NCBI GenBank assembly: GCA_020466095.1
Contig: CM035807.1
Location: 54,254,878 to 54,318,877 of the forward strand
Length of the DNA stretch: 64,000 bases
Direction of reading: 5' to 3'
From: Chlorops oryzae
Taxonomy: Eukaryota > Arthropoda > Insecta > Diptera > Chloropidae
Positions 1-64,000 of the stretch are shown one piece after another; the first letter of the stretch is position 1, and each line of letters opens with the position of its first letter. The position numbers and the translations under genes were made by a program. Under the pieces are notes generated by a model. That model was not told the origin of the DNA and made no database searches. It was given only the letters and a program-made list of their open reading frames with translations.

Positions 1-239
1 CGACAGCATTACATTTCTCAGGAAAACCCTTATTTCCATGAAAAAAATATGGCATCATTATGTAAAATTGATTGTATAACATAACCCAACATACCTATAT
101 GTACATAAAAAAAATTCGACAACATATACATCAATACATCAACGTCTAAAAATACATTAATATGTATATTTAAAGTTGAAATGTTTTTATTTCAATGTTA
201 AAATAAATTTTAAAAAAATGGTTGTAGATCTCCTAATTT

Positions 240-640
240 TGGATTATTGTAATGGAGATGATTCGTTAATTGTGGCTTGGTCATTTGTTTCCAAATGTAG
301 TAAAGTGTTATGTTTTTAACTTCATTTTTTGCAATTTTTGAAGCTGCATTGTTTTGATGCATGACCAACTTTGAAGCAATTTACGCACAGTTTTTTCTTT
401 TGGACAAACCTGAGACGGTTTGGAACGGTCGATTCCAGAAATTTCTTGCACCAAAAAAGTGGATGCTTCCCATTTGAACACATTTTGCAGAATTCATCGC
501 CTTGATTTTCCATTGACTAAAAATGTTGTTCTAATAGTTTCGAAAATTTTTTGATGGTTGGAACTTCTCGTGGCTGGAATAATGATTGTTCGTAACGTAA
601 CCGCGTACTTTGGTCCATTTTCAACCCAGTTGACGATTGA
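240..640 (-). pseudogene. gag: BEL/Pao (roo-like) gag remnant
   Basis: Translated on the minus strand this gives the conserved C-terminal part of a BEL/Pao Gag. A REVPTI block is followed by a zinc-knuckle cluster of the HPLFWC type (CKMC...HPLFWC), then CVNCFKVGHASKQC, and finally KHNTLLH close to base 290. Gag packages the RNA into particles. Stops lie before MENQGD (near base 516) and inside the CKK...KHNTLL stretch, so it is not functional. It points opposite to the pol and env pieces that start near base 731, so the element has been rearranged. I see no LTR for it. The family call rests on motif recognition. Confidence 0.7.
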
Positions 641-730
641 AAGCAATTTGGAAAATAAAAAAAGTATTTTGTATCCCTCCCCCTTGCAGCCGTTTCCCAT
701 GACGTCGTCTACAGTGTCAATCACATAAAT

Positions 731-1380
731 TCGTTTATTCGACTACAAAGAGTTGTGGCATACGTTTTGAGGTTCATTAATCAAGTCAAGAATCCCAACG
801 GAAAAAGGTTCGAAAAATTTCTAACACCATCTGAACTCGATGCTTGACTTAAAACAATCGTAAAGGCCATGCAGACATCAGAGTACAAAGATGAGATCCA
901 GCAACTGCGATACGCAATGAAGTAAAAGGATTTCTGTTTAACCTGTCTCTTTTCTTGGATGAAAACAAGATATTTCGCGTGGGAGGCCGTCTTGAAGCCT
1001 CTGATCTGGCATACGATGCAAAACATCAAATGGTCATACCATATAACGATCCCATTTTGAAACTAATTTTCGAAATGTACTACCAACAAAATAAGCATTG
1101 TGGGCCTCGAACACTTCTTGCAATAGTTACACAAAAATGTTGGCCAATTAAAGGCAAAATAATGGCAAGAGCAACAGTTCATAAATGCATGCGGTGTTGC
1201 CGAGCCAAACCAGTCTTGCTCGAACTTGCCACTTGGAAGAGTCGTCCAAACTTATAAGGGTGCTGATGGAGCAGTTAGAGTTGCAGACATTAAAACATCA
1301 AGAAAAATAGTGAAGCGAATTGACCGACTGGCGCCGCTTCCGATAGACGACGTGCCCGAAAAACAGGGGAACTCAACACC
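731..1380 (+). pseudogene. pol: BEL/Pao pol remnant (pre-integrase, zinc-binding and C-terminal end)
   Basis: Three blocks typical of BEL/Pao Pol follow in order. LQRVVAYVLRFIN (736-790) precedes integrase. FRVGGRLEASDLAYDAKH (about 970-1030) leads into the H2C2 zinc-binding domain ending CMRCC (about 1190). LPLGRVVQTYKGADG (from about 1228) is the C-terminal end of integrase. The catalytic integrase core between the zinc domain and the C-terminal block is missing, so roughly 0.9 kb appears deleted. In-frame stops near 834 and 924 confirm decay. The reading runs on without a break into an env-like region, as expected for roo-type polyproteins. Confidence 0.75.
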
Positions 1381-1980
1381 GTTGGAAGGAGAGGATGAAA
1401 GAAGCCATAGCACGCAGTCAAAAAGCCGCAAGACCTCGTTCTTAAATATTACGAATACCTTACTTGTGATTCCGCTTGCCCTTTCCCTTATTATGGCAAA
1501 CAAAGTACAAATCAGAGAATTCGGTCCTTACATTGGAATTTATTTTCTCATAACATACTATGAGCTTGAACCATATTGGAAACAAATGACAGTACTTCAA
1601 AATGGTACATTGGCCCTACAACATTTGTGCACTGCAATGAGCCAAAAGGTTGGATGTTCCAATGTTCTCGAAAATTTAAAATACGCATCATCTGAACTCA
1701 GCATCGAAAACCAATATTATTCTCTTGCTCTTCCAAAAGAACTAAGCGTGGCGCCATAAATATAATTGGTAACATTGCAAACTCTCTTTTTGGAGTTATC
1801 GATTCTAATTATGCAGAGCAAATGTCCACCAACATCAATTCCATTAAAGGCTTCTTACAACTTTTGAAAAATCAGACATCAATCATTCATTCAATGCTCA
1901 TTGTATTAAAACAAAATGAAAAAAAGGAGCTGTATTCTTCTATCGTGCTTAGAAGTATAAGAAGAAAAGCAAGTCTTTAA
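1381..1980 (+). pseudogene. env: roo-like env remnant
   Basis: This follows the integrase tail in the same frame. A hydrophobic stretch at about 1440-1500 (NTLLVIPLALSLIM) looks like a signal peptide or membrane anchor. The frame closes at 1757-1759, but a +1 frame opens with a furin-type site RTKR (1738-1749), followed directly by GAINIIGNIANSLFGV, the typical start of a fusion subunit in insect F-type envelope proteins, and ends at 1980. The protein would sit in the membrane and mediate fusion. A frameshift near the cleavage site and an early stop make it dead. Family assignment is by motif. Confidence 0.65.
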
Positions 1981-3313
1981 TATGAGGTTTTCCTAAGCAA
2001 CCAAAAGGATGGATATACGCAATAGGAGAGCGTAAATGAGGTTAGGCTAGTGTGGCTTCCACCATTAAGGGTGACACACTTAGGCCTCACATGAGTCCGT
2101 TATGAATAAAAAAAAGCAAAAGAGAAACAGACAAAACCATACAACATCCTCGACCTGAGCTGGGAGTTATACCCAGAGGGTCTCGCAGTTCATCTTTGGT
2201 CTCTCAAGCGACTATGGTATAGAGGCTGACTTAAGGATAAAAAAATAAATGTAAAAATATAGTTGTATCCATTTGAAATAAATTTAGATGGTTTTTATTG
2301 ATTATAATATATTTTATTTGTTTCTCATGTAATCGGCTGTAAACAGCTAACGCCAGTTTCAGCACCGATCACTTGAAGTCTCAAAAGTTAAGTGTCTAAT
2401 CTTGAAAAATAACATTATATTTAGGGCCGTTTTCTCATCCTACTTATAAGCTCTATCTGCCAGTTAAATTTCAATTTCTTTGACTTATTAATCAAATTTG
2501 TATGAAATTATTTTCAGGATAATTTAACTTACAGATTAAAAAAGATGAGAAAATGGCCATTATACTATTCTAAACAAAGGGAAAAAGGTCATATGTTGCA
2601 CATTTGGTTGGCACAATTCCAACATTGGAATTTGGACTAAAGGGTTCATGTTCGTCGCCGAATGGTGACGAATTATGAGTTTGGTTTTTATGGTTCATAT
2701 GTGTTGCATTCTTTATTGCTTGGAATTGCAAAGTCAGTTGTATGACTCAATCATTCTTTAATTACCGCAAATAGAATGTTAGAAATGTGCATGCATTGTT
2801 ACAGTTTCTTTCAAGGTACTTGAACTCATAACACGTTTTAATACAAGTACGTTAGAAAATTTCTTTGTACCTTTTTAAATGCAAAAAAAAAAATAAATGT
2901 TTAAAGACAAATGACTGTGTCGGAAACGAATTTAGCCCGACACGAGTTATATAAACGAAATTAATTTGCTTCCATATGTTCAGATTTAAAACCAAGTTCA
3001 TCATTTGCAGACTATTTATAACAAACATTATCTTCTTTGTGATATTTTTTGGCTGTGCTTTTTAGAAAATGTTTTTGTAATAAAATGGCAAGCAAAACGT
3101 TTATGTGCAAAAACACTCAAAATAGTTGCAGACTTACTTTATGTTAGTGGCTGTGTGGCGAAAAACGTAATCTGAAAATTTACGAACGGATGATCGGGAT
3201 GGAGGTCGTCATATATCATTTCCATTACTAGTTCTGTGAAGCAATAATTGAAGGCGCAGTACCATCCAATTTCGTTGCACGATTGTATCCAAATGTGACA
3301 GCAGCAAACAAAC
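1981..3313. other. No gene; AT-rich, possible dispersed repeat at about 2035-2230
   Basis: No coding sequence can be supported. The block at 2035-2110 (aggttaggctagtgtggctt and onward) resembles a short interspersed repeat common in fly genomes, but only one copy is present here, so this is weak. A minus-strand open frame at 3139-3348 has no recognisable domain and no codon signal I would trust. The errantivirus insertion ends this segment. Confidence 0.4.
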
Positions 3314-3317
3314 CAGT
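3314..3317. repeat. Target site duplication CAGT, left side
   Basis: CAGT lies directly before the 5' LTR. The same four bases follow the 3' LTR at 23881-23884. A 4-bp duplication fits Ty3/gypsy integration and shows that both LTRs belong to one insertion event in spite of 20 kb between them. Confidence 0.9.
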
Positions 3318-3767
3318 TGTTGTGAGTCAACATTCGACTCACTATCATTCAATTATTATATATGATGGTCACCTTAACAAGCGCAGCAATAATCCAAAGA
3401 ATGAAATATAGCAACAAAATCGAAACAACAACAGCTCTAAACGATCCATGGGCATGGGCACTCAACAAGCCAAAGCAACAACAATTAGCAAACCGAGCTT
3501 CACTCCGGGTATTGAAGCATGATCAAGGTTGGCACGCGACAACAGCGGCAAACTATAGTTCCGATTGCAAGCGAATTCGGATGACACCTGGCCGGAAAGT
3601 GCAAATGCGGCAATTATGATAGCTGGTGAGCTCGAAAATCGATTGAGCGAAAGCAAATCGACAAGCACAGGTCAACTATTGCGACAGGTAGCGATTGGGA
3701 AATCGCTAAAGCGGTCAACATTGAACCTAAGCAGCAACTTCGGGAAAAATCGTATAGAATCACAACA
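3318..3767 (+). repeat. 5' LTR of the errantivirus, internally deleted
   Basis: It matches 23096-23536 of the 3' LTR with about 9 differences in 440 bases, then jumps to the last 15 or so bases (tatagaatcacaaca). About 335 bases present in the 3' LTR, at about 23537-23866, are missing. The breakpoint sits at a short shared cgt/gt-tatagaat sequence. The remaining ends TGTTGT and ACAACA form the usual LTR terminal inverted repeat. Confidence 0.92.
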
Positions 3768-3769
3768 TT

Positions 3770-3787
3770 ATTGGCGCTGCCGGTATT
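3770..3787 (+). other. Primer-binding site of the errantivirus
   Basis: TGGCGCTGCCGGTATTCG begins two bases after the LTR. A TGG start directly behind the 5' LTR is the mark of a tRNA primer site. TGGCGC-type sites in the 17.6/297 group are ascribed to tRNA-Ser; which tRNA primes here cannot be settled without the host tRNA set. Confidence 0.6.
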
Positions 3788-4276
3788 CGACTGCCTTTCA
3801 GTTGGATACGAACTAAGGCCCAAAACTTTCAACAGAGTTATCCTTTAAAGTTTTCCAGGACGGCGTAATAAAAACCGAGTTTTGTTGAAGCGGAGCTTTA
3901 ATTAAGCTTTAAAAAATTGGATATCAAGAACCGAAGAAGCCTTACTCAAAAATTCGTATGTCGAACAGCGAAGACCAGTAAGGTGGTTTAAAAAATATAA
4001 AATTGACAGGTGACGTTTTTTACGTAATCTGCAAATTTTTGAGAAAGTTTTAATCCTTGTAGCACAGTTTAAAAAGGTTCAGACGTTTTGATAAATTTTT
4101 TAGACTTAACTTGCTGAATTTTCTTCGAGAAAGTTTTTATCCTTGCAGTAAAAATATTTTTTTTGTACGCTTTGTGAATACAAAAAGGATAACATAACTA
4201 GAAAATTTTAAATATCAACGGTAGCAGCAACAGAAGAAACAAAAGGAAAAAAGAAATCATACGAGCAAACATCAAA

Positions 4277-4285
4277 ATGGTGAGT
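4277..4285 (+). promoter_or_regulatory. Candidate 5' splice site for subgenomic env RNA (ATG|GTGAGT)
   Basis: A leader ATG at 4277-4279 is followed at once by GTGAGT, a near-perfect donor. Errantivirus env is known to be made from a spliced RNA. Joining here to the acceptor at 11567-11568 would place this ATG in frame with the env signal peptide, which lacks its own start codon. This is inference from sequence fit. Confidence 0.5.
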
Positions 4286-4349
4286 AAAAAAATTTGAGCA
4301 ACATTTTTAACGCAAAGAGTCCTTCTTGTTGTGTACGGTTTTCAACTAA

Positions 4350-6523
4350 ATGGAAAAGGAATTAGGAATTTTGAAGCAAAAGGTTGCAGAATTCGAATCT
4401 GACAGTATTAGAATTTTGGAAGAAGCGCGAGAATTATTGCACGAGGTAAAGCTTTGTAAGAAAATTTCACAGTTAATTAGGGACCAGTTGGTGTTAGGGC
4501 AATTTTCGAAAATTGTAGAAGCAATATTTTTAATAAATCTGGTTAAAAATTCAGTAAACATAGGGGAAGAGAAGGAAAAATTGAGTAATTTGGAAGAGAC
4601 GGTGAAATATCTCAATAAAAATTGCAAGAAATTAAAACAGCAGATAGAGCAGAGCTACGCGTTAGCAGAGCAAGCAGAGAAAGAAAACGAGGATCTTAGG
4701 GAAGCCTTACGGAAAGCGGTAGGCAAAGGGTTAACTACAACTCTAGAACAGGATTATGCTGGGTTCATGCTTAGCCCTAAAAGCGCTTTTAGCGCATTTA
4801 GCTCTTAACGCGACTTTAAATGTGCTTTTAGCCATACAAAATTTGAAAGCTTAATGCAAGTAAAAGCAACTTCAATGTAGCATTAAGGCGAATGCAACTC
4901 TGCTAACTTCGAAAAATTTCATGTTTCGAACTATTTGACAGTACGAATATATGGCAGCACTGCTGGTTTGTTTACGTTTTTGCTGGTTTGTTTACGTTTT
5001 CCAGTCGTCACGCACAAGTTCTATTCCTAGTAAATAGTCTAATGTTTATGTAGTTCATTACACAATTTTGCACACCTTTGTATAAAGCGAGCAGTTGCAA
5101 AAAACTGGCACGCTTTTTGCTTATAGCACATATCGATGTTTTTAATTGTTCAATTTTGTTTAAATTGAACTGAATGGACAGGTATATCTGCACAATAAAT
5201 AAAATGAATTTCAGCCGACGCATTTCGATTTCTTTTTCATCAAATTAAAACAGGACAGTTGTTTTGTAAGTCGAGAACATATGTTGTGTGTAAAAGCACA
5301 TTTACTTAATGCGGCACTATGAACACTCTTCGAAAAATCGCTTTTCGAAAACCGTAAATGCGCTTTTAGGGCTAAGCATGAACATAGCATTAGGCAGGTC
5401 TTAAGGAAAAAGAAGAAGAGGTAAAACGACTAAGAAAGCAGATAACAGACTTAAAACAAGAGTTGAAAATAGTATATAGAGGTTCACCATCACCAACACC
5501 GGGTAGGAAATTAAAGCCAGTCAAAACCAATTTGAAGACGTAGGGAAACTGGGTGAATTTATAAAGAAAAATTTTACAAAGCACGGAAATTTAGAAACAA
5601 TTAGGTTTGAAATACAAAATGCTACGGAATTTTTAAACGAAAAAGCATCGTCTTATGGGGGAAGAATAGAATCCTTACTTAAAGAGGCAGAAAGGTTAAT
5701 TAAAGAATCATGGGAGGAGAATCAGGCGGTATCTGCACTTAGCGAATATAATTAATTAGCAAAAAATAGATTCATTTTCGGTATAAAGGATCGATTTATG
5801 CAACTTCGTTTAGAAGGACACAGGGACAAATCCTTCGCCTTTCTAATTAAATTGGCAGAAGACTCAGAAGATCTTCATGCAGAGAATATAAAATTTCATT
5901 CCAATAATTTAATTAGTGAAATCTGTAAGCCTTCGCCAGTTTTATGTTCGTTCTGCAATATAGCGGGCCATACACGCGATATTTGCCAGCAAAGAAGGAA
6001 TACCCCCTATTGTAAGGTTTGTTTCGAATACGGGCATGAGAGAACAGCTAAATGCGGTAGAACAGAACAACAACTCAGAGTTGATGACAGCAATTGCAAA
6101 TTTTGTGGAAAAAAGGGACATTCAGAGAGTAAATGTTTCGGAAGACTTAAAAGTTTATTTTGCAATGTGTGCAAACTAAAGGGACATGAAAGAAATAAAT
6201 ATTGTGCCAATCGGTTACAAGCACAGAGGGGCAGGCAGACCGGGAACCAAACCTATAACAGAACAGAAAGTTTTAACCCCAGATCATAGCAAAATTTTAA
6301 CCCATTCAGGACTCAAAATGGTGGCAACGAAAACAGGACACAACTTTTCGATCCTGCAATAAAATACAATTCAGGAAATTTTACAGAGGGTCAAAATCAG
6401 CAGCCTAACAATGTAAGATGTTTTAAGTGTTCACAATACGGGCACATGGCGAAATTTTGCAGGGCACAGCAAACAGGGCATAACGTTCAGGGAAACTCCC
6501 AACGGCCCGGTCAAGGCCATTAG
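4350..6523 (+). pseudogene. gag: Errantivirus gag, split by a MITE and frameshifts
   Basis: The N-terminal half (4350-4755) is a Lys/Glu-rich coiled coil (LNKNCKKLKQQIEQ) starting at the first good ATG. After the MITE the coiled coil resumes (KRLRKQITDLKQ, about 5428-5463) and then shifts frame near 5535. The C-terminal part (5798-6289) holds four CCHC knuckles: CSFCNIAGHTRDIC, CKVCFEYGHERTAKC, CKFCGKKGHSESKC and CNVCKLKGHERNKYC. After a stop at 6287-6289 a fifth, CFKCSQYGHMAKFC, lies at about 6418-6460, and a stop ends the frame at 6521-6523. Gag would bind and package the genomic RNA. Five knuckles are many for an insect gypsy-type Gag. Several stops and the insertion make it non-functional. 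Confidence 0.8.
4756..5390. mobile_element. Non-autonomous TIR element (MITE) inside gag
   Basis: The ends 4763-4786 and 5360-5383 are a perfect 24-bp inverted repeat starting gttcatgcttagccctaaaa. The similarity extends outward over seven more bases with two mismatches (ATGCTGG against ATGCTAT), giving outer limits 4756 and 5390. The interior of about 600 bases has no transposase. It holds repeated cgctttt/cgaaaa motifs and a local duplication of 'tgctggtttgtttacgtttt' at 4961-5000. I could not find a convincing target duplication, so the superfamily stays open. It interrupts the gag coiled coil. Confidence 0.75.
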
Positions 6524-6572
6524 ACCGGAACGCCACAATAGAACACGAAAGCACGAGGCCTTTAGTTCCAGT

Positions 6573-7287
6573 TAACTTAAAAAAATATGAAGATTGGGAG
6601 GAACTAGATTTTAATAGAATTTATTTAGAGGAATATGAGGCGAAGGAGAAAATCAAGGAACCGATAAAATCAGAAAGCAGAAAGGAGCTGAGTTTAAAAA
6701 ATCAAAATTGCGATGAATATGAAAAAACCGGACAACCGACAATAACAGGAAACGAAAGCAAAATGAGTACGAAAATTAAAAATTCGAAGGAAGTCCAATT
6801 CAGAGATCCTTTAGTGCAATTAGTTCAAATAGAAGATGGGGAAAATACGAACGAGAAATTAGTTACTCATTGCAAAAAAGCCCCGAATGAAAATAAGACA
6901 ACAGAGCCAGTGTCAGACGACACGTTTATAGTACTCCCATGTAGACAGGCTATAAACGAAAAAATTATATTGTAAGTTGACACAGGTTCTGACACAAGTT
7001 TAATTAAAATAGAAGCCCTCAAGGACAACGATATTAATACGTCTGCGATAAGTCATTTAGTGGGTGCTTTTGGAGGGAAAATTGATAGTATAGGGACAGC
7101 AGAGGTTTCGCATTCGGAATATCCAGATTTGAAATTTAAATTGCAAGTATTACCAGCAGGAAGCAGGATTCCAGCAGATGGACTTTTAGGAAGAGATAAA
7201 CTTTGGTATAGGTCAATCATAGATTGTGTGGAAAAAGAAGTAGTTTTTGATCTCGGTGGGCGAATGGCAACAATATGTTACCATTAA
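6573..7287 (+). pseudogene. pol: Errantivirus pol N-terminus and aspartic protease
   Basis: An open frame from about 6573 gives an acidic, Lys-rich leader and then the retropepsin domain, with the catalytic motif VDTGSDTSL at about 6976-7002 and the flap-side motif DGLLGRDKLW near 7177-7206. The protease would cut the Gag-Pol polyprotein. A TAA stop at 6973-6975 lies directly before VDTGSD, and the frame ends at 7285-7287. The region starts some 50 bases after gag in another frame, as usual for gypsy elements using translational frameshifting. Confidence 0.75.
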
Positions 7288-7315
7288 TAGCTTCAACTAC
7301 TAGAAAAAATGATTT

Positions 7316-8440
7316 TTGTTGCAGAGTCAACCACGATATACATTGACAATGGTTAGAAATGGAAGAGGTTTCGTACCAATAATGAATACGAATAATGAGT
7401 CCGTACAAGTGAAAGCGGGAATTGAATTAGATTTTGAGTTAGGATCGGATTTTGATGAACTAAAAGAGTCAACGGTAAACAATATAACTAAAAAGGGAAA
7501 AGATGAATAACGACTGAACTTATTATGGCAGTCAAATTAGATAACAAGCTAAACAAGGAAGAGCTTGATTCAATGAGAAATATTTTTAGAGATTACGCAG
7601 ACAGTTTTCATCTACAGGGAGACCATCTGTCTTATACGACAGTCTTGGAACATGAAATTCCCACAGCAGCGGAACACCCACCAATCAATTCGAGGCAATA
7701 TAGATTGCCTGAACAACATAGCAACGAAATTAATACGCAAGTAAAGAAAATGTTGATGATGATATCATCAAACAAAGTAAATCCCCGTGGAACTCGCCAA
7801 TAATTTTAGTCCCGAAAAAATCAGGTAAAGATAGTGAGAAAAAATGGAGACTTGTGGTGGATTTTAGAAAGCTAAATGAAATCACTATAAAGCAAGTTTT
7901 TCCAATTGAACGAATTGATGAGATCCTAGATCAGTTGGGATATAGTCGTTATTTTTCTACATTGGATTTAGCCAGTGGTTACCACCAAGATTTGGTAAAG
8001 GAGAAAGAAAGGAAAAAAACAGATTTCATCACTGGTTTAGGGTATTTTGAGTTTGCAAGGATGCCTTTCGGGCTACAAGGAGCTCCCGCAACTTTCCAAA
8101 GAATTATGAACAGTTTTTTAACAGGCCTGCAAGGAATTGACTGTTTCGTTTATTTAGATGACATCGTCATTTACGCAAGAAATGAATAACTTAAAGTTGC
8201 AAAGCGAAAAATGCAATTTCCTGCAAAAGGAAGTAATTTATTTAAGGGGTTTTGCCAGACCCCGGAAAGGTAGAATGCGTTAAAAATATACAGGCGCCAA
8301 AGAATATTAAGCAGCTACAGGCATTTTTGGGACTAGTTAATTATTACAGAAAATTCATACCCGATGCAGCGAAAATTTGTTTGCCTTTAACGAAATTATT
8401 AAGAAAAGAATCGAAATTTGTATAATCGTCCGAATGTCAG
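7316..8440 (+). pseudogene. pol: Errantivirus reverse transcriptase, broken
   Basis: Blocks in order are the pre-RT linker (7316-7510), IPTAAEHPPINSRQYRLPEQ (about 7659-7718), LVPKKSG (about 7808), VDFRKLNEITI (7857 on), FSTLDLASGYHQ, FARMPFGLQGAPATFQ, and the catalytic YLDD motif in CFVYLDDIVIY (about 8144-8176). After a stop at 8187-8189 come QAFLGLVNYYRKFIP and LTKLLRKESKF (to about 8420). At least four stops or shifts separate the pieces (near 7508, 7801, 8189, 8424). It would copy genomic RNA into DNA; this copy cannot. Confidence 0.85.
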
Positions 8441-8905
8441 AAGGCGATGGAACAATTAAAACTCGCTGTATCCAGTCCTCCAATACTTAGGTATCCAGAT
8501 TTTGAAAAACCTTTTATTTTAACAACCGACGCCAGCAATGAAGCGTTAGGAGCAGTTTTGTCCCAGGAGGAGCCAGGAAAAGATCTTCCAATATATTACG
8601 CCAGTAGAGCGCTCAGTGCCGCAGAAAGGCGATATTCTACTATCGAAAAAGAATTTCTGGCGATAGTTTGGGCAGTTAAGAATTTAAGGACTTATCTTTT
8701 AGGAGGACATTTTACGATTTATACTGACCACAAACCATTAAAAGCAATAGCTAATTTAAAGGATCAGGACACTAGATTAGGACGATTGCGTTTAAAATTA
8801 TTAGAATACGATTTCAAAATTTGTTACAAGCCAGGAAAGCACAACCCTAATGCAGACGCCCTGAGCAGAATTACACCCGCAGAAAATAAGGTCAGCGTAG
8901 TAACG
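8441..8905 (+). pseudogene. pol: Errantivirus RNase H domain
   Basis: The open frame beginning at 8447 contains FILTTDASNEALGAVLSQ (first catalytic Asp), ASRALSAAERRYSTIEKEFLAIVW (catalytic Glu in the IEKE stretch) and YTDHKPLKAI (next Asp), and closes with the connection LLEYDFKICYKPGKHNPNADALSRI. All the usual RNase H residues are visible. It would remove the RNA strand after minus-strand synthesis. The frame continues into integrase without a break until 9268. Confidence 0.85.
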
Positions 8906-9860
8906 AGAGCACAAAACATAGCTTTAAAAGAAAATTATAAAAGTTCCAGTGAGGAAATTGAGGGAATCTTGACGGATCCAGGGGATAAAAAAAGAGTTTT
9001 AAAAACTTTCCATGACACACCAATTGCGGGACATAAGGGATTCATGAAGACATATTTAAGAATCAGAAAACAATATAAATGGGAAGGCATGCAGCGCCAA
9101 ATTAGATCATATATTAAATCATGTAAACGATGTCAAAAAAATAAAAGCTCGAAGTCAACCAAAATGCCGATGGCTATCACAGACACCCCTCATAGACCAT
9201 TCGACAAAGTTTTTATGGACATAGGCGGCCTACTTCCAATCACATTAAGGGAAATAAGTATATCTTAACGTTCTTGGATGATTTTTCAAAGTATTTCGTA
9301 TGCGTTGCTATTCCGGATGCAGAAGCAACCACAGTAGCTAGATTTTTTTTCAATGAGATAATTCGAAATTTAATATTCCTAAATCATCGATTACAGATAA
9401 CGGTACAAATTTCACATCAAGAATATTTAGTGAAGTTTGTAAAATTCTTGGAATTAAAAAGTCGCATACCTCACCCTACCATCCACAAGGGCACCATTGC
9501 CTCGAAAGGAGTCATAGACCCCTTGCGGAATTTCTAAGAAATTTTGTCAACGAGGATGGCACGAGTTGGGATGAATGACTGCATTATGCTATGCATGTCC
9601 ACAATACTACAGTCCATTCATCAACAAAACAAACACCTAGCCGAACTCTTTTCGGTTTCGAGTTCGAAATTCCAATAAAATTAAAACACAAACCTTGCCC
9701 GTTGTACAATTTCGATGACTTTTGAAATATCAAATTCAAAGAAGTTATGAATTAGTTAGAAAAAACCAAATAGCTTCCAAAGAAAAGGCGAAAAAGGTTA
9801 ATGATAAAGACTGTAGAGAAGAAACTTTTAAAGTAGGGAATAAGGTATGGCTAAAAATAA
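8906..9860 (+). pseudogene. pol: Errantivirus integrase zinc domain and catalytic core, frameshifted
   Basis: The HHCC zinc domain is intact at about 9010-9155 (HDTPIAGHKGF...CKRCQKNK). The core starts with FDKVFMDIGG (first catalytic Asp, about 9220) and then breaks at 9266. FLDDFSKYFVC continues in another frame from 9270. Further shifts around 9365 and 9530, stops at 9535 and about 9576, and one near 9725 follow. The third catalytic residue lies in LERSHR (about 9502-9519, shifted frame). A last shift at about 9855-9870 leads into the frame that carries the GPY/F motif and the phosphatase. Integrase inserts the DNA copy; this one is dead. Confidence 0.8.
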
Positions 9861-10812
9861 AAATAAAACAAATAAATTTTCGCCCATTTGGGAAGGACCC
9901 TATGAGATAGTATCGATTCCTTCGGCATCAAATGTTCGTTTAAAAATTAAAGGCAAGGAAAAAACGTTTCATAAAAATTTGGTCAAATTAGAGCATAATG
10001 ATATAACGCTCATTAAGAACGTCAGGAACATCAAATTATACAAAAGACAAAATAATGAGTTGTTTACGAAAATAACTAAAAAGAATAAAGAAAAAAATAG
10101 ATATGATGACGTACCATGTTTCGATCGCAGCCGAGTAAAGTTAAAAGTCATAAATAAAAGCGACTCGGATTACATACACGCAAATTACGTGAATGGAGTG
10201 CATTGCCCGAATCAGTATGTAGCCACTCAATACCCATTAGTAAGCACAGTCAGTGATTTTTGGCGAATGGTTTGGGAAAAAAATTGTTGTAATATTGTCA
10301 TGCTAGCAGGTATGAACGAGAAAGGGTCTTCCGAGTATTGGGGAGAAAATGAAGGAGATGTGTTTCATTGCAAACATTTTAGTATAGAAGCAATAGGTAT
10401 CACGGTGGAGCGTAATTTTATCAGAAGCACACTGAGAATGAAAAACATTAATATGGGAGAAGAACGTGTTATTGACCATTGGCATTTCCGTTCATGGCCG
10501 GATGGGCAAACACCAAATTCCGACCACATTTTAGAATTTTGGGTTAAAGTCCGAGAACATCAAAAGTCAGCAGAAAAGAACAGTACTAATTACCCTAGGT
10601 TAATGATACATTGTAGAGCGGGTATAAACAGAACTGGCATCGCCATAGCACTAAACATCGCGCTTTCAGCCTCAGAGGCAGGCCAACAGATTGATATTCC
10701 AAAAGTAGTGGAAAAAATACGAGACCAAAGGGCATACGCTATAATCTGCAAGAAACAACGTAACTTCCTCTATGAACTACTGACAGCGTTCTCAAGGCAA
10801 TATGCTACATAA
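9847..10812 (+). CDS. Integrase C-terminus (GPY/F) fused to a protein tyrosine phosphatase domain
   Basis: This is one uninterrupted 321-residue frame. Residues 13-45 are the integrase GPY/F module (WEGPYEIV...FHKNLVK). After a Lys/Asn-rich linker (46-80) comes a complete classical PTP domain: KNRYDDVP (83-90, pTyr loop, Tyr86), DYIHANYVNG (108-117), TQYPL (127-131, usually TQGPL), DFWRMVWE (137-144), the WPD loop (217-219), the P-loop HCRAGINRTG (255-264, nucleophile Cys256 and Arg262) and a Q-loop-like KKQRNFLYELL (302-312). The enzyme would hydrolyse phosphotyrosine. It is the longest frame of the element, while the neighbouring pol regions are riddled with breaks. Methionine 1 is only the first ATG of the open stretch; the natural product would be the tail of Pol. 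Insect bracoviruses carry PTP genes of similar type, so the donor could be host or viral. Confidence 0.85.
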   Translation: MAKNKNKTNKFSPIWEGPYEIVSIPSASNVRLKIKGKEKTFHKNLVKLEHNDITLIKNVRNIKLYKRQNNELFTKITKKNKEKNRYDDVPCFDRSRVKLKVINKSDSDYIHANYVNGVHCPNQYVATQYPLVSTVSDFWRMVWEKNCCNIVMLAGMNEKGSSEYWGENEGDVFHCKHFSIEAIGITVERNFIRSTLRMKNINMGEERVIDHWHFRSWPDGQTPNSDHILEFWVKVREHQKSAEKNSTNYPRLMIHCRAGINRTGIAIALNIALSASEAGQQIDIPKVVEKIRDQRAYAIICKKQRNFLYELLTAFSRQYAT

Positions 10813-10864
10813 TCAAAATTACGAATAAACACAAGAAATGAATTAAAGATTGTTTTTGATATAT

Positions 10865-11340
10865 TTTATTTGTTCAAAGATGATACAGTTAGGCCCAAAG
10901 GGTTTTTCTTTTTAAGAGATACTTTCCATAAGGACCTTAAGCTGGGCGGAACTCAATTGACATTTTTCGGTTTAAGTTGCTTAAATCGCCAAAGGACCGG
11001 CGACGATCGGGCAAACTTTTCTTTTTTTGTTGATGGGAGCCAAGTCCAAAAAGATGGTAGTCGTCGATCACAGCCAGTTTTCCCACTTCACCTAGATGGT
11101 TGACGCGAACCGCAAGCAGTGCCAGGTTCTCCTCCAGAGTACATGCTCGATTATAGCGTTTAGCTCCATTTTCAACCTTTTTCAGCCTGTTGATATGGCC
11201 AGGGTCCGAATAAGTGAACCGTTTAAACGCCTCGAAAGTTTTTCTAAGGCGCACCTCTAGCACGCAGGCCAGCGTGGGTCCTACTGACCAAAAAATTATT
11301 GGATATTGGTAATAACGCGGCAAGTACGCCACCAGCTCCG
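10865..11340 (-). CDS. Unrecognised antisense ORF with its own poly(A) signal
   Basis: On the minus strand an open frame from about 11340 to a TAA at 10937-10939 encodes about 134 residues. Positions refer to the frame opened by the GTG at 11332: a hydrophobic start (YYQYPIIFWSVGPTLACVLE, residues 7-26), a charged helix-like middle, EENLALLAVRVNHLGEVGKL (67-86), and a basic Ser/Lys-rich tail (HQQKKKSLPDRRRS, 99-112). I do not recognise the family. There is no ATG at its start and a stop precedes it, so it looks 5'-truncated. AATAAA (plus-strand 10865-10870) lies about 70 bases beyond the stop. A truncated retrocopy of a host mRNA is the simplest reading; an antisense cargo ORF of the retroelement is the alternative. 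Confidence 0.4.
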
Positions 11341-11568
11341 AAAAAAAGGCGTGAACATTTTAAAAACGGTAAAAGTACGCGATTTAACCAATTATGATAT
11401 CACCATTGAATATATAGACACAGAGTTGCGTGATCAGGGAATATTTGAACAGAAAAATAATAATCAAAATAAAATTTTTTTTTCAAAGTGTCCAGTTTGC
11501 ATGGTCAGGGAATATGAAAATGCAACCAATGTCAGCATAGTGAGTTAACAATAGCACTACATTTTCAG
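11341..11568 (+). other. Pre-env region with 3' splice site at 11561-11568
   Basis: A short open frame (to 11548) with no known domain resumes retroelement sequence after the antisense ORF. CTACATTTTCAG (11557-11568) is a good pyrimidine-rich acceptor. The sequence from 11569 reads straight into the env signal peptide, in frame with the env ORF. Errantivirus env is normally expressed from a spliced RNA, which fits this position. Confidence 0.5.
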
Positions 11569-12366
11569 ATAATTCTGGTCACTTTCTTACTCATCACAAC
11601 CACTCAAGGGAGTCCGGTGGTATCCCCAATTAACGAACAAAAAGGCTTGATTGAAGTTCACATGTTCAACACAGAAATCGTAAAGGAGTCAGCCACTATT
11701 CTGCACATAATTCATCCACAAGAAATTATAGGTATGCTTAATTCTATGGAAGAATACATAAATGAAATAATCGTTTACAACAAATTATTGTTATTAAGCG
11801 AAATTAATACGAACAAGTTAAAAGTGCATTCCCTAACCCCATTCGAGCAAAAGAGAGTGAAAAGAGGTTTAATAAACGCAGTGGGCACAGCAGCCAAATG
11901 GTTATTCGGGGTAATGGATGATCAGGATAGACAGGAAATAGAAAGCCCCATTAAAACCTTGGTGGAAAATAACCATTACACGATAGAGGGACTTAATGAG
12001 CAAATAACCAAAACAATCATTTTAACACTACACTCGGAGTATTGAAAGCCGCAATAGACGAGGATAGACAATTTATTAACACCATAGATTCCAGAAACCG
12101 GAATATTTCAAACCACCAAATGTTCAAATATCAAATGTTTAAATTTAAAAGTATTGAAAACAAATTAAACCTCATTCAAGATAGCATAGCAGCAGCAAAA
12201 AAGCGGTGTAATTCACCCAAGCATTTTAACATCGGAAGAGATAGAAAAATTTGAAATCGATTTTTTTCAAATTGAAATTTATTAGGGTCGGAATATTGTC
12301 CCATACACAAAATTCAATAATAATAGTGGTAAAAGTCCCACGAAATCTGATACAGACAGAAGTAAG
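11569..12366 (+). pseudogene. env: Errantivirus env, first part (signal peptide, furin site, fusion subunit start)
   Basis: From the acceptor the frame starts with a hydrophobic signal sequence (IILVTFLLITTTQG) lacking its own ATG. The furin-type site RVKR is at 11854-11865, followed by GLINAVGTAAKWLFGV, the fusion-peptide-like start shared by insect F-type proteins. A frameshift near 12030 moves to the frame of 12042-12254, and another shift or stop follows near 12220-12285. The protein would be a membrane glycoprotein on the particle. The mdg1-type insertion at 12366 cuts it in the coding region. The description is of a broken endogenous copy. Confidence 0.8.
12363..12366. repeat. Target site duplication TAAG, left side
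   Basis: TAAG directly precedes the nested element and is repeated at 19653-19656 directly behind it. Counting it once restores the reading frame of env across the insertion, which confirms that the nested element landed in an env that was still in frame at this point. Confidence 0.9.
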
Positions 12367-12917
12367 TGTAATTAAAAGTCTTTTGGTTGATTTGTTTTAA
12401 TTACTTTATTTATTTTTAGTTTTAAAATCATAGTTGATTCTCTGAGACTTATGTAAGACTGATGTAAGACTGATGTAAGACTGATGTAAGACTGATGTAA
12501 GACTGATGTAAGACTGATCTCTAATCTAGGTTTTTACAATTCTTTTATAACCAAGAGCACACATGCTTTTGGCCATGTGCGCAGTTTTCTTGCGGAAGGT
12601 CGGTGTCACGTGTGCGTTGCACATTTCAAACTTACTTGGCCCGCATTAGCTCGTACTTGACATGCATTGCTCATTAGGTCAAAGAATAAGAACCGAAAGA
12701 AGAAAGCGAAATATGTAACTTGATATTTGAATTGAAGGTATGCCATATTTGGCAATATTGCTTTGCTCCAATTAAATGTTAATAATTAAAGGTGAGTCAA
12801 AGCAATTCTGGTCAAAGACAAAACAAAGTGTAGCTTGATTTGATGTCAAGCGCATTCGATTTGGAAATGTTTTATATGTCTTTCGTAGGTTCTCTTGTGC
12901 TTCATTTTTCCATGACA
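12367..12917 (-). repeat. 3' LTR of the nested element (left copy, 551 bp)
   Basis: It matches 19124-19652 with about four substitutions. The length difference of 22 bases is exactly two units of an 11-bp tandem repeat (gatgtaagact): six copies here at 12451-12518, four in the other LTR. Ends are TGTAATTAAAAG and CCATGACA. Confidence 0.92.
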
Positions 12918-13281
12918 CCTCTCTTTTTGAAAGAAAAGTTTTTATCTTTTTGAAAAAGTTTTCTTGTGTTAATTGTAATTCATTCTTACTTTTAATAGAA
13001 AAATGTTATTAATTATATATATAATTCATTCTTATTATTATTATTTTTTTTTTTTTTAAGAATATGTAGTCATTGTAATGTTGTTAATAAAATGTTTAAT
13101 GATAGAATATATTATTTTATCGATATACTTGTTAAACAAAAGTTAGTTTGTCGTGCACGACTTATTGAAAATTAAAGGTATTTTATGCTGGTTTAATTCT
13201 ATTCTTATGTACAATTTGCGTTTTAGAACCTAAATCAAGCTTACAATTGCCTCTTACATCTAATTCTAATACTTTATATGG
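12918..13281 (-). other. Polypurine tract (12918-12928) and 3' untranslated region
   Basis: Read on the minus strand, AAAAAGAGAGG directly precedes the 3' LTR and is the plus-strand primer tract. The rest of this stretch, up to the integrase stop, is AT-rich with an ATTATT/T-run (about 13031-13060) and shows no coding potential. It resembles the 3' non-coding part of mdg1-type elements. Confidence 0.7.
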
Positions 13282-14569
13282 TCATTTAAATATATGGTCT
13301 AACTTGTGACTTGTTTCGTCCTTAAGGTAAACCATGTCATGTATCTTAAGTTTGGCAGGGTTGCATGTCTTGTCATAATTGGTTTTAGACGTGAGTTTGG
13401 ATTTATCTACCAGCCTTTGTGGTCTTTGATGTGCTTCTTGTAACCTAAATTTCAGTTCTTTTTCATATAAATCGTAATTATATACAGGATCACTTTTTTT
13501 GTTTGTTGTGAATTCAAATATAGTTGGACTTTTGCCATATACTAATTCAAATGGCGCAAAGCCATGAGCAGTTGATGGTGTAGTGTTATAACAATAGACG
13601 AAATATTTCAACCATATATCCCAATCAGACCTATCTATCGAGAGATACGATCTAACATATTCGTTAAAACTTCTATGACTTCTTTCAATCATTCCTAAGG
13701 TCTGGTGGTGATATGCTCTTGAAGTGGTATGTTCGATTTTTAATAGTTTGCATATTTCTGAGAAAACACTATTTTTAAATTCTGTACCCATATCAGTTAA
13801 TATTTCTTTGACAGGACCGTATATCAAGATACAATTGTCGACTATTGCACTTGCTACGGTTTTTGCCGATTTGTTCTGCAAAGGAACTGCGATTAAATAT
13901 TTTGTTAATTCACACATGATAGTAATGGCATATTCACTATTGTTAAGTGTAACTGGTAAGGGAGCTATCGTGTCTATTTGAATTTTTTCAAACGGTTTTG
14001 AAGGTGTGGGTACTGGTGTTAAAAGTTTTTTAACATGTTTACCTGGTTTTGTTTTTTTGCATAATTCGCAAGATTTCACATATAATCTTATGTCTTTCAT
14101 AAGATTTTTCCAATTATATATTCTTCGAATTTTCTTGGCAAGTCTGTGTATTCCTGGATGTCCACCTAGGATAGAATCATCATGGAATTGTTTCAAAATT
14201 CTTTGTCTTTCAAGTGCACTTGTAATTGTTATAATTTTTGGAGTGAATATTATGGTCACGTTCCTTAAAATTTTATTTCCTACGGTTTTGACGTCATATA
14301 TGCTTGTATGTTTGAAAAAATTATCATTTAGCGAAATCCGCAGATTTTTAATTCCTAAGTTGTCAACTAATTTCTCAAGTTTTGGAAATAATTGTTCTAA
14401 AACGATTTTTCCATGAACAACAAGGGTGCTAATGTCTTCTTCTAGGACTAAAATTTTTCCTGTATAAATTTGTATAGCGCGCTTTTCTTCATTATATTTC
14501 ATACAAGCTATTTTATTAATGCCTTCATAATTTATTGATTCATAAATTTGAAGTTTTGGTGATTGTTCA
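13282..14569 (-). pseudogene. pol: Nested element integrase
   Basis: The frame of 406 residues (14502 to 13282) holds the HHCC zinc domain (HDDSILGGHPGIHRL...CELCKKTK), the catalytic core with Asp in KIQIDTIAPLP, Asp in LTDMGTEFKN and Glu in GMIERSHRS, and a C-terminal VYLKDE segment. The catalytic triad is intact. It is in a different frame from RNase H, with the shift between about 14502 and 14620, so the polyprotein is interrupted. The domain would insert the cDNA. The frame's own start is only the first Met. Confidence 0.88.
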
Positions 14570-15795
14570 TTATGGGCTGTATTTTTTTTTTTCGGATACT
14601 TGTTGTGATTTTTCCGACTCTCTTGTCTTGGACCTTGTGATTACTTGCATAATGTTTTTACGTACCACACCGATTTGTTTTATTTCTTCAAAGTCAATGC
14701 GTGACAGTGCGTCTGCACCGCAATTATCTCTTCCTTTTATGTACTCTACTACGAAGTCAAATTCTTCCAAATCTAACCGAATTCTAGATAGTTTGGATGA
14801 GGGGTTTTTGAGGGTGAATAGGTGCGTGAGTGGTTTATGATCACTCTTAACAAGAAATTTTGTTCCGTAAACATAAGGTTTAAAGAAATTTATGGCCCAG
14901 TGTATGGCTGTGAGTTCTTGCTCAATTACAGATTTATTGCTCTCTCCTTTTGTAAATGTGCGTGATGCGAATGCGATCGGTAGCTGAATACCATTATGAT
15001 CCTGACTGAACACTGCTCCACATGCTATCTTACTTGCGTCAGTTGTTATGCAGAATTGCTTGTCAAAATCTGGATATTGCAAAATTTGAGGTTTTAACAG
15101 TGAATTTTTCAGATAAATAAAGGCTTCGTCACATTCTTTTGTCCATAAAACTTCAGAATTTTTTCTTGTTAATCGTGTTAGATGTATAGAATATTTTGAA
15201 AAGTGTTCTATAAATCTTCTATAATAGTTCACAAATGCAATGAAGCGGCGTGCCTCATCAGCGTTGGTTGGTTTAGGATAATTCAATACTTTATCAAATT
15301 TTGATTCATCAGGGAGTATTCCTTTGTCAGTACATTTGTGACCTAAGAAAGTTACTTCTGAATTAAAGAAAACACATTTTTCTGCATTTAATTTCAAATT
15401 TGTTTTGCGGCAGATTTCAAACACTTCTTTAAGGTTTGAAATCATATGCTGCTCAGAACAACCTATTACAATCAGATCATCCATATACATGAATGACTTG
15501 CTTGGTCCTAAGCCTGCGAAGGCTAGAGACATCATACGTTGGAACGAATTAGGGGCTATTTTGAGACCGAAAGGAAGTCTTTTGAATCGAAAAGATCCTT
15601 GATTACTAGAAAAAGAGGTAATATCTCTTGAATTCTCATCAAGCTCTATTTGATGAAATCCAGATAAAAGGTCTAGGCAAAAAAATAGTTTTGCTCTACC
15701 GAGCTGATCAAGAATGTCATCAATTCTTGGTAGTGGAAATTTGTCTGCCATAAGCCTTTTGTTTACCTGACGGTAATCGATAACGAGTCTCCATT
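14570..15795 (-). pseudogene. pol: Nested element reverse transcriptase and RNase H
   Basis: The 393-residue frame (15751 to 14570) carries PLPRIDDILDQLG, FFCLDLLSGFHQIEL, RLPFGLKIAPNSFQR and the catalytic SFMYMDDLIVIG. It is followed by the thumb region (FLGHKCTDKGI, FVNYYRRFI) and RNase H with FCITTDASKIACGAVFSQ, IEQELTAIHW and KSDHKPLTHL, ending near GADALSRIDF. All catalytic residues are visible. A frameshift in a T-run near 15788-15798 separates it from the protease part. The tail beyond about 14640 is out of its natural frame. Confidence 0.9.
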
Positions 15796-16781
15796 TTTTT
15801 TTCTCTACTGCCCGGTAATGACTTCTTCGGGACCAATAAAATAGGGCTGTTATATTCAGATGCAGACGGTTCTATTATTTCATCATCAATAAGTTTCTGT
15901 ACATGTTTTTCTATTTCTGGTTTCTGAGACTGAGGTAATCTGTAATTTTTTATATAAACAGGAGTGCTATCATTCAATTTTAAGTTTTGCTTATAAAAGT
16001 TATTGCATGTGACTTTATCTGTGCTGATTGCGAATGTGTCTGTATAGTCAGAACATAGTTTGAGAAGTGCTTTTCTGTATTGTAGCGGACAATTTTGGTT
16101 TACCTTATTTAAGATTATGGATTTTCTCTCTTCAGTTTCTACGGTAGACGAAACTGTAAGTACATTGTAATCATTTAAGCTTTCGGCTTTAATTTCATAT
16201 TTTTCTAAGAATATGTTTTCATCGGTAGTATTAAGTATTTTCACATACGAAGTCTTACGGTTACTTATTGTGTTTGACACGAAAATTCCTTTAGCTAATT
16301 CTTGAGTCGGGATTAAAAATTCGTTCTCGTCAAAATTTACTTTAATTTTTCTGACTACCTCTGATCTTGCTGGCAAAACAATGGTATCATGTTTTGGTGA
16401 GTCAAAAATTTCTGTGAAAATCTGTTTGTGAGTAAAATGTGGTCTTAATATTAACCAAGTATTGTCATATAGCTGATAATCAAGTACACAATTGAATTTT
16501 TTTATGAAATCATAGCCCACAATACCATCACAAGGTATTGGAAACGAATCATCGACGACATGAAAAATGTGATTAAATTCAAAATTAGAAATAATAATTG
16601 AATTTTGCATACATCCAATAGTTAGAAGTGTTCCTTCACCAATTCCATTTAATTTATATTTATAATTTATGTTAATTCTGTTTAAGTCATTTACTAGTTT
16701 TTGCTTAATTATACATATATCGGAACCCGTATCCAGCAAATACATATGAGAGGAATTATTCGAAGAAGAATTCATCAACAC
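15720..16781 (-). pseudogene. pol: Nested element protease and RT N-terminus
   Basis: The 353-residue frame opens with the retropepsin motif LLDTGSDICII (residues 15-25) and DGIVGYDFIKKF. A long linker follows, then the RT entry block IIEPSASEYNSPILLVPKKSLPG near 15815-15885. The frame then runs off into meaningless sequence because of a one-base shift just after GSREKK. It overlaps the gag end by a -1/+1 step, consistent with translational frameshifting in this clade. Confidence 0.85.
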
Positions 16782-16816
16782 ATAATTGCTTAGTTTAAGG
16801 TTGATATTAAGTATAG

Positions 16817-18094
16817 TTAGTGTTGATTGAATTCCCCCAACGATTGCTGGGGAACCGGCACGTTTTCCGGCACCGATTCTAAAGCTCGTAGATTTTGTGC
16901 GCTTGGTCTTGAATTATTACCATTGGCGTTGTTATTATAGTTATTGTGCTCCCGGTAATTATTTCTTCCCCTATTATAGTTATTATTCCGATTACTGTTA
17001 TTATTATTAGCATTATTATTATACTGATTATTGTAATGATTGTACTTACGGCCACGATAAGATCGATTGTAATTTCCTCGACTTCTACCTCTAAAGTTTG
17101 GGGCGTTATGGCGCACATAAATAATGCTTTGTATTTCGTTACTTTCGGTTGAGAGCTCAAAAAATTTTGTGACTGCTTCTCCAATTGTCGTAAAATTACC
17201 CCCCTTCATGAGCAATCTAGTCTCTGCTGATCTAGCATTAGTAGACAAGGTTTTTACAGCAACATCTGTTGCATATTTAGATGCTATAAGAGGTGGTAGA
17301 CCGTCTGCTATGTAAGCATTCTCAAGGTTTAAAGTTAAATTTTCTATTTCTTTAACAAACGTTGTATTGTCTTTATTATTTTGTTTAACTGCTAACATTT
17401 TTGATGCTAAAGATTTTGCTGATTCTCCTTTTATAGATGATTGTAGGGCATTTTTAATGTCAGCTATTGAATTTAAACTATTTATAATATTAAGAGCTCT
17501 ACCTGTAACTTTAGTTTTAATGTATCAGAGTGCTATTGCCTCATTGGTTTCCTTTAGGGAATCTACTAAATCAAGAGAGTTAATAAAGGAGCTCAGCTTA
17601 TCAGCTGTGCTATCAAATTCAGGTATGAGTTTTGAAATCAAATTTAAAAATTCTACTGGAGTAATTTTAGAATCTTGTGGCTTTGGAGGAGGATTTTCGG
17701 AATTGACTCTTTGTCCTTCTATTGCATCGATCGTCTTAATGTCAGCTTCTTGATCGTCCTCTTCCTCTATGAAAGAAAGATGTAATGATTTGTTATAGTC
17801 CTTTGGCACTTCACTTCTTATTTCTAATTTATTTAATACATAGCATAATTTGTCTTTCGCTTCCTGAAAGTGTTTTTCAGCTTGCTCCCTATGTGTATCG
17901 GAAAGAATAGGTAGAAATGCATTAAGGGTGGCTGCAATTGTGTTTTGCTGCAGTACTATATTATTAAGATGTTTTGCTTGAATCTGTTCAGAAGGTAAAC
18001 TACTTTTATTCAAAGCTCTATAAGACTTATTGAATTCCTTAATAATTGATTGTAATTGAAAGTGTAAATTATCCCATTTAGTTGGACTTGACAT
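16817..18094 (-). pseudogene. gag: Nested element gag, one nonsense codon
   Basis: The start MSSPTKWDNLHFQLQ (18094) opens a capsid-type, helix-rich frame. The C-terminal end is strongly Asn/Arg/Gly-rich (RGNYNRSYRGRKYN and NNNANNNNSNR repeats, about 16900-17100), a basic nucleic-acid-binding tail that replaces zinc knuckles, as in the mdg1/412 group. A TGA at 17525-17527 is the only break; both sides are in the same frame, and it looks like a CGA-to-TGA change. Gag would form the particle and bind RNA. Confidence 0.88.
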
Positions 18095-19108
18095 TGGTAT
18101 AGTATGTTTTTAGACTGTAGTTGTATACTTCTTTTTAAGACTTTTATGAAAAATTTTATAGATCTTATAAAAAAAACTGTACCACAACCACAAACGTGCA
18201 TATATAATATATAAACATATTTTGATGTCAATATTAACTATTGAGGATTGAGGTACTTTAATTTCATTAATAATGTCTCCCAAATTTTCAGTTTTTTGAT
18301 TCTTATCAAACATTGTGAGATAATATAATGGCTGCGTTCATTAGACTTTAAAGTAAAGGTAAATCAACAAAGAGCACAAAGACATGCATCCAAATATGTC
18401 AGTCAGTCGTTTATGTGACAGTAAAAATTTTATTTTTCATTTATTTATTTTTGTTTTTCTGTTTAAAAATAATGTAATGAGAAGTGGTTTTTTGTATATA
18501 TCTATCTACATTTTGATTTCATATCCGTAAATGGAAATAAAGTAATCAATAAAAAAAAAATATCTACAATTTTTAAACCTGATGTTTAGTTGGCATCCAT
18601 ATTGATGGTCAGCTTCATGTTGCTGATGACTATCTTGATGTTAAAATATGGGATCGATGTTGGTGACAGCTTTATGTTGTTGATGATTGTCTTGCTCGCT
18701 AATGAACACTGTCATCGAAAAAAAAAATCACAATTTTAACCTTTTTAGTGCTCCACTATTTGTATTGCAGCTGTATTTTTCTTTATTGTTTGTATTTAAT
18801 TGGTCCTTTGTAATTTTGTTTTATTTTGCTTTCTATTTTTTATTTTTCATTTTGTATGCACTAGATTTTCAATAAGTTCATCTGCAGTCAATTGAATTTC
18901 TTCTTGACTTTGTTATTCGTTGTTACTTTTTAAATTGTTTTAATATTTTCAACACTATCCAATGTCCTCAATAAAGTTTCTTAATTAGGAAGTTTACAAA
19001 TTCCGATTCAAAATCCATTATATAAAAGCGTTTATGATATTTGTCCCAATGTTGGCACCATTTATTTAATGTCTAATTTATTTAACGGTTTATTTTAATT
19101 TTCAAATT
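18095..19108 (-). other. Leader of the nested element, no gene
   Basis: About 1 kb of AT-rich untranslated leader lies between the primer-binding site and the gag start. Short open frames here show no domain. A long leader is usual in mdg1/412-type elements. Confidence 0.6.
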
Positions 19109-19123
19109 TGGCAAGGATCGCCA
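19109..19123 (-). other. Primer-binding site of the nested element
   Basis: Read on the minus strand, TGGCGATCCTTGCCA starts directly at the inner end of the 5' LTR. A TGGCGA start is what the mdg1/412 group uses with tRNA-Arg; the exact tRNA is inferred. Confidence 0.65.
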
Positions 19124-19652
19124 TGTAATTAAAAGTCTTTTGGTTGGTTTGTTTTAATTACTTTATTTATTTTTAGTTTTAAAATCATAGTTGATTCTCT
19201 GAGACTTATGTAAGACTGATGTAAGACTGATGTAAGACTGATGTAAGACTGATCTCTAATCTAGGTTTTTACAATTCTTTTATAACCAAGAGCACACATG
19301 CTTTTGGCCATGTGCGCAGTTTTCTTGCGGAAGGTCGGTGTCACGTGTGCGTTGCACATTTCAAACTTACTTGGCCCGCATTAGCTCGTACTTGACATGC
19401 ATTGCTCATTAGGTCAAAGAATAAGAACCGAAAGAAGAAAGCGAAATATGTAACTTGATATTTGAATTGAAGGTATGCCATATATGGCAATATTGCTTTG
19501 CTCCAATTAAATGTTAATAATTAACGGTGAGTCAAAGCAATTCTGGTCAAAGACAAAACAAAGTGTAGCTTGATTTGATGTCAAGCGCATTCGATTTGAA
19601 AATGTTTTATATGTCTTTCGTAGGTTCTCTTGTGCTTCATTTTTCCATGACA
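19124..19652 (-). repeat. 5' LTR of the nested element (right copy, 529 bp)
   Basis: It is the partner of 12367-12917, with four copies of the 11-bp gatgtaagact unit against six in the other LTR. Because the element reads on the minus strand, this right-hand copy is the promoter-bearing 5' LTR. TAAG duplication follows at 19653-19656. Confidence 0.92.
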
Positions 19653-19877
19653 TAAGCCTAATTACACAAATTCCTAATAGAGAATTTTTCGAAATAATGA
19701 CAAATGACGAATTAGTGACCGAAATAGAGCAGCAAATTTTCACGTCCAGAGAAAACGCCATCTTAAAAGAATTGAGGAGAAGTCAACACTGTGCTGTTCA
19801 AAATAATTGCAATTTCATATTTAATAACAAAACATTTGTCCAATATATCGATGAAGGAACTATAATATTAAACAAGT
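19653..19877 (+). pseudogene. env: Errantivirus env, middle part
   Basis: Env sequence resumes directly after the nested element, with open reading from about 19660 through 19877. The stretch contains CAVQNNCNFIFNN (two cysteines typical of the ectodomain) and a hydrophilic region. It is cut off at about 19877 by the INE-1-like insertion. No break is seen inside this piece apart from the two insertions. Confidence 0.75.
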
Positions 19878-20774
19878 AAGAAAGCTAAAGTCGGTCAAGC
19901 CCGACTTTGAAATACCCAGCGTGCCGACATTATGAGCGCACTATAACTTGCTTCTCTATTTGTGGGCGTGGCAGTGAGAGGACAACATAAATTATTTCCC
20001 TAAGCCTTTCATTCGCCTTGGTGAACCTATGTTGCGAATTTGGAGCTTCTACGCCTTTTACTTCGGAAGTTGCGAAAAATCTTCATTTGTGGGCGTGGCA
20101 GTGGGCGGGCCACATAAAATTTTTACCTACACCTTTCATTCGCCTTGGTGAACCTATGTTGCGAATTTGAAGCTTCTACGCCTTTTACTTCGGAAGTTAT
20201 GAAAAATCTCTATTTGTGGGCGTGGCAGTGGGCGGGCTACATAAATATTTGTTCCTACACCTATCATTTGCCTTGGTCAACCTATGCTGCGAATTTGAAG
20301 CTTCTACGACTTTTACTTCACAAGTTACGATAATCCCATATTTTTGGGCTTATTTGTGGGCGTGGCTCGAGAAGGGCGGCGGCTATTTTTTTTACCAGGA
20401 AATGTCCCTTTTTGTAGTTCACCAGCACACCAAATATCAATGGAATGTGTTGAGTGGTTCGCAAGTTACAAGCATTTTACTGAAAACAATAAATTCATTT
20501 GGGGCGTGGCAGGGGGCGGATGTCTCCCATTTTTACTTAGGATCATACTCGGACCCCGGTATACATGTGTGTCAAATTTCGACTTCATTGGTTCAGCCGT
20601 TTCGGAGGAGGTCCGACCACGGACGGACGGACAGACGGACATGTCTAAATCGATTCAGTTTTTGTTCCTGATCATTTCTATATATATATTTTTTTCTATA
20701 TCTCCGGAGCTTAATTCTCCCTGTTACAAGATTTGCACAAAACTAATATACCCTGCTTACGCTGGGTATAAAAA
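19876..20774 (+). mobile_element. INE-1/DINE-1-like (Helitron-related) repeat in env
   Basis: The left end CAAGTAAGAAAGCTAAAGTC resembles the fragment at 27349, and the right end is ACCCTGCTTACGCTGGGTAT. The interior has a GGACGGACGGACAGACGGAC run (about 20621-20640) followed by ATGTCTAAATCGATTCAG, the hallmark of INE-1-type repeats in flies. It has no coding capacity of its own; long frames here are accidental. No target duplication is visible, as expected for Helitron-like insertion. It interrupts env between two parts that both read as env. Confidence 0.6.
19961..20510 (+). repeat. Tandem repeat array (~127-bp units) inside the INE-1-like element
   Basis: TGTGGGCGTGGC-type starts occur at 19961, 20088, 20215, 20355 and, degraded, about 20501. 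The first three units are 127 bases apart and share the blocks 'ttcattcgccttggtgaacc' and 'gaagcttctacgcctttta'. Later units are longer and more diverged. Internal tandem arrays are common in INE-1/Helentron relatives. Confidence 0.85.
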
Positions 20775-21228
20775 CGCCAACGAACTGAAGATAAGCCAAA
20801 CTTGCGATAAGAGAGACATAAGTGTAAAGAATAACGTCTTCATAACCTTTTCAAACTGCAGTATCACAATTGAAAACGAGAAATTTTTTAACTCTCAAGC
20901 GGTAATGGAGGAAAGGTATTTTTATCCAGTTAAACAATTTAACTTTAACAACAAACCAATAGTTTTCGAAGACATAATAGTGAACAGCTTTAAAAATAGA
21001 CCCTACATATAAGAATTGAAATTTCATCAGAACGTGTCTTATGGTCTCAGTGGTACCCTTCTCTTTTTGATCATAGCAATTCCATTAGCATGCGTCATAG
21101 TTTTAAAAAGGAAATCCATAAAAGTAGAGGTGAAACAGGAAGTAGCAAAGGATAATGTACGAAGGAAGAAAAGCATGAGAACGATTTTAAAACGTTACGA
21201 AGCATCAGAGGAAACGGAAGAGGTATAA
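20775..21228 (+). pseudogene. env: Errantivirus env, C-terminal part with transmembrane anchor
   Basis: Env reading resumes at about 20775. It contains a potential glycosylation site and cysteine (NCSITIEN), then a TAA stop at 21010-21012. In the same frame a single membrane span follows (SGTLLFLIIAIPLACVIVL, about 21046-21102) with a basic cytoplasmic tail (KRKSIKVEVKQ, RRKKS) ending at 21226-21228. The order of ectodomain, anchor and basic tail is standard for insect F-type envelope proteins. The premature stop removes the anchor. Confidence 0.8.
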
Positions 21229-21733
21229 GCCGACGTTTTCAGACTTTTTGCACGACCCTCGTACAAGCGAACCAATGTGGGTTAAGTCAAGTCAGCAGTA
21301 GCGAATAATAAAATTTCTTTTTCGAGAATAAGACTATTTCCCCACAACCTTTTCCAGAAATGCAGAGTAGAAAGAAAAAAAAAAAAAAAAACTAAATAAA
21401 AACTTTTGCGCAAGAAAAGCCAAATTTAAATTATTGTAGTTCGTGATTTAATACCGCAGCGGAAAGTACTACAATTAAAAAAAAAAAAGGGATAAAGAAC
21501 ACAGAACCCAGAATAATTACAAGAAGGAATCTAGGCGGACTAATTAACATATTTGTCTCATTTAAGGCGAAATTCTTTTGGAGAAAGTAATCGGCGTAAC
21601 GATTTTGTAAGTATAGTTAATCACGTTTAATTTTCAGGACAACTCTTACAACTTAAATATTTAATTTTTAGTCGAATTGTTCAGTGTTCTTCCTTTTGCG
21701 GGGATCAAATAAGAAAATAAAAACAAACAAAAA
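21229..21733 (+). other. Non-coding spacer between env and the Ulp1-like ORF
   Basis: AT-rich sequence with A-runs at about 21378-21392 and 21477-21488. No coding frame is seen. A pyrimidine-rich stretch before an AG (TTTTTAGTCG, about 21665) could be a splice acceptor for the following ORF, but this is only a possibility. Confidence 0.45.
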
Positions 21734-22274
21734 ATGTCAGAAAAACATTTATGTTATCCTTCGATCGGAAAAAGAGCAACAGAAATAACACGGCAAGACT
21801 ACAATACACTAATAAACAACCAGTGGTTGGGAGATACGCACATCAATGTTTTTTTTAGATTGGATATTAAAAAGGCGTAGTTCCGTGGTAGAATTTGTAC
21901 ACATTTTCAGTTCTTTTGCGTACACGGGAATTAGGGCAGCTTTAGATTCAACGAAAGATATAGCAGAGCTACGAATTCGAACAATCATGAAAAGCATTGA
22001 TGTAGGCAAAATAAAAATTTGGATGTTTCCAATATGCGTGAACAACAACTGGATGTTGGTAATTATGCAGAATAAAATAATTCATGTGTTGGATTCTCTC
22101 CAACCGCACGATTACAGGGAGATCGCATCCAACATTGCAAAATACAATAGTCAATTAATACTAGAGCATTTTATCTTTCCACAATGTCCGAAACAAAAAA
22201 ATCTTATAGACTGTGGGATATTTGTTTTACAATTTGCGGAGGGTTTTTTCCACAAAGTTGGAGGAAAACACTGA
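21734..22274 (+). pseudogene. Ulp1/SENP-like (peptidase C48) domain ORF, frameshifted
   Basis: Starting at ATG 21734 the frame gives the C48 entry block (ITRQDYNTLINNQWLGDTHI). A run of eight T (21849-21856) then shifts it into the frame of 21846-22274, which continues the fold. Counting from Met 21846: NNNWML (66-71, canonical N-x-HW), VLDSLQ (81-86, catalytic Asp83) and CPKQKNLIDCGIFVLQF (114-130, oxyanion Gln117, nucleophile Cys123). Ulp1/SENP enzymes remove SUMO from proteins. The catalytic His position holds Asn68, one base change away. The ORF lies between env and the 3' LTR in the sense of the element. Such a domain is not part of known errantivirus gene sets as far as I know. Confidence 0.75.
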
Positions 22275-22311
22275 AATTTGTAAAAATGGAATTATATCAT
22301 AGTTAGGGAAA

Positions 22312-22536
22312 ATGAAAATAACAAGATGCGTTCTAGCTAAATTAATAAAGAGTTGGAGTCAAAACACAGAGGACCAAGAAGTATCATCAGAAGAATGGGA
22401 ATGTCTAAGAGAAATAATAAAGAAATGACGTAGTAAGAAAAAACGTAATATAAGAGACAAAATATATTTAAACGGTAAATCCTTCAGATTGACCGTAGAT
22501 TTTGCAAAAAAATTTAAAATAGAAAGACTAAACTAA
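22312..22536 (+). pseudogene. Small ORF after the Ulp1-like domain, one internal stop
   Basis: From ATG 22312 to TAA 22534-22536 runs a 74-codon stretch with a single internal TGA near 22426. Composition is charged (SEEWECLREIIKK, then RSKKKRNIRDKIYLNGKSFR). It could be a C-terminal extension of the protease ORF in another frame or a separate small protein. I do not recognise it; that it reads sensibly through nearly all its length is the only support. Confidence 0.35.
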
Positions 22537-23081
22537 TTAGAAGTAAATATTAAGGAAATATATTAAGAGAGAAAAAAAAAACAGAACTTGTAAGCAAAAT
22601 ATAAAGAAAAAAAAAAGAATAATATCTAATGTACTAATAGAACGTGAGAAGCTTAAAGTTAGAGTAAAATAAACACCTTTAAAAAAAAAAAAAAGAAGTT
22701 TAAAAAATTGTTCGCACAACAATATTTTTATCAAAGTTGTATAGAAGAACAAAAAAAACATATTTCATTAGCTAGCCGTCGAGCTCCAACACGCACCAAC
22801 AGGAGAATCAACTACACAAGAAGCCATACATAAAGGATTTAGCGGATTTTCGAATACATCAATATCGACGCACAGACTACGGGTTGCAGTATCTAAAACA
22901 CGGTTGCGGGCAGAGCAATAATTATACCTACAGCAACCAGAAATCTTCAGGTGATAAAATTTTGCGAAGCAAGTCATCACAATCTGGCCAACAACTCCTT
23001 TAAAAGGAGGAGGGATGTCGTGCAATAGTTTTTTAAGCAGACATTCCGAGATTTTGCAGTCACGATGCTCGCGACTCCTTT
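22537..23081 (+). other. 3' untranslated tail with duplicated purine-tract block
   Basis: A-rich sequence (runs at 22573, 22608 and 22681) is followed by a less AT-rich stretch at 22770-22990 that is open in one plus frame but unrecognised. The block ctcctttaaaaggaggaggg (22994-23013) is a second copy of the sequence around the true purine tract, 76 bases upstream of it. Confidence 0.55.
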
Positions 23082-23095
23082 AAAAGGGGGAGGGA
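23082..23095 (+). other. Polypurine tract of the errantivirus
   Basis: AAAAGGGGGAGGGA lies directly before the 3' LTR and would prime plus-strand DNA synthesis. A near copy 76 bases upstream is described with the preceding tail. Confidence 0.85.
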
Positions 23096-23880
23096 TGTTG
23101 TGAGTCAACATTCGACTCACTATCATTCAATTATTATATATGATGGTCTCCTTAACAAGCGCAGCAATATTTCAAAGAATGAAATATAGCAACAAAATCG
23201 AAACAACAACAGCTCTAAACGATCCATGGGCATGGGCACTCAACAAGCCAAAGCAACAACAATTAGCAAACCGAGCTTCACTCCGGGTATTGAAACATGA
23301 TCAAGGTTGGCACGCGACAAGAGCGGCAAACAATAGTTCCGAATGCAAACGAATTCGGATGACACCTGGCCGGAAAGTGCAAATGCGGCAATTATGATAG
23401 CTGGTGAGCTCGAAAATCGATTGAGCGAAAGCAAATCGACAAGCACAGGTCAACTATTGTGACAGGTAGCGATTGGGAAATCGCTAAAGCGGTCAACATT
23501 GAACCTAAGCAGCAACTTCGGGAAAAATCGTTTGACAGCAATTGCGAAATCGAAAATGCGGTCTCAGCGGTTTCATTCTATATAAACGGAAGATCGAATT
23601 GGAGAAAAGTACTCTTTGCGGAAGACCAGTTTGTGACAGTCTCAGCTCGACTCGTATGTACTCACCAGTGGCAACAGCGATTAGAGCGTGGACTTGGAGC
23701 TTAGGGGACTAGGGAAGTTTTAAGAGTAAATGTAAGGAGATAGAATAAGCTATCTTGTGAAGGAAAAAGGATTTTAAATAAAAGATTGTAACGTTGAAAT
23801 CTTGTGTCCTCTCTTATTTCACAAGCGGATTCTATGCACTATGTTCATAGGGAACATATCGCTTGTATAGAATTACAACA
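23096..23880 (+). repeat. 3' LTR of the errantivirus (785 bp, full length)
   Basis: It starts TGTTGTGAGTCAAC and ends GAATTACAACA. The region around 23580 (TATATAAACGGAAG) is a likely TATA box, and AATAAA at 23777-23782 a poly(A) signal; both lie in the part deleted from the 5' LTR. The 5' LTR of this copy has therefore lost its promoter and poly(A) region. Confidence 0.92.
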
Positions 23881-23884
23881 CAGT
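23881..23884. repeat. Target site duplication CAGT, right side
   Basis: Identical to 3314-3317, directly behind the 3' LTR; it closes the errantivirus insertion. Confidence 0.9.
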
Positions 23885-25228
23885 CAACTATAACGAAGCC
23901 TTCGTCATATCAACTCTTCCTTGTATTAAAACATAAAAGATTGAAAGCGGAAGTTCTGACAGCAAAAACAGTACACATTTAACACTCAGAGCGAATTAAA
24001 TAATCTCATATGAGTCGAAAATATATCAAATCCAAAAGGTAAATTGCATAATACGCGTCCCCAAGAGTAGAATTATCTTAAAGCAAAAACCATAGCTACC
24101 TGTTTTGGAGGAATAGGCAACAACTTTTCAATTTTTCTTGTGAAGCTTTAATAAAATACTTATTACTCTGAAAGAGGAGGTTTATTTCGGGAACTCAAAT
24201 TAGAGTTTAAAAGACGTTCATGGCGGATTTTTGATGACTAAGAGCTTCCCCTGTTGCACAGAGGAATCGAATTGCCACCCATTCTTGTAGCGTATGGAGT
24301 TGGCATTAAGAAATCGTAAGATCAGATCGCGCAGATATTGAGAGTCATTAGTAACGAAAAGTATCACTTAACTAGTATAAAACTAACCAACATGCATTTT
24401 ACCTCTCCTTCCCTTTCAAGTAGCTGTCATTATTACTGGCCTGCCAGAAGGCTTTCCTAAGTTTTCCTTGTGTTCGTGCCACTACGAGGTCATTTTGATA
24501 TTCACAGATAAAATAGGATGACCACGTACCTTGGTTCGTTAATAGGGCTGCCGATGGTATTCCCAAGAATATGGGAGTTGATTAAAGCTTGATCGGTTGT
24601 TACTGTTGTTGTTATTTTGGTGGCGGTAGCAGTTTTTGTAAATCGCATTCTAAATGCGAAATGGAATTAAATTTGATTCTTTTGGTCTTTATATTTTTTG
24701 TTTGGGCGGCTTTCAATCACGGCAAATCGGTTTCACGAGAATAAACTAAACTTACGCACTTACGGTTAAACGTGGTAAAAAATCTTATAATTTGGTTTTC
24801 TTAACTTATGTTTAGGATGTGCAGAAGCGATTAACACACCATTATATATGCTGCGTTTAAAACCTTACAACTGTTTATTTCTTATATGCCTCGAACGAAA
24901 AAATGCTGGAGACGGAAATGCCCATACGTATAAAATACAAACCTACTTAGTCCATATACATTTTAAAAATTATTTTCACTTACAAAAATTATAAGAAGTC
25001 TTCCCTTATGATATGTTCTCACTATAGGAGTTAAGTACTTAACCCGATACTTTATCTCAAAGCGTTCATATCAGGTTAGAGCGAGTAAAGGTTTACAAAC
25101 GTCGTATGACCCAGCCGGAAAGTGCACTACTTCTGCACTACTTCCGAAGTGGTGAAAATTCATACTGCGGCTACTCGCATTTGTTTGAAATATAAAAAAC
25201 GCGCAAGGTATATCCGATATACTATATA
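23885..25228. other. No gene recognised
   Basis: This is unique-looking AT-rich sequence beyond the retroelement. No frame shows a domain or a convincing codon pattern. It would be continuous with the segment before 3314 in the empty site. Confidence 0.5.
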
Positions 25229-26516
25229 TTAGGTGTAGTAAAAAGAAATCCATTATTTTTGCATTAAATTGAGGGCTTTATTTAAGATAGTTAGAATGAC
25301 CCGATTTAGGTCAAATATGCGCCGTTTTGTTCGATAACTTGTTGCCATTTTAAAGGTAATTTCATTATGCCCCTCTCATAGAAGCCCTCGTTCCTATTAG
25401 CAAAAAATTGAGACAGTCGAATTTCAGAAGCCTCTCTTGAAGCGAATGTTTCACCAGCAAAATTGTTCGCCATGGACAGGAACAGATGGTAATCACTTGG
25501 TGCCAGGTCCGGACTATAAGGTGGATGCAGAAGAACCTCCCAACCAAACTCCCGGAGCTTCTGGCGAGTCACAATCGATGTGTGTGGCCTGGCGTTGTCC
25601 TGATGGAACACAATTCCTCTCCTATTGGCCAAAGCTGGCCGCTTATGGGCGATTGCTTCCTTCAGACGGTCCAATTGTTGACAGTAGAGTTCCGAGTTAA
25701 GAGTTTTGCCGTATGGGAGCAGCTCATAGTAGATAATTCCTTGCCAATCCCACCAAACACACAGCAAAACCTTCCTGGCCGTCAATCCTGGCTTGGCCAC
25801 CGTTTCCGCCGGTTCACCGTGTTTCGACCACGACCGTTTTCGCTTGACGTTGTCGTAAGTGACCCAGTTTTCATCACCAGTCACCAACCGCTTCAGAAAT
25901 GGGTCGATTTTGTTGCGGTTCAGCAGCGATACGCAGATGGAAATTCGGTCTATGAGGTTTTTTTGCGTTAACTCGTGTGGCACCCATACATCGAGCTTCT
26001 TTGTGTATCCAGCCTTATTCAAATGGTTCCAAACGGTTTTTTGTGCAATCTTTAGCTCTTTTGCAATCGAAACAGTGCTAACATGACGGTCGGACTCGAT
26101 AATTTCCATGATTTGATCGACATTTTCGACAATTGGCCTTCCAGTGCGTGGTGCATCCTTGACATCGAAGTTACCGGAACGGAATCGACGAAACCAAAAT
26201 TGCGCATGATTGGCTGTTACAGTATCAGGTCCATAAACGCTATTCACATTTTCAGCCGCCTGGCTTGCGTTTTCTCCCTTATCGAAGAAAAACTGTAAAA
26301 TGTAGCGAATTTTCTCTTTGCTGATGTCCATCTTTGACAAGCTCTCAAACAAAACTGAATCAATCAATCAAAAAAGTGCCAAAAAAGCTTTTTTAGTAGG
26401 AACTGTCATCTTTCTAATGCCTCCTAGCGGAACACGATCGGACTTATACAACGCGAGATGCAGATGAATAACGCCATCTATTGGAAAAATAATGGATTTC
26501 TTTTTACTACACCTAA
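25229..26516 (-). mobile_element. Mariner element, copy 1 (1,288 bp), complete
   Basis: Inverted ends start TTAGGTGTAGTAAAAAGAAA on both sides, with TA target duplications at 25227-25228 and 26517-26518. The transposase ORF on the minus strand is uninterrupted. A second copy of the same length lies at 35752-37039. Perfect ends, intact ORF and near identity between copies suggest recent activity. Confidence 0.95.
25306..26367 (-). CDS. Mariner transposase (DD34D), intact, 353 residues
   Basis: It cuts and pastes the element by binding the inverted ends. The N-terminal helix-turn-helix region (DKGENASQAAENVNSVYG...RTGRPIVEN) and the linker WVPHEL are present. Catalytic residues are Asp in VTGDENW, Asp in FHQDNARPH and Asp in SPDLAPSDYH, with 34 residues between the last two. 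Full mariner length is about 345 residues, so the first ATG may add a few; MDISKEKIRY, 12 residues downstream, is an alternative start. The type looks cecropia-like, which is a judgement by eye. Nothing in the frame speaks against function. Confidence 0.92.
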   Translation of the reverse strand: MIDSVLFESLSKMDISKEKIRYILQFFFDKGENASQAAENVNSVYGPDTVTANHAQFWFRRFRSGNFDVKDAPRTGRPIVENVDQIMEIIESDRHVSTVSIAKELKIAQKTVWNHLNKAGYTKKLDVWVPHELTQKNLIDRISICVSLLNRNKIDPFLKRLVTGDENWVTYDNVKRKRSWSKHGEPAETVAKPGLTARKVLLCVWWDWQGIIYYELLPYGKTLNSELYCQQLDRLKEAIAHKRPALANRRGIVFHQDNARPHTSIVTRQKLREFGWEVLLHPPYSPDLAPSDYHLFLSMANNFAGETFASREASEIRLSQFFANRNEGFYERGIMKLPLKWQQVIEQNGAYLT

Positions 26517-27296
26517 TATATCATCGAGAAATTGCAAATAAAAATGGAATTTGCTTTATTAGAAATGTTTAAAGAAGCTGAAAAAGCCAAAGGAATATTG
26601 GAAGCAATAATATTAGAAGACCATTGCAATATCCGCAGGAACAAAAAAAGATTAATGGATTTAATAGTGAAAGCGGCATCACAAAACGTTCCACGACCTG
26701 TGATTAAAATTTACATATCCAAATACGTGCATCGTTCCCCACTCATTTTCTGCACGTGAAAGCTTCCTGCCAGTGTCGTAAAATTTTTACCCGGTTTTTG
26801 TACTCGGTGTTAGCAAATGTAACTGAAATTTTCAAATGCAACTCTGCGCTAACCTAAGTATTAAATGTTAACCCGGGGTTAATTTTCGGGTTAGATGATT
26901 TTTTTTATATGCGTTTTGACATTTGAACCCCTGAAAATTTGAACGATAACCCTAACCCGGCCTTTACGCATAACTGCCTCAAAAACTTTTAAATCAAGAA
27001 AGCTTAGAATTTAATGAAAGAAGTTTTGTACCTTAAATGTTACATTTGTACGCTTTTTCAATCTTTTCACATTTAAGGCAAGGCTTTTATAAAATTTTGC
27101 TGGGCGAATGTACCACACGCAGTGCTTTCAATTCTCAAATACTATAAGTACTTAGAGAGAACGTTTAGCTATAAAATTACTTCAACCAATGTTGTCAAAT
27201 AATAACTGTACGCGCACAGCGTTCAAATACGCGACAAAACCAATTCCTTGTAGTATTTGTTCCAGACCTGGGCAAAGCCAATAACAGAGTTTTATG

Positions 27297-27745
27297 ATTA
27301 CAATTCAAGTACTAAATTGTAATTGAAACCCCTCAATTACATCGAAAAACAAGTAGGAAAGCTACGGTTGGTCCATCCCGACTTCGGTATAGTCAGCTTT
27401 CTAATCTTTTGCCGTATATTTTGCCTTAAATTTATAAACAATATATGCTTACTTACTTGTTTTTCAATGTAATTGAGGTGTTTTTATTACTTGTAACTGG
27501 AAATTTTCCAATAACAATTACATGTAGTTGTAATTGAGATATTTTAATTACAATAACATGTAATTGTTATTGAGAATATTTAATTACAATTTTGTAATTA
27601 AAATAGAGATGTTTCAATTACAATTGAAATTTTATATTGGAACATCTTAAAATACACTTACGAGTAATTTTGATTGAGTTTTTTCCATTACAATAATAAG
27701 TAATTGTAATTGAGTGTGTAATCAATTACGGAATGTAATTGCGTC
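27297..27745. repeat. TAATTAC-rich low-complexity region
   Basis: Alternating forms of ttacaattac, tgtaattgtaattgag and acatgtaatt recur throughout and run in both orientations, making the region partly self-complementary. An INE-1-like fragment is embedded at 27349-27425. It looks like a degenerate satellite or an expanded inverted repeat rather than a gene. Confidence 0.6.
27349..27425 (+). mobile_element. INE-1-like repeat, left-end fragment
   Basis: ACAAGTAGGAAAGCTACGGT and the following TCCCGACTTCGGTATA match the left end of the repeat in env (from 19876) with several differences. Only the first 60-80 bases are present. Confidence 0.45.
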
Positions 27746-29077
27746 TGCCCACGTCTGATTTGTTCCTACATATTCACCGCAATATTTTTTATTTGCATTG
27801 TGCTATACAACAAGCACTTGGAAACAGTGCGAAAAATGCATGTTTGCAGCGGTTTTTTTATGTATAATAGGCCAAATGTGTTTGAATTTAAGCGCACTTA
27901 CTTTTCTAAACATACCCTGCTTAATGATTAATACAATCGTAAATACAATCGACGAGTTTAGCCAGTAGGTGCAATCTCATAACGAAAACAAATCCAAAAC
28001 CACTTCTGCTTGCCTCTGAGAGGACTTGCATTTACTTGGATTTGTGCCAAATGAAGAGATGAAAATAAGTGTAAGGTAAACAAAAAACGTAAGGACTATT
28101 TGGGCTCTTGTTGAGCTTGTAGCTATATATGTATGTAGCTATGAATAGCTATGAAAGGCAATGGAGATCATAAATAGCTACACTGTAGTTTTGTATACAT
28201 TCCGTCCTTTATATCTTAATATACAGTAAATATTGGTTTTTTTAGTTATATGATTTAAAACGCTGTACATTTACGCTCATTTTGGGTAGAAAACTTAACG
28301 AAAAAATTCACAGCTATTTAGTATTATTGTTTTGTTATGATTTAATCAATTATTCGTAGTCAGTTTTGCGCTCATCTGAAAAGGTTTAAGTGCAATAACT
28401 TTAGTTCGAGTCGATCTATGTGGACGAGTGGTCGCGCATTTCCTTGTGATTTAAATTTCAATTCAATTTCAATTCAATAAAATTTACTGAGAATTATTAC
28501 AAAGAATATAGCTTTTGAGTACAATGGAAGGAATATAATAGTCAACTTATCAATTCACATTTGATTAAATTAACCTAACTTATACCCTACATCTGCTATC
28601 TTGACTAAGAAAAATGAAAAAATTTCAAAATCAAATTCAAAAATTCATTTAAAATTAACTACAAGAGAATAAAGGAGAATTGAATTCCAAATACGTTTTG
28701 CACTGACAAAGAAGCAACGCTCCGAGTTTAAGTAATTTAATTAAGGTATTATTAAAATCGGGTTCCTACCGGATAATATGAATCTCAGTTTGTCATAAAG
28801 GTATTGAGGAGCCTTTGTGTGAATTTGTTTGTGGAGAAAAATAAGATTTCTGACACGGAGGTAGTTGTCTAAACTACAGCCGAGAATTTTATATCTCCTA
28901 CTACTGACATGGTCAAATTTGTTTATACCATATACGTAACGCGTTGCAAAATTAAAAGCGACTTCTTATTTATGTAAAGTGACAGAATGAAGTTTGGTAT
29001 AAACATTTTCAGCGTAGTGTATCAAAGGCATAATCAACTGTTAAACGAGATATTTATATATTTATATTAGTATTTAA

Positions 29078-30064
29078 ACCGCCCCCAATCTATTTGCGCG
29101 GGCGGAGCTCGAATGCACTTGTTGCCAAATTAGCTAATTTAGTAGGCAATAGCAACTTTTACGTAGTTCTCTTAACTAGGGGTAATATCCATGAAACTAA
29201 AATTCAAACAAACACGGATGATAGTAACCGAAAAGTTGGAAAAGAGTTTGAAGGAGCGAATAAACATTTTTACACATACCAGCTGAAGAGCAGCAAAGGT
29301 ATTACAGTGGTGATCAAAGGTATTGAATCAGATGTTGACACAAACGAAATAAAGAGTGCGCTAGAAAAGAATGGTTTTCACGCAAGATCGGTTATAAATA
29401 TATTTAACAAAGCTAAAATTCCTCAGCCTATGTTTAAAGTTGATATGTTGCCGGACAACTTAAAGCTTAAAAAAAAAACGAAATCCATCCGATATACAAT
29501 TTGCAGTTCCTGGTGCATCGTAAAATAACGGTAGAAGAGCCACATAAAAGAAATGGTCCCATACAATGTGCCAACTGCCAAGAATTTGGACACACAAAAT
29601 CGTATTGTACATTGCGCATCGTATGTGTAATATGTGGCGAGCTTCATCACAGCTCAGTCTGTGATAAAAAATCAGAAAATGATCGCAATTTACTTAAATG
29701 TAGTAACTGCGATGGAAATCATTCAGCAAATTTCAGAGGTTGTCTAGTTTATCAAGATTTGAAAAAACGAATCAATATTAAATAAGAATCAGCTCGTAAT
29801 CCTACAAAAAATATTACTGTTTCGGTACCACTATCCTCTCACAACCTTAATTTGAACCCTGTAACTCCAGGAGTTTCTTATGCCAATGCACTAAAACCCG
29901 CGACCCCTATAAGTGCTCCTACTAACAATAACAGTAGTCTTGAGATAATGATATCTACTCTAACTCAAAATTTGTCCCAATTTATGCAAACAATGCAAAG
30001 CTCACTCGACAGAATTGTGCAAATGCAAACACAATTAATGACAGCACTTTGGGCTAAAATATGA
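29078..30064 (+). pseudogene. LINE ORF1 (Gag-like), truncated and shifted
   Basis: The frame starts inside the conserved PPIYLRGRSS block and runs to 29528. A shift in an A-run near 29470 moves it to 29501-29785, which holds three knuckles: CANCQEFGHTKSYC, CVICGELHHSSVC and CSNCDGNHSANFRGC. After a stop at 29783-29785 the tail continues (LNPVTPGVSYANALKP) to TGA 30062-30064. It would bind LINE RNA. The last codons overlap the ORF2 start as ATGA. Confidence 0.82.
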
Positions 30065-32660
30065 ATTTCCTAAAAATTTGTGCCTGGAATTCGAACGGGT
30101 TACCCAAGCACAAGCTAGAAATTCAGAATTTCTTAAATCAGGAAGAAGTAGACGTTATGCTTCTCTCTGAAACACATTTAACAAACAAAAATTTCTTCTC
30201 AATCCCCGGGTATATATTTTACCAAACCAACCACCCAGATGGCAAGGCGCACGAAGGCACGGGTATACTTATTCGTAGAATAATACAACATTTTATTCTA
30301 GACTCGTACAGTTATGATTTCCTTCAGGCAACAAGGCTTTGCGTAATAGTGAGAGGTAAAAATCTGGTTTTATCGGCGATTTATTGCCCACCTCGTTTTA
30401 GCATAACCGAAAAAATGTTCTTAGACTTCTTTAAGACATTAGGTGATAAGTTCCTAGCAGCAGGAGACTATAATGCAAAGCACACTTTCTGAAGTTCCAG
30501 AACGTGCAATCCTAAGCAATTATACAAGGCAATTGTCAATAAAAACAATTCTATAGACTTTATATCTTCCAAACATCCAACTTAATGGGCAACAGATCTC
30601 CAAAAAATTCCAGACCTCTTAGATTTCGGAATAACTAAAGGTATTGCAAGAGAGCTTATATCTGCAAAAGCAACATGCGACCTCTCCTCAGATCATTCCC
30701 CGTATTCGTTTTGAACAAATATCCGGACCCAGTAGAACGCCCACCCAGCTTAACAGATGCAGGCACAAATTGGTTAAAATACAAAAAGCACGTAAGTTCG
30801 CATATTCATACTAACTATAAAATTGAATGCATTGATCATATTGACGATGCCGTAACTATTTTTAACTCTTATTTGGTATCAGCAGCGCAAAAATCGACTC
30901 TTCATACTAAATATAGAACAAAAAAAGCCTTATCTAATAGGGAAATCGAAAATCTCGTCGCAGAAAAACGAAGATCCAGGCGCGAATGGCAGCGGGTCCG
31001 TTCTCCGTTGGCCAAAAACAAGCTAAAAGAAGTAGAAAAAAAGCTTAGAGAAAGTTTAAATAGGGAGAAAGAATCGAAAACCCGCAACTTTGTCGAGAAC
31101 CTTACGCCCAGAGGCTCAAATCGTAGTTCCTTGTGGCTGGCAAGCCGCTCTATGAAGACTCCAGTACAGAGTGAAACACCCGTTCGGTGTCTCAACAGTT
31201 GATGGGCGCGCTCAGATGAAGAGAAAGCTATGGTTTTTGCTTTACACCTCAATAAAGTATTCCAACCTAATCCGAGCAATGCTGAGCATATTCTCCCAAC
31301 TTTGTCCGAAAACACTCGTAGAATTTCCGTACAAATCAGTTTAAGAGAAATTGCCAGTATCATAAAAAATGAACTTGTCTGCAAAAAAGCCCCGGGACAT
31401 GATCTTGTCACTCCAAAAATGTTAAAAAATATACCATCCGTAGCAGTAAAATTTTTAACAGTCTTATTTAATGCAATTATTGAATTCAGCTACTTCCCAA
31501 AAGATTGGAAACGGTCGGTTATTAAAATGGTGCCTAAGCCAGGAAAAGATCCTACCCAAACATCCTCTTATAGAGCAGAACATTATCCCTCCACATCAAT
31601 TCGGGCTTAGAAAACAACACGGTACTATTGAACAGGTAATTCGGATTACAAATGAAATAAGACTTGCCTATGAAAATCGGGAATACTGCTCTGCAGTATT
31701 ACTTGATGTGCAACAAGCGTTTTTAAAGTTTGGCATGACGGCCTGTTAACAAAATCAGAAGATTACTTCCCTTTAATTTTCACGCAATCTTTGAGTCATA
31801 CTTAAAACATAGAACGTTTCAAGTAAAACATAACTCATTTATTACAAAAACCTTTCAAATAAACGCGGGAGTCCCCCAAGGGAGTGTTGTTGGGCCTTTT
31901 CTTTACCTTGTATACACAGCAGATAGTCCAAACAACGATAGAATATTGATTTCAACATTTGCTGATGACAGCGGTACTTAGTCGGCACAAGGACATAAGT
32001 ATCGCAACTTCTCAGCTCCAAGATCACTTGAGCGAAATCCAAACTTGGTTATCTAAATGACGAATCAAAATTAATGAGCCTAAATGTCAACACATTAATT
32101 TCACGCTCAATAGAAAAGCTTCTCCAGACATTTTCCTTTATAATGTACGCATCCCACAATGTGAGGAAGTCACATCGGTATTCATTTGGACAAAAGACTG
32201 ACATGGCGTAAGCATATTGAAGCCAAGAGAACCCAAATAAAGCTTAAAGCCAACAGCCTGCACTGGTTAATAAATAGCCGGTCTCTGCTTAAGCAGTTAT
32301 AAAACCAATATGGACGTATGGTTTACAATTGTGTTGAAATGCCAGCTCTTCGAATATAGAAATCCTGCAAAGAGCACAGTCCAAGATCCTAAGGACTATA
32401 ACAGGAGCTCCTTGGTTTGTTTCAAATAAACGGATCCATAAAGCGCTCAACGTGGAACTGGCTAAAACAGAGTTCACCAATTTCAAAGAGAAATACTTCA
32501 AGAAATTGCGCAGACATGTAAATCCACTTGCCCGTGGACTATCGAACACATCGTACTCTTCGAGATTGAAAATAAATGACCGGCCAGCAATTATAAATCG
32601 TTCTACAACAGCAGGTGCAATCCATGCACATCCATCAATTCAGCTTTCCTAGCTGATCGT
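30061..32660 (+). pseudogene. LINE ORF2 (endonuclease and reverse transcriptase), broken
   Basis: The endonuclease begins at ATG 30061: FLKICAWNSNGL (active-site Asn), DVMLLSETHLT (Glu), VLSAIYCPPR and AAGDYNAKHTF, after which a TGA at 30490-30492 stops the frame. RT pieces follow: the KAPGHDLVTPKML entry (about 31387-31425), FGLRKQHGTIEQ, VLLDVQQAF and GVPQGSVVGPF (about 31869-31901), then FADD, broken by a frameshift, at about 31960. A deletion after QTSSYR removes the LFEK-type block. Later fragments up to 32650 match the C-terminal end of the second copy. It would nick DNA and reverse-transcribe the LINE RNA. Confidence 0.85.
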
Positions 32661-32950
32661 CAACTCGGTGGGTGCACTCCATGCACCCTTGCAATCCACG
32701 GACAGCCTAGCTGCTTAAAATCTTCGTTTCCGCACCGTCAATATTACACGTGTTTCTTCACACATCAGCAAAGCCTAGTTTTCGGTATCCGAGGCCTGCA
32801 ATGAACTAATTACTAAGTCATAAACTTTTCAATTAAGAAAATGCTTTGTGATTTGTTATATTGTCAAATTAGGTGTAAGATTTAAAAACTTATGGCTAGA
32901 CTCCTATCTTAGAGGAGTGATCCAATAAATAATAAAACGTTAAAAAAAAA

Positions 32951-33645
32951 AATACTTGATATTTTATAGTTTCCAAGGGGGTTAAGTTAGATGATAAACG
33001 TAAGTTTCTGAGCAAGAAATACATCTTGCTTACAACAGAGTTAATGTGGTCAACACAGCTTAGAGAGGAGTTCATCATATAACCGAGATTCTTTACCTTT
33101 TCTACCATTTTGAGCACATCATTCCCTAGGTATAAGGGAGGAAATGATGGTGTATCAATATTCCACTTTTTGACTGGTAGCACAGACGATTTAGGAGAAT
33201 TAAGACATAAGCGATTTAGCCTATTTCAGGATGTTGGAGATATTTTCGTTTATGCGAAAGCTTAAGTCTTCCATAAGCCCCACCCTTCTCGACAAGTAAA
33301 TTTGCACGTCATCGGCATATGCATGAATGCTTAGGTTTCTTACACCAGTAAAAATATCATTAATAAATGCAATAAAAAGCAACGGCCCAAGCACAGAGCC
33401 TTGCGGTGCGCCAACACAACTTCCTTATAACTCGAAAACTTGTTTCCGGATTTAACGCGATGCATGCGGCCACTCAAAAAGCTTACGATCAGTTTACGAT
33501 CACTTTTAAACGATGCGCAACAAAATTCTTTGGAATATATGGTAACTTTATGGAGGGTTGTAGTGGCTGAAATAGGAGTAATTTCAGTTTGAAAATGCAA
33601 AAACGTCCCTGGGACCTTCTCACTCATCGAAGGGTTAAACACCTC
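32951..33645 (-). pseudogene. Second LINE, reverse transcriptase fragment (YADD)
   Basis: On the minus strand the RT palm and thumb can be followed. LIVSFLSGRMHRVKSGNKFSS is followed by a shifted GSVLGP...FINDIF block (about 33345-33400), then HAYADDVQIYLS (about 33300-33335), and finally YLGNDVLKMVEKVKNLGYMM and SVVSKMYFLLRNLR (about 33000-33140). YADD instead of FADD and the VKNLG segment show a LINE distinct from the Jockey copy to its left, which it abuts head-on. Several frameshifts; only this part of ORF2 remains. Confidence 0.7.
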
Positions 33646-33732
33646 TTAATATAATATAAAAAAGTATTTGAACATGTGTGTCCGTGTCGGGTATTTTATT
33701 GTCAGGGTCGCCTGACTATTATACCTTTACTT
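33646..33732 (+). repeat. Short dispersed repeat shared with 51884-51945
   Basis: 'catgtgtgtccgtgtcgggt' at 33675-33694, with the following attttattgtcagg and ctgactat, recurs with few changes at 51886-51945 at the right end of an INE-1-like repeat. It is probably the end of the same repeat family. Confidence 0.55.
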
Positions 33733-34894
33733 TTTTTTCTTGATGCGCCTGATGAAACAGGCTTATTTACATTTAGCTAATATTCGATCTCAAAATTGAA
33801 TAGCTTTAGCTCTCGCCTCATCAGGAGTTTCAACAACAATATAATTTGGCGTATAGACCGCGCATTGTGCCCTCAAATTGCCATTACAAATTGATTTTGC
33901 AGAAGCTCCAACACATAACATTTCAAGATGTTCTGGCATGGGAAAAGTTTTGTAAAGCTGCAAAATGATTTCTTGGGACGAATGGACCATGGCGCTCAAA
34001 AAATCCCTTGAAGCGCTCAATCGAACTCTTCAAGATCTCCGCGCAAATGAGGAAATTTTTGGTGCACTTTTATATAATTAGCAGGAGATTTCCGACAGAC
34101 CTAACCTGTGATGCCAAAATCAACACCAGCTGATGTGCTTAACCTTTGCTTGAAGTTATCATATTATTTGCGAAATGTTCAACAACTTACATTAAAAACA
34201 AATGTGCGCGTACATCTCCAGTGTAATTCGTCAACATCCACATTTTCAAAGCAACTTTTGGACATTGGTAACGGACAGGTGCCAGTTGATGCGGCAACAA
34301 TTAGTATTTTATTTGGAAAAAAACTTCTGCAACGTTGTTGAATCCATCGAAGATTTGATAAATAAAGTTTTAACTCAAATATCAATAAATTATACCAATC
34401 ACCAATGGCTTTGCGAAGGAAGTATTTTGGCACCAAAAAACGTTGACGTTAATTTAATAAACAATGCAATTCAAGAACAAACTCCAGGCGAGGATGTTGT
34501 TTATAGATCAGTTGACAGCGTTGTGCACACCCAGGAAGCTGTGAACTTTCCCACTGAATTTTAAAACTCATAAGAAGGCGAAAATGTTTTAATACCATGC
34601 TTTCCTGTTATTCCAACGGACATGCCATGAAATTTCAAGCGACTACAGTTCCCTGTTCGCCTTCCACTTTCCATGACATTTGTACATGGTCAATTCTACG
34701 TAGCATTGTCTCGAGTTGGACAGCCAAAAAATTTTTCATTTTTTTCTCATGAAGGGAAAACAAAAAAAAAATCGTATATCCCAAAGCTCTTCAATGAAAA
34801 ATTTTCTAAAACGAACAATAGCTCCTTGAGCAAAAAGTCACTTTCAAAATTAACTAAATTTTTTTCAAGCACAATCTTTAAACCTATCACTTGA
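33733..34894 (+). pseudogene. Helitron Pif1-like helicase remnant
   Basis: The plus strand, read across two or three frames, gives the C-terminal half of a Helitron helicase. A degraded Walker A region (FLDAPDETG, 33750) is followed by IALALASSGVSTT, TAHCALKLPL, SWDEWTMALKKSLEALNRTLQDLR (Walker B-like DE), TLKTNVRVHL, LLDIGNGQVPVD, LCEGSILAPKNVDVNLIN (about 34410-34465), and HGQFYVALSRVGQP (about 34685-34730). The helicase unwinds DNA in rolling-circle transposition. The Rep nuclease half is absent. The Walker A lysine region is lost and stops abound. Confidence 0.8.
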
Positions 34895-35339
34895 TTTTTA
34901 ATTCAAAAAAGTGGGCATAGATAATGAAAAAGGGAGAAAGACGGACACAAGAAAAAGGACAACTTTAGGACTTTTTTCTGTGATCAAACAACAGAAAAAA
35001 CGCAATTATTTTAAAAGCGACGAAATGCTGCAATCTAAAAGTTGAAAATTAACTTTTTTTCGTTTCAGGGGTCACCTGAGATACCAAAAAGTATGTCGAC
35101 GAAGGCTTTTAATATCATTTTTGGAATTAATGCCGAAGATATTTTTAATGAATTTAAGTAAATTAACCGATTTCAGTTTCATTAAATAAATGTCTTTTAT
35201 GCTTCAGATGCACTGTTTACAGAAGTATACAAGGAGGGTGGAGGGAACACGATCGGTTTGCAATGCGAGCCAGGTTCAGCTTGTATAGAATATTTTTTTT
35301 AGTCAGTCTCCTTCTTTGAACTGTATCGGGTTATTTTCT
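34895..35339. other. No gene recognised
   Basis: AT-rich sequence after the Helitron remnant. No conserved block or repeat seen. Confidence 0.5.
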
Positions 35340-35590
35340 CTTCAAATGACTTAAGCAAGGGATTCCTTTTACGCTTTTTGCATTTTCCAAGTGTTTATCT
35401 TTTGAGAATCAAGCAAAAATCTGCCAACATATGAAGGTTCCATCGTCCCTGATAGCGAGTTTCTAAAACTTGGATATCTTGATGAAAACGTTCCCCCTGT
35501 TGCTCGAAGCTCTTTATCATGTTGGCAACTAACTTCTAATACTACGGACTTTTTTTGTTTCCTAAGAAATTTCCTGCAACTTCTCGAAAA
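35340..35590 (-). pseudogene. C-terminal fragment of a TE-associated protein of unknown function
   Basis: Minus-strand reading gives a KLVANMIKSFE-like stretch, then QQGERFHQDIQVLETRYQGR and WNLHMLADFCLILKR, followed by a stop and a Lys/Arg-rich tail (KCKKRKRNP). This GERFHQDI...RYQGRW block is, as I recall it, the end of a protein found in many copies in arthropod genomes, evidently carried by a transposon, with no assigned function. The N-terminal part of the same protein lies at 38245-38990, separated by later insertions. Frameshifts and a stop mark it as dead. Confidence 0.6.
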
Positions 35591-35682
35591 CTTTGCCAAG
35601 CTGATTTTTAAACATTCATCGTTCTTACAAAGACATTATCTCGGAAAAATTTTTGAGTTTGAGAAGAGAAAAAGGGAAAGAG

Positions 35683-35751
35683 TATCAGGCGTCAACGATG
35701 AAATGTTACGATGTTAATTTCGTGTGAAAGCATTATTTTTTAGTCGATATA
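35683..35751 (-). repeat. Possible 3' LTR stub of a small LTR element
   Basis: tatcaggcgtcaacgatgaa at 35683-35702 matches 38027-38046 inside the LTR at 38009-38241 with one mismatch. It could be the remains of the second LTR of the gag-bearing relic to the right. The match is short, so this is weak. Mariner copy 2 begins at its right end. Confidence 0.3.
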
Positions 35752-37039
35752 TTAGGTGTAGTAAAAAGAAATCCATTATTTTTGCATTAAATTGAGGGCT
35801 TTATTTAAGATAGTTAGAATGACCCGATTTAGGTCAAATATGCGCCGTTTTGTTCGATAACTTGTTGCCATTTTAAAGGTAATTTCATTATGCCTCTCTC
35901 ATAGAAGCCCTCGTTCCTATTAGGAAAAAATTGAGACAGTCGAATTTCAGAAGCCTCTCTTGAAGCGAATGTTTCACCAGCAAAATTGTTCGCCATGGAC
36001 AGGAACAGATGGTAATCACTTGGTGCCAGGTCCGGACTATAAGGTGGATGCAGAAGAACCTCCCAACCAAACTCCCGGAGCTTCTGGCGAGCCACTATCG
36101 ATGTGTGTGGCCTGGCGTTGTCCTGATGGAACACAATTCCTCTCCTATTGGCCAAAGCTGGCCGCTTATGGGCGATTGCTTCCTTCAGACGGTCCAATTG
36201 TTGACAGTAGAGTTACGAGTTAAGAGTTTTGCCGTATGGGAGCAGCTCATAGTAGATAATTCCCTGCCAATCCCACCAAACACACAGCAAAACCTTCCTG
36301 GCCGTCAATCCTGGCTTGGCCACCGTTTCCGCCGGTTCACCGTGTTTCGACCACGACCGTTTTCGCTTGACGTTGTCGTAAGTGACCCACTTTTCATCAC
36401 CAGTCACCAACCGCTTCAGAAATGGGTCGATTTTGTTGCGGTTCAGCAGCGATTCGCAGATGGAAATTCGGTCTATGAGGTTTTTTTGCGTTAACTCGTG
36501 TGGCACCCATACATCGAGCTTCTTTGTGGATCCAGCCTTATTCAAATGGTTTCAAACGGTTTTTTGTGCAATCTTTAGCTCTTTTGCAATCGAAACAGTG
36601 CTAACATGACGGTCGGACTCGATAATTTCCATGATTTTATCGACATTTTCGACAATTGGCCTTCCAGTGCGTGGTGCATCCTTGACATCGAAGTTACCGG
36701 AACGGAATCGACGAAACCAAAATTGCGCATGATTGGCTGTTACAGTATCAGGTCCATAAACGCTATTCACATTTTCAGCCGCCTGGCTTGCGTTTTCTCC
36801 CTTATCGAAGAGAAAACTGTAAATGTAGCGAATTTTCTCTTTGCTGATGTCCATCTTTGACAAGCTCTCAAACAAAACTGAATCAATCAATCAAAAAAGT
36901 GTCAAAAAAGCTTTCTTAGTAGGAACTGTCATCTTTCTAATGCCCCGTAGCGGAATACGATCGGACTTATACAACGCGAGATGCAGATAAATAACGCCAT
37001 CTATTGGAAAAATAATGGATTTCTTTTTACTACACCTAA
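35752..37039 (-). mobile_element. Mariner element, copy 2 (1,288 bp)
   Basis: Same length and ends (TTAGGTGTAGTAAAAAGAAA) as the element at 25229-26516, flanked by TA at 35750-35751 and 37040-37041. Only scattered differences are seen. Its transposase is broken by nonsense codons. Confidence 0.95.
35829..36890 (-). pseudogene. Mariner transposase, two nonsense codons
   Basis: The frame is the same as in copy 1 over nearly its whole length. A TGG-to-TGA change (36549-36551, in KTVWNHL) and a GAA-to-TAA change (about 36213-36215, in NSELYC) stop it. A short compensated shift alters RYILQFFF to RYIYSFLF near the start. The catalytic Asp residues (TGDEKW, FHQDNARPH, APSDYH) are still present. 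It needs only these two reversals to equal copy 1, so it is recent; as it stands it cannot make transposase. Confidence 0.9.
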
Positions 37040-37059
37040 TATGTCGCAGACATTTCTTA

Positions 37060-37985
37060 AATTTTCCATATTACAGCTTCAAATTTCCGCCTGTCCTATG
37101 ACTTGTACGTTTTTTCTCCAAATGTTAAATTTAGCTGTTCGCATAACTCTTTAATCGTTTGCAACACCCTTTCCAGATCGGCATGTAACCAATTATTGGC
37201 ACTGCCTTTTAACTTACTTACCAACAGCATTCGCAACTGAGCTCCTTTGACGCCATAAATATTCGCAATATTTTTCATTTAAATGATCCATTTAAGCTCG
37301 CAAGTCTTTCCGTTGAATTCGTTTACTACTTCCACAGAAATTCGTAGTGACATTTTATTATGTTTGTGTGAGCCAGCTGCATTTGATATATCAGTTGACA
37401 GTGCGCAACGTTGCCATCGTTTCCAACCTCATTTCCAATTAGAAAAACGCGTGTTGTAAAATTTTTGTCTATTTCTGCTAAACGAACATCATCGCAATGT
37501 TCTCCGCCCTCGTTCTGATCTTGCTCCACACTTTGTTTTTCATTTTCGTTCTTTTTTGGCAGTTTTACCTGTTCCGGTATTTCGTTTTGTGTTGGTGGTA
37601 TATTTTCTTTTGCCAAATGTTTTTGTTGTTGTTGAAGAACTGTTATAATGCAATTTAATTTCTTATCGAAGTACTCATCCACTGTTGGATTCCACTAAGA
37701 ATATTTCTGTCTCATTCTGGTTCATTTGAGGCTTTATCCATTCCTCCTGCGTGATGTTGATTTTGTCTGTTCATCTTCTTGTTGTTCATTGGTGCAGGAT
37801 TTTCATCTTCCGTGTCTGTTGCTATATCTTCCATTGGCACCAGATTTTCCCGTTGATCCAGTGGCACAGCATTCGTGTTATGAACTCCGTTTTCGTGCCT
37901 GTGGTTGACATTCCCAGCTAGGTTACCCATTTTTTCAGCGTAATGACTGGTATGTTTCTCAAATCCATTTCGTTGTTCATGTTGT
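37060..37985 (-). pseudogene. gag: gag remnant of an LTR retrotransposon (SAP-like motif and capsid)
   Basis: The minus strand begins MNNEMDLRNIPVITLKKWV (about 37979), a SAP-like motif continuing in LGMSTTGTKTE in another frame. After a Glu/Gln-rich stretch comes a capsid block (NIANIYGVKGAQLRMLLVSK, LKGSANNWLHAD, LNLTFGEKT, about 37096-37260) typical of Ty3/gypsy Gags that start with a SAP domain. Multiple stops and shifts. It lies directly behind a putative LTR and is cut off on the left by mariner copy 2. Confidence 0.65.
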
Positions 37986-38008
37986 GGTCCTCCACTTCTG
38001 ATTTCCTT

Positions 38009-38241
38009 TGTAGAAAAAAGCCGGCTTATCAGGCGTTAACGATGAAATCCAAAAAATACGACTTGTGATTAAAATGAAAAGAAGCACAACTTTCTTGTTT
38101 CGGTTGTCACGCCGAACTGCCGTCCATTTCGTTTTATTCTTTTCTTTTTTTTCTTGGTTTTCTCTTCGCTTAGCCATAAACATAAGATCCCAATGGGAGA
38201 GAGTTTAGGCCTGCGCGAGTCGGCCAGTGCTGGCTACTACA
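38009..38241 (-). repeat. Putative 5' LTR (233 bp) of the SAP-gag element
   Basis: On the minus strand the segment runs from TGTAGTAGCC to TTTTTTCTACA, so the ends form a TGTAG/CTACA inverted repeat. It lies just upstream of the gag start, and its outer end interrupts the TE-associated protein exactly where that reading stops (about 38243). No full partner LTR was found. Confidence 0.45.
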
Positions 38242-38244
38242 CAT

Positions 38245-38990
38245 CGAAAACCCCTTCTTTAATTTTGACATGAGACGCACGAAGAAACACGATTTGTAGC
38301 TACTTAAAACATATAACTGTTTTGTCTAGAGCTTTGACAAACTGTTTCGTGAGACCCTGTTTTATTTGTAAAGGAGGAATTAAAATTTTCTTAGGGTCTG
38401 CTAGGTATTCATTCATGGCATTATGTGACCCAGTTGTAAGGGAACCTCTAGTTAGTCAATCTTCATCCTTGTTATGTTTTCTCTGTTTCTACTATCCCAT
38501 TGACACAAGCAGCAGGGGTACTTAGTAAATCCGTACTGCTGGCCGAGCAACATAGTTATTATTTCTAAATCCCCACAGATTTGCCATCTATGCACGTCGT
38601 ATCCAATTTTTAAAAAAAGAACATGCATGTTTTTGTCATTTTCCTGCATTATAGTGGAGTGAGCTATTGATACAGGGGAATAGACGTTAGTATTATGAAG
38701 TAATACTGCCTTAAAACTTCTTTGTCTGAATCGAAAAACAAACGCCAATCGGTTGCTTTATAGCAATTTTTTTCAGTTCATTCATAAGACCATTAATGTC
38801 AGTGAAATAATCCAAATCTCCATCCTTAGAAAAATATTTCCCAAATTCTGATTCGATTTCGGTGCTCGGAAACTTTTTTACCCGATTTTAGAAAATTTTT
38901 TCGCTTAAAAACTAACCTCAAAATTCGGCACTGTGTTTGGCAAGCCTAAATTCCGTGCAAGATCTTAAAGACAGGCTATGAAACCGGAAT
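38245..38990 (-). pseudogene. N-terminal/middle fragment of the TE-associated protein of unknown function
   Basis: In minus-strand reading over shifting frames: EIESEFGKYFSKDGDLDYFTD, VYSPVSIAHSTIMQEN, then WQICGDLEIITMLLGQQYGF (about 38525-38585) with TKYPCCLCQWDSRNREN, and NEYLADPKKILIPPLQIKQG LTKQFVKALDK down to about 38325. The CGDL...LLGQQ...CxxCxWDSR core is a strongly conserved signature of a repeated arthropod protein that I cannot name. At 38243 it is cut by a putative LTR; the C-terminal end is at 35340-35590. Several stops. Confidence 0.6.
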
Positions 38991-40121
38991 TAGAACACGT
39001 TTTTTAGTAGATTCATCATAGTCTGATTCTTCATCGAAACAATTGCTTTCTGGGTAACATTCGTCTTCTCCCATTATTTCATTAGGTTCAGTTACGTTCA
39101 GGTTCGTTCAGAACTTTTTGTCCTTGTCACATAAAATTGGAGTATTTTTTGAAGACACTGTCTGCTAGACAACGTTCTGTTTATTCTTTCCAGGTAAATT
39201 CTAACTTACACTGTTCGAAAAAAAAATCTGTCTTCTTTACTGTCAGGTTGATTCAATTTTAAAGGACTACTAATTTTTAATGCCTTATTTTTTTTTTACT
39301 TTTTTGAACGATTTAACATTAATATACAACAATTACATAATATGTTGGGAACGTTTTTTAACAATATCGAATTGAAAAATTTCCTTGTATATGCCTTTAA
39401 TGTTATGATCTGTGGGCTTCCTCAACGAGCTCACTTCGTATTTGTAGCAAACGTAACAATAACACAGTGTGATAGCTATCACACTTGTGAGGTAAAGTGT
39501 TATTTTTTACGTCTTGTAATATTGTACTCCACACTACCCACGTCACCAACTGTAGAGCTGCGGTCGCATGATAACGACGCCTGCAGGCCCGCTTGCGCAC
39601 CCTGAGCAGCCGCCGATACAGGGTTTCCGAGTCCCTGAATCGTAGCACGTTTTTTGCGTGTGTCTGCCATGACGGCATGTGGTTTTCATAATGCAAGGAT
39701 TTTGCCGGATAACGGAGTATCTCCGTTGCCCTCCGTCACCTCGTGGAGGTACCCTAGATGCAGACACACGTACTATGGTATATTAAACGCAAAAACATAT
39801 AGTAGAAGTAATCAGTTACTCAGCTCAGAACAACCATATTAGATTTCAATAGGTCGAATTGAGGTTTTTTGAGGTAATGGCATAATCTTGATATGATGGA
39901 GCAAAACGGGCGTCGGACTTAGAATTAGCGACCCCGAAAGCATATGGTAAACGTAGATCGAGATACCCAGACGAAAAAAAAATTTTTTTTGTGGCTGTGT
40001 TATTAATTGAATAACTATTTAATGAAAAACCTAACAAAAATGGTTCAGTTGAATAGTTCTTTATTAAACAAAATTTTTATTTTTAATTTCTTAAGCTGGC
40101 TTTAAGGCGATGCCTCTACAC
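38991..40121. other. No gene; GC-richer island at 39540-39760
   Basis: Mostly AT-rich. The island at about 39540-39760 has higher GC content and open frames on both strands (for example 39403-39696 minus), but no domain is recognised and neither frame has clear support. Confidence 0.4.
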
Positions 40122-40352
40122 TAGGTTGTCCCAAAAAAAATTTAAATAATTTTTCTTTAACACATATCCTCCATTTTGTTTTAGTAGTTCTATTAGCTTA
40201 CATATTAATATTATTATTGCCTTCGAAGTTTGTTATGAAGTCTTTTCAAATAGAGTTCCTCAAAAGTATTCATCGAAATATTTAGATACTGAAAATCGTT
40301 GGTTTTCTTTAAAATATTGCCAGATAACCACGATATCAGAAAAATACAGTTG

Positions 40353-41602
40353 ACAGGTTGGCTGATAATCGTTTTTATTATTCAACATAGTTCCCTTCAA
40401 GAGCGATACAACGATTATAACGACCTTCCAATTTTTTGATACCATTTTTGTAGTACTGTTTCGGTTTTACCTCAAAATAGGCCTCAGTTTCGGCGATCAC
40501 CTCTTCATTGCAGCCAAATTTTTTCCCTGCGAGCATCTATTTGAGGTCTGAGAACAAGAAAAAGTCGCTGGGGGCCAGATCTGGAGAATACGGTGGGTGG
40601 GGAAGCAATTCGAAGCCTAATTCATGAATTTTTGCCATCGTTCTCAATGACTTGTGGCACGGTGCGTTGTCTTGGTGGAACAACACTTTTTTTCCTTCAT
40701 ATGGGGCCGTTTTGCCGCGATTCGACCTTCAAACGCTCCAATAACGACATATAATAGTCACTGTTGATGGTTTTTCCCTTCTCAAGATAATCGATAAAAA
40801 TTATTCCATGCCCATCCCAAAAAACAGAGGCCATTACTTTGCCAGCGGACTTTTGAGTCTTTCCACGCTTCGGAGACGGTTCACCGATCGCTGTCCACTC
40901 AGCCGACTGTCGATTGGACTCAGGAGTGTAGTGATAGAGGCATGTTTCATCCATTGTCACATATCGACGCAAAATTCGGGTGTATTGCGAGTTAACAGCT
41001 GCAAACACCGCTCAGAATCATCAACACGTTGTTGTTTTTGTTCAAATGTGAGCTCGCGTGGCACCCATTTTGCATAGAGCTTTTTCATATCCAAATATTG
41101 ATGAATGATAGGACCAACACGTTCCTTTGATATCTTTAAGGCCTCTGCTATCTCGATCAACTTCATTTTACGGTCATTCAAAATCATTTTGTGAATTTTT
41201 TTGATGTTTTCGTCGGTAACCACCTCTTTCGGGCGTCCACTGCGTTCACCGTCCTTCGTGCTCATTTCACCACGCTTGAATTTTGCATACCAATCACTTA
41301 TTGTTGATTTTCCTGGGGCAGAGTCCGGAAACTCATTATCAAGCCAAGTTTTTGGTTCCACCGTTTTTTTTTTCCTTCAGAAAACAGTATTTTATCAAAA
41401 CACGAAATTCCTCTTTTTTCCATTTTTTTCACAATAACAAAAGTTGCTTCACAAAAGACGCTCTATCTCACAAACTAATTGACTTACAGACGTTAAATTT
41501 TGACATGAATCATTTGAAGGTTGCCACTATATAAAAATAATATGCATTTAATACTAGCGACGCCATCTATGTGTCAGACCGGGGACTTATCAGCCAACCT
41601 GT
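40353..41602 (-). mobile_element. irritans-type mariner, degenerate, in R1 copy a
   Basis: The right end agaccggggacttatcagcc...acctgt and the left end acaggttggctgataa are the inverted ends of Himar1-type mariners. The left end lacks about 45 bases after gataa. The TA at the right (41603-41604) has become TG on the left. Comparison with R1 copy b shows the empty site as a single TA. Confidence 0.9.
40435..41382 (-). pseudogene. irritans mariner transposase, frameshifted
   Basis: The frame 41361-40957 carries WLDNEFPDSAPGKSTISDWY, GRPKEVVTDENIKKIHKM and WVPRELTFEQKQQRVDDSER. A shift at NTPEF leads to the frame 41008-40697 with YVTMDETCLYHYTPESNRQS and GKVMASVFWDGHGIIFIDY. A shift after LKVESRQNG leads to the FHQDNAPCHK and SPDLAPSDFFLF region (about 40560-40690). 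At least three frameshifts. Very similar to the intact copy at 47600-48646. Confidence 0.88.
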
Positions 41603-41676
41603 TAATAATGCATCACAGTTCGAACAAAATTTAACAAAAAAATACTTGAAACTAGTTGGAAATCTAAATATTGGTA

Positions 41677-42979
41677 TACATTACATCGTTCAATAATGTG
41701 TGTGACTGACACATAAATCGCTCCAATAATAAATAATCGATATTTTTTTTCGAAAGTGTGAACCCTGTTAGGCTTACTGTCAAATTTATATGTCAATCCG
41801 AACATTAGTTTGCAAGTTACAGTTCTTTAAGTGACGCTACTTTTGAGTTAAAAAAAAAATGAATTCAAAGCAATTTCGAGTGTTAATTTTTCATTGCTTT
41901 TTAATGAAAAAAAATACTGTGCAATGCCAGGAATGGCTTGAAAAACATTATTTGGGCTCTGCTCCATCAAAAAAAACCATTTGTTATTGGTATGCCGAAT
42001 TCAAACGTGGGCGTACAGACACCGATGACATTCCATCTTCTGGACGGCCAAATGACGCTGTTATTCCGGAAAACGTTGAAAAAACACTGAAAATTATTAT
42101 GAGCGATCGCAAAGTGAAGTTGCTCGAGATAGCTGACATCCTAAACATATCAGCAGGCAGTGAACACACCATAATACACGAATATTTGGGTATGAAAAAG
42201 GTGTTTTCCAAATGGGTGCCGCGTTTGCTCACACCGGAGCAAAAACAACAACGAATTGATGATTCTAAGGCCTGTTTACAGCTGTTCAATCGTAATAAAT
42301 CCGAATTTTTGCGCCGATATGTGACAATGGATGAAACATGGATCCACTATTACACTCCGGAGTACAATCGGCAGTCTGCTGAGTGGCGTGCAAGCGGTGA
42401 AAGCCGCCCAAAGCGTCCAAAGGCACAAACATCGGCTGGCAAGGTTATGGCCTCTTTTTTTTGGGATTCTCACGGTATAATATTCGTTGATTACCTCGAA
42501 AAGAGTCAGACCATCAACAGCGACTATTATATAAAGTTATTGGAGCGTTTGAAGGCCGAAATTGCCAAAAAAAAAAAAGACCGCATTTGGCGAAGAAAAA
42601 AATCTTGTTTCACCAAGACAATGCACCGTGTCACATGTCGATGAAAACGATGGCAAAATTGCATGAATTGGGCTACGAATTGCTGCCACATCCACCGTAT
42701 TCTCCAGATCTGGCCCCCAGCGACTACTGGCTCTTCGCAGATCTCAAAAGGATGCTCCGTGGTAAGAGATTTGGCTCAAATGAGGAAGTCATCGCTGAAA
42801 CTAAAGCCTATTTTGAAGGCAAAGAAAAATCGTTCCACAAAGGCGGTATTGAAAGATTGGAAAAGCGTTGGAATGATTTTATCTCCCTAAAAGGGGACTA
42901 TGTTGATGAATAAAAACGAATTTTGGCAAAAAAATGTGGTTTAATTAGTTAGTCACACACATTATTGAACGATGTGTTA
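41677..42979 (+). mobile_element. Mariner of a second type, in R1 copy a
   Basis: Inverted ends share catcgttcaataatgtgtgt and gact (from about 41684 and, reversed, to about 42976). TA duplications are at about 41675-41676 and 42980-42981. The empty site in R1 copy b has a single TA at the matching place. The transposase frame is on the plus strand and is broken once. Confidence 0.88.
41859..42913 (+). pseudogene. Mariner transposase, one frameshift
   Basis: The start MNSKQFRVLIFHCFLMKKNT opens the N-terminal domain, with WYAEFKRGRTDTDD and GRPNDAVIPENVEK. The linker is WVPRLLTPEQKQQR, followed by catalytic Asp in VTMDETWIHYYTPE. A run of eleven A at about 42568-42578 shifts the frame; the rest continues from about 42587 with FHQDNAPCHM and SPDLAPSDYWLF and ends GDYVDE. 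All three catalytic Asp residues are kept (DD34D). Related to the irritans type but clearly different from the Himar1-like copies. One indel is the only visible break. Confidence 0.9.
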
Positions 42980-43324
42980 TACCTTGAAAGTACAATTCAT
43001 ATTTAAATTCAAAGCTTAAGATTTGTTAAGGTTCAATATCTCTCTTATTTTTCATCTGATCTAGTCATATTAAAGCTTCAAATATAACTATTGAAAGGAC
43101 TAGAGATTATAAAAGCTTAAATGTTTTATTCGCATGGTGTGGTTAAGTTAAATACAGAGTGTCGCAAAAACTTTGTGCATTATTAAAACACGCGCTAAGT
43201 TTTATTATTCTAAGTACTTATTGCTTTTACACCCTTTGCCTATGTAGTACCGTTTGGGAGCTGTAGCACTTCAAAAACGTATGTTTTTGTATGTTTTTTT
43301 AAAAGTACATTAAAACGCCAAATA

Positions 43325-44620
43325 AAGACTGTCCCAGAAATAACTGTCCTTTTCTTTTTTTTATTGCAAAAAAACAATCATGTTTTTTTTTTAAATTCTT
43401 TCAGTTTATTATTAAGTGGACATTACAAAATAAATAAAAATTTTAATTACACTGAAAAAGTACACTTAAAAAAAATTATACACTTTTTTATTTAGGTCCT
43501 CCATTAGGTTTTTTACCGACCTTTCGTTCACCTTAGTGTATGCCCGACGCCATTTATGTCGAAATATTTCGATGTTCTTCGCAGTTTGTTTGGTCTTCTT
43601 AAGGTTCCTTTTCATTAAAGCCGAATATTTTTCGATGGGACGAAGTTCGGGGCAATTCGGAGGATTTACTTCTCTTAGTACCACAGTGACATTATGGGCT
43701 TGGTACCAATCCATCGTCCTCTTGGCGTAGTGAGATGTTGCTAGGTTCGGCCAAAATAGTACTGAACCTTGGTGTTGACGTATAAAAGGCAGCAAACGCC
43801 GGTCCAGACACTCTCTGATGTAAATTTCGGTGTGGATTGTGCGATCCGTCACAAATTCCTTACTTCGAAGGCCACATTTGCAAATGGCCTGCCACACCAT
43901 GTATTTCTTTGGAAATTTGGTATGTTTTTCGGTGGTAAATTAAGAGGATGCTCCACCGCTTCTAACCGCAGTATAATATCCGTGTCCAGGTGACTGCTTG
44001 AAATCCGCTTTGCAATACGTTTCATCGTCCATGATCACGCAATCAAATTTGGGCAGGTAATCGCGATACAGTTTTCGAGCCCTCCTCTTGGCTTCGGCGT
44101 CCTTTTCTTCTGACCTATCAGGTACTTTTTGTACTTTATAGCTCTTTAGGTTGTAAAATTTTTTAATCCGTTGCACAATTGACTTCGATGTTCCCGCTTT
44201 TGCTGCCATATCACGAACCGAAGTGCCTGGATTCTGAGTAAACAGCCGCTTAACGTTCTGGGCCACCGCTTGGTTCGCTGGACCACTTTTTCTCCCTGAT
44301 CCTTGTTTTTTTTGATAAAGGGGTAAGCTGTCTGTATCGTTTTATGGTCCTACCGACAGTTTTTTCGCACACGCCAACTTCCTTAGCGATCTTTATGTTC
44401 GTGGTGTTTGGATTTTCCAGGTGTTTGTAAATAAATGCTTTCCGCTTTTCTTCTTGTTGATACGACATCTTTTCAGTAACTCTTTTATTTTACGAATGAG
44501 TATTTTTTTTTAATATGCAATATTTATACTTTATTAAAGTACCAAATATGTTGCTATAGAGTTAACACTTTTTAATAAATAGCCCAAAAACAAAAGGACA
44601 GTTATTTCTGGGACAGTCCT
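43325..44620 (-). mobile_element. Tc1-type element (1,296 bp), degenerate
   Basis: Inverted ends AAGACTGTCCCAGAAATAAC and AGGACTGTCCCAGAAATAAC, followed by TGTCCTTT, are flanked by TA at 43323-43324 and 44621-44622. The transposase on the minus strand is broken. Length and ends fit the Tc1/mariner superfamily. Confidence 0.92.
43466..44468 (-). pseudogene. Tc1/mariner-superfamily transposase (D37E-like spacing)
   Basis: The N-terminal helix-turn-helix pair is in the frame 44468-44250 (NIKIAKEVGVCEKTVGRTIKR) and, after a frameshift, 44266-43940 (TSVRDMAAKAGTSKSIVQRI). First catalytic Asp is in CVIMDDETY. After a TAA stop (43940-43942) the frame continues with VWQAICKCG and FWPNLATSHYAKRT, where the second catalytic Asp is Asn. 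RPIEKY gives the last residue, 37 positions further. The spacing is that of D37E-type Tc1 relatives. A frameshift, a stop and the lost Asp make it inactive. Confidence 0.82.
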
Positions 44621-44622
44621 TA

Positions 44623-45499
44623 TATTTACTCTAAAAAAGTATAAATAATCACAAATTGGTTGCGCGAGTGCCCAGTGTGATGGCCGTAGAAAACGAAGGG
44701 TGCCCAAAAAATTTCCAGATATAGGAATTTTTATTTTATTTAAATTATTGACATTATTGTTGTATGGGAGATAAGTTTTCGGGGAACCCAGCTGTGATGA
44801 AGTGGTAAAAATAGGTTCATTTTGGTTTTTGAGGTCCTTATGACAGTTAAAAGCATTCGAAAGTAAAAAGAATTTTTATATCGAAAATTGTTTTGGTCGT
44901 TATAGCGGGGAAGGAGGGGTGGTGTTGGGCGTCGGAGCATTTAAATAAATTTTTATATTTGCTTAACGTTATCAATAGAAGTATGAAACCATCGAACTTT
45001 GGAGCGGTATAGCCGTACTGAACTAAAATCTACAAGTTTCAATTAAAAAAGGGGCAAAACACGGCAAGTGTACCACGGGCAAAATTTTTGCTTCCCGAAT
45101 TGGATGAAACTTGGCCCAGTTGTTAAGATGTAAGAGTACGTTAAATGTGCAAAAAAGAGAAAATTTTAATCACAGAATGCCGAGATACAAGTTGTCAAAG
45201 TTTAGATTTTTGCTTCAAAGAATATTCTTAATTGAATTAAAATGAGGCTAAAATCGCCTCCCAACAAAAATGTTTAAGTTTAATTTCTTGATTTTATAGG
45301 AGAGACGTCATTTTAAAAATGTTAGGTTTGACACCCTGTGCGAGGGCCGTGCAATAAGTACCCGTGTTTGACGACAGGGGGCGTCCCTGAGGGAAGATGG
45401 AAAAAGAGCATATCGTTCGGAAATTCGCTTTTTGTTTTTGGATGGGAAAATATGCGAGGAGATAACAACATAGTTGGATGGAGTTTATGGGTACAGTTC
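44623..45499. other. No gene; possible left end of a mariner relic
   Basis: AT-rich sequence without coding support. The part from about 45325 (gacaccctgtgcgagggccg) is GC-richer and may be the left flank or inverted end of the mariner relic that follows, but no matching right end is visible. Confidence 0.4.
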
Positions 45500-46190
45500 G
45501 CCATCTATGACCACAGTTAGATATTGGTTAAATGAATTTAAACGTAAACGAACATCCGTTTTTTATGAGGAGCGACCTGCAGACGTTTTATACCGAGGAA
45601 GTCATTCAAAAAGTCCACGACATGATTCTCGCTGATCGACAATCGAAAGTGCGCGAAGTAGCAGAGGCCGTAGGTGTGTCGACCGGAACGACAATTAATA
45701 TTTTATCTGATAAAATGGCGATGAAAAAATTGTGTGCTCGATGGGTGCCGGGATTGCACGGTGGACAATAAGCGGATACGGCTGTTAACCTTCGAAGGAG
45801 CAATTTAACCGATATGCGCAGGAGTTTTTGCGTCGAGTTATAACCGTTGATGAAACCTGAATCCATCATTACACACCAGGAACAAAGGAACAATCAAGCC
45901 AATGGATTATTCGCGGGGAATCTTCTCCAAAGAAGCCGAAGACGGTCCCAGCCGGAAAGGTCATGGCGACGAGTTTTTGGGATGCGAACGGCGTCATCCT
46001 AATGGAGTTTTTAGAAAAAGGAAGAACGATCACTAGACAATATTACAGTGAATAATTGAAGGAGACACGTCCGCATTTGGCGAAAAACAAGGTGCGGTTT
46101 TACCACGATAACGTACCACCACATTCGTCCGGAATTGTCGCCGCCAACCTGCATGAATTGCGTTATGAACTGCTGCCGCAATTTCGGATT
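45500..46190 (+). pseudogene. Third-type mariner transposase relic
   Basis: Fragments read in several frames: TTVRYWLNEFKRKRTSVFYE (about 45507-45566), EVIQKVHDMILADRQSKVRE and VAEAVGVSTGTTINIL (to about 45710), MKKLCARWVPG, VITVDETWIHHYTP with a TGA at the Trp codon (about 45840-45880), GKVMATSFWDANGVIL (about 45955-46003) and YHDNVPPHSSGIV (about 46100-46135). It ends at YELLPQF where the usual PPYSPDLAP should follow, truncated close to R1 copy b. First two catalytic Asp positions are present; the third is lost. Confidence 0.78.
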
Positions 46191-46209
46191 TTCAATTACT
46201 ATGGAATTA

Positions 46210-46727
46210 CTATACCAAACAATGCATAGAAAACATTTAATATTTTTAATCTCCAGCCCTTTCAATAAGTAACATTTCAAGCCGTTATATGACCTGATCA
46301 GGTGAAAAATGTGAGAGATATTTGAACCTTAACACAACTTGAATTTTAATATGAGCTGTAACCTGAAGGTATGCATGTCAATATTTAAGGCAAAAATTTC
46401 CTATTACTTGTTACTATTTTTCTGTGAAATTGGGTTTTAACTGTGATGCATGATTAACAGTATTTCGCGATATATTTCTGATGTCATGGTTATGTGGCAA
46501 TATTTAAAAAAAAACCAACGAGTCAATGTCAAAATTTTTCGATGAATACTTTTGAGGGATTCTGTTAAAGAGACATCGTACCAAACTTTAAAGGCAATTC
46601 GGCACGCGTTATCGTTATCCATTCCCATTAATATTTTATATTTAAGCTAATAGGACCATTTAGAAAAAAAATAATGCATATCGATTTTGGTAAATATAAA
46701 AGCCTCCCTTATATCTTAGGACACCCT
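46210..46727 (-). repeat. R1 dispersed repeat, copy b (uninterrupted, inverted)
   Basis: This is the only copy of R1 in the window without an insertion, about 520 bases. Read on the minus strand it starts agggtgtcctaagatataag and ends near cattgtttggtatag. It serves as the empty-site reference for the three mariner insertions in copies a and c. No open frame of note. Confidence 0.75.
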
Positions 46728-47454
46728 ACTCGACACCCATGAAGTTCTCGCAAAGATATGTAATATATTTTCTGGAGGCCTTGACCACAATGCCAATACA
46801 CCATCTACCAAAATTCATAATTTTTGTCACTCATTACCTATTTAATCTAAATCGTTATTTAATTTTGACAAACGAGCAAAACAGGATATAAGTGGGTCTT
46901 AGAGCATAATTTGTGGTCTCTCCATTCTTACAACCGCTGCGCAATTTTCGTCTCCCATTTATATCCCCCAATAATCGAAGAATATATTCACATCGATGTC
47001 TTCATTAACACCGGAGATATAAGGAGCAAACAATTTAAGAGCCCAACATATATCCACTGTCTATTGTAACTGCATGTAGCTATAAATGGCTTTGTTCGTA
47101 ACTATCAATAGCTTTGTATGTAGCTATAAACAGCTATGTATGTAGCTATAAATAGCTATGTATGAAGCTATAAATTGCTGTGTATGTAGCTATGATTTGC
47201 TATAACTAAAAACAATTTCAACAAAGGATAAGTGAATGGCTCAAACACCAGCAACTATAAATGAGATAGTTTGTATTTACTTTGCCTTATGCCGATCTCA
47301 TCCCGGAGAGTATTGGATTTGTTTTGCGCTTGCATTTGCATTTTATTGTGTTAGTGAGAGGAAACGGCATAAAGCCAATTAACCAGCAAAGAGAGGGTAG
47401 GTTGAAGAGTTGGTAATGTGTATTTATGCTATGACCTAAATCATATTTACATTA
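46728..47454. other. No gene; contains a 22-bp minisatellite
   Basis: AT-rich intergenic sequence with no coding support. The minisatellite at 47072-47206 is listed separately. Confidence 0.5.
47072..47206 (+). repeat. 22-bp minisatellite
   Basis: gtatgtagctataaatagct and variants repeat about five to six times with a 22-base period (clear at 47116-47203). A degraded version of the same motif occurs at about 28125-28185 (gtatgtagctatgaatagct). Confidence 0.75.
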
Positions 47455-47532
47455 TGGTGTCCCACGATATAACGGAGGATTTAAATTTCTCAAAAATCGA
47501 AACGCATACCCTCCATTTTTTAAATGGTCCTA

Positions 47533-48825
47533 ACAGGTTGGCTGATAAATCCCCGGTCTAACAAAGAAAAACACATTTTTTTGTCAAAATTCGTTTTTAT
47601 TATTCAACATAGTTTCCTTCAAGAGCGATACAACGATTATAACGACCTTCCAATTTTTTCATACCATTTTGGTAGTACTCCTTCGGTTTTGCCTCAAAAT
47701 AGGCATCAGTTTCGGCGGTCACCTCTTCATTGCAGCCAAATTTTTTCCCTGCGAGCATCCTTTTGAGGTCTGAGAACAAGAAAAAGTCGCTGGGGGCCAG
47801 ATCTGGAGAATACGGTGGGTGGGGAAGCAATTCGAAGCCTAATTCATGAATTTTTGCCATCGTTCTCAATGACTTGTGGCACGGTGCGTTGTCTTGGTGG
47901 AACAACACTTTTTTCTTCTTCATATGGGGCCGTTTTGCCGCGATTTCGACCTTCAAACGCTCCAATAACGACATATAATAGTCACTGTTGATGGTTTTTC
48001 CCTTCTCAAGATAATCGATAAAAATTATTCCATGCCCATCCCAAAAAACAGAGGCCATTACTTTGCCAGCGGACTTTTGAGTCCTTCCACGCTTCGGAGA
48101 CGGTTCACCGACCGCTGTCCACTCAGCCGACTGTCGATTGGACTCAGGAGTGTAGTCACAGAGCCATGTTTCATCCATTGTCACATATCGACGCAAAAAC
48201 TCGGGTGTATTGCGAGTTAACAGCTGCAAACACCGCTCAGAATCATCAACACGTTGTTGTTTTTGGTCAAATGTGAGCTCGCGCGGCACCCATTTTGCAC
48301 AGAGCTTTTTCATATCCAAATATTGATGAATGATATGACCAACACGTTCCTTTGATATCTTTAAGGCCTCTGCTATCTCGATCAACTTCATTTTACGGTC
48401 ATTCAAAATCATTTTGTGAATTTTTTTGATGTTTTCGTCGGTAACCACCTCTTTCGGGCGTCCACTGCGTTCACCGTCCTCCGTGCTCATTTCACCACGC
48501 TTGAATTTTGCATACCAATCAATTATTATTGATTTTCCTGGGGCAGAGTCCGGAAACTCATTATCAAGCCAAGTTTTTGCTTCCACTGTATTTTTTCCCT
48601 TCAGAAAACAGTATTTTATCAAAACACGAAATTCCTTTTTTTCCATTTTTTTCACAATAACAAAAGTTGCTTCACAAAAGACGCTCTATCTCACAAACTA
48701 ATTGACTTACAGACCTCAAATTTTGACACGAATCATTTGAAGGTTGCCACTATATAAAATTAATATGCATTTGATACTAGCGACGCCATCTATGTGTCAG
48801 ACCGGGGACTTATCAGTCAACCTGT
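47533..48825 (-). mobile_element. Himar1-like irritans mariner, complete (1,293 bp)
   Basis: The left end acaggttggctgataaatcc and the right end, reversed, acaggttgactgataagtcc are both followed by ccggtct and flanked by TA (47531-47532, 48826-48827). The ends differ from each other at two positions. The transposase reads without interruption. As far as I can tell from the protein, it is very close to Himar1 of the horn fly. Confidence 0.95.
47600..48646 (-). CDS. Himar1-like mariner transposase, intact, 348 residues
   Basis: The start MEKKEFRVLIKYCFLKGKNT is chosen because it gives the 348-residue length of Himar1; an ATG nine bases upstream adds MKK. The N-terminal domain (WLDNEFPDSAPGKS, GRPKEVVTDENIKKI), linker (WVPRELTFDQKQQR) and catalytic domain (VTMDETWL, FHQDNAPCHK, SPDLAPSDFFLF, spacing D34D) are complete, ending GNYVE. 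It would cut and paste elements with matching ends. Compared with the degenerate copy at 40353-41602, only scattered substitutions are seen, such as WLCDYTPE. No lesion is visible, so an active enzyme is possible. Confidence 0.94.
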   Translation of the reverse strand: MEKKEFRVLIKYCFLKGKNTVEAKTWLDNEFPDSAPGKSIIIDWYAKFKRGEMSTEDGERSGRPKEVVTDENIKKIHKMILNDRKMKLIEIAEALKISKERVGHIIHQYLDMKKLCAKWVPRELTFDQKQQRVDDSERCLQLLTRNTPEFLRRYVTMDETWLCDYTPESNRQSAEWTAVGEPSPKRGRTQKSAGKVMASVFWDGHGIIFIDYLEKGKTINSDYYMSLLERLKVEIAAKRPHMKKKKVLFHQDNAPCHKSLRTMAKIHELGFELLPHPPYSPDLAPSDFFLFSDLKRMLAGKKFGCNEEVTAETDAYFEAKPKEYYQNGMKKLEGRYNRCIALEGNYVE

Positions 48826-49065
48826 TATAAGCTTTAATATTAATATTATAGGCATTAGATTACGATAACCCGTGTCGAATTGCCTTCTAAGTTTGACAAT
48901 AAGTCTCCTCAAATTGATTCCCCCAAAAGTTTACATCGCACAATTTTTAAATTGAAAATCGTGGGTTGTCTTTAAAATATTGCCACATAACCACGAAATT
49001 AGAGCTATAAAGTGGAATTGTGTTACTCATGCATCAAAGTTCGAACAAACCTTCACAGAAAAAAA

Positions 49066-49272
49066 TACTTAGCCTCAAATATTGACATACATACGAATAT
49101 TTTATACAAAAGTCAAGCCAGACATATAAAAGTTGTATAGAAATGATCAGCGGCACCAAGATATTCGATTAAGCCATGTCCCTCCAGTTGTTTGGGTGTA
49201 TGTCTTTCCGCACGAATTATCAGAGTTTTTGTGTTTGCAAATTGTGAATTTTTTAAATTAAGTAGAGGAAGG
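49066..49272. repeat. INE-1-like repeat fragment (weak)
   Basis: 'gaaatgatcagcggcaccaa' and 'gattaagccatgtccctcca' (about 49141-49192) resemble the central part of the INE-1-like repeats at 19876 and 51245. Too short for a firm call. Confidence 0.35.
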
Positions 49273-49848
49273 GCGGGTAATGTGGTATACCTAATAGTTT
49301 TTTGCCGCCAACAACTACGATTTTTATCCGATTGAAATACTGTTGAACTATTGATATAATATGAATGTTAGGCACACACTACGTTAACTGTTTAAGCGTT
49401 GGGGCTCCTTGTTTTTGACATATTTATCAATATATAAAAAAACTCGAATATCGGCAATTGCAAAATTTGGAGGGTAATGTGGTACACCAGGTCTGGTAAT
49501 GTGGTATAGTATACCACAACACCTGTAAATAATTTTTTTTCTTCTAATAAATAAGTTGTGGTTTATGTTTTATTTATTTATTTATGTTTTTAGAAAGATA
49601 AAAGATTATTTGCAAGAATTGCAAACAAAAATGGCACTGCGATTTGGAATACATTTTTCATGAGCCCAAACGAGCTCGCATTGCAGACATGTGACCCATG
49701 CTATAATAACTGCATCGTCCCCATAGGCTTTATCGTCATAATTACACACAGCTTCTTTTGTTGGTGGAAAATCCGAAAATTCCTCACCTGTTGTGTCATT
49801 TAATATTATGTTTTTGCCACTATCGGTAGCCTATACCACAATACCCGC
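49273..49848 (-). mobile_element. Small TIR relic with the zinc-finger end of a transposase
   Basis: The ends gcgggtaatgtggtata (49273-49289) and, reversed, gcgggtattgtggtata (49832-49848) form a 17-bp inverted repeat with one mismatch. Two more copies of ggtaatgtggta lie at about 49482 and 49496. On the minus strand (about 49790-49602) an open frame reads TKEAVCNYDDKAYGDDAVII, then AWVTCLQCELVWAHEKC and AIFVCNSCK before a stop. This looks like the PHD-type zinc finger that ends many pogo-like DDE transposases. An internally deleted pogo-type element is the best reading; TA duplications are not visible. Confidence 0.55.
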
Positions 49849-51244
49849 ACTCGTGTTGATTCAAAGAAATACTGATTTTCAAGAAAGTATTAATTTTTTT
49901 AAACTACGATTTATACGCTGCTTTAAGAAAACAGTTTCTTGTTACATAAATGTAAGCTCCATGAAGTTAAAAAAATTTTTTAAATTAAAAAATTCAGTTT
50001 TTAGTTGAGCTCAAAAAAAACACGAACATACTTCCACGCAGTTTCTTCCCAACTGATTTATAGCATGACTTGCAAAAATAAAAAGCTGTCTTGCTTTCAT
50101 AGTTCTATTAAAACCCGAAGCTATTAAGCGTAGTTCCGTTAACCCTGTGTGTTTATTTAAAAATAAACCATATTTTATGTCGCTCCCTTATCAACATGGC
50201 GTTATTTACGTTAAAACGCTTGAATTAATATATATATATGATAGTATATTTTTATATAAGGTATTAAAATTTATTATATTAAATTATATATAGGTATTTT
50301 AATTTTTATTTTGCATTTTGATTTTGAATTCTGAATTTGTATTTGTATTTTTATTTTAATTTGTGTTAGTATTTCTATTTTCATTTATATTTGTACTTAT
50401 ATTTGTATTTGTGTTTGTTTTTATATTCTACTTAAGTAAATATTTAAACTAATATTATTTTCAACATTAGTATTTTTATTCTATTAATGCATATTTATTT
50501 GCTCTGAAATCGAATGAAATGTGAGGAAGAAGTGACAGGTAAGTGTCAATGTAAAAGCATTGGTTTTCAAATTGTAAAAAAATTGAAAAATACGCCGAGT
50601 ACCAACTATCAACAAGTCCCAACTTTAGAGCATTTCTGCTACACATCAACTTTGTAAGAGTTAAGAAAGATACGTAAATTTTTAGTTTACATTTTCTTTA
50701 AGCTAGTCCCGCACGATACTTGGTAATAAATAATGAGATTCTTACGTAATATATTAAAAGCATAAATTTTTTTTTTTTTAGAAATTTTATAGGTATTATG
50801 AACGAACAAGGCAAAAAAAAAATACAAAGGACTCGGAAACATCTAAAAGTGTACCGTACTGGAAAATATTTCGGCAAGCTTCACCACAATTGTTTAATGT
50901 ATATTTTACGTTTTTAATAACGCTGGCTGTGTTTCCGGCTGTGCATTCAGGTAACTATATGTTTTTCAATATAATAACACAATGATATAATTGCAGAGCA
51001 GTAATTGTTCTGTGAGTTTGTAACATTTCCATTCACAAATTTTTATCCAATAAAGTCAAACATTTTCGAAAATAGTGAACCAGAAACCACATAGTGGTAG
51101 GTATATTTAATTTAGCTCATGAAGTATGTATTCATACTGTCGTGGTCTTGATATCCTCCAACTACCAAAACCATGGTAGCATCAAAGCAGGTGCTTCTAC
51201 GTTCAGTATTTTTTTATGTTTTAACATAATTGCAATAAAGGGGA
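49849..51244. other. No gene; AT-rich with TATTT-type low complexity at 50270-50450
   Basis: The segment 50270-50450 is built of tatttgta/ttttattt variants. The rest is AT-rich with no coding frame or recognised repeat. Confidence 0.5.
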
Positions 51245-51950
51245 CTTGTTATATCATTATACCTGACACACTCTGTGTCAAGGTTATATTGCGTTTGTGC
51301 GGTTGTGTGTAACACCCAGAACCAGAAAGACCATACAAAATGTATATAGATACCAGGAGATTCGATTAAGACATATCCGTCCGTTTGTTTGTCCGTCTGT
51401 CTGTATACAGTTATTTTATCGAAGGAGTTGAACTATCTTGACAAAATTTGGTGTGCGGGCTAATAGCGACATGATCGGACCATTTGTCGGGGTACCTCCA
51501 GTACAAGGTCTGTTACTATATTCACAAAAATTTCCCTAAAATCTGAGTTTTTCAAGATATATTGATGAAGTTTGACACTTGAACATGTTTAAACGTAAGA
51601 AATATGACTTAAAAAAATTGGAAAATGGGCGCTTTAGAAGGGCCTTGTTTGAAAATTGTCTCCTTTACCCGAAATTCAAATGGGACTTGATCGAAGTTTT
51701 GCACTTGTTTTTCCTTTGTAGCCATTAACGTCCTCCAAAAACAACTACCTTGACCGGTCCATTATTAAGGGTACCTCCAGTACTAGAGTCTGTCACAAAA
51801 ATCTCAAAACTGCCTCAAAATCAGACTTTTTCGAAATATTCCTGTAAATAGTCCTGTTTGTTGCGCGTGGTTCCAAAGTTATTTAAACATGTGTGTATGT
51901 GTCGGGTATTTTATTATCAGGCTCTTCTGACTATAGCACCCTTACAATTT
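51245..51950 (+). mobile_element. INE-1/DINE-1-like repeat
   Basis: TTATATCATTATACCTGACA is followed by ACACTCTGTGTCAAGG, GTGTAACACCCAGAAC, ATTCGATTAAGACATATC and CGTCCGTTTGTTTGTCCGTC, then a repeated GGTACCTCCAGTAC block (about 51500 and 51772). The order is that of INE-1-type repeats in flies. The right end (from 51886) recurs at 33675. No coding capacity. Confidence 0.5.
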
Positions 51951-52159
51951 TTTTATTTTTTGTAAAGAAGTCGTTGAGTTTTTTTCATCATTTTCTTCCT
52001 GCCAGCATTAAAACTTTGATAACTTCAATTTCCAGATTTTTTCGAACCAAGTGTTTCAAAAATTTTAAACGGGAAAGCTTTTGAAAACAAACGTTGCATG
52101 TTTATGATGCAAGCGCTTAGAGAGTTGTAGAGGAGCAAAACCCTTATATTATTATTTTA
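51951..52159. other. Spacer, nothing recognised
   Basis: AT-rich sequence between the INE-1-like repeat and the poly(T) that marks the tail of the antisense LINE. Confidence 0.4.
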
Positions 52160-52559
52160 ATTTTTTTTTTTTAAAACATTATATATTATTTATTGGATCA
52201 CTCCTTTAGGATAGGAGTCTATCAATATTTTTTAAAATCTTACACCTAATTTAACACAATTACATATCACAGAGCATGTTCCGACTTATAGAAACGTTTA
52301 TGAATGTAATTTTTTGATAATTACGGGCCTCGGCTTAAAAAGACTGGGCTTTTATGATGTGTGTGTAGGATCACATGTAATTGAGTCGGTGTTGGAGAGC
52401 ATAAGAAGCTCGATGAAACGGTAAAGCAGAGGATTGCAAACATGAATTGCTGATGTATGAAGAAACACATGTAGTATTGACGGTGTTGTTTGCGGAAACG
52501 ACGATTTTAAGAAGCTAGGGTGTGCGTGGATTGCAAGGGTGCATGGAGTGCACCCACCG

Positions 52560-55285
52560 AGATGACGATCAGCTAGGAAAGCTGTGTTGATGAATGTGCA
52601 TGGATTGCACCTGTTGTAGAGTATGACTTGGGGCCGCTGCCCGATCATTTCTTTTGAGCCTCGAATGGTGAGTTGGATTTGATAGCCTACGCGCGAGTGG
52701 GTTCACGTGTGCTTGCAGTTTACAAAAATACTTTTCTTTGACTTTGGCGAACTCAATTTTAACCAGTTCTACGTTGAGCTCTCTATGGATGCGTTCATTT
52801 GTAATAAACCAAGGACTCCTGTAATAGTTCTTAGGATTTTGGATTGTGCTCTCTGCAGAATGTCAATATTTGAAGCGCTTGCATATCCATACAATTGCAG
52901 ACCATACGTCCATATTGGCTTTATGACTTGCTTGTACAGAAGGACTTTAAAATCTAATTTTAGGTGAGAGCGGTTATTTATTAGCCAGTGCAAGCTTTTG
53001 GCTTTTAGTTTAATTTGCGTTCTCTTGGCCTCGATATGCTTGCGCCATGTCAATCTTTTGTCTAAGTGAATTCCGAGGTAGGTAACTTCTTCACATTGAG
53101 GGATGCGTATGTTGTTCAGAAAAATATCCGGAGAAGCTTTTCTGTTGAGCGTGAAAGTTATATGCCGACATTTAAGCTCATTTATTTGAATTCGCCGTTT
53201 AGTTAGCCAGTCTTGGATTTCGTTGAGGTGGTTTTGGAGCTTAGAAGTTGCCGCACTTATATCCTTGTGACGACTTAATATCGCTGTGTCGTCAGCAAAT
53301 GTCGAAATCGATACTCGATCGCTGTTTGGAATATCTGCTGTATACAAAAGATAAAGAAAAGGCCCAACAACACTCCCTTGAGGGACTCCTGCATTAATTT
53401 CAAAAGTTTTTGTTGTGAACGAATTATGTTTTACTTGGAACGTTCTATGTTCTAGGTATGACTCAAATATCGCGTGGACATTTACAGGAAGTAAGCTTCT
53501 GATTTTATATAACAATCCTTCATGCCAAACTTTATCGAAAGCTTGCTGGATGTCTAGGAATACTGCTGAGCAGTATTCGCGATGTTCATATGCAAGTCGA
53601 ATTTCATTCGTAATACGATTAACTTGCTCAATAGTGCCGTGATGTTTTCTGAATCCAAATTGGTGAGAGGGAACAATATGCTGTATTTGAAGAAATGATG
53701 TTAATTTGGATAGCAATATTTTTTCGAATAACTTTGAGAGGCAAGGGAGGAGGCTAATTGGTCTATAAGAGGAAGCTTGGGTAGGATCTTTTCCTGGCTT
53801 AGACACCATTTTAATTACCGACCGTTTCCAATCTTTTGGAAAGTATCCGTGCTTTATAATAGAATTAAATAAGACTGTTAAAAATAATACTGCAACGGAA
53901 GGTAGCTGTTTTAACATTTTTGAAGTAATTAGATCATGCCCTGGGGCTTTTTTACAGACCATTTCATTTTTTATGGAATTATTAACTTCACTTGGTCTTA
54001 TGTTTATGTGAATTCTGTGGGCGTTTTCAGTTTGAATTGGGAGATTGATTTGGGTAGTGCTCGGATTTGGTTGAATAACCTTACTGAGGTGCAATGCAAA
54101 GACCGTTGCTTTATCTTCGTCGGAGCGTGCCCAACCACTATTAGGTCTACGGATAGGTGACTCACTATATACTGGAGTTTTAAAACCGCGGCTCGCTAGC
54201 CACAAGGACTCTCGATTAACGCCTCTGGGCGTAAGGTTCTGGATAAAATGACGTTTTTCAGTTTCCTTATCCCTAGCTAGAGCAAGTCTAAGTTTTTTTT
54301 CAGCCTCTTTTAGTCTATCTTTGGCAATTGGCGAGCGGAATCGTTGCCATTCGCGCCTGAATCTTCGTTTTTCAGCAACGAGATTTTCGATTTCTATATT
54401 GGTCAGTGTTTTCCTAATTCTTTTTTTAAAATATGGGGTAGAATTTTTTGCTGCTGATTCTAGTATGGAATTGAAAACAATTACGGCATCATCAATATGC
54501 TCATTGCATGCGATTTTGTAATTTGTATGAATGTGGGAACTTATATACTTTTTGTACTTTAGCCAGTTAGTCCTTGGAATTGTTAAGCTGAGAGGACCTT
54601 CAACTTCTTTTGGAAACTTATGTAAGAGGAACATAACAGGCGAATGATCGGAGGAGAGGTCAGTTGTCGCTTTTGCTGAAATAAGTTCTCTTGCAACACC
54701 CTTAGTGATTCCGAAATCTAAGAGGTCAGGAATTTTTTGAAGATCTGTTGGCCACTAAGTTGGCTGCCTCGGCGATACAAAGTCAAGAGAATTATTTTTA
54801 TTAATAATTGCCTTGTATAGTTGTTGACCCTTAGGATTGCATGTTCTGGAGCCCCAGAAAGTATGCTTTGCATTATAGTCTCCTGCTGCTAGAAATTTTT
54901 CACCCAATGTCTCAAAGTAGTCCACGAACATTTTTTCCGTTACATTAAATCGAGGTGGGCAATAAATCGCCGATAAAACGAGATTTTTACCTCTCATTAT
55001 TACGCAAACTGTTGATGCCTGAATGAAATCATAACTATATGAATCTAAAGGAAAATGCTGGATTCTTCGACGAATAAGTATACCAGTGCCTCCATGCGCC
55101 TTGCCGTCTGGGTGGTTAGTTTGATAGAAAATATAACCAGGGATTGAGAAGAAATTCTTATTTGTTAAATAAGTTTCAGAGAGAAGCATTATGTCAACTT
55201 CTTCATGATTTAAAAAATTTTGAATTTCCAGTTTACGCTTGGTTAGCCCGTTCGAATTCCACGCACATATTTTTAAGACGCTCAT
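52560..55285 (-). pseudogene. LINE ORF2 (endonuclease, reverse transcriptase), one stop and one shift
   Basis: Start ATG 55285. Endonuclease: VLKICAWNSNGL, DIMLLSETYLT, VLSAIYCPPR and AAGDYNAKHTFWGS. A TAG at 54755-54757 interrupts it, but the same frame continues (SDHSPVMFLL) to 52769. RT: KAPGHDLITSKML, YRPISLLPCLSKLFEK, FGFRKHHGTIEQ, VFLDIQQAFDKVWHEGL, GVPQGSVVGPFLYLLY and FADDTAIL (catalytic, about 53290-53315). A shift near 52820 displaces the last part, which is readable to about 52580. The protein nicks target DNA and primes reverse transcription there. Confidence 0.9.
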
Positions 55286-56850
55286 ATTTTTGCTAAAAGT
55301 GCTGTAATTAATTGTGTTTGCATTTGCACTATTCTGTCTATTGAGCTTTGCATTGTTTGCATAAATTGGGACAAACTTTGAGTTAGAGTTGATATCATTA
55401 TCTCAAGACTACTATTGTTGTTAGTAGGAGGACTAACAGAGGGCGAAGGTTTAAGTACAGTTGCATAAGAAACTCCTGGAGTTACAGGATTCAAATTAAG
55501 GTTGTGAGAGGATAATGGTACCGAAACAGTAATATTTTTTGTAGGATTACGAGCTGATTCTTTTTTAATATTGATTCGTTTTTTCAGATCTTGATAAACA
55601 TCCTCTGTAATTCGCAGAATGGTTTCCTTCACAGTTACTGCATTTTAGTAATTTGCGATCATCAATTGTTTTTTTATTAATGACTGAGCTATGATGAAGC
55701 TCGCCACATATTACACACACGGTGTGCAATGTGCAATAAAATTTTGTATGTCCAAACTCTCGACAATTGGTACATTGAATAGGACCATTTCTTTTATGTG
55801 GCTCTTCGACCGATATTTTGCGATGCAATAAGTATTGTAAATTATACATAGGATGGACTTCATTCTTTTTAAGCTTTAAGTTGTCAGGCAACAGATCAAC
55901 TTTGAGCATAGGCTGTGGAACTTTTGATTTATTAAATATATTTATAACCGATTTAGCGTGGAAGCCTTTTTCTCCCAGCGCATCTTTTATTTCATTTATG
56001 TCGACGTCTGTTTCAATACCTTTAATCACCACTGTGATACCTTTGCTACTCTTTAGCTGATAGGTATAAAAATTTTTATTAGTAGATTCAAACTCTTTTA
56101 CAACCCTGCGGAAATTGTCCTCGGTGTTGGTTTGGATTTTTGTTTCGTGAATGTTACCCTTTGTTAAGGGAACAACATGAAAGTTGTTATTTCCTAACAA
56201 AGTAGCCAATTTGGCAACAACTGCTCTAGAGCTCCGCTCGCGCAAATAGATTGGAGGCAATTTAAGTTTTTTCTCTGGCTGTGTTTCGGAATTTTCGCTC
56301 ACATTTTCAGCTAGAGCGGCGAAACGATTGCCCGTTAAGGCTTTTTGGAAAGAAGGAGTTTCCGTTTTGTTGAGCTTGGCCCTAGTGTCATTTTTTCCGG
56401 CAGGGCTTCTTTTTCTCTTAGTTATATTAACATATCGATGCATACCGATCAGCACCGCCTGCTGTACGTTTTCTTTTTTATTCATTTTATTTTGGTTGCT
56501 ATCCGAATCAACTATTAAATTTGTGTGGGTAAAATTTTTTGTAATTTTGGCACTAGGAATAGTGGCTGCAGGTGAAACTGGTTCAATACTATTGGAGTGC
56601 TGTTTGAGCTATTTTCTTTAATTGCATAGCAATTTATTCCACTAACGGAGTGCGATCTTTGCCTCTCGAAATGGCTTTTTATGTTTGAAAATTGACTTGT
56701 ACCTGATTGTAAACTGGTGGACTGGTCTATTTTGCCATCATCTGATGTAATTTTCCTTGCGGGAAGTTGCTGAGCTAGGTTTAGTACTCCATACTTGTGG
56801 TTTGTGTCGAGGCTACTGCTTGGTGGAGGTGATCTATCAATTGGCATCAC
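55282..56850 (-). pseudogene. LINE ORF1 (Gag-like), two frameshifts
   Basis: Start MPIDRSPPPSSSLDTN (56850). A shift near 56515-56525 leads to the frame 56485-55565 with FQKALTGNRFAALAEN, LPPIYLRERSS, GITVVIKGIETDVDINEIKD (RRM-like segment), and knuckles CTNCREFGHTKFYC, CVICGELHHSSV and CSNCEGNHSANYRGC. In the second knuckle the last Cys has become Ile (Cys in the other copy). A shift near 55600 leads to LNPVTPGVSYATVLKP and the end at 55282. It would bind LINE RNA. Confidence 0.85.
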
Positions 56851-56870
56851 TTCTTCTTAGAGCAGCTGAC

Positions 56871-58036
56871 AGCTGTAAACAGCTGCAGAGACCAGTTGTC
56901 TCTGTCTAGTATAGGTCTGTAATTGGATTACGATGTTAAACCAAAACACGTAAGTATGTATGTTTGTCACGATACTTATCTTTATTTTTTATTTACGGCG
57001 CCGCAAAATCCGCAAATTGAATGGGGCGACACCAAATTCAGAGTGAAACGTTATCGCTGGCTCCCCTTTGGGTTTTTGCCTATCTTTAACTAAGGTTTCA
57101 CTTTCTCTACACTTGATTTTATTTGAATTTAAATTTGTTTGCTCGAGCGCTAAATTTTATATTATTCGCATTCTTTATTATTTGCCCGTAATATGTGCTG
57201 CTTACGTATTGAGAATAACTTCCGGGATGGTGTCAATGTAATGCTGCAGATAAAGTCAAAAAGAAACAAAAGAAAGAACATGATTTAAGTTTAAGTGTGT
57301 TTGCTGTTTGTCATAATCGTGGCGCGGTTTGTTGTTTAAAATCTCCGCCTGCAGCAAAAATTATAACAACTGCGCTTACGTTCAGCAATACCTAAACTGT
57401 GTAAAAAATAACCAGAAATTGTTCGTAGGTAGTGCCAATACTGGGATAATGGCGTAGATTTCTTTACCAAAGGCGAAAAGCTTATATATGTGTGTGTGTT
57501 ATATGTATCTAATGGTGTAATGGGTTTTCTTGCCGGGGTTTTACTCAGTCAGTCCAGTGGTCCGTTACAAGACAAGAAATTCGATGAAATCCAGAAAACA
57601 ACTTCTATTATTTAGAAATTTTACTCAGTTGGTTTTTTATATATTATTCTTAAAAGTTTCTTATTTCCTTAAAGCTATAACATAGTAGTAGCATATTTTC
57701 TTATAATAATGGCGAAGCGATGAATTGTTGATGCCGCAGCGCGGTGTTAACGTAGTCCTCGGTGGACAGCGTTTGTACCGGCTTCCCAGAATCGGTGTTT
57801 GACATTTGAAACCCTTGGGTTTCGCCGATAACCCTAACCCGACCAGTGAGAACATAGCATATGATATATTTACAAATTTTTTATTTTTCTTTCTTTTAGA
57901 ATCCTGTTTGTTTTTAAATAAACAAAATAAATTTCCTTTCCTGGGTGACAAACTCAATGATTTAAAAAAAAACTAAAAAAATATATAGTTACAAAAAAAT
58001 TTAAATGTATGAGGAAATATAAAAGACTTGACCTCG
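56871..58036. other. No gene recognised
   Basis: Mixed AT content with no conserved domain. The stretch near 57829 (ataaccctaacccg) recurs at 26948. A minus-strand frame at 57661-57957 has no support. Confidence 0.45.
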
Positions 58037-58230
58037 TTACAATGTCATACGATAGATGAATATATTGAAAGGTCTGCGCAAAAAAAGGCCCTTAAATTTT
58101 TTACAGCCCAAACAATTGCCCAAAAATGCTTTCTCAATTGTAGAATAACGTTTCTCTGTATCACTTAACGCTTTACTATCAAAATAAAAAAGGTAAATCG
58201 TTTCCAGGTTCCCCCTGCGAGACAACCGCG
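58037..58230 (-). pseudogene. Gypsy RNase H relic
   Basis: Minus-strand reading gives SKALSDTEKRYSTIEKAFLG followed by KKF...RPFNIFI, the middle of a gypsy-type RNase H (usual form xSRxLSxxERRYSTIEKExLA). The Glu after IEK is Ala and the flanking blocks are missing. It is an isolated fragment unrelated to the copia element to its right. Confidence 0.7.
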
Positions 58231-58745
58231 CCTGAGGCTGCGGTTACAGTAGATGCGTAAATTAAGTCTTACTATTACGCACGAGCACGCATGTTAAAAC
58301 AAAAGCAAGGGAATAATGTATTGTGGATATATTTCTATCGGCTTTGTAGTGCGCGCTCGTACACACTCGTACGATCTTTTTGATGCAACCAAATAATATT
58401 GTTTTTCGTCAGTTGCCCGCACGACTTTGTAGAGCTGGGGAATTATCGATAGTGACCCAAAGTTAAATCGGATTTAAAATTTTTGGAATTGTTTGTATGT
58501 AAATTAAATCTAGATCTTCCTGAAGCGTGAGGAGAGGTCTATGAAGGTGCACCCCCCCCCCCCTCCCCCCCTATAGAACCACCGGAAATCTTATATGCCA
58601 CAATTATGTGCTCTTTATGTGCTAATTTCGTCCCCCTTCAAAAAATTGTGTGCTCGATCCCAATGGGAGTTATGGGGAAAAAACGTTTGTATGGAGGGGG
58701 GGCATAGCTTCAACCTGAAAATATATCGTATTGGCTTAAAATAAT
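58231..58745. other. No gene; C-rich run at 58551-58571
   Basis: Contains a run of fourteen C followed by T and further C (58551-58571), and shortly after it G-runs (58696-58702). No coding frame. Confidence 0.5.
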
Positions 58746-58925
58746 TGTTGGAGATTTCCGATCAGAGAAAAAGAAAACGCGCTTCTGTCTTTTTCTATCG
58801 AAGGTATATTCGCAACTGACTATATTAAACTTACAAGAGTAACAAAAATATGTATGTAATGTTAATTGTCTTATACTAGAGAAGGGAAAATGATATTCGG
58901 GTTGCCAATGATTTTTATTTCAACA
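58746..58925 (-). repeat. Putative 3' LTR of the copia element (180 bp)
   Basis: On the minus strand it runs TGTTGAAATAAAAATC...ATCTCCAACA, so the ends are TGTTG/CAACA. It lies directly behind the purine tract TTTGAGACGGAG (58926-58937) and the end of RNase H. No second LTR was found on the right, in line with loss of the 5' end of the element. Confidence 0.6.
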
Positions 58926-59001
58926 CTCCGTCTCAAACCGAATATCATTGAAATTTTTCAGTTAAATAAACAATTTAATGCAGAGCAAAGTTAAAAACAA
59001 T

Positions 59002-60687
59002 TCATTTCAAGCTCATCATTTCAGTTAGTTTACAATGCTTATCTTTGGGCAGATTCTTAGTCAAAATATCAGCTAACATTTGATTTGTGTGAACATATTC
59101 GAATACAACAAGTTTGTTTCTAGCAGCTTCGCGCACATAATGATATTTTAAGTCTATGTGCTTTGTTCTAGAATGATAAATATGATTTTTAACAAGTGAT
59201 TGAGAGCTTAGATTGTCACCCTTTATAGCTACGGGTATATGTTCTTCATGAAATCCGAGTTCTATTAACATTCTTTTCAAAAAAACTGCTTCCTTAGAGC
59301 TAGTACACAAGGCCGCGTACTCAGCTTCCGTTGTGCTCAACGACACAGTGCTTTGCTTTTTCGACTCCCATGATATTGAACCTCCACTCATCATAAAGAC
59401 GTAGCCAGAGTATGACTTCCGATCTTTTGTACCGCCAGCCCAATCCACGTCAGCGTAGCCATGTATATCTTCCATCTCCGGTCGATACCATATTCTTAAT
59501 TGCCACGTTTTCGACAGGTATCTCAGAATATGTTTTACTCCAGTGTGGTGCTCGGTCGTTGGATTTGAATTACCTTGCGCAAATTTGCTAATTGAGTGAA
59601 GTATATCAGGCCTCGTGCAACTTGCTAAGTACATAAGTTCGCCAATGATTGACTGATACGATGCCTTATTAACCTTTTCTGCATCATCATCATCAGCTTT
59701 GACATGAAACCCAGGATCTAACGGTGTTGAAACAGGTCCACAGGTCTTCATGCCGTAACGCTCTAGCAGACTGGTGATATATTGCCTTTGACTAACAGCA
59801 ATCGCTCCAGTATCACCACTCCGCTCGATTTGCCAACCAAGAAAATAAGAAAGGGGCCCCTTGTCTACTAACTTGAATTCGCTTGCCAATGTTGCTTTGC
59901 CGCTCTCAATATCATATTTGTGGGACCCACCTATAATTAAATCATCAACATAAACAGCTATTAGCATTAACTTGCCTTTCGAAACCATTTTGTATAGACA
60001 AGGCTCCGTCTGACATGGTTGAAACCCCATATGTTTCAGAAAACCATCCAGTTTGGCATTCCACTCGCGGCCTGCTTGCTTCAGTCCGTATATTGCTTTA
60101 TTAAAGCGAAGCACGCGATGCGGAAATTCCTCGTTGATGAAACATCCTGGTTGTTGCATATAACATTCGTCTGAGAGTTCACTGTTAAGATACGCTGTCG
60201 TGATGTCGAGTTGATGCAGGTGCATCTTATGCGATACAGCCAGTGCAAGTAGCATCCGAATAGTGGCATACCTTATGACCGGCGAAAACGTTTCCATATA
60301 GTTGATTCCAAATTTCTGGCTGCATCCTTTAGCAACTAGCCTCGCCTTGAACCGCTCAACTTCACCGCTCTGATTCGTCTTGAGGCTAAACACCCATTTA
60401 CAGCCGATCACCTTTTGATTAGGTGGCAGCTCCACTAGTGTCCAGGTTTTATTCTCCACCAACGAATTGTATTCCTGTTGCATCGCTGATAGCCAGTCTT
60501 CGGAATATGAACTCGCTTCTATGTCACTTATTGACTGAGGAATTTGTACGTCGCAGCTATTGATTGCAATATTTACACAATTAAATTCTTTTCGAGGACG
60601 TCCTCGTTTTCCGGTTCTAATCAGCCTAGGTCTCCCTGATCCAGGTCGCTTTGGCTCATTGCTTACATCGCTAGGATCATCCATCAC
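59002..60687 (-). pseudogene. pol: copia reverse transcriptase and RNase H, 561-residue open frame
   Basis: WLSAMQQEYNSLVENKTWTL opens the RT, followed by GCKWVFSLK, ARLVAKGCSQKFGINYMETF, SPVIRYATIR, LDITTAYLNSEL, YGLKQAGREWN and the catalytic IAVYVDDLIIGG (about 59930-59965). The linker SYQSIIGELMYLASCTRPDI leads to RNase H with GYADVDWAGG, SLSTTEAEYAAL and HIDLKYHYVRE. All catalytic residues are visible and the frame is clean to its stop. It is separated from integrase by a stop and a frameshift near 60690, so it is part of a broken polyprotein. Confidence 0.92.
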
Positions 60688-61748
60688 ATGACTTCTTCCC
60701 TGTTAGGATCAGGAGGTAGCTCTTCTGGTGGTACATTCTCTCTCTCGGCTTCATCTCTGTCAAGACTTTGCAGCAAACTTGATAGTTGATTAGATTGTGA
60801 TCCCATTAGGGTATTTTCATCAAATTTTACGTCCCGTTTTATCACTGTCTTTTGGACACGTAAGTCGTATTAGCGATATGCTTTCGACTGCTGTGAGTAT
60901 CCGACCATAATACACTCTCTCCCCTTTGGGCGGAACTTACGATTTTGCGTTTTATCTAATGCAACAGCCAGACATCCAAACACTTTAAGATGTTTAGCAC
61001 TTGGCTTAATACCATGCCAATTTTCATTTGGAGTTATATTGTCTAAAATTTTCGTAGGTGTGCGATTTCGCAAATGTACTGCCGTTGAAATTGCTTCAGC
61101 CCAAAATTTTTCACTTAATCCAGCATGTACTAGCATTGTTCGAGCCATTTCCACGAGGGTACGGTTCGCTCGCTCAGCTACTCCGTTTTGTTGGGGCGTA
61201 TATGGGACTGTCAATTGTCGAGAAATACCATGTAATTGTAAAAATTTATCAAAATCTGTATTTAAATATTCTGGACCGTTGTCGCGCCTAATAGCTTTAA
61301 ATTGTTTACCTGTTTGGCACTCAACAAACGCTTTAAACTTTTTGAAGTTGTCGAGAACACTATCTTTAGTTTTCATAAAGTAAACAAAAAGTTTGCGTGA
61401 TTTGTCATCGATAAATGTCAAAAAATATCGAGAGCCACCAATCGATTCGGTGTTAAAGGGTCCACACACATCTGTATGAATTAGATTCAACAGATTATTT
61501 GATCTACTTTGTGATACTTGTGGAAAAGGCTGTGTGCATATTTTACTTTTCATGCACGATACACAAGAAATGTTTTTAGGCATTTCAAAACCCTTTAACC
61601 CACGTACGATTTCATTTGAAGCCAGTTTATTTAAACAATCAAAATTTACATGGCCATATCTATAATGCCACTGGACAGAGCCATCGACGCACGAAAAATT
61701 TGTTTCGAACTGGTTTCGGAATATGTATAGGTTATTCTCCTTAAACGC
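60688..61748 (-). pseudogene. pol: copia GAG-pre-integrase and integrase
   Basis: The frame is open from about 61740 to 60870. It begins with the pre-integrase block WHYRYGHVNFDCLNKLAS and ISCVSCMKSKICTQPF (zinc residues). The core has Asp in NLIHTDVCGPF, Asp in IRRDNGPEYLN and Glu in TPQQNGVAERANRT, then the C-terminal VFGCLAVALDKTQNRKFRPK and GYSQQSKAYR. A TAA at 60870-60872 breaks the conserved KAYRxYD stretch; reading continues YDLRVQKTVIKRDVKFDE to about 60700. Triad intact. Confidence 0.9.
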
Positions 61749-62215
61749 TTAAAACGATATGGAATTTTCCTTTTTGTCTCTAATTATCGCACATATGTCA
61801 TTAAAAATCACCTCTGCACCTCGCTCGGCGCTTCTGCTTACCGAAAAGAAATTGTTTTGCAAAGAAGGAACGTACAAAACGTCGTTGAGTAAGATATTGC
61901 AATTCGAAGCTCTAATTTTTAACTCGCCTCGCCCTTCCGCATCTACAAATTTGTTTCCAGCGACTCTGATTTTTTGTTTTTCTTCACGAAATGAAACAAA
62001 CAAATTTCGATTATTGCACATATGCGACGTCGCGCCGCTGTCGACGTACCATGCAGACTGATCTAATGTATTCGTTGTGGCATTTGCTCGTTGAAAAAAG
62101 TGAAGCAAAATACGATTTTTCTTTTTCTTTTCCATCCGATTCCTTGCCTTTTTCTTTTCTTAACTGTATATATTTGTGTGCTCATTTTGATGTATGTATG
62201 TATGATGTGGATTAA
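61749..62215 (-). pseudogene. pol: copia protease and gag end
   Basis: The protease motif SAWYVDSGATSHMCNNRNLF (catalytic Asp in DSGA) is at about 62010-62060, followed by ILLNDVLYVPSLQNNFFSVS. A TAA at 61749-61751 separates it from the pre-integrase block in the same frame. Upstream of about 62100 the conserved Lys/Glu-rich Gag end is in another frame, and nothing of Gag is left beyond 62215. Confidence 0.85.
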
Positions 62216-63264
62216 ATATTTATTAACAAACTTATATACTCATGTTTTTTGAAGGTTATTTTGGCACCGAAATGAGGTTTAAAATGCAAATTTGTTTCGC
62301 CATAGTAACTTAAATTAGTATCAGTTGACTTAAAAAACAAAAAACCAAAAAAAAAAAACAAAAAAATTTTCTAATATTTTTTATATGTTTTGGTTGCACA
62401 CGTTCAGTTCATTGTGCGATTCAAACAGTTAAAATGTAAAATAGCTAACTTACTATTGAGCTAAACAGCTAAAAAAAAAACTTTTGCACTTCCAATAGTA
62501 GTTTTAAATTAGTTTTAAAATCCTACTTGCATTAACAATTAAACTTTGGGAATTCTTAACATACATATATATTTTATGTTATAAAACAAAATATAAAGTA
62601 GCTAATTTTAGCAAAAAATATCTAGTGTTGCAACAAAACTATCGATTTTTTTCATACCACTATACTAATCGATTAATCGATTGCCCTTAAGGTGCTTGCT
62701 TAAAGCGATCCGGACGCAGCGCATCCAGAGATGAAAAAATTAGTACTTTCGCACCAAAACTGGTACGTTGCAAATAATATGGTACGTTGATACGAAGTTT
62801 TTCATTTTGGTACTTTTATTAAATATATTATTTTTTTATGTGAGTTTTTGGTTGGTAATACATATTGGTTTAACCTCTACTCCACACGCTAAAATGCGTT
62901 TGAGTAAAGAGAGAACTGCTAATTGAACGAGATGTAAATATCAGTTTTTAATGTTATCGAGAAATTATAGCAACCTTAAAGGGATTTACACGTTAAGACT
63001 TTTCGATCATGAAACATTTTTTGTGAGGCCATTTCCTAAACGGATAACCTGTCTTAACTTAGTTTCAATATCTGCCGTGTAAAACTTGTCTAAAAAAAAA
63101 AAAAAAAAAACTGCTGTGCATGAGAAAGAAAAAGAACCACATATGGTTCTTGAACATTTAACAAACAACCGTCTCTTTTCTTCGAACGTCTTCCTCCACT
63201 TACTTAATTGTTTCAAAACATTGTTCGTGTGTCTGACTCTCGAGAGAGTCTGAGTTAAGAAATA
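62216..63264. other. No gene recognised
   Basis: Strongly AT-rich, with A-runs (62350 and 63093-63110) and no supported coding frame. Confidence 0.5.
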
Positions 63265-63513
63265 AAAAATAAGCAGAATCAAGCGTATATATTTGCCCGC
63301 CGTCAATGTTGTTTAAGTTGAAGCAACTGCCCAAAAGCAGATCACCGCAAAATGCCAGGAAGCCTGCCTTAAAAACACGAGGCTGTTGTATTCCACGTTG
63401 AGACGCTCCGAAAGTTTAAAGGAAAATGGCGTTTTTTTTTTGCTTCAAAATTCGCAGAAATCAAAAATAAGCAGAATCACGCGTATATATTTGCCCGCCG
63501 TCAATGTTGTTTA
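63265..63513 (+). repeat. Direct repeat pair (~52 bp, 197 bases apart)
   Basis: The block aaataagcagaatcaagcgt...gccgtcaatgttgtttaa at 63265-63316 recurs at 63462-63513 with about two differences. The sequence between is unique. It could be a short tandem duplication or the remains of two terminal repeats. Confidence 0.75.
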
Positions 63514-63730
63514 ATTTGATTTTCGAGCCGCACTATCAACGTTCGTTTTTTAATTTTTTTTTTTTTTTTTTTGGTTTTAAGTTTAATGGCACGGGACACT
63601 TAATTAAACGTTCGTTTTTAAAATATTTTTTGTTAATTAATTCGTATAACGTTTATATGACTGCCGTCAGTATCGAAACTCGAGCTTCATGCGGAGAGCC
63701 AGTTCTGGGCGCATTAATTTGTAATAACAA
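63514..63730. other. Spacer, nothing recognised
   Basis: T-rich run at 63556-63571, then ordinary sequence up to the LINE fragment. Confidence 0.4.
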
Positions 63731-64000
63731 AAAGTTTTGAAATCAATGCAGGAGTACCCCAAGGGAGTGTTGTTGGGCGTTTTCTTTATCTAGTATACAC
63801 AGCAGATATTCCTTATAACGATCGAATCGTGATTTCAACATTTGCTGATGACACAGCGGTCCTTAGTCGGCACAAGGACATTAGTGTTGCAACTTCTACA
63901 CTGCAAGATCATCTCAACAAAATACAAAATTGGCTTTCTAAATGGCGTATCAAAATAAATGAGATCAAATGCCAACATATTACTTTCACGCTCAATAGAA
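63731..64000 (+). pseudogene. Jockey-type LINE ORF2 fragment (RT), cut by the window end
   Basis: The plus strand reads FEINAGVPQGSVVG, FLYLVYTADIP, ISTFADDTAVLSRHKDIS and LNKIQNWLSKWRIKINEIKC without a break up to the last base. It is the same family as the two larger copies and is closest in register to RT positions 31855-32110 of the first one. It starts abruptly within RT, as expected for a 5'-truncated insertion. The rest lies outside the window. Confidence 0.88.

What the first reader, a model, noticed from the sequence alone, without database searches (positions are those of the whole stretch)
9847..10812. Tyrosine phosphatase domain fused in frame to the end of a retroviral-type integrase
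The frame runs without a stop from the integrase GPY/F motif through a short basic linker into a complete classical PTP domain with KNRY, WPD, HCX5R and Q-loop motifs. Errantivirus Pol normally ends shortly after GPY/F. The fused frame is the longest in the element, although the surrounding pol is heavily broken. I know of no described LTR retroelement with a Pol-PTP fusion. PTP genes are known from insect bracoviruses, so a link between the two is worth testing.
Basis: partly seen in the sequence, partly recalled or inferred. Interest (0 to 1): 0.92.

Follow-up and report, generated by a model that had tools for sequence, protein, structure and literature searches.

The report
Insect retrovirus-like elements carrying tyrosine phosphatase
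A large, recently active family of retrovirus-like elements in what is probably an insect genome has a complete tyrosine phosphatase enzyme built onto the end of its integrase, and many of the copies looked at also carry a separate SUMO-cutting protease gene, which suggests that they changed host regulation with captured enzymes.

Summary
In detail: 9844-10812 is one open frame from the integrase GPY/F tail into a full classical PTP domain (PF00102, 1.5e-63). It is not a private insertion. The fusion recurs at 172 or more places in the 442-Mb genome; 27 of 69 PTP+ integrase hits lie in open frames of 1507-1849 aa. LTR pairs are 99.6-100% identical in the four copies (of seven tried) where both were found. 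Two unnamed JGI-contig proteins (P0126, P0127) show the same PR-RT-RH-IN-PTP layout. The 18 element PTPs tested form one clade (97/94) against 16 cellular domains. CX5R is kept in 36 of 36 open PTP domains; omega is 0.08-0.38 in ten bootstrapped pairs. PTP-less sister Pols exist, suggesting one gain followed by loss or exchange, and in one clear case only the PTP cassette differs between near-identical copies. I also found a fourth ORF after env, a Ulp1/SENP-like C48 protease, in 8 of 10 downstream pieces and, broken, in the window. PTPN9/MEG2 and polydnavirus PTPs are about equally close, so a bracovirus link is not shown. Function is inferred: a Gag-Pol-borne phosphatase acting on host signalling.

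The parts
3314..3317 (.). target-site duplication CAGT, left
   Evidence: same 4 bases follow the 3' LTR
3318..3767 (+). 5' LTR (TGTTGTGAG...CAACA), shorter than the 3' LTR, presumably by an internal deletion
   Evidence: 97.9% over 436 bases to 23096-23531
3772..3783 (+). primer-binding site, TGGCGCTGCCGG (tRNA-Ser-like, name recalled)
   Evidence: the same place reads TGGCGCAGCCGG in three full-length copies and the similar TTGCCGCAGCCGG in a fourth
4096..6435 (+). gag region, broken; CCHC-like knuckles read by eye in 5756-6289
   Evidence: DNA match to the 5' piece of another copy, L069; frame
6976..7287 (+). protease region (VDTGSDTSLI read by eye)
   Evidence: no Pfam match for this piece
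7543..8244 (+). reverse transcriptase, frame-broken
   Evidence: PF00078 5.9e-21; tblastn pieces
8246..9244 (+). RNase H and integrase zinc-binding domain
   Evidence: PF17917, PF17919, PF17921; tblastn piece
9250..9907 (+). integrase core and C-terminal region; frame-broken until 9844
   Evidence: tblastn pieces
9844..10812 (+). open frame: integrase tail + basic linker + PTP
10084..10782 (+). protein tyrosine phosphatase domain, P-loop HCRAGINRTG
   Evidence: PF00102 E 1.5e-63; fold model, first PDB match PTPN9
11563..12379 (+). env, first part
   Evidence: PF12259 Baculo_F 1.3e-7 for frame 11518-12045; tblastn to env of other copies
12367..19652 (-). another Ty3/Gypsy-type element nested in env (LTRs 12367-12917 and 19124-19652, 95.3% identical); no PTP in the frames scanned
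20770..21300 (+). env, second part
   Evidence: DNA match to the env region of L059
21731..22524 (+). fourth ORF, Ulp1/SENP-like C48 protease, broken here
   Evidence: PF02902 2.9e-8 for 21816-22274; tblastn to C48 ORFs of other copies
23082..23095 (+). polypurine tract AAAAGGGGGAGGGA
   Evidence: near-identical tract before the 3' LTR of four other copies
23096..23880 (+). 3' LTR
23881..23884 (.). target-site duplication CAGT, right

Best explanation
The window holds a decayed provirus of a large env-bearing Ty3/Gypsy (errantivirus-like) family. An ancestor of the family captured a cellular PTP, perhaps of PTPN9/MEG2 type, as an extra C-terminal domain of Pol. Shown here: the fusion is a family trait, it has been kept under purifying selection, sister lineages without it exist, and the PTP part has moved between subfamilies by recombination. 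Inferred: the PTP is made as the last domain of the Gag-Pol polyprotein, is freed or stays tethered to integrase, is packaged with the core, and acts as an active phosphatase on host phosphotyrosine proteins in producer or newly entered cells. Possible targets are JAK/STAT or other immune and growth signalling, or host factors that touch integrase. The separate C48 protease of the same elements probably removes SUMO chains from host proteins, for example in SUMO-dependent piRNA-guided silencing. My estimates: family trait 0.97; active phosphatase 0.85; carried by Gag-Pol into particles 0.6; main target a host and not a viral protein 0.6.
For: 162 matches to the fused protein in the genome (124 of 1288 candidates scored), many in long open frames. 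172 distinct PTP-bearing places in the hand-merged lists. Of 50 loci examined, 42 have a strict GPY/F motif and 32 run open from it for more than 240 codons, 31 of them for 305 or more. RT, RNase H, integrase and PTP lie in one frame (L051 piece). P0126 and P0127 are PR-RT-RH-IN-PTP Pols from contigs labelled jgi. LTRs 99.6-100% identical in 4 of 7 copies tried. CX5R in 36 of 36 PTP domains that are open (of 50 loci), and D of the WPD loop in 35 of 36. Omega 0.08-0.38 in ten chosen pairs, all bootstrap upper limits 0.72 or less. One clade of 18 element PTPs against 16 cellular domains, 97/94. PTPN9 is the best single-domain chain by profile (243.7 bits; 208.9 for the next type) and ranks first by fold. 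Cassette difference: L008 and L004 are 95-99% identical through integrase, linker and the first part of the PTP, 59-78% across the rest of the PTP, 82% just behind and 90-100% further on, while the L008 PTP is 92-97% identical to that of L026 over the same stretch.
Against: No expression, particle or enzyme data exist here. The P-loop residue after Cys varies (S, N, K, R, M, A); L005 has E for the P-loop G; L004 and the lineage L039-L041 read WAD for WPD; the Q-loop glutamine is not conserved in all lineages. So some lineages could be weak or inactive. Over all 49 pairs omega ranges from 0.07 to 0.57, the highest at dS below 0.05. PTP-less Pols persist, so the PTP is not needed for transposition in every lineage.
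Confidence: 0.72

Rival explanations
1. Private accident: a host PTP exon or retrocopy landed in one dead element and the frames join by chance.
For: The window copy is broken upstream.
Against: At least 172 PTP-bearing places in several subfamilies, plus two Pols from other contigs; LTRs and the CAGT duplication enclose the whole element.
Confidence: 0.01
2. The PTP domain is kept as a binding or structural module (pseudo-phosphatase, phosphotyrosine trap or integrase-stabilising tail) and not for catalysis.
For: P-loop and Q-loop variants in some subfamilies. Passages of PMC3573978 state that only a subset of polydnavirus PTPs is catalytically functional and that inactive ones have been suggested to trap phosphorylated proteins.
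Against: Cys and Arg of CX5R invariant in 36 of 36 open domains and the WPD aspartate in 35 of 36.
Confidence: 0.13
3. The PTP acts on the element's own proteins (integrase, Gag, Env) and not on host signalling.
For: It is tethered next to integrase, with a linker of changing length (68-95 residues from the GPY/F tryptophan to KNRY in 29 copies).
Against: PTP-less sister Pols exist. In the one pair with dS near 1 in both parts (L034/L035) PTP omega is 0.24 and integrase omega 0.07, and the PTP part is exchanged between subfamilies; both fit an outward-facing target a little better.
Confidence: 0.2
4. The PTP came from, or was passed to, a polydnavirus (bracovirus or ichnovirus).
For: Polydnavirus PTPs are among the closest viral folds, 31-32% identity; two viral proteins without a name in the table rank above them.
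Against: Human PTPN9 has 33% identity in the fold search and is the best single-domain chain by profile. [quoted passage not shown]
Confidence: 0.07
5. Several independent captures of cellular PTPs by different subfamilies.
For: PTP+ Pols are not one clade in the Pol tree (p-AU 0.0003).
Against: Element PTPs are one clade, 97/94, in 98% of 200 bootstrap trees; exchange and loss can explain the Pol tree. The cellular sampling was narrow (16 domains, mostly receptor type).
Confidence: 0.1

Closest known systems
Errantivirus / env-bearing Ty3-Gypsy elements of insects (gypsy, ZAM, 297 type; names recalled)
   Same: LTRs, 4-bp duplications, tRNA-type primer site, gag-pol-env order, Pol order RT-RH-IN with GPY/F tail, Env related to Baculo_F
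   Different: Pol continues into a PTP domain; a fourth ORF encodes a C48 protease; LTRs start TGTTGTGAG and end CAACA
PTPN9 / MEG2 (classical non-receptor PTP)
   Same: closest solved single-domain PTP by profile and by fold, about 33% identity, same catalytic motifs
   Different: part of Pol, without the N-terminal domain of PTPN9 (recalled); altered P-loop in several subfamilies
Polydnavirus PTPs (bracovirus, Glypta-type ichnovirus)
   Same: insect virus-borne PTPs at similar distance (31-32%), often with variant active sites
Ulp1/SENP proteases (SENP7 best)
   Same: PF02902 match, H-D-Q-C residues conserved in five aligned ORFs
   Different: separate ORF of about 270-320 codons after env of a retroelement
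LTR elements with additional ORFs (plant aORF elements, PMC7264820, seen in search listing only)
   Same: extra genes carried with gag-pol
   Different: neither a PTP in Pol nor a C48 ORF with env was found described in the searches made

Membership tests
Ty3/Gypsy LTR elements (Metaviridae) | Pol order RT-RNase H-integrase with LTRs, primer site and polypurine tract | tested here: met
Errantivirus | env gene downstream of pol | tested here: met
   Baculo_F match in window and L060; env in 7 of 10 downstream pieces, in one of them only fragments; not found in L058 nor in two copies with both LTRs
Errantivirus | phylogenetic position inside the genus with named members | not tested
Errantivirus | insect host | tested here: inconclusive
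   mitochondrial-like insert with tRNA order A-R-N-S-E-F, the ancestral insect order as recalled; species and order not named by any tool
classical protein tyrosine phosphatase | PF00102 domain with KNRY, WPD, CX5R | tested here: met
classical protein tyrosine phosphatase | catalytic activity | not testable with these tools
   needs enzyme assay
PTPN9 orthologue | N-terminal CRAL-TRIO/Sec14 domain (recalled) | tested here: not met
   Pfam finds in L051, P0126 and P0127 only retroviral and phosphatase-type domains and a sub-threshold transposase-type match
polydnavirus PTP family | grouping with bracovirus or ichnovirus PTPs in a tree | not tested
   only fold-search identities were available
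Ulp1/SENP C48 peptidase (fourth ORF) | PF02902 match with His, Asp, Gln, Cys | tested here: met
   E 2.1e-20 to 6.2e-12 in four ORFs; residues conserved in five aligned ORFs; which residues are catalytic is recalled

The most novel reading that the evidence does not exclude
An insect endogenous-retrovirus lineage armed itself with two host-regulation enzymes, a Pol-tethered tyrosine phosphatase and a SUMO protease. It uses them as particle-borne or early-expressed effectors against host antiviral signalling and SUMO-dependent piRNA silencing. The PTP behaves as an exchangeable cassette in an arms race.
Probability: 0.3. Interest if true: 0.94.

Novelty: new variant of a known kind. Interest (0 to 1): 0.87.

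Why it matters
To my knowledge no LTR retroelement with a protein tyrosine phosphatase in Pol has been described, and the searches made here found none. Retroviruses are known to capture kinases as oncogenes (recalled), but here the opposite enzyme is a fixed, selected part of the replication polyprotein in a recently active family. Together with a SUMO protease ORF it makes a long-standing question directly testable: whether insect endogenous retroviruses encode counter-measures against piRNA-guided, SUMO-dependent silencing. [quoted passage not shown]

Tried and rejected
Private insertion or chance frame: rejected. IMG/VR as a source of relatives: two scans, no relative. The first protein search with the 321-aa piece found only two nematode PTPs; long Pols fall outside its length limit. 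The second, on the PTP region, listed the best 120 of 6942 hits, all or nearly all receptor-type PTPs by name or domains. The third, on integrase plus linker, gave P0126 and P0127 and the PTP-less sisters (best 120 of 168 listed). Naming the host failed: no tool names the genome, and the mitochondrial-like tRNA order only excludes rearranged groups (recalled). A host PTP exon (L073) compared with the PDB did not help to name the host. Counting C48 genes genome-wide failed because the machine was busy. A bracovirus tree could not be built, since no sequences were in hand. A single clade of PTP+ Pols is rejected (p-AU 0.0003), so I replaced 'one clade' by one gain with losses or exchange; a clade that also includes P0125 is weakly rejected (p-AU 0.039). 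One copy (L038) has a Pol-PTP frame running into env; I treat it as a private deletion chimera. Ten of the 49 listed omega pairs were chosen for bootstrap; the pairs share sequences and are not independent.

Full report
What is there. The frame 9844-10812 is open for 322 codons (for the shuffle control). It begins in the integrase tail (SPIWEGPYEIV...), crosses a basic linker, and holds a full classical PTP domain at residues 80-312 (PF00102, 1.5e-63; solved-structure matches). A fold model without templates (six-row alignment, mean pLDDT 72.5, poor in the linker) puts PTPN9/MEG2 first in the PDB. The enclosing element runs from 3318 to 23880 between LTRs that are 97.9% identical over 436 bases, with CAGT duplicated on both sides. 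Its pol is frame-broken upstream of the fused frame. Its env is split by a nested minus-strand Gypsy-type element at 12367-19652, and further repeats lie at about 19870-20770.

It is a family trait. The fused protein has 162 matches in the 442-Mb genome. Merging the lists by hand gives 172 PTP-bearing places; this is a lower bound, because the tool scores only the best candidates and cuts its lists. In 50 loci examined, 42 show a strict GPY/F motif, 32 run open from it for more than 240 codons, and 31 of these for 305 or more. Among 108 integrase hits to a PTP-less query, 69 lie beside a listed PTP and 39 do not. Of the 69, 27 lie in frames of 1507-1849 aa, while the longest open frames without a listed PTP cluster at 1307-1367 aa, with two outliers of 1484 and 1619 whose PTP status I did not check. 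Two of the 39 were read directly: in both the frame stops soon after GPY/F, and no PTP follows within the 851-base pieces. In four of seven copies where I compared a 5' with a 3' piece, LTR pairs of 500-839 bases are 99.6-100% identical, so these lineages moved recently. Three of these four have a 4-bp duplication, one of them after shifting the LTR end by one base.

It is probably not limited to this genome. P0126 (1622 aa) and P0127 (1789 aa), from unnamed contigs labelled jgi, carry protease, RT, RNase H, integrase and PTP in one protein. They share 50-55% identity with the query over integrase and linker. Their hosts are unknown. The nearest PTP-less Pols (P0125, P0128-P0133) end within about 70 residues of the GPY/F motif.

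History of the PTP. In the Pol trees the PTP+ rows are strongly clustered but are not one clade: P0125 and P0129 lie inside (p-AU 0.0003). In the PTP tree the 18 element domains, P0126 and P0127 included, are one clade against 16 cellular domains (97/94). I read this as one capture, followed by loss and by exchange of the PTP part. Exchange is directly visible. L008 and L004 are 95-99% identical through integrase, linker and the first part of the PTP, 59-78% across the rest of the PTP, 82% just behind it and 90-100% further on, while the L008 PTP matches that of L026 at 92-97% over the same stretch although their integrase and linker parts are only 59-85% identical. L004/L005 against L010/L011 also fit: PTP dS 0.09-0.17 but integrase dS 1.7-2.4. 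Behind the PTP stop of the L046 copy lies a short remnant that looks like a second PTP tail, read by eye.

Selection. Omega of the PTP is 0.08-0.38 in ten chosen pairs, with bootstrap upper limits of 0.36-0.72. Over all 49 pairs with dS 0.03-1.5 it ranges from 0.07 to 0.57, the highest values at dS below 0.05. In the five pairs with integrase dS above 1, integrase omega is 0.05-0.07; in the three with low dS it is 0.28-0.41, much like the PTP. The only pair with dS near 1 in both parts, L034/L035, has 0.24 for the PTP and 0.07 for integrase. So the PTP is constrained, perhaps less than integrase. Cys and Arg of CX5R are kept in 36 of 36 open domains (of 50 loci; broken ones were not counted) and the WPD aspartate in 35 of 36; the exception (L050, WPG) comes from a copy with a stop before its PTP. 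The residue after Cys varies, L005 has a changed P-loop glycine, L004 and L039-L041 read WAD, and Q-loops differ.

Donor. By profile the best single-domain solved PTP is PTPN9 (243.7 bits); the next type has 208.9 and LAR domain 1 has 206.5. With the window protein alone the margin is smaller, 141.7 against 133.3. Among viral folds the best named ones are polydnavirus PTPs at 31-32%, below two viral proteins without names. So a special bracovirus link is not shown; no tree with them was possible, and PTPN9 was not in my tree either.

A second captured enzyme. After env lies a further ORF of about 270-320 codons that matches Peptidase_C48/Ulp1 (E 2.1e-20 to 6.2e-12 in four copies, 2.9e-8 in the window fragment). 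The nearest solved chains are SENP7, then SENP1 and Ulp1. Of ten 3' pieces, eight have C48 (one as a fragment; four of the eight supplied the query sequences) and seven have env (one as fragments); two copies with young LTR pairs have neither. The His, Asp, Gln and Cys expected for this family are conserved in five aligned ORFs at 38-96% identity.

How it may work. Shown: placement, conservation, exchange, recent activity. Inferred: synthesis as part of Gag-Pol, packaging, catalysis, host targets. A link of the C48 protease to silencing is suggested by SUMO-dependent Piwi silencing in Drosophila (passages of PMC7272611); nothing here tests it.

Literature. Searches for the combination of errantivirus, LTR elements, Pol or integrase with tyrosine phosphatase found no description. 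Lists were complete; some searches showed 20 of 391, 12 of 1964 and 12 of 50 papers. Searches for Ulp1/SUMO protease in gypsy-type elements showed none (5 of 5 and 3 of 3 listed). Two recent papers on insect endogenous retroviruses do not contain the word phosphatase in their main text (passage search). The library lacks most subscription papers and holds no bioRxiv collection of its own, so this is not proof of absence.

Host. A mitochondrial-like insert has tRNA order A-R-N-S-E-F, which I recall as the ancestral insect order; 'fly' remains a guess.

Noticed in passing
window 21731-22524; L055:3003-3908, L060:3356-4279, L061:1970-2785, L063:3083-4042: A Ulp1/SENP-like C48 protease ORF follows env in most of the copies looked at; possibly as interesting as the PTP.
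   Followed up: partly
L054 and L056 with their 5' pieces L064 and L066: Two copies with 99.8-100% identical LTRs show neither env nor C48 but keep Pol-PTP.
   Followed up: partly
L008 against L004 and L026: Most of the PTP is exchanged between otherwise near-identical elements.
   Followed up: yes
L038:7-3762 with L062: One copy has RNase H-integrase-PTP running in frame into env, with the PTP end missing.
   Followed up: partly
L056:40-246: Remnant resembling a second PTP C-terminal end just behind the PTP stop, read by eye.
   Followed up: no
G000:C3:87.5-87.8 Mb: Several COX1-like stretches with TGA codons and a tRNA cluster nearby: probably a large mitochondrial insertion.
   Followed up: partly
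window 895-1759 (+): Fragments with a sub-threshold integrase zinc-binding match and DUF5641, perhaps a BEL/Pao element.
   Followed up: no
window 25306-26367 (-), 35829-36890 (-), 41847-42913 (+), 47600-48685 (-): Several mariner-like transposase frames, identified by eye.
   Followed up: no
P0167, P0168, P0171, P0176: Aphid proteins in which integrase and Baculo_F Env domains are annotated in one protein.
   Followed up: no
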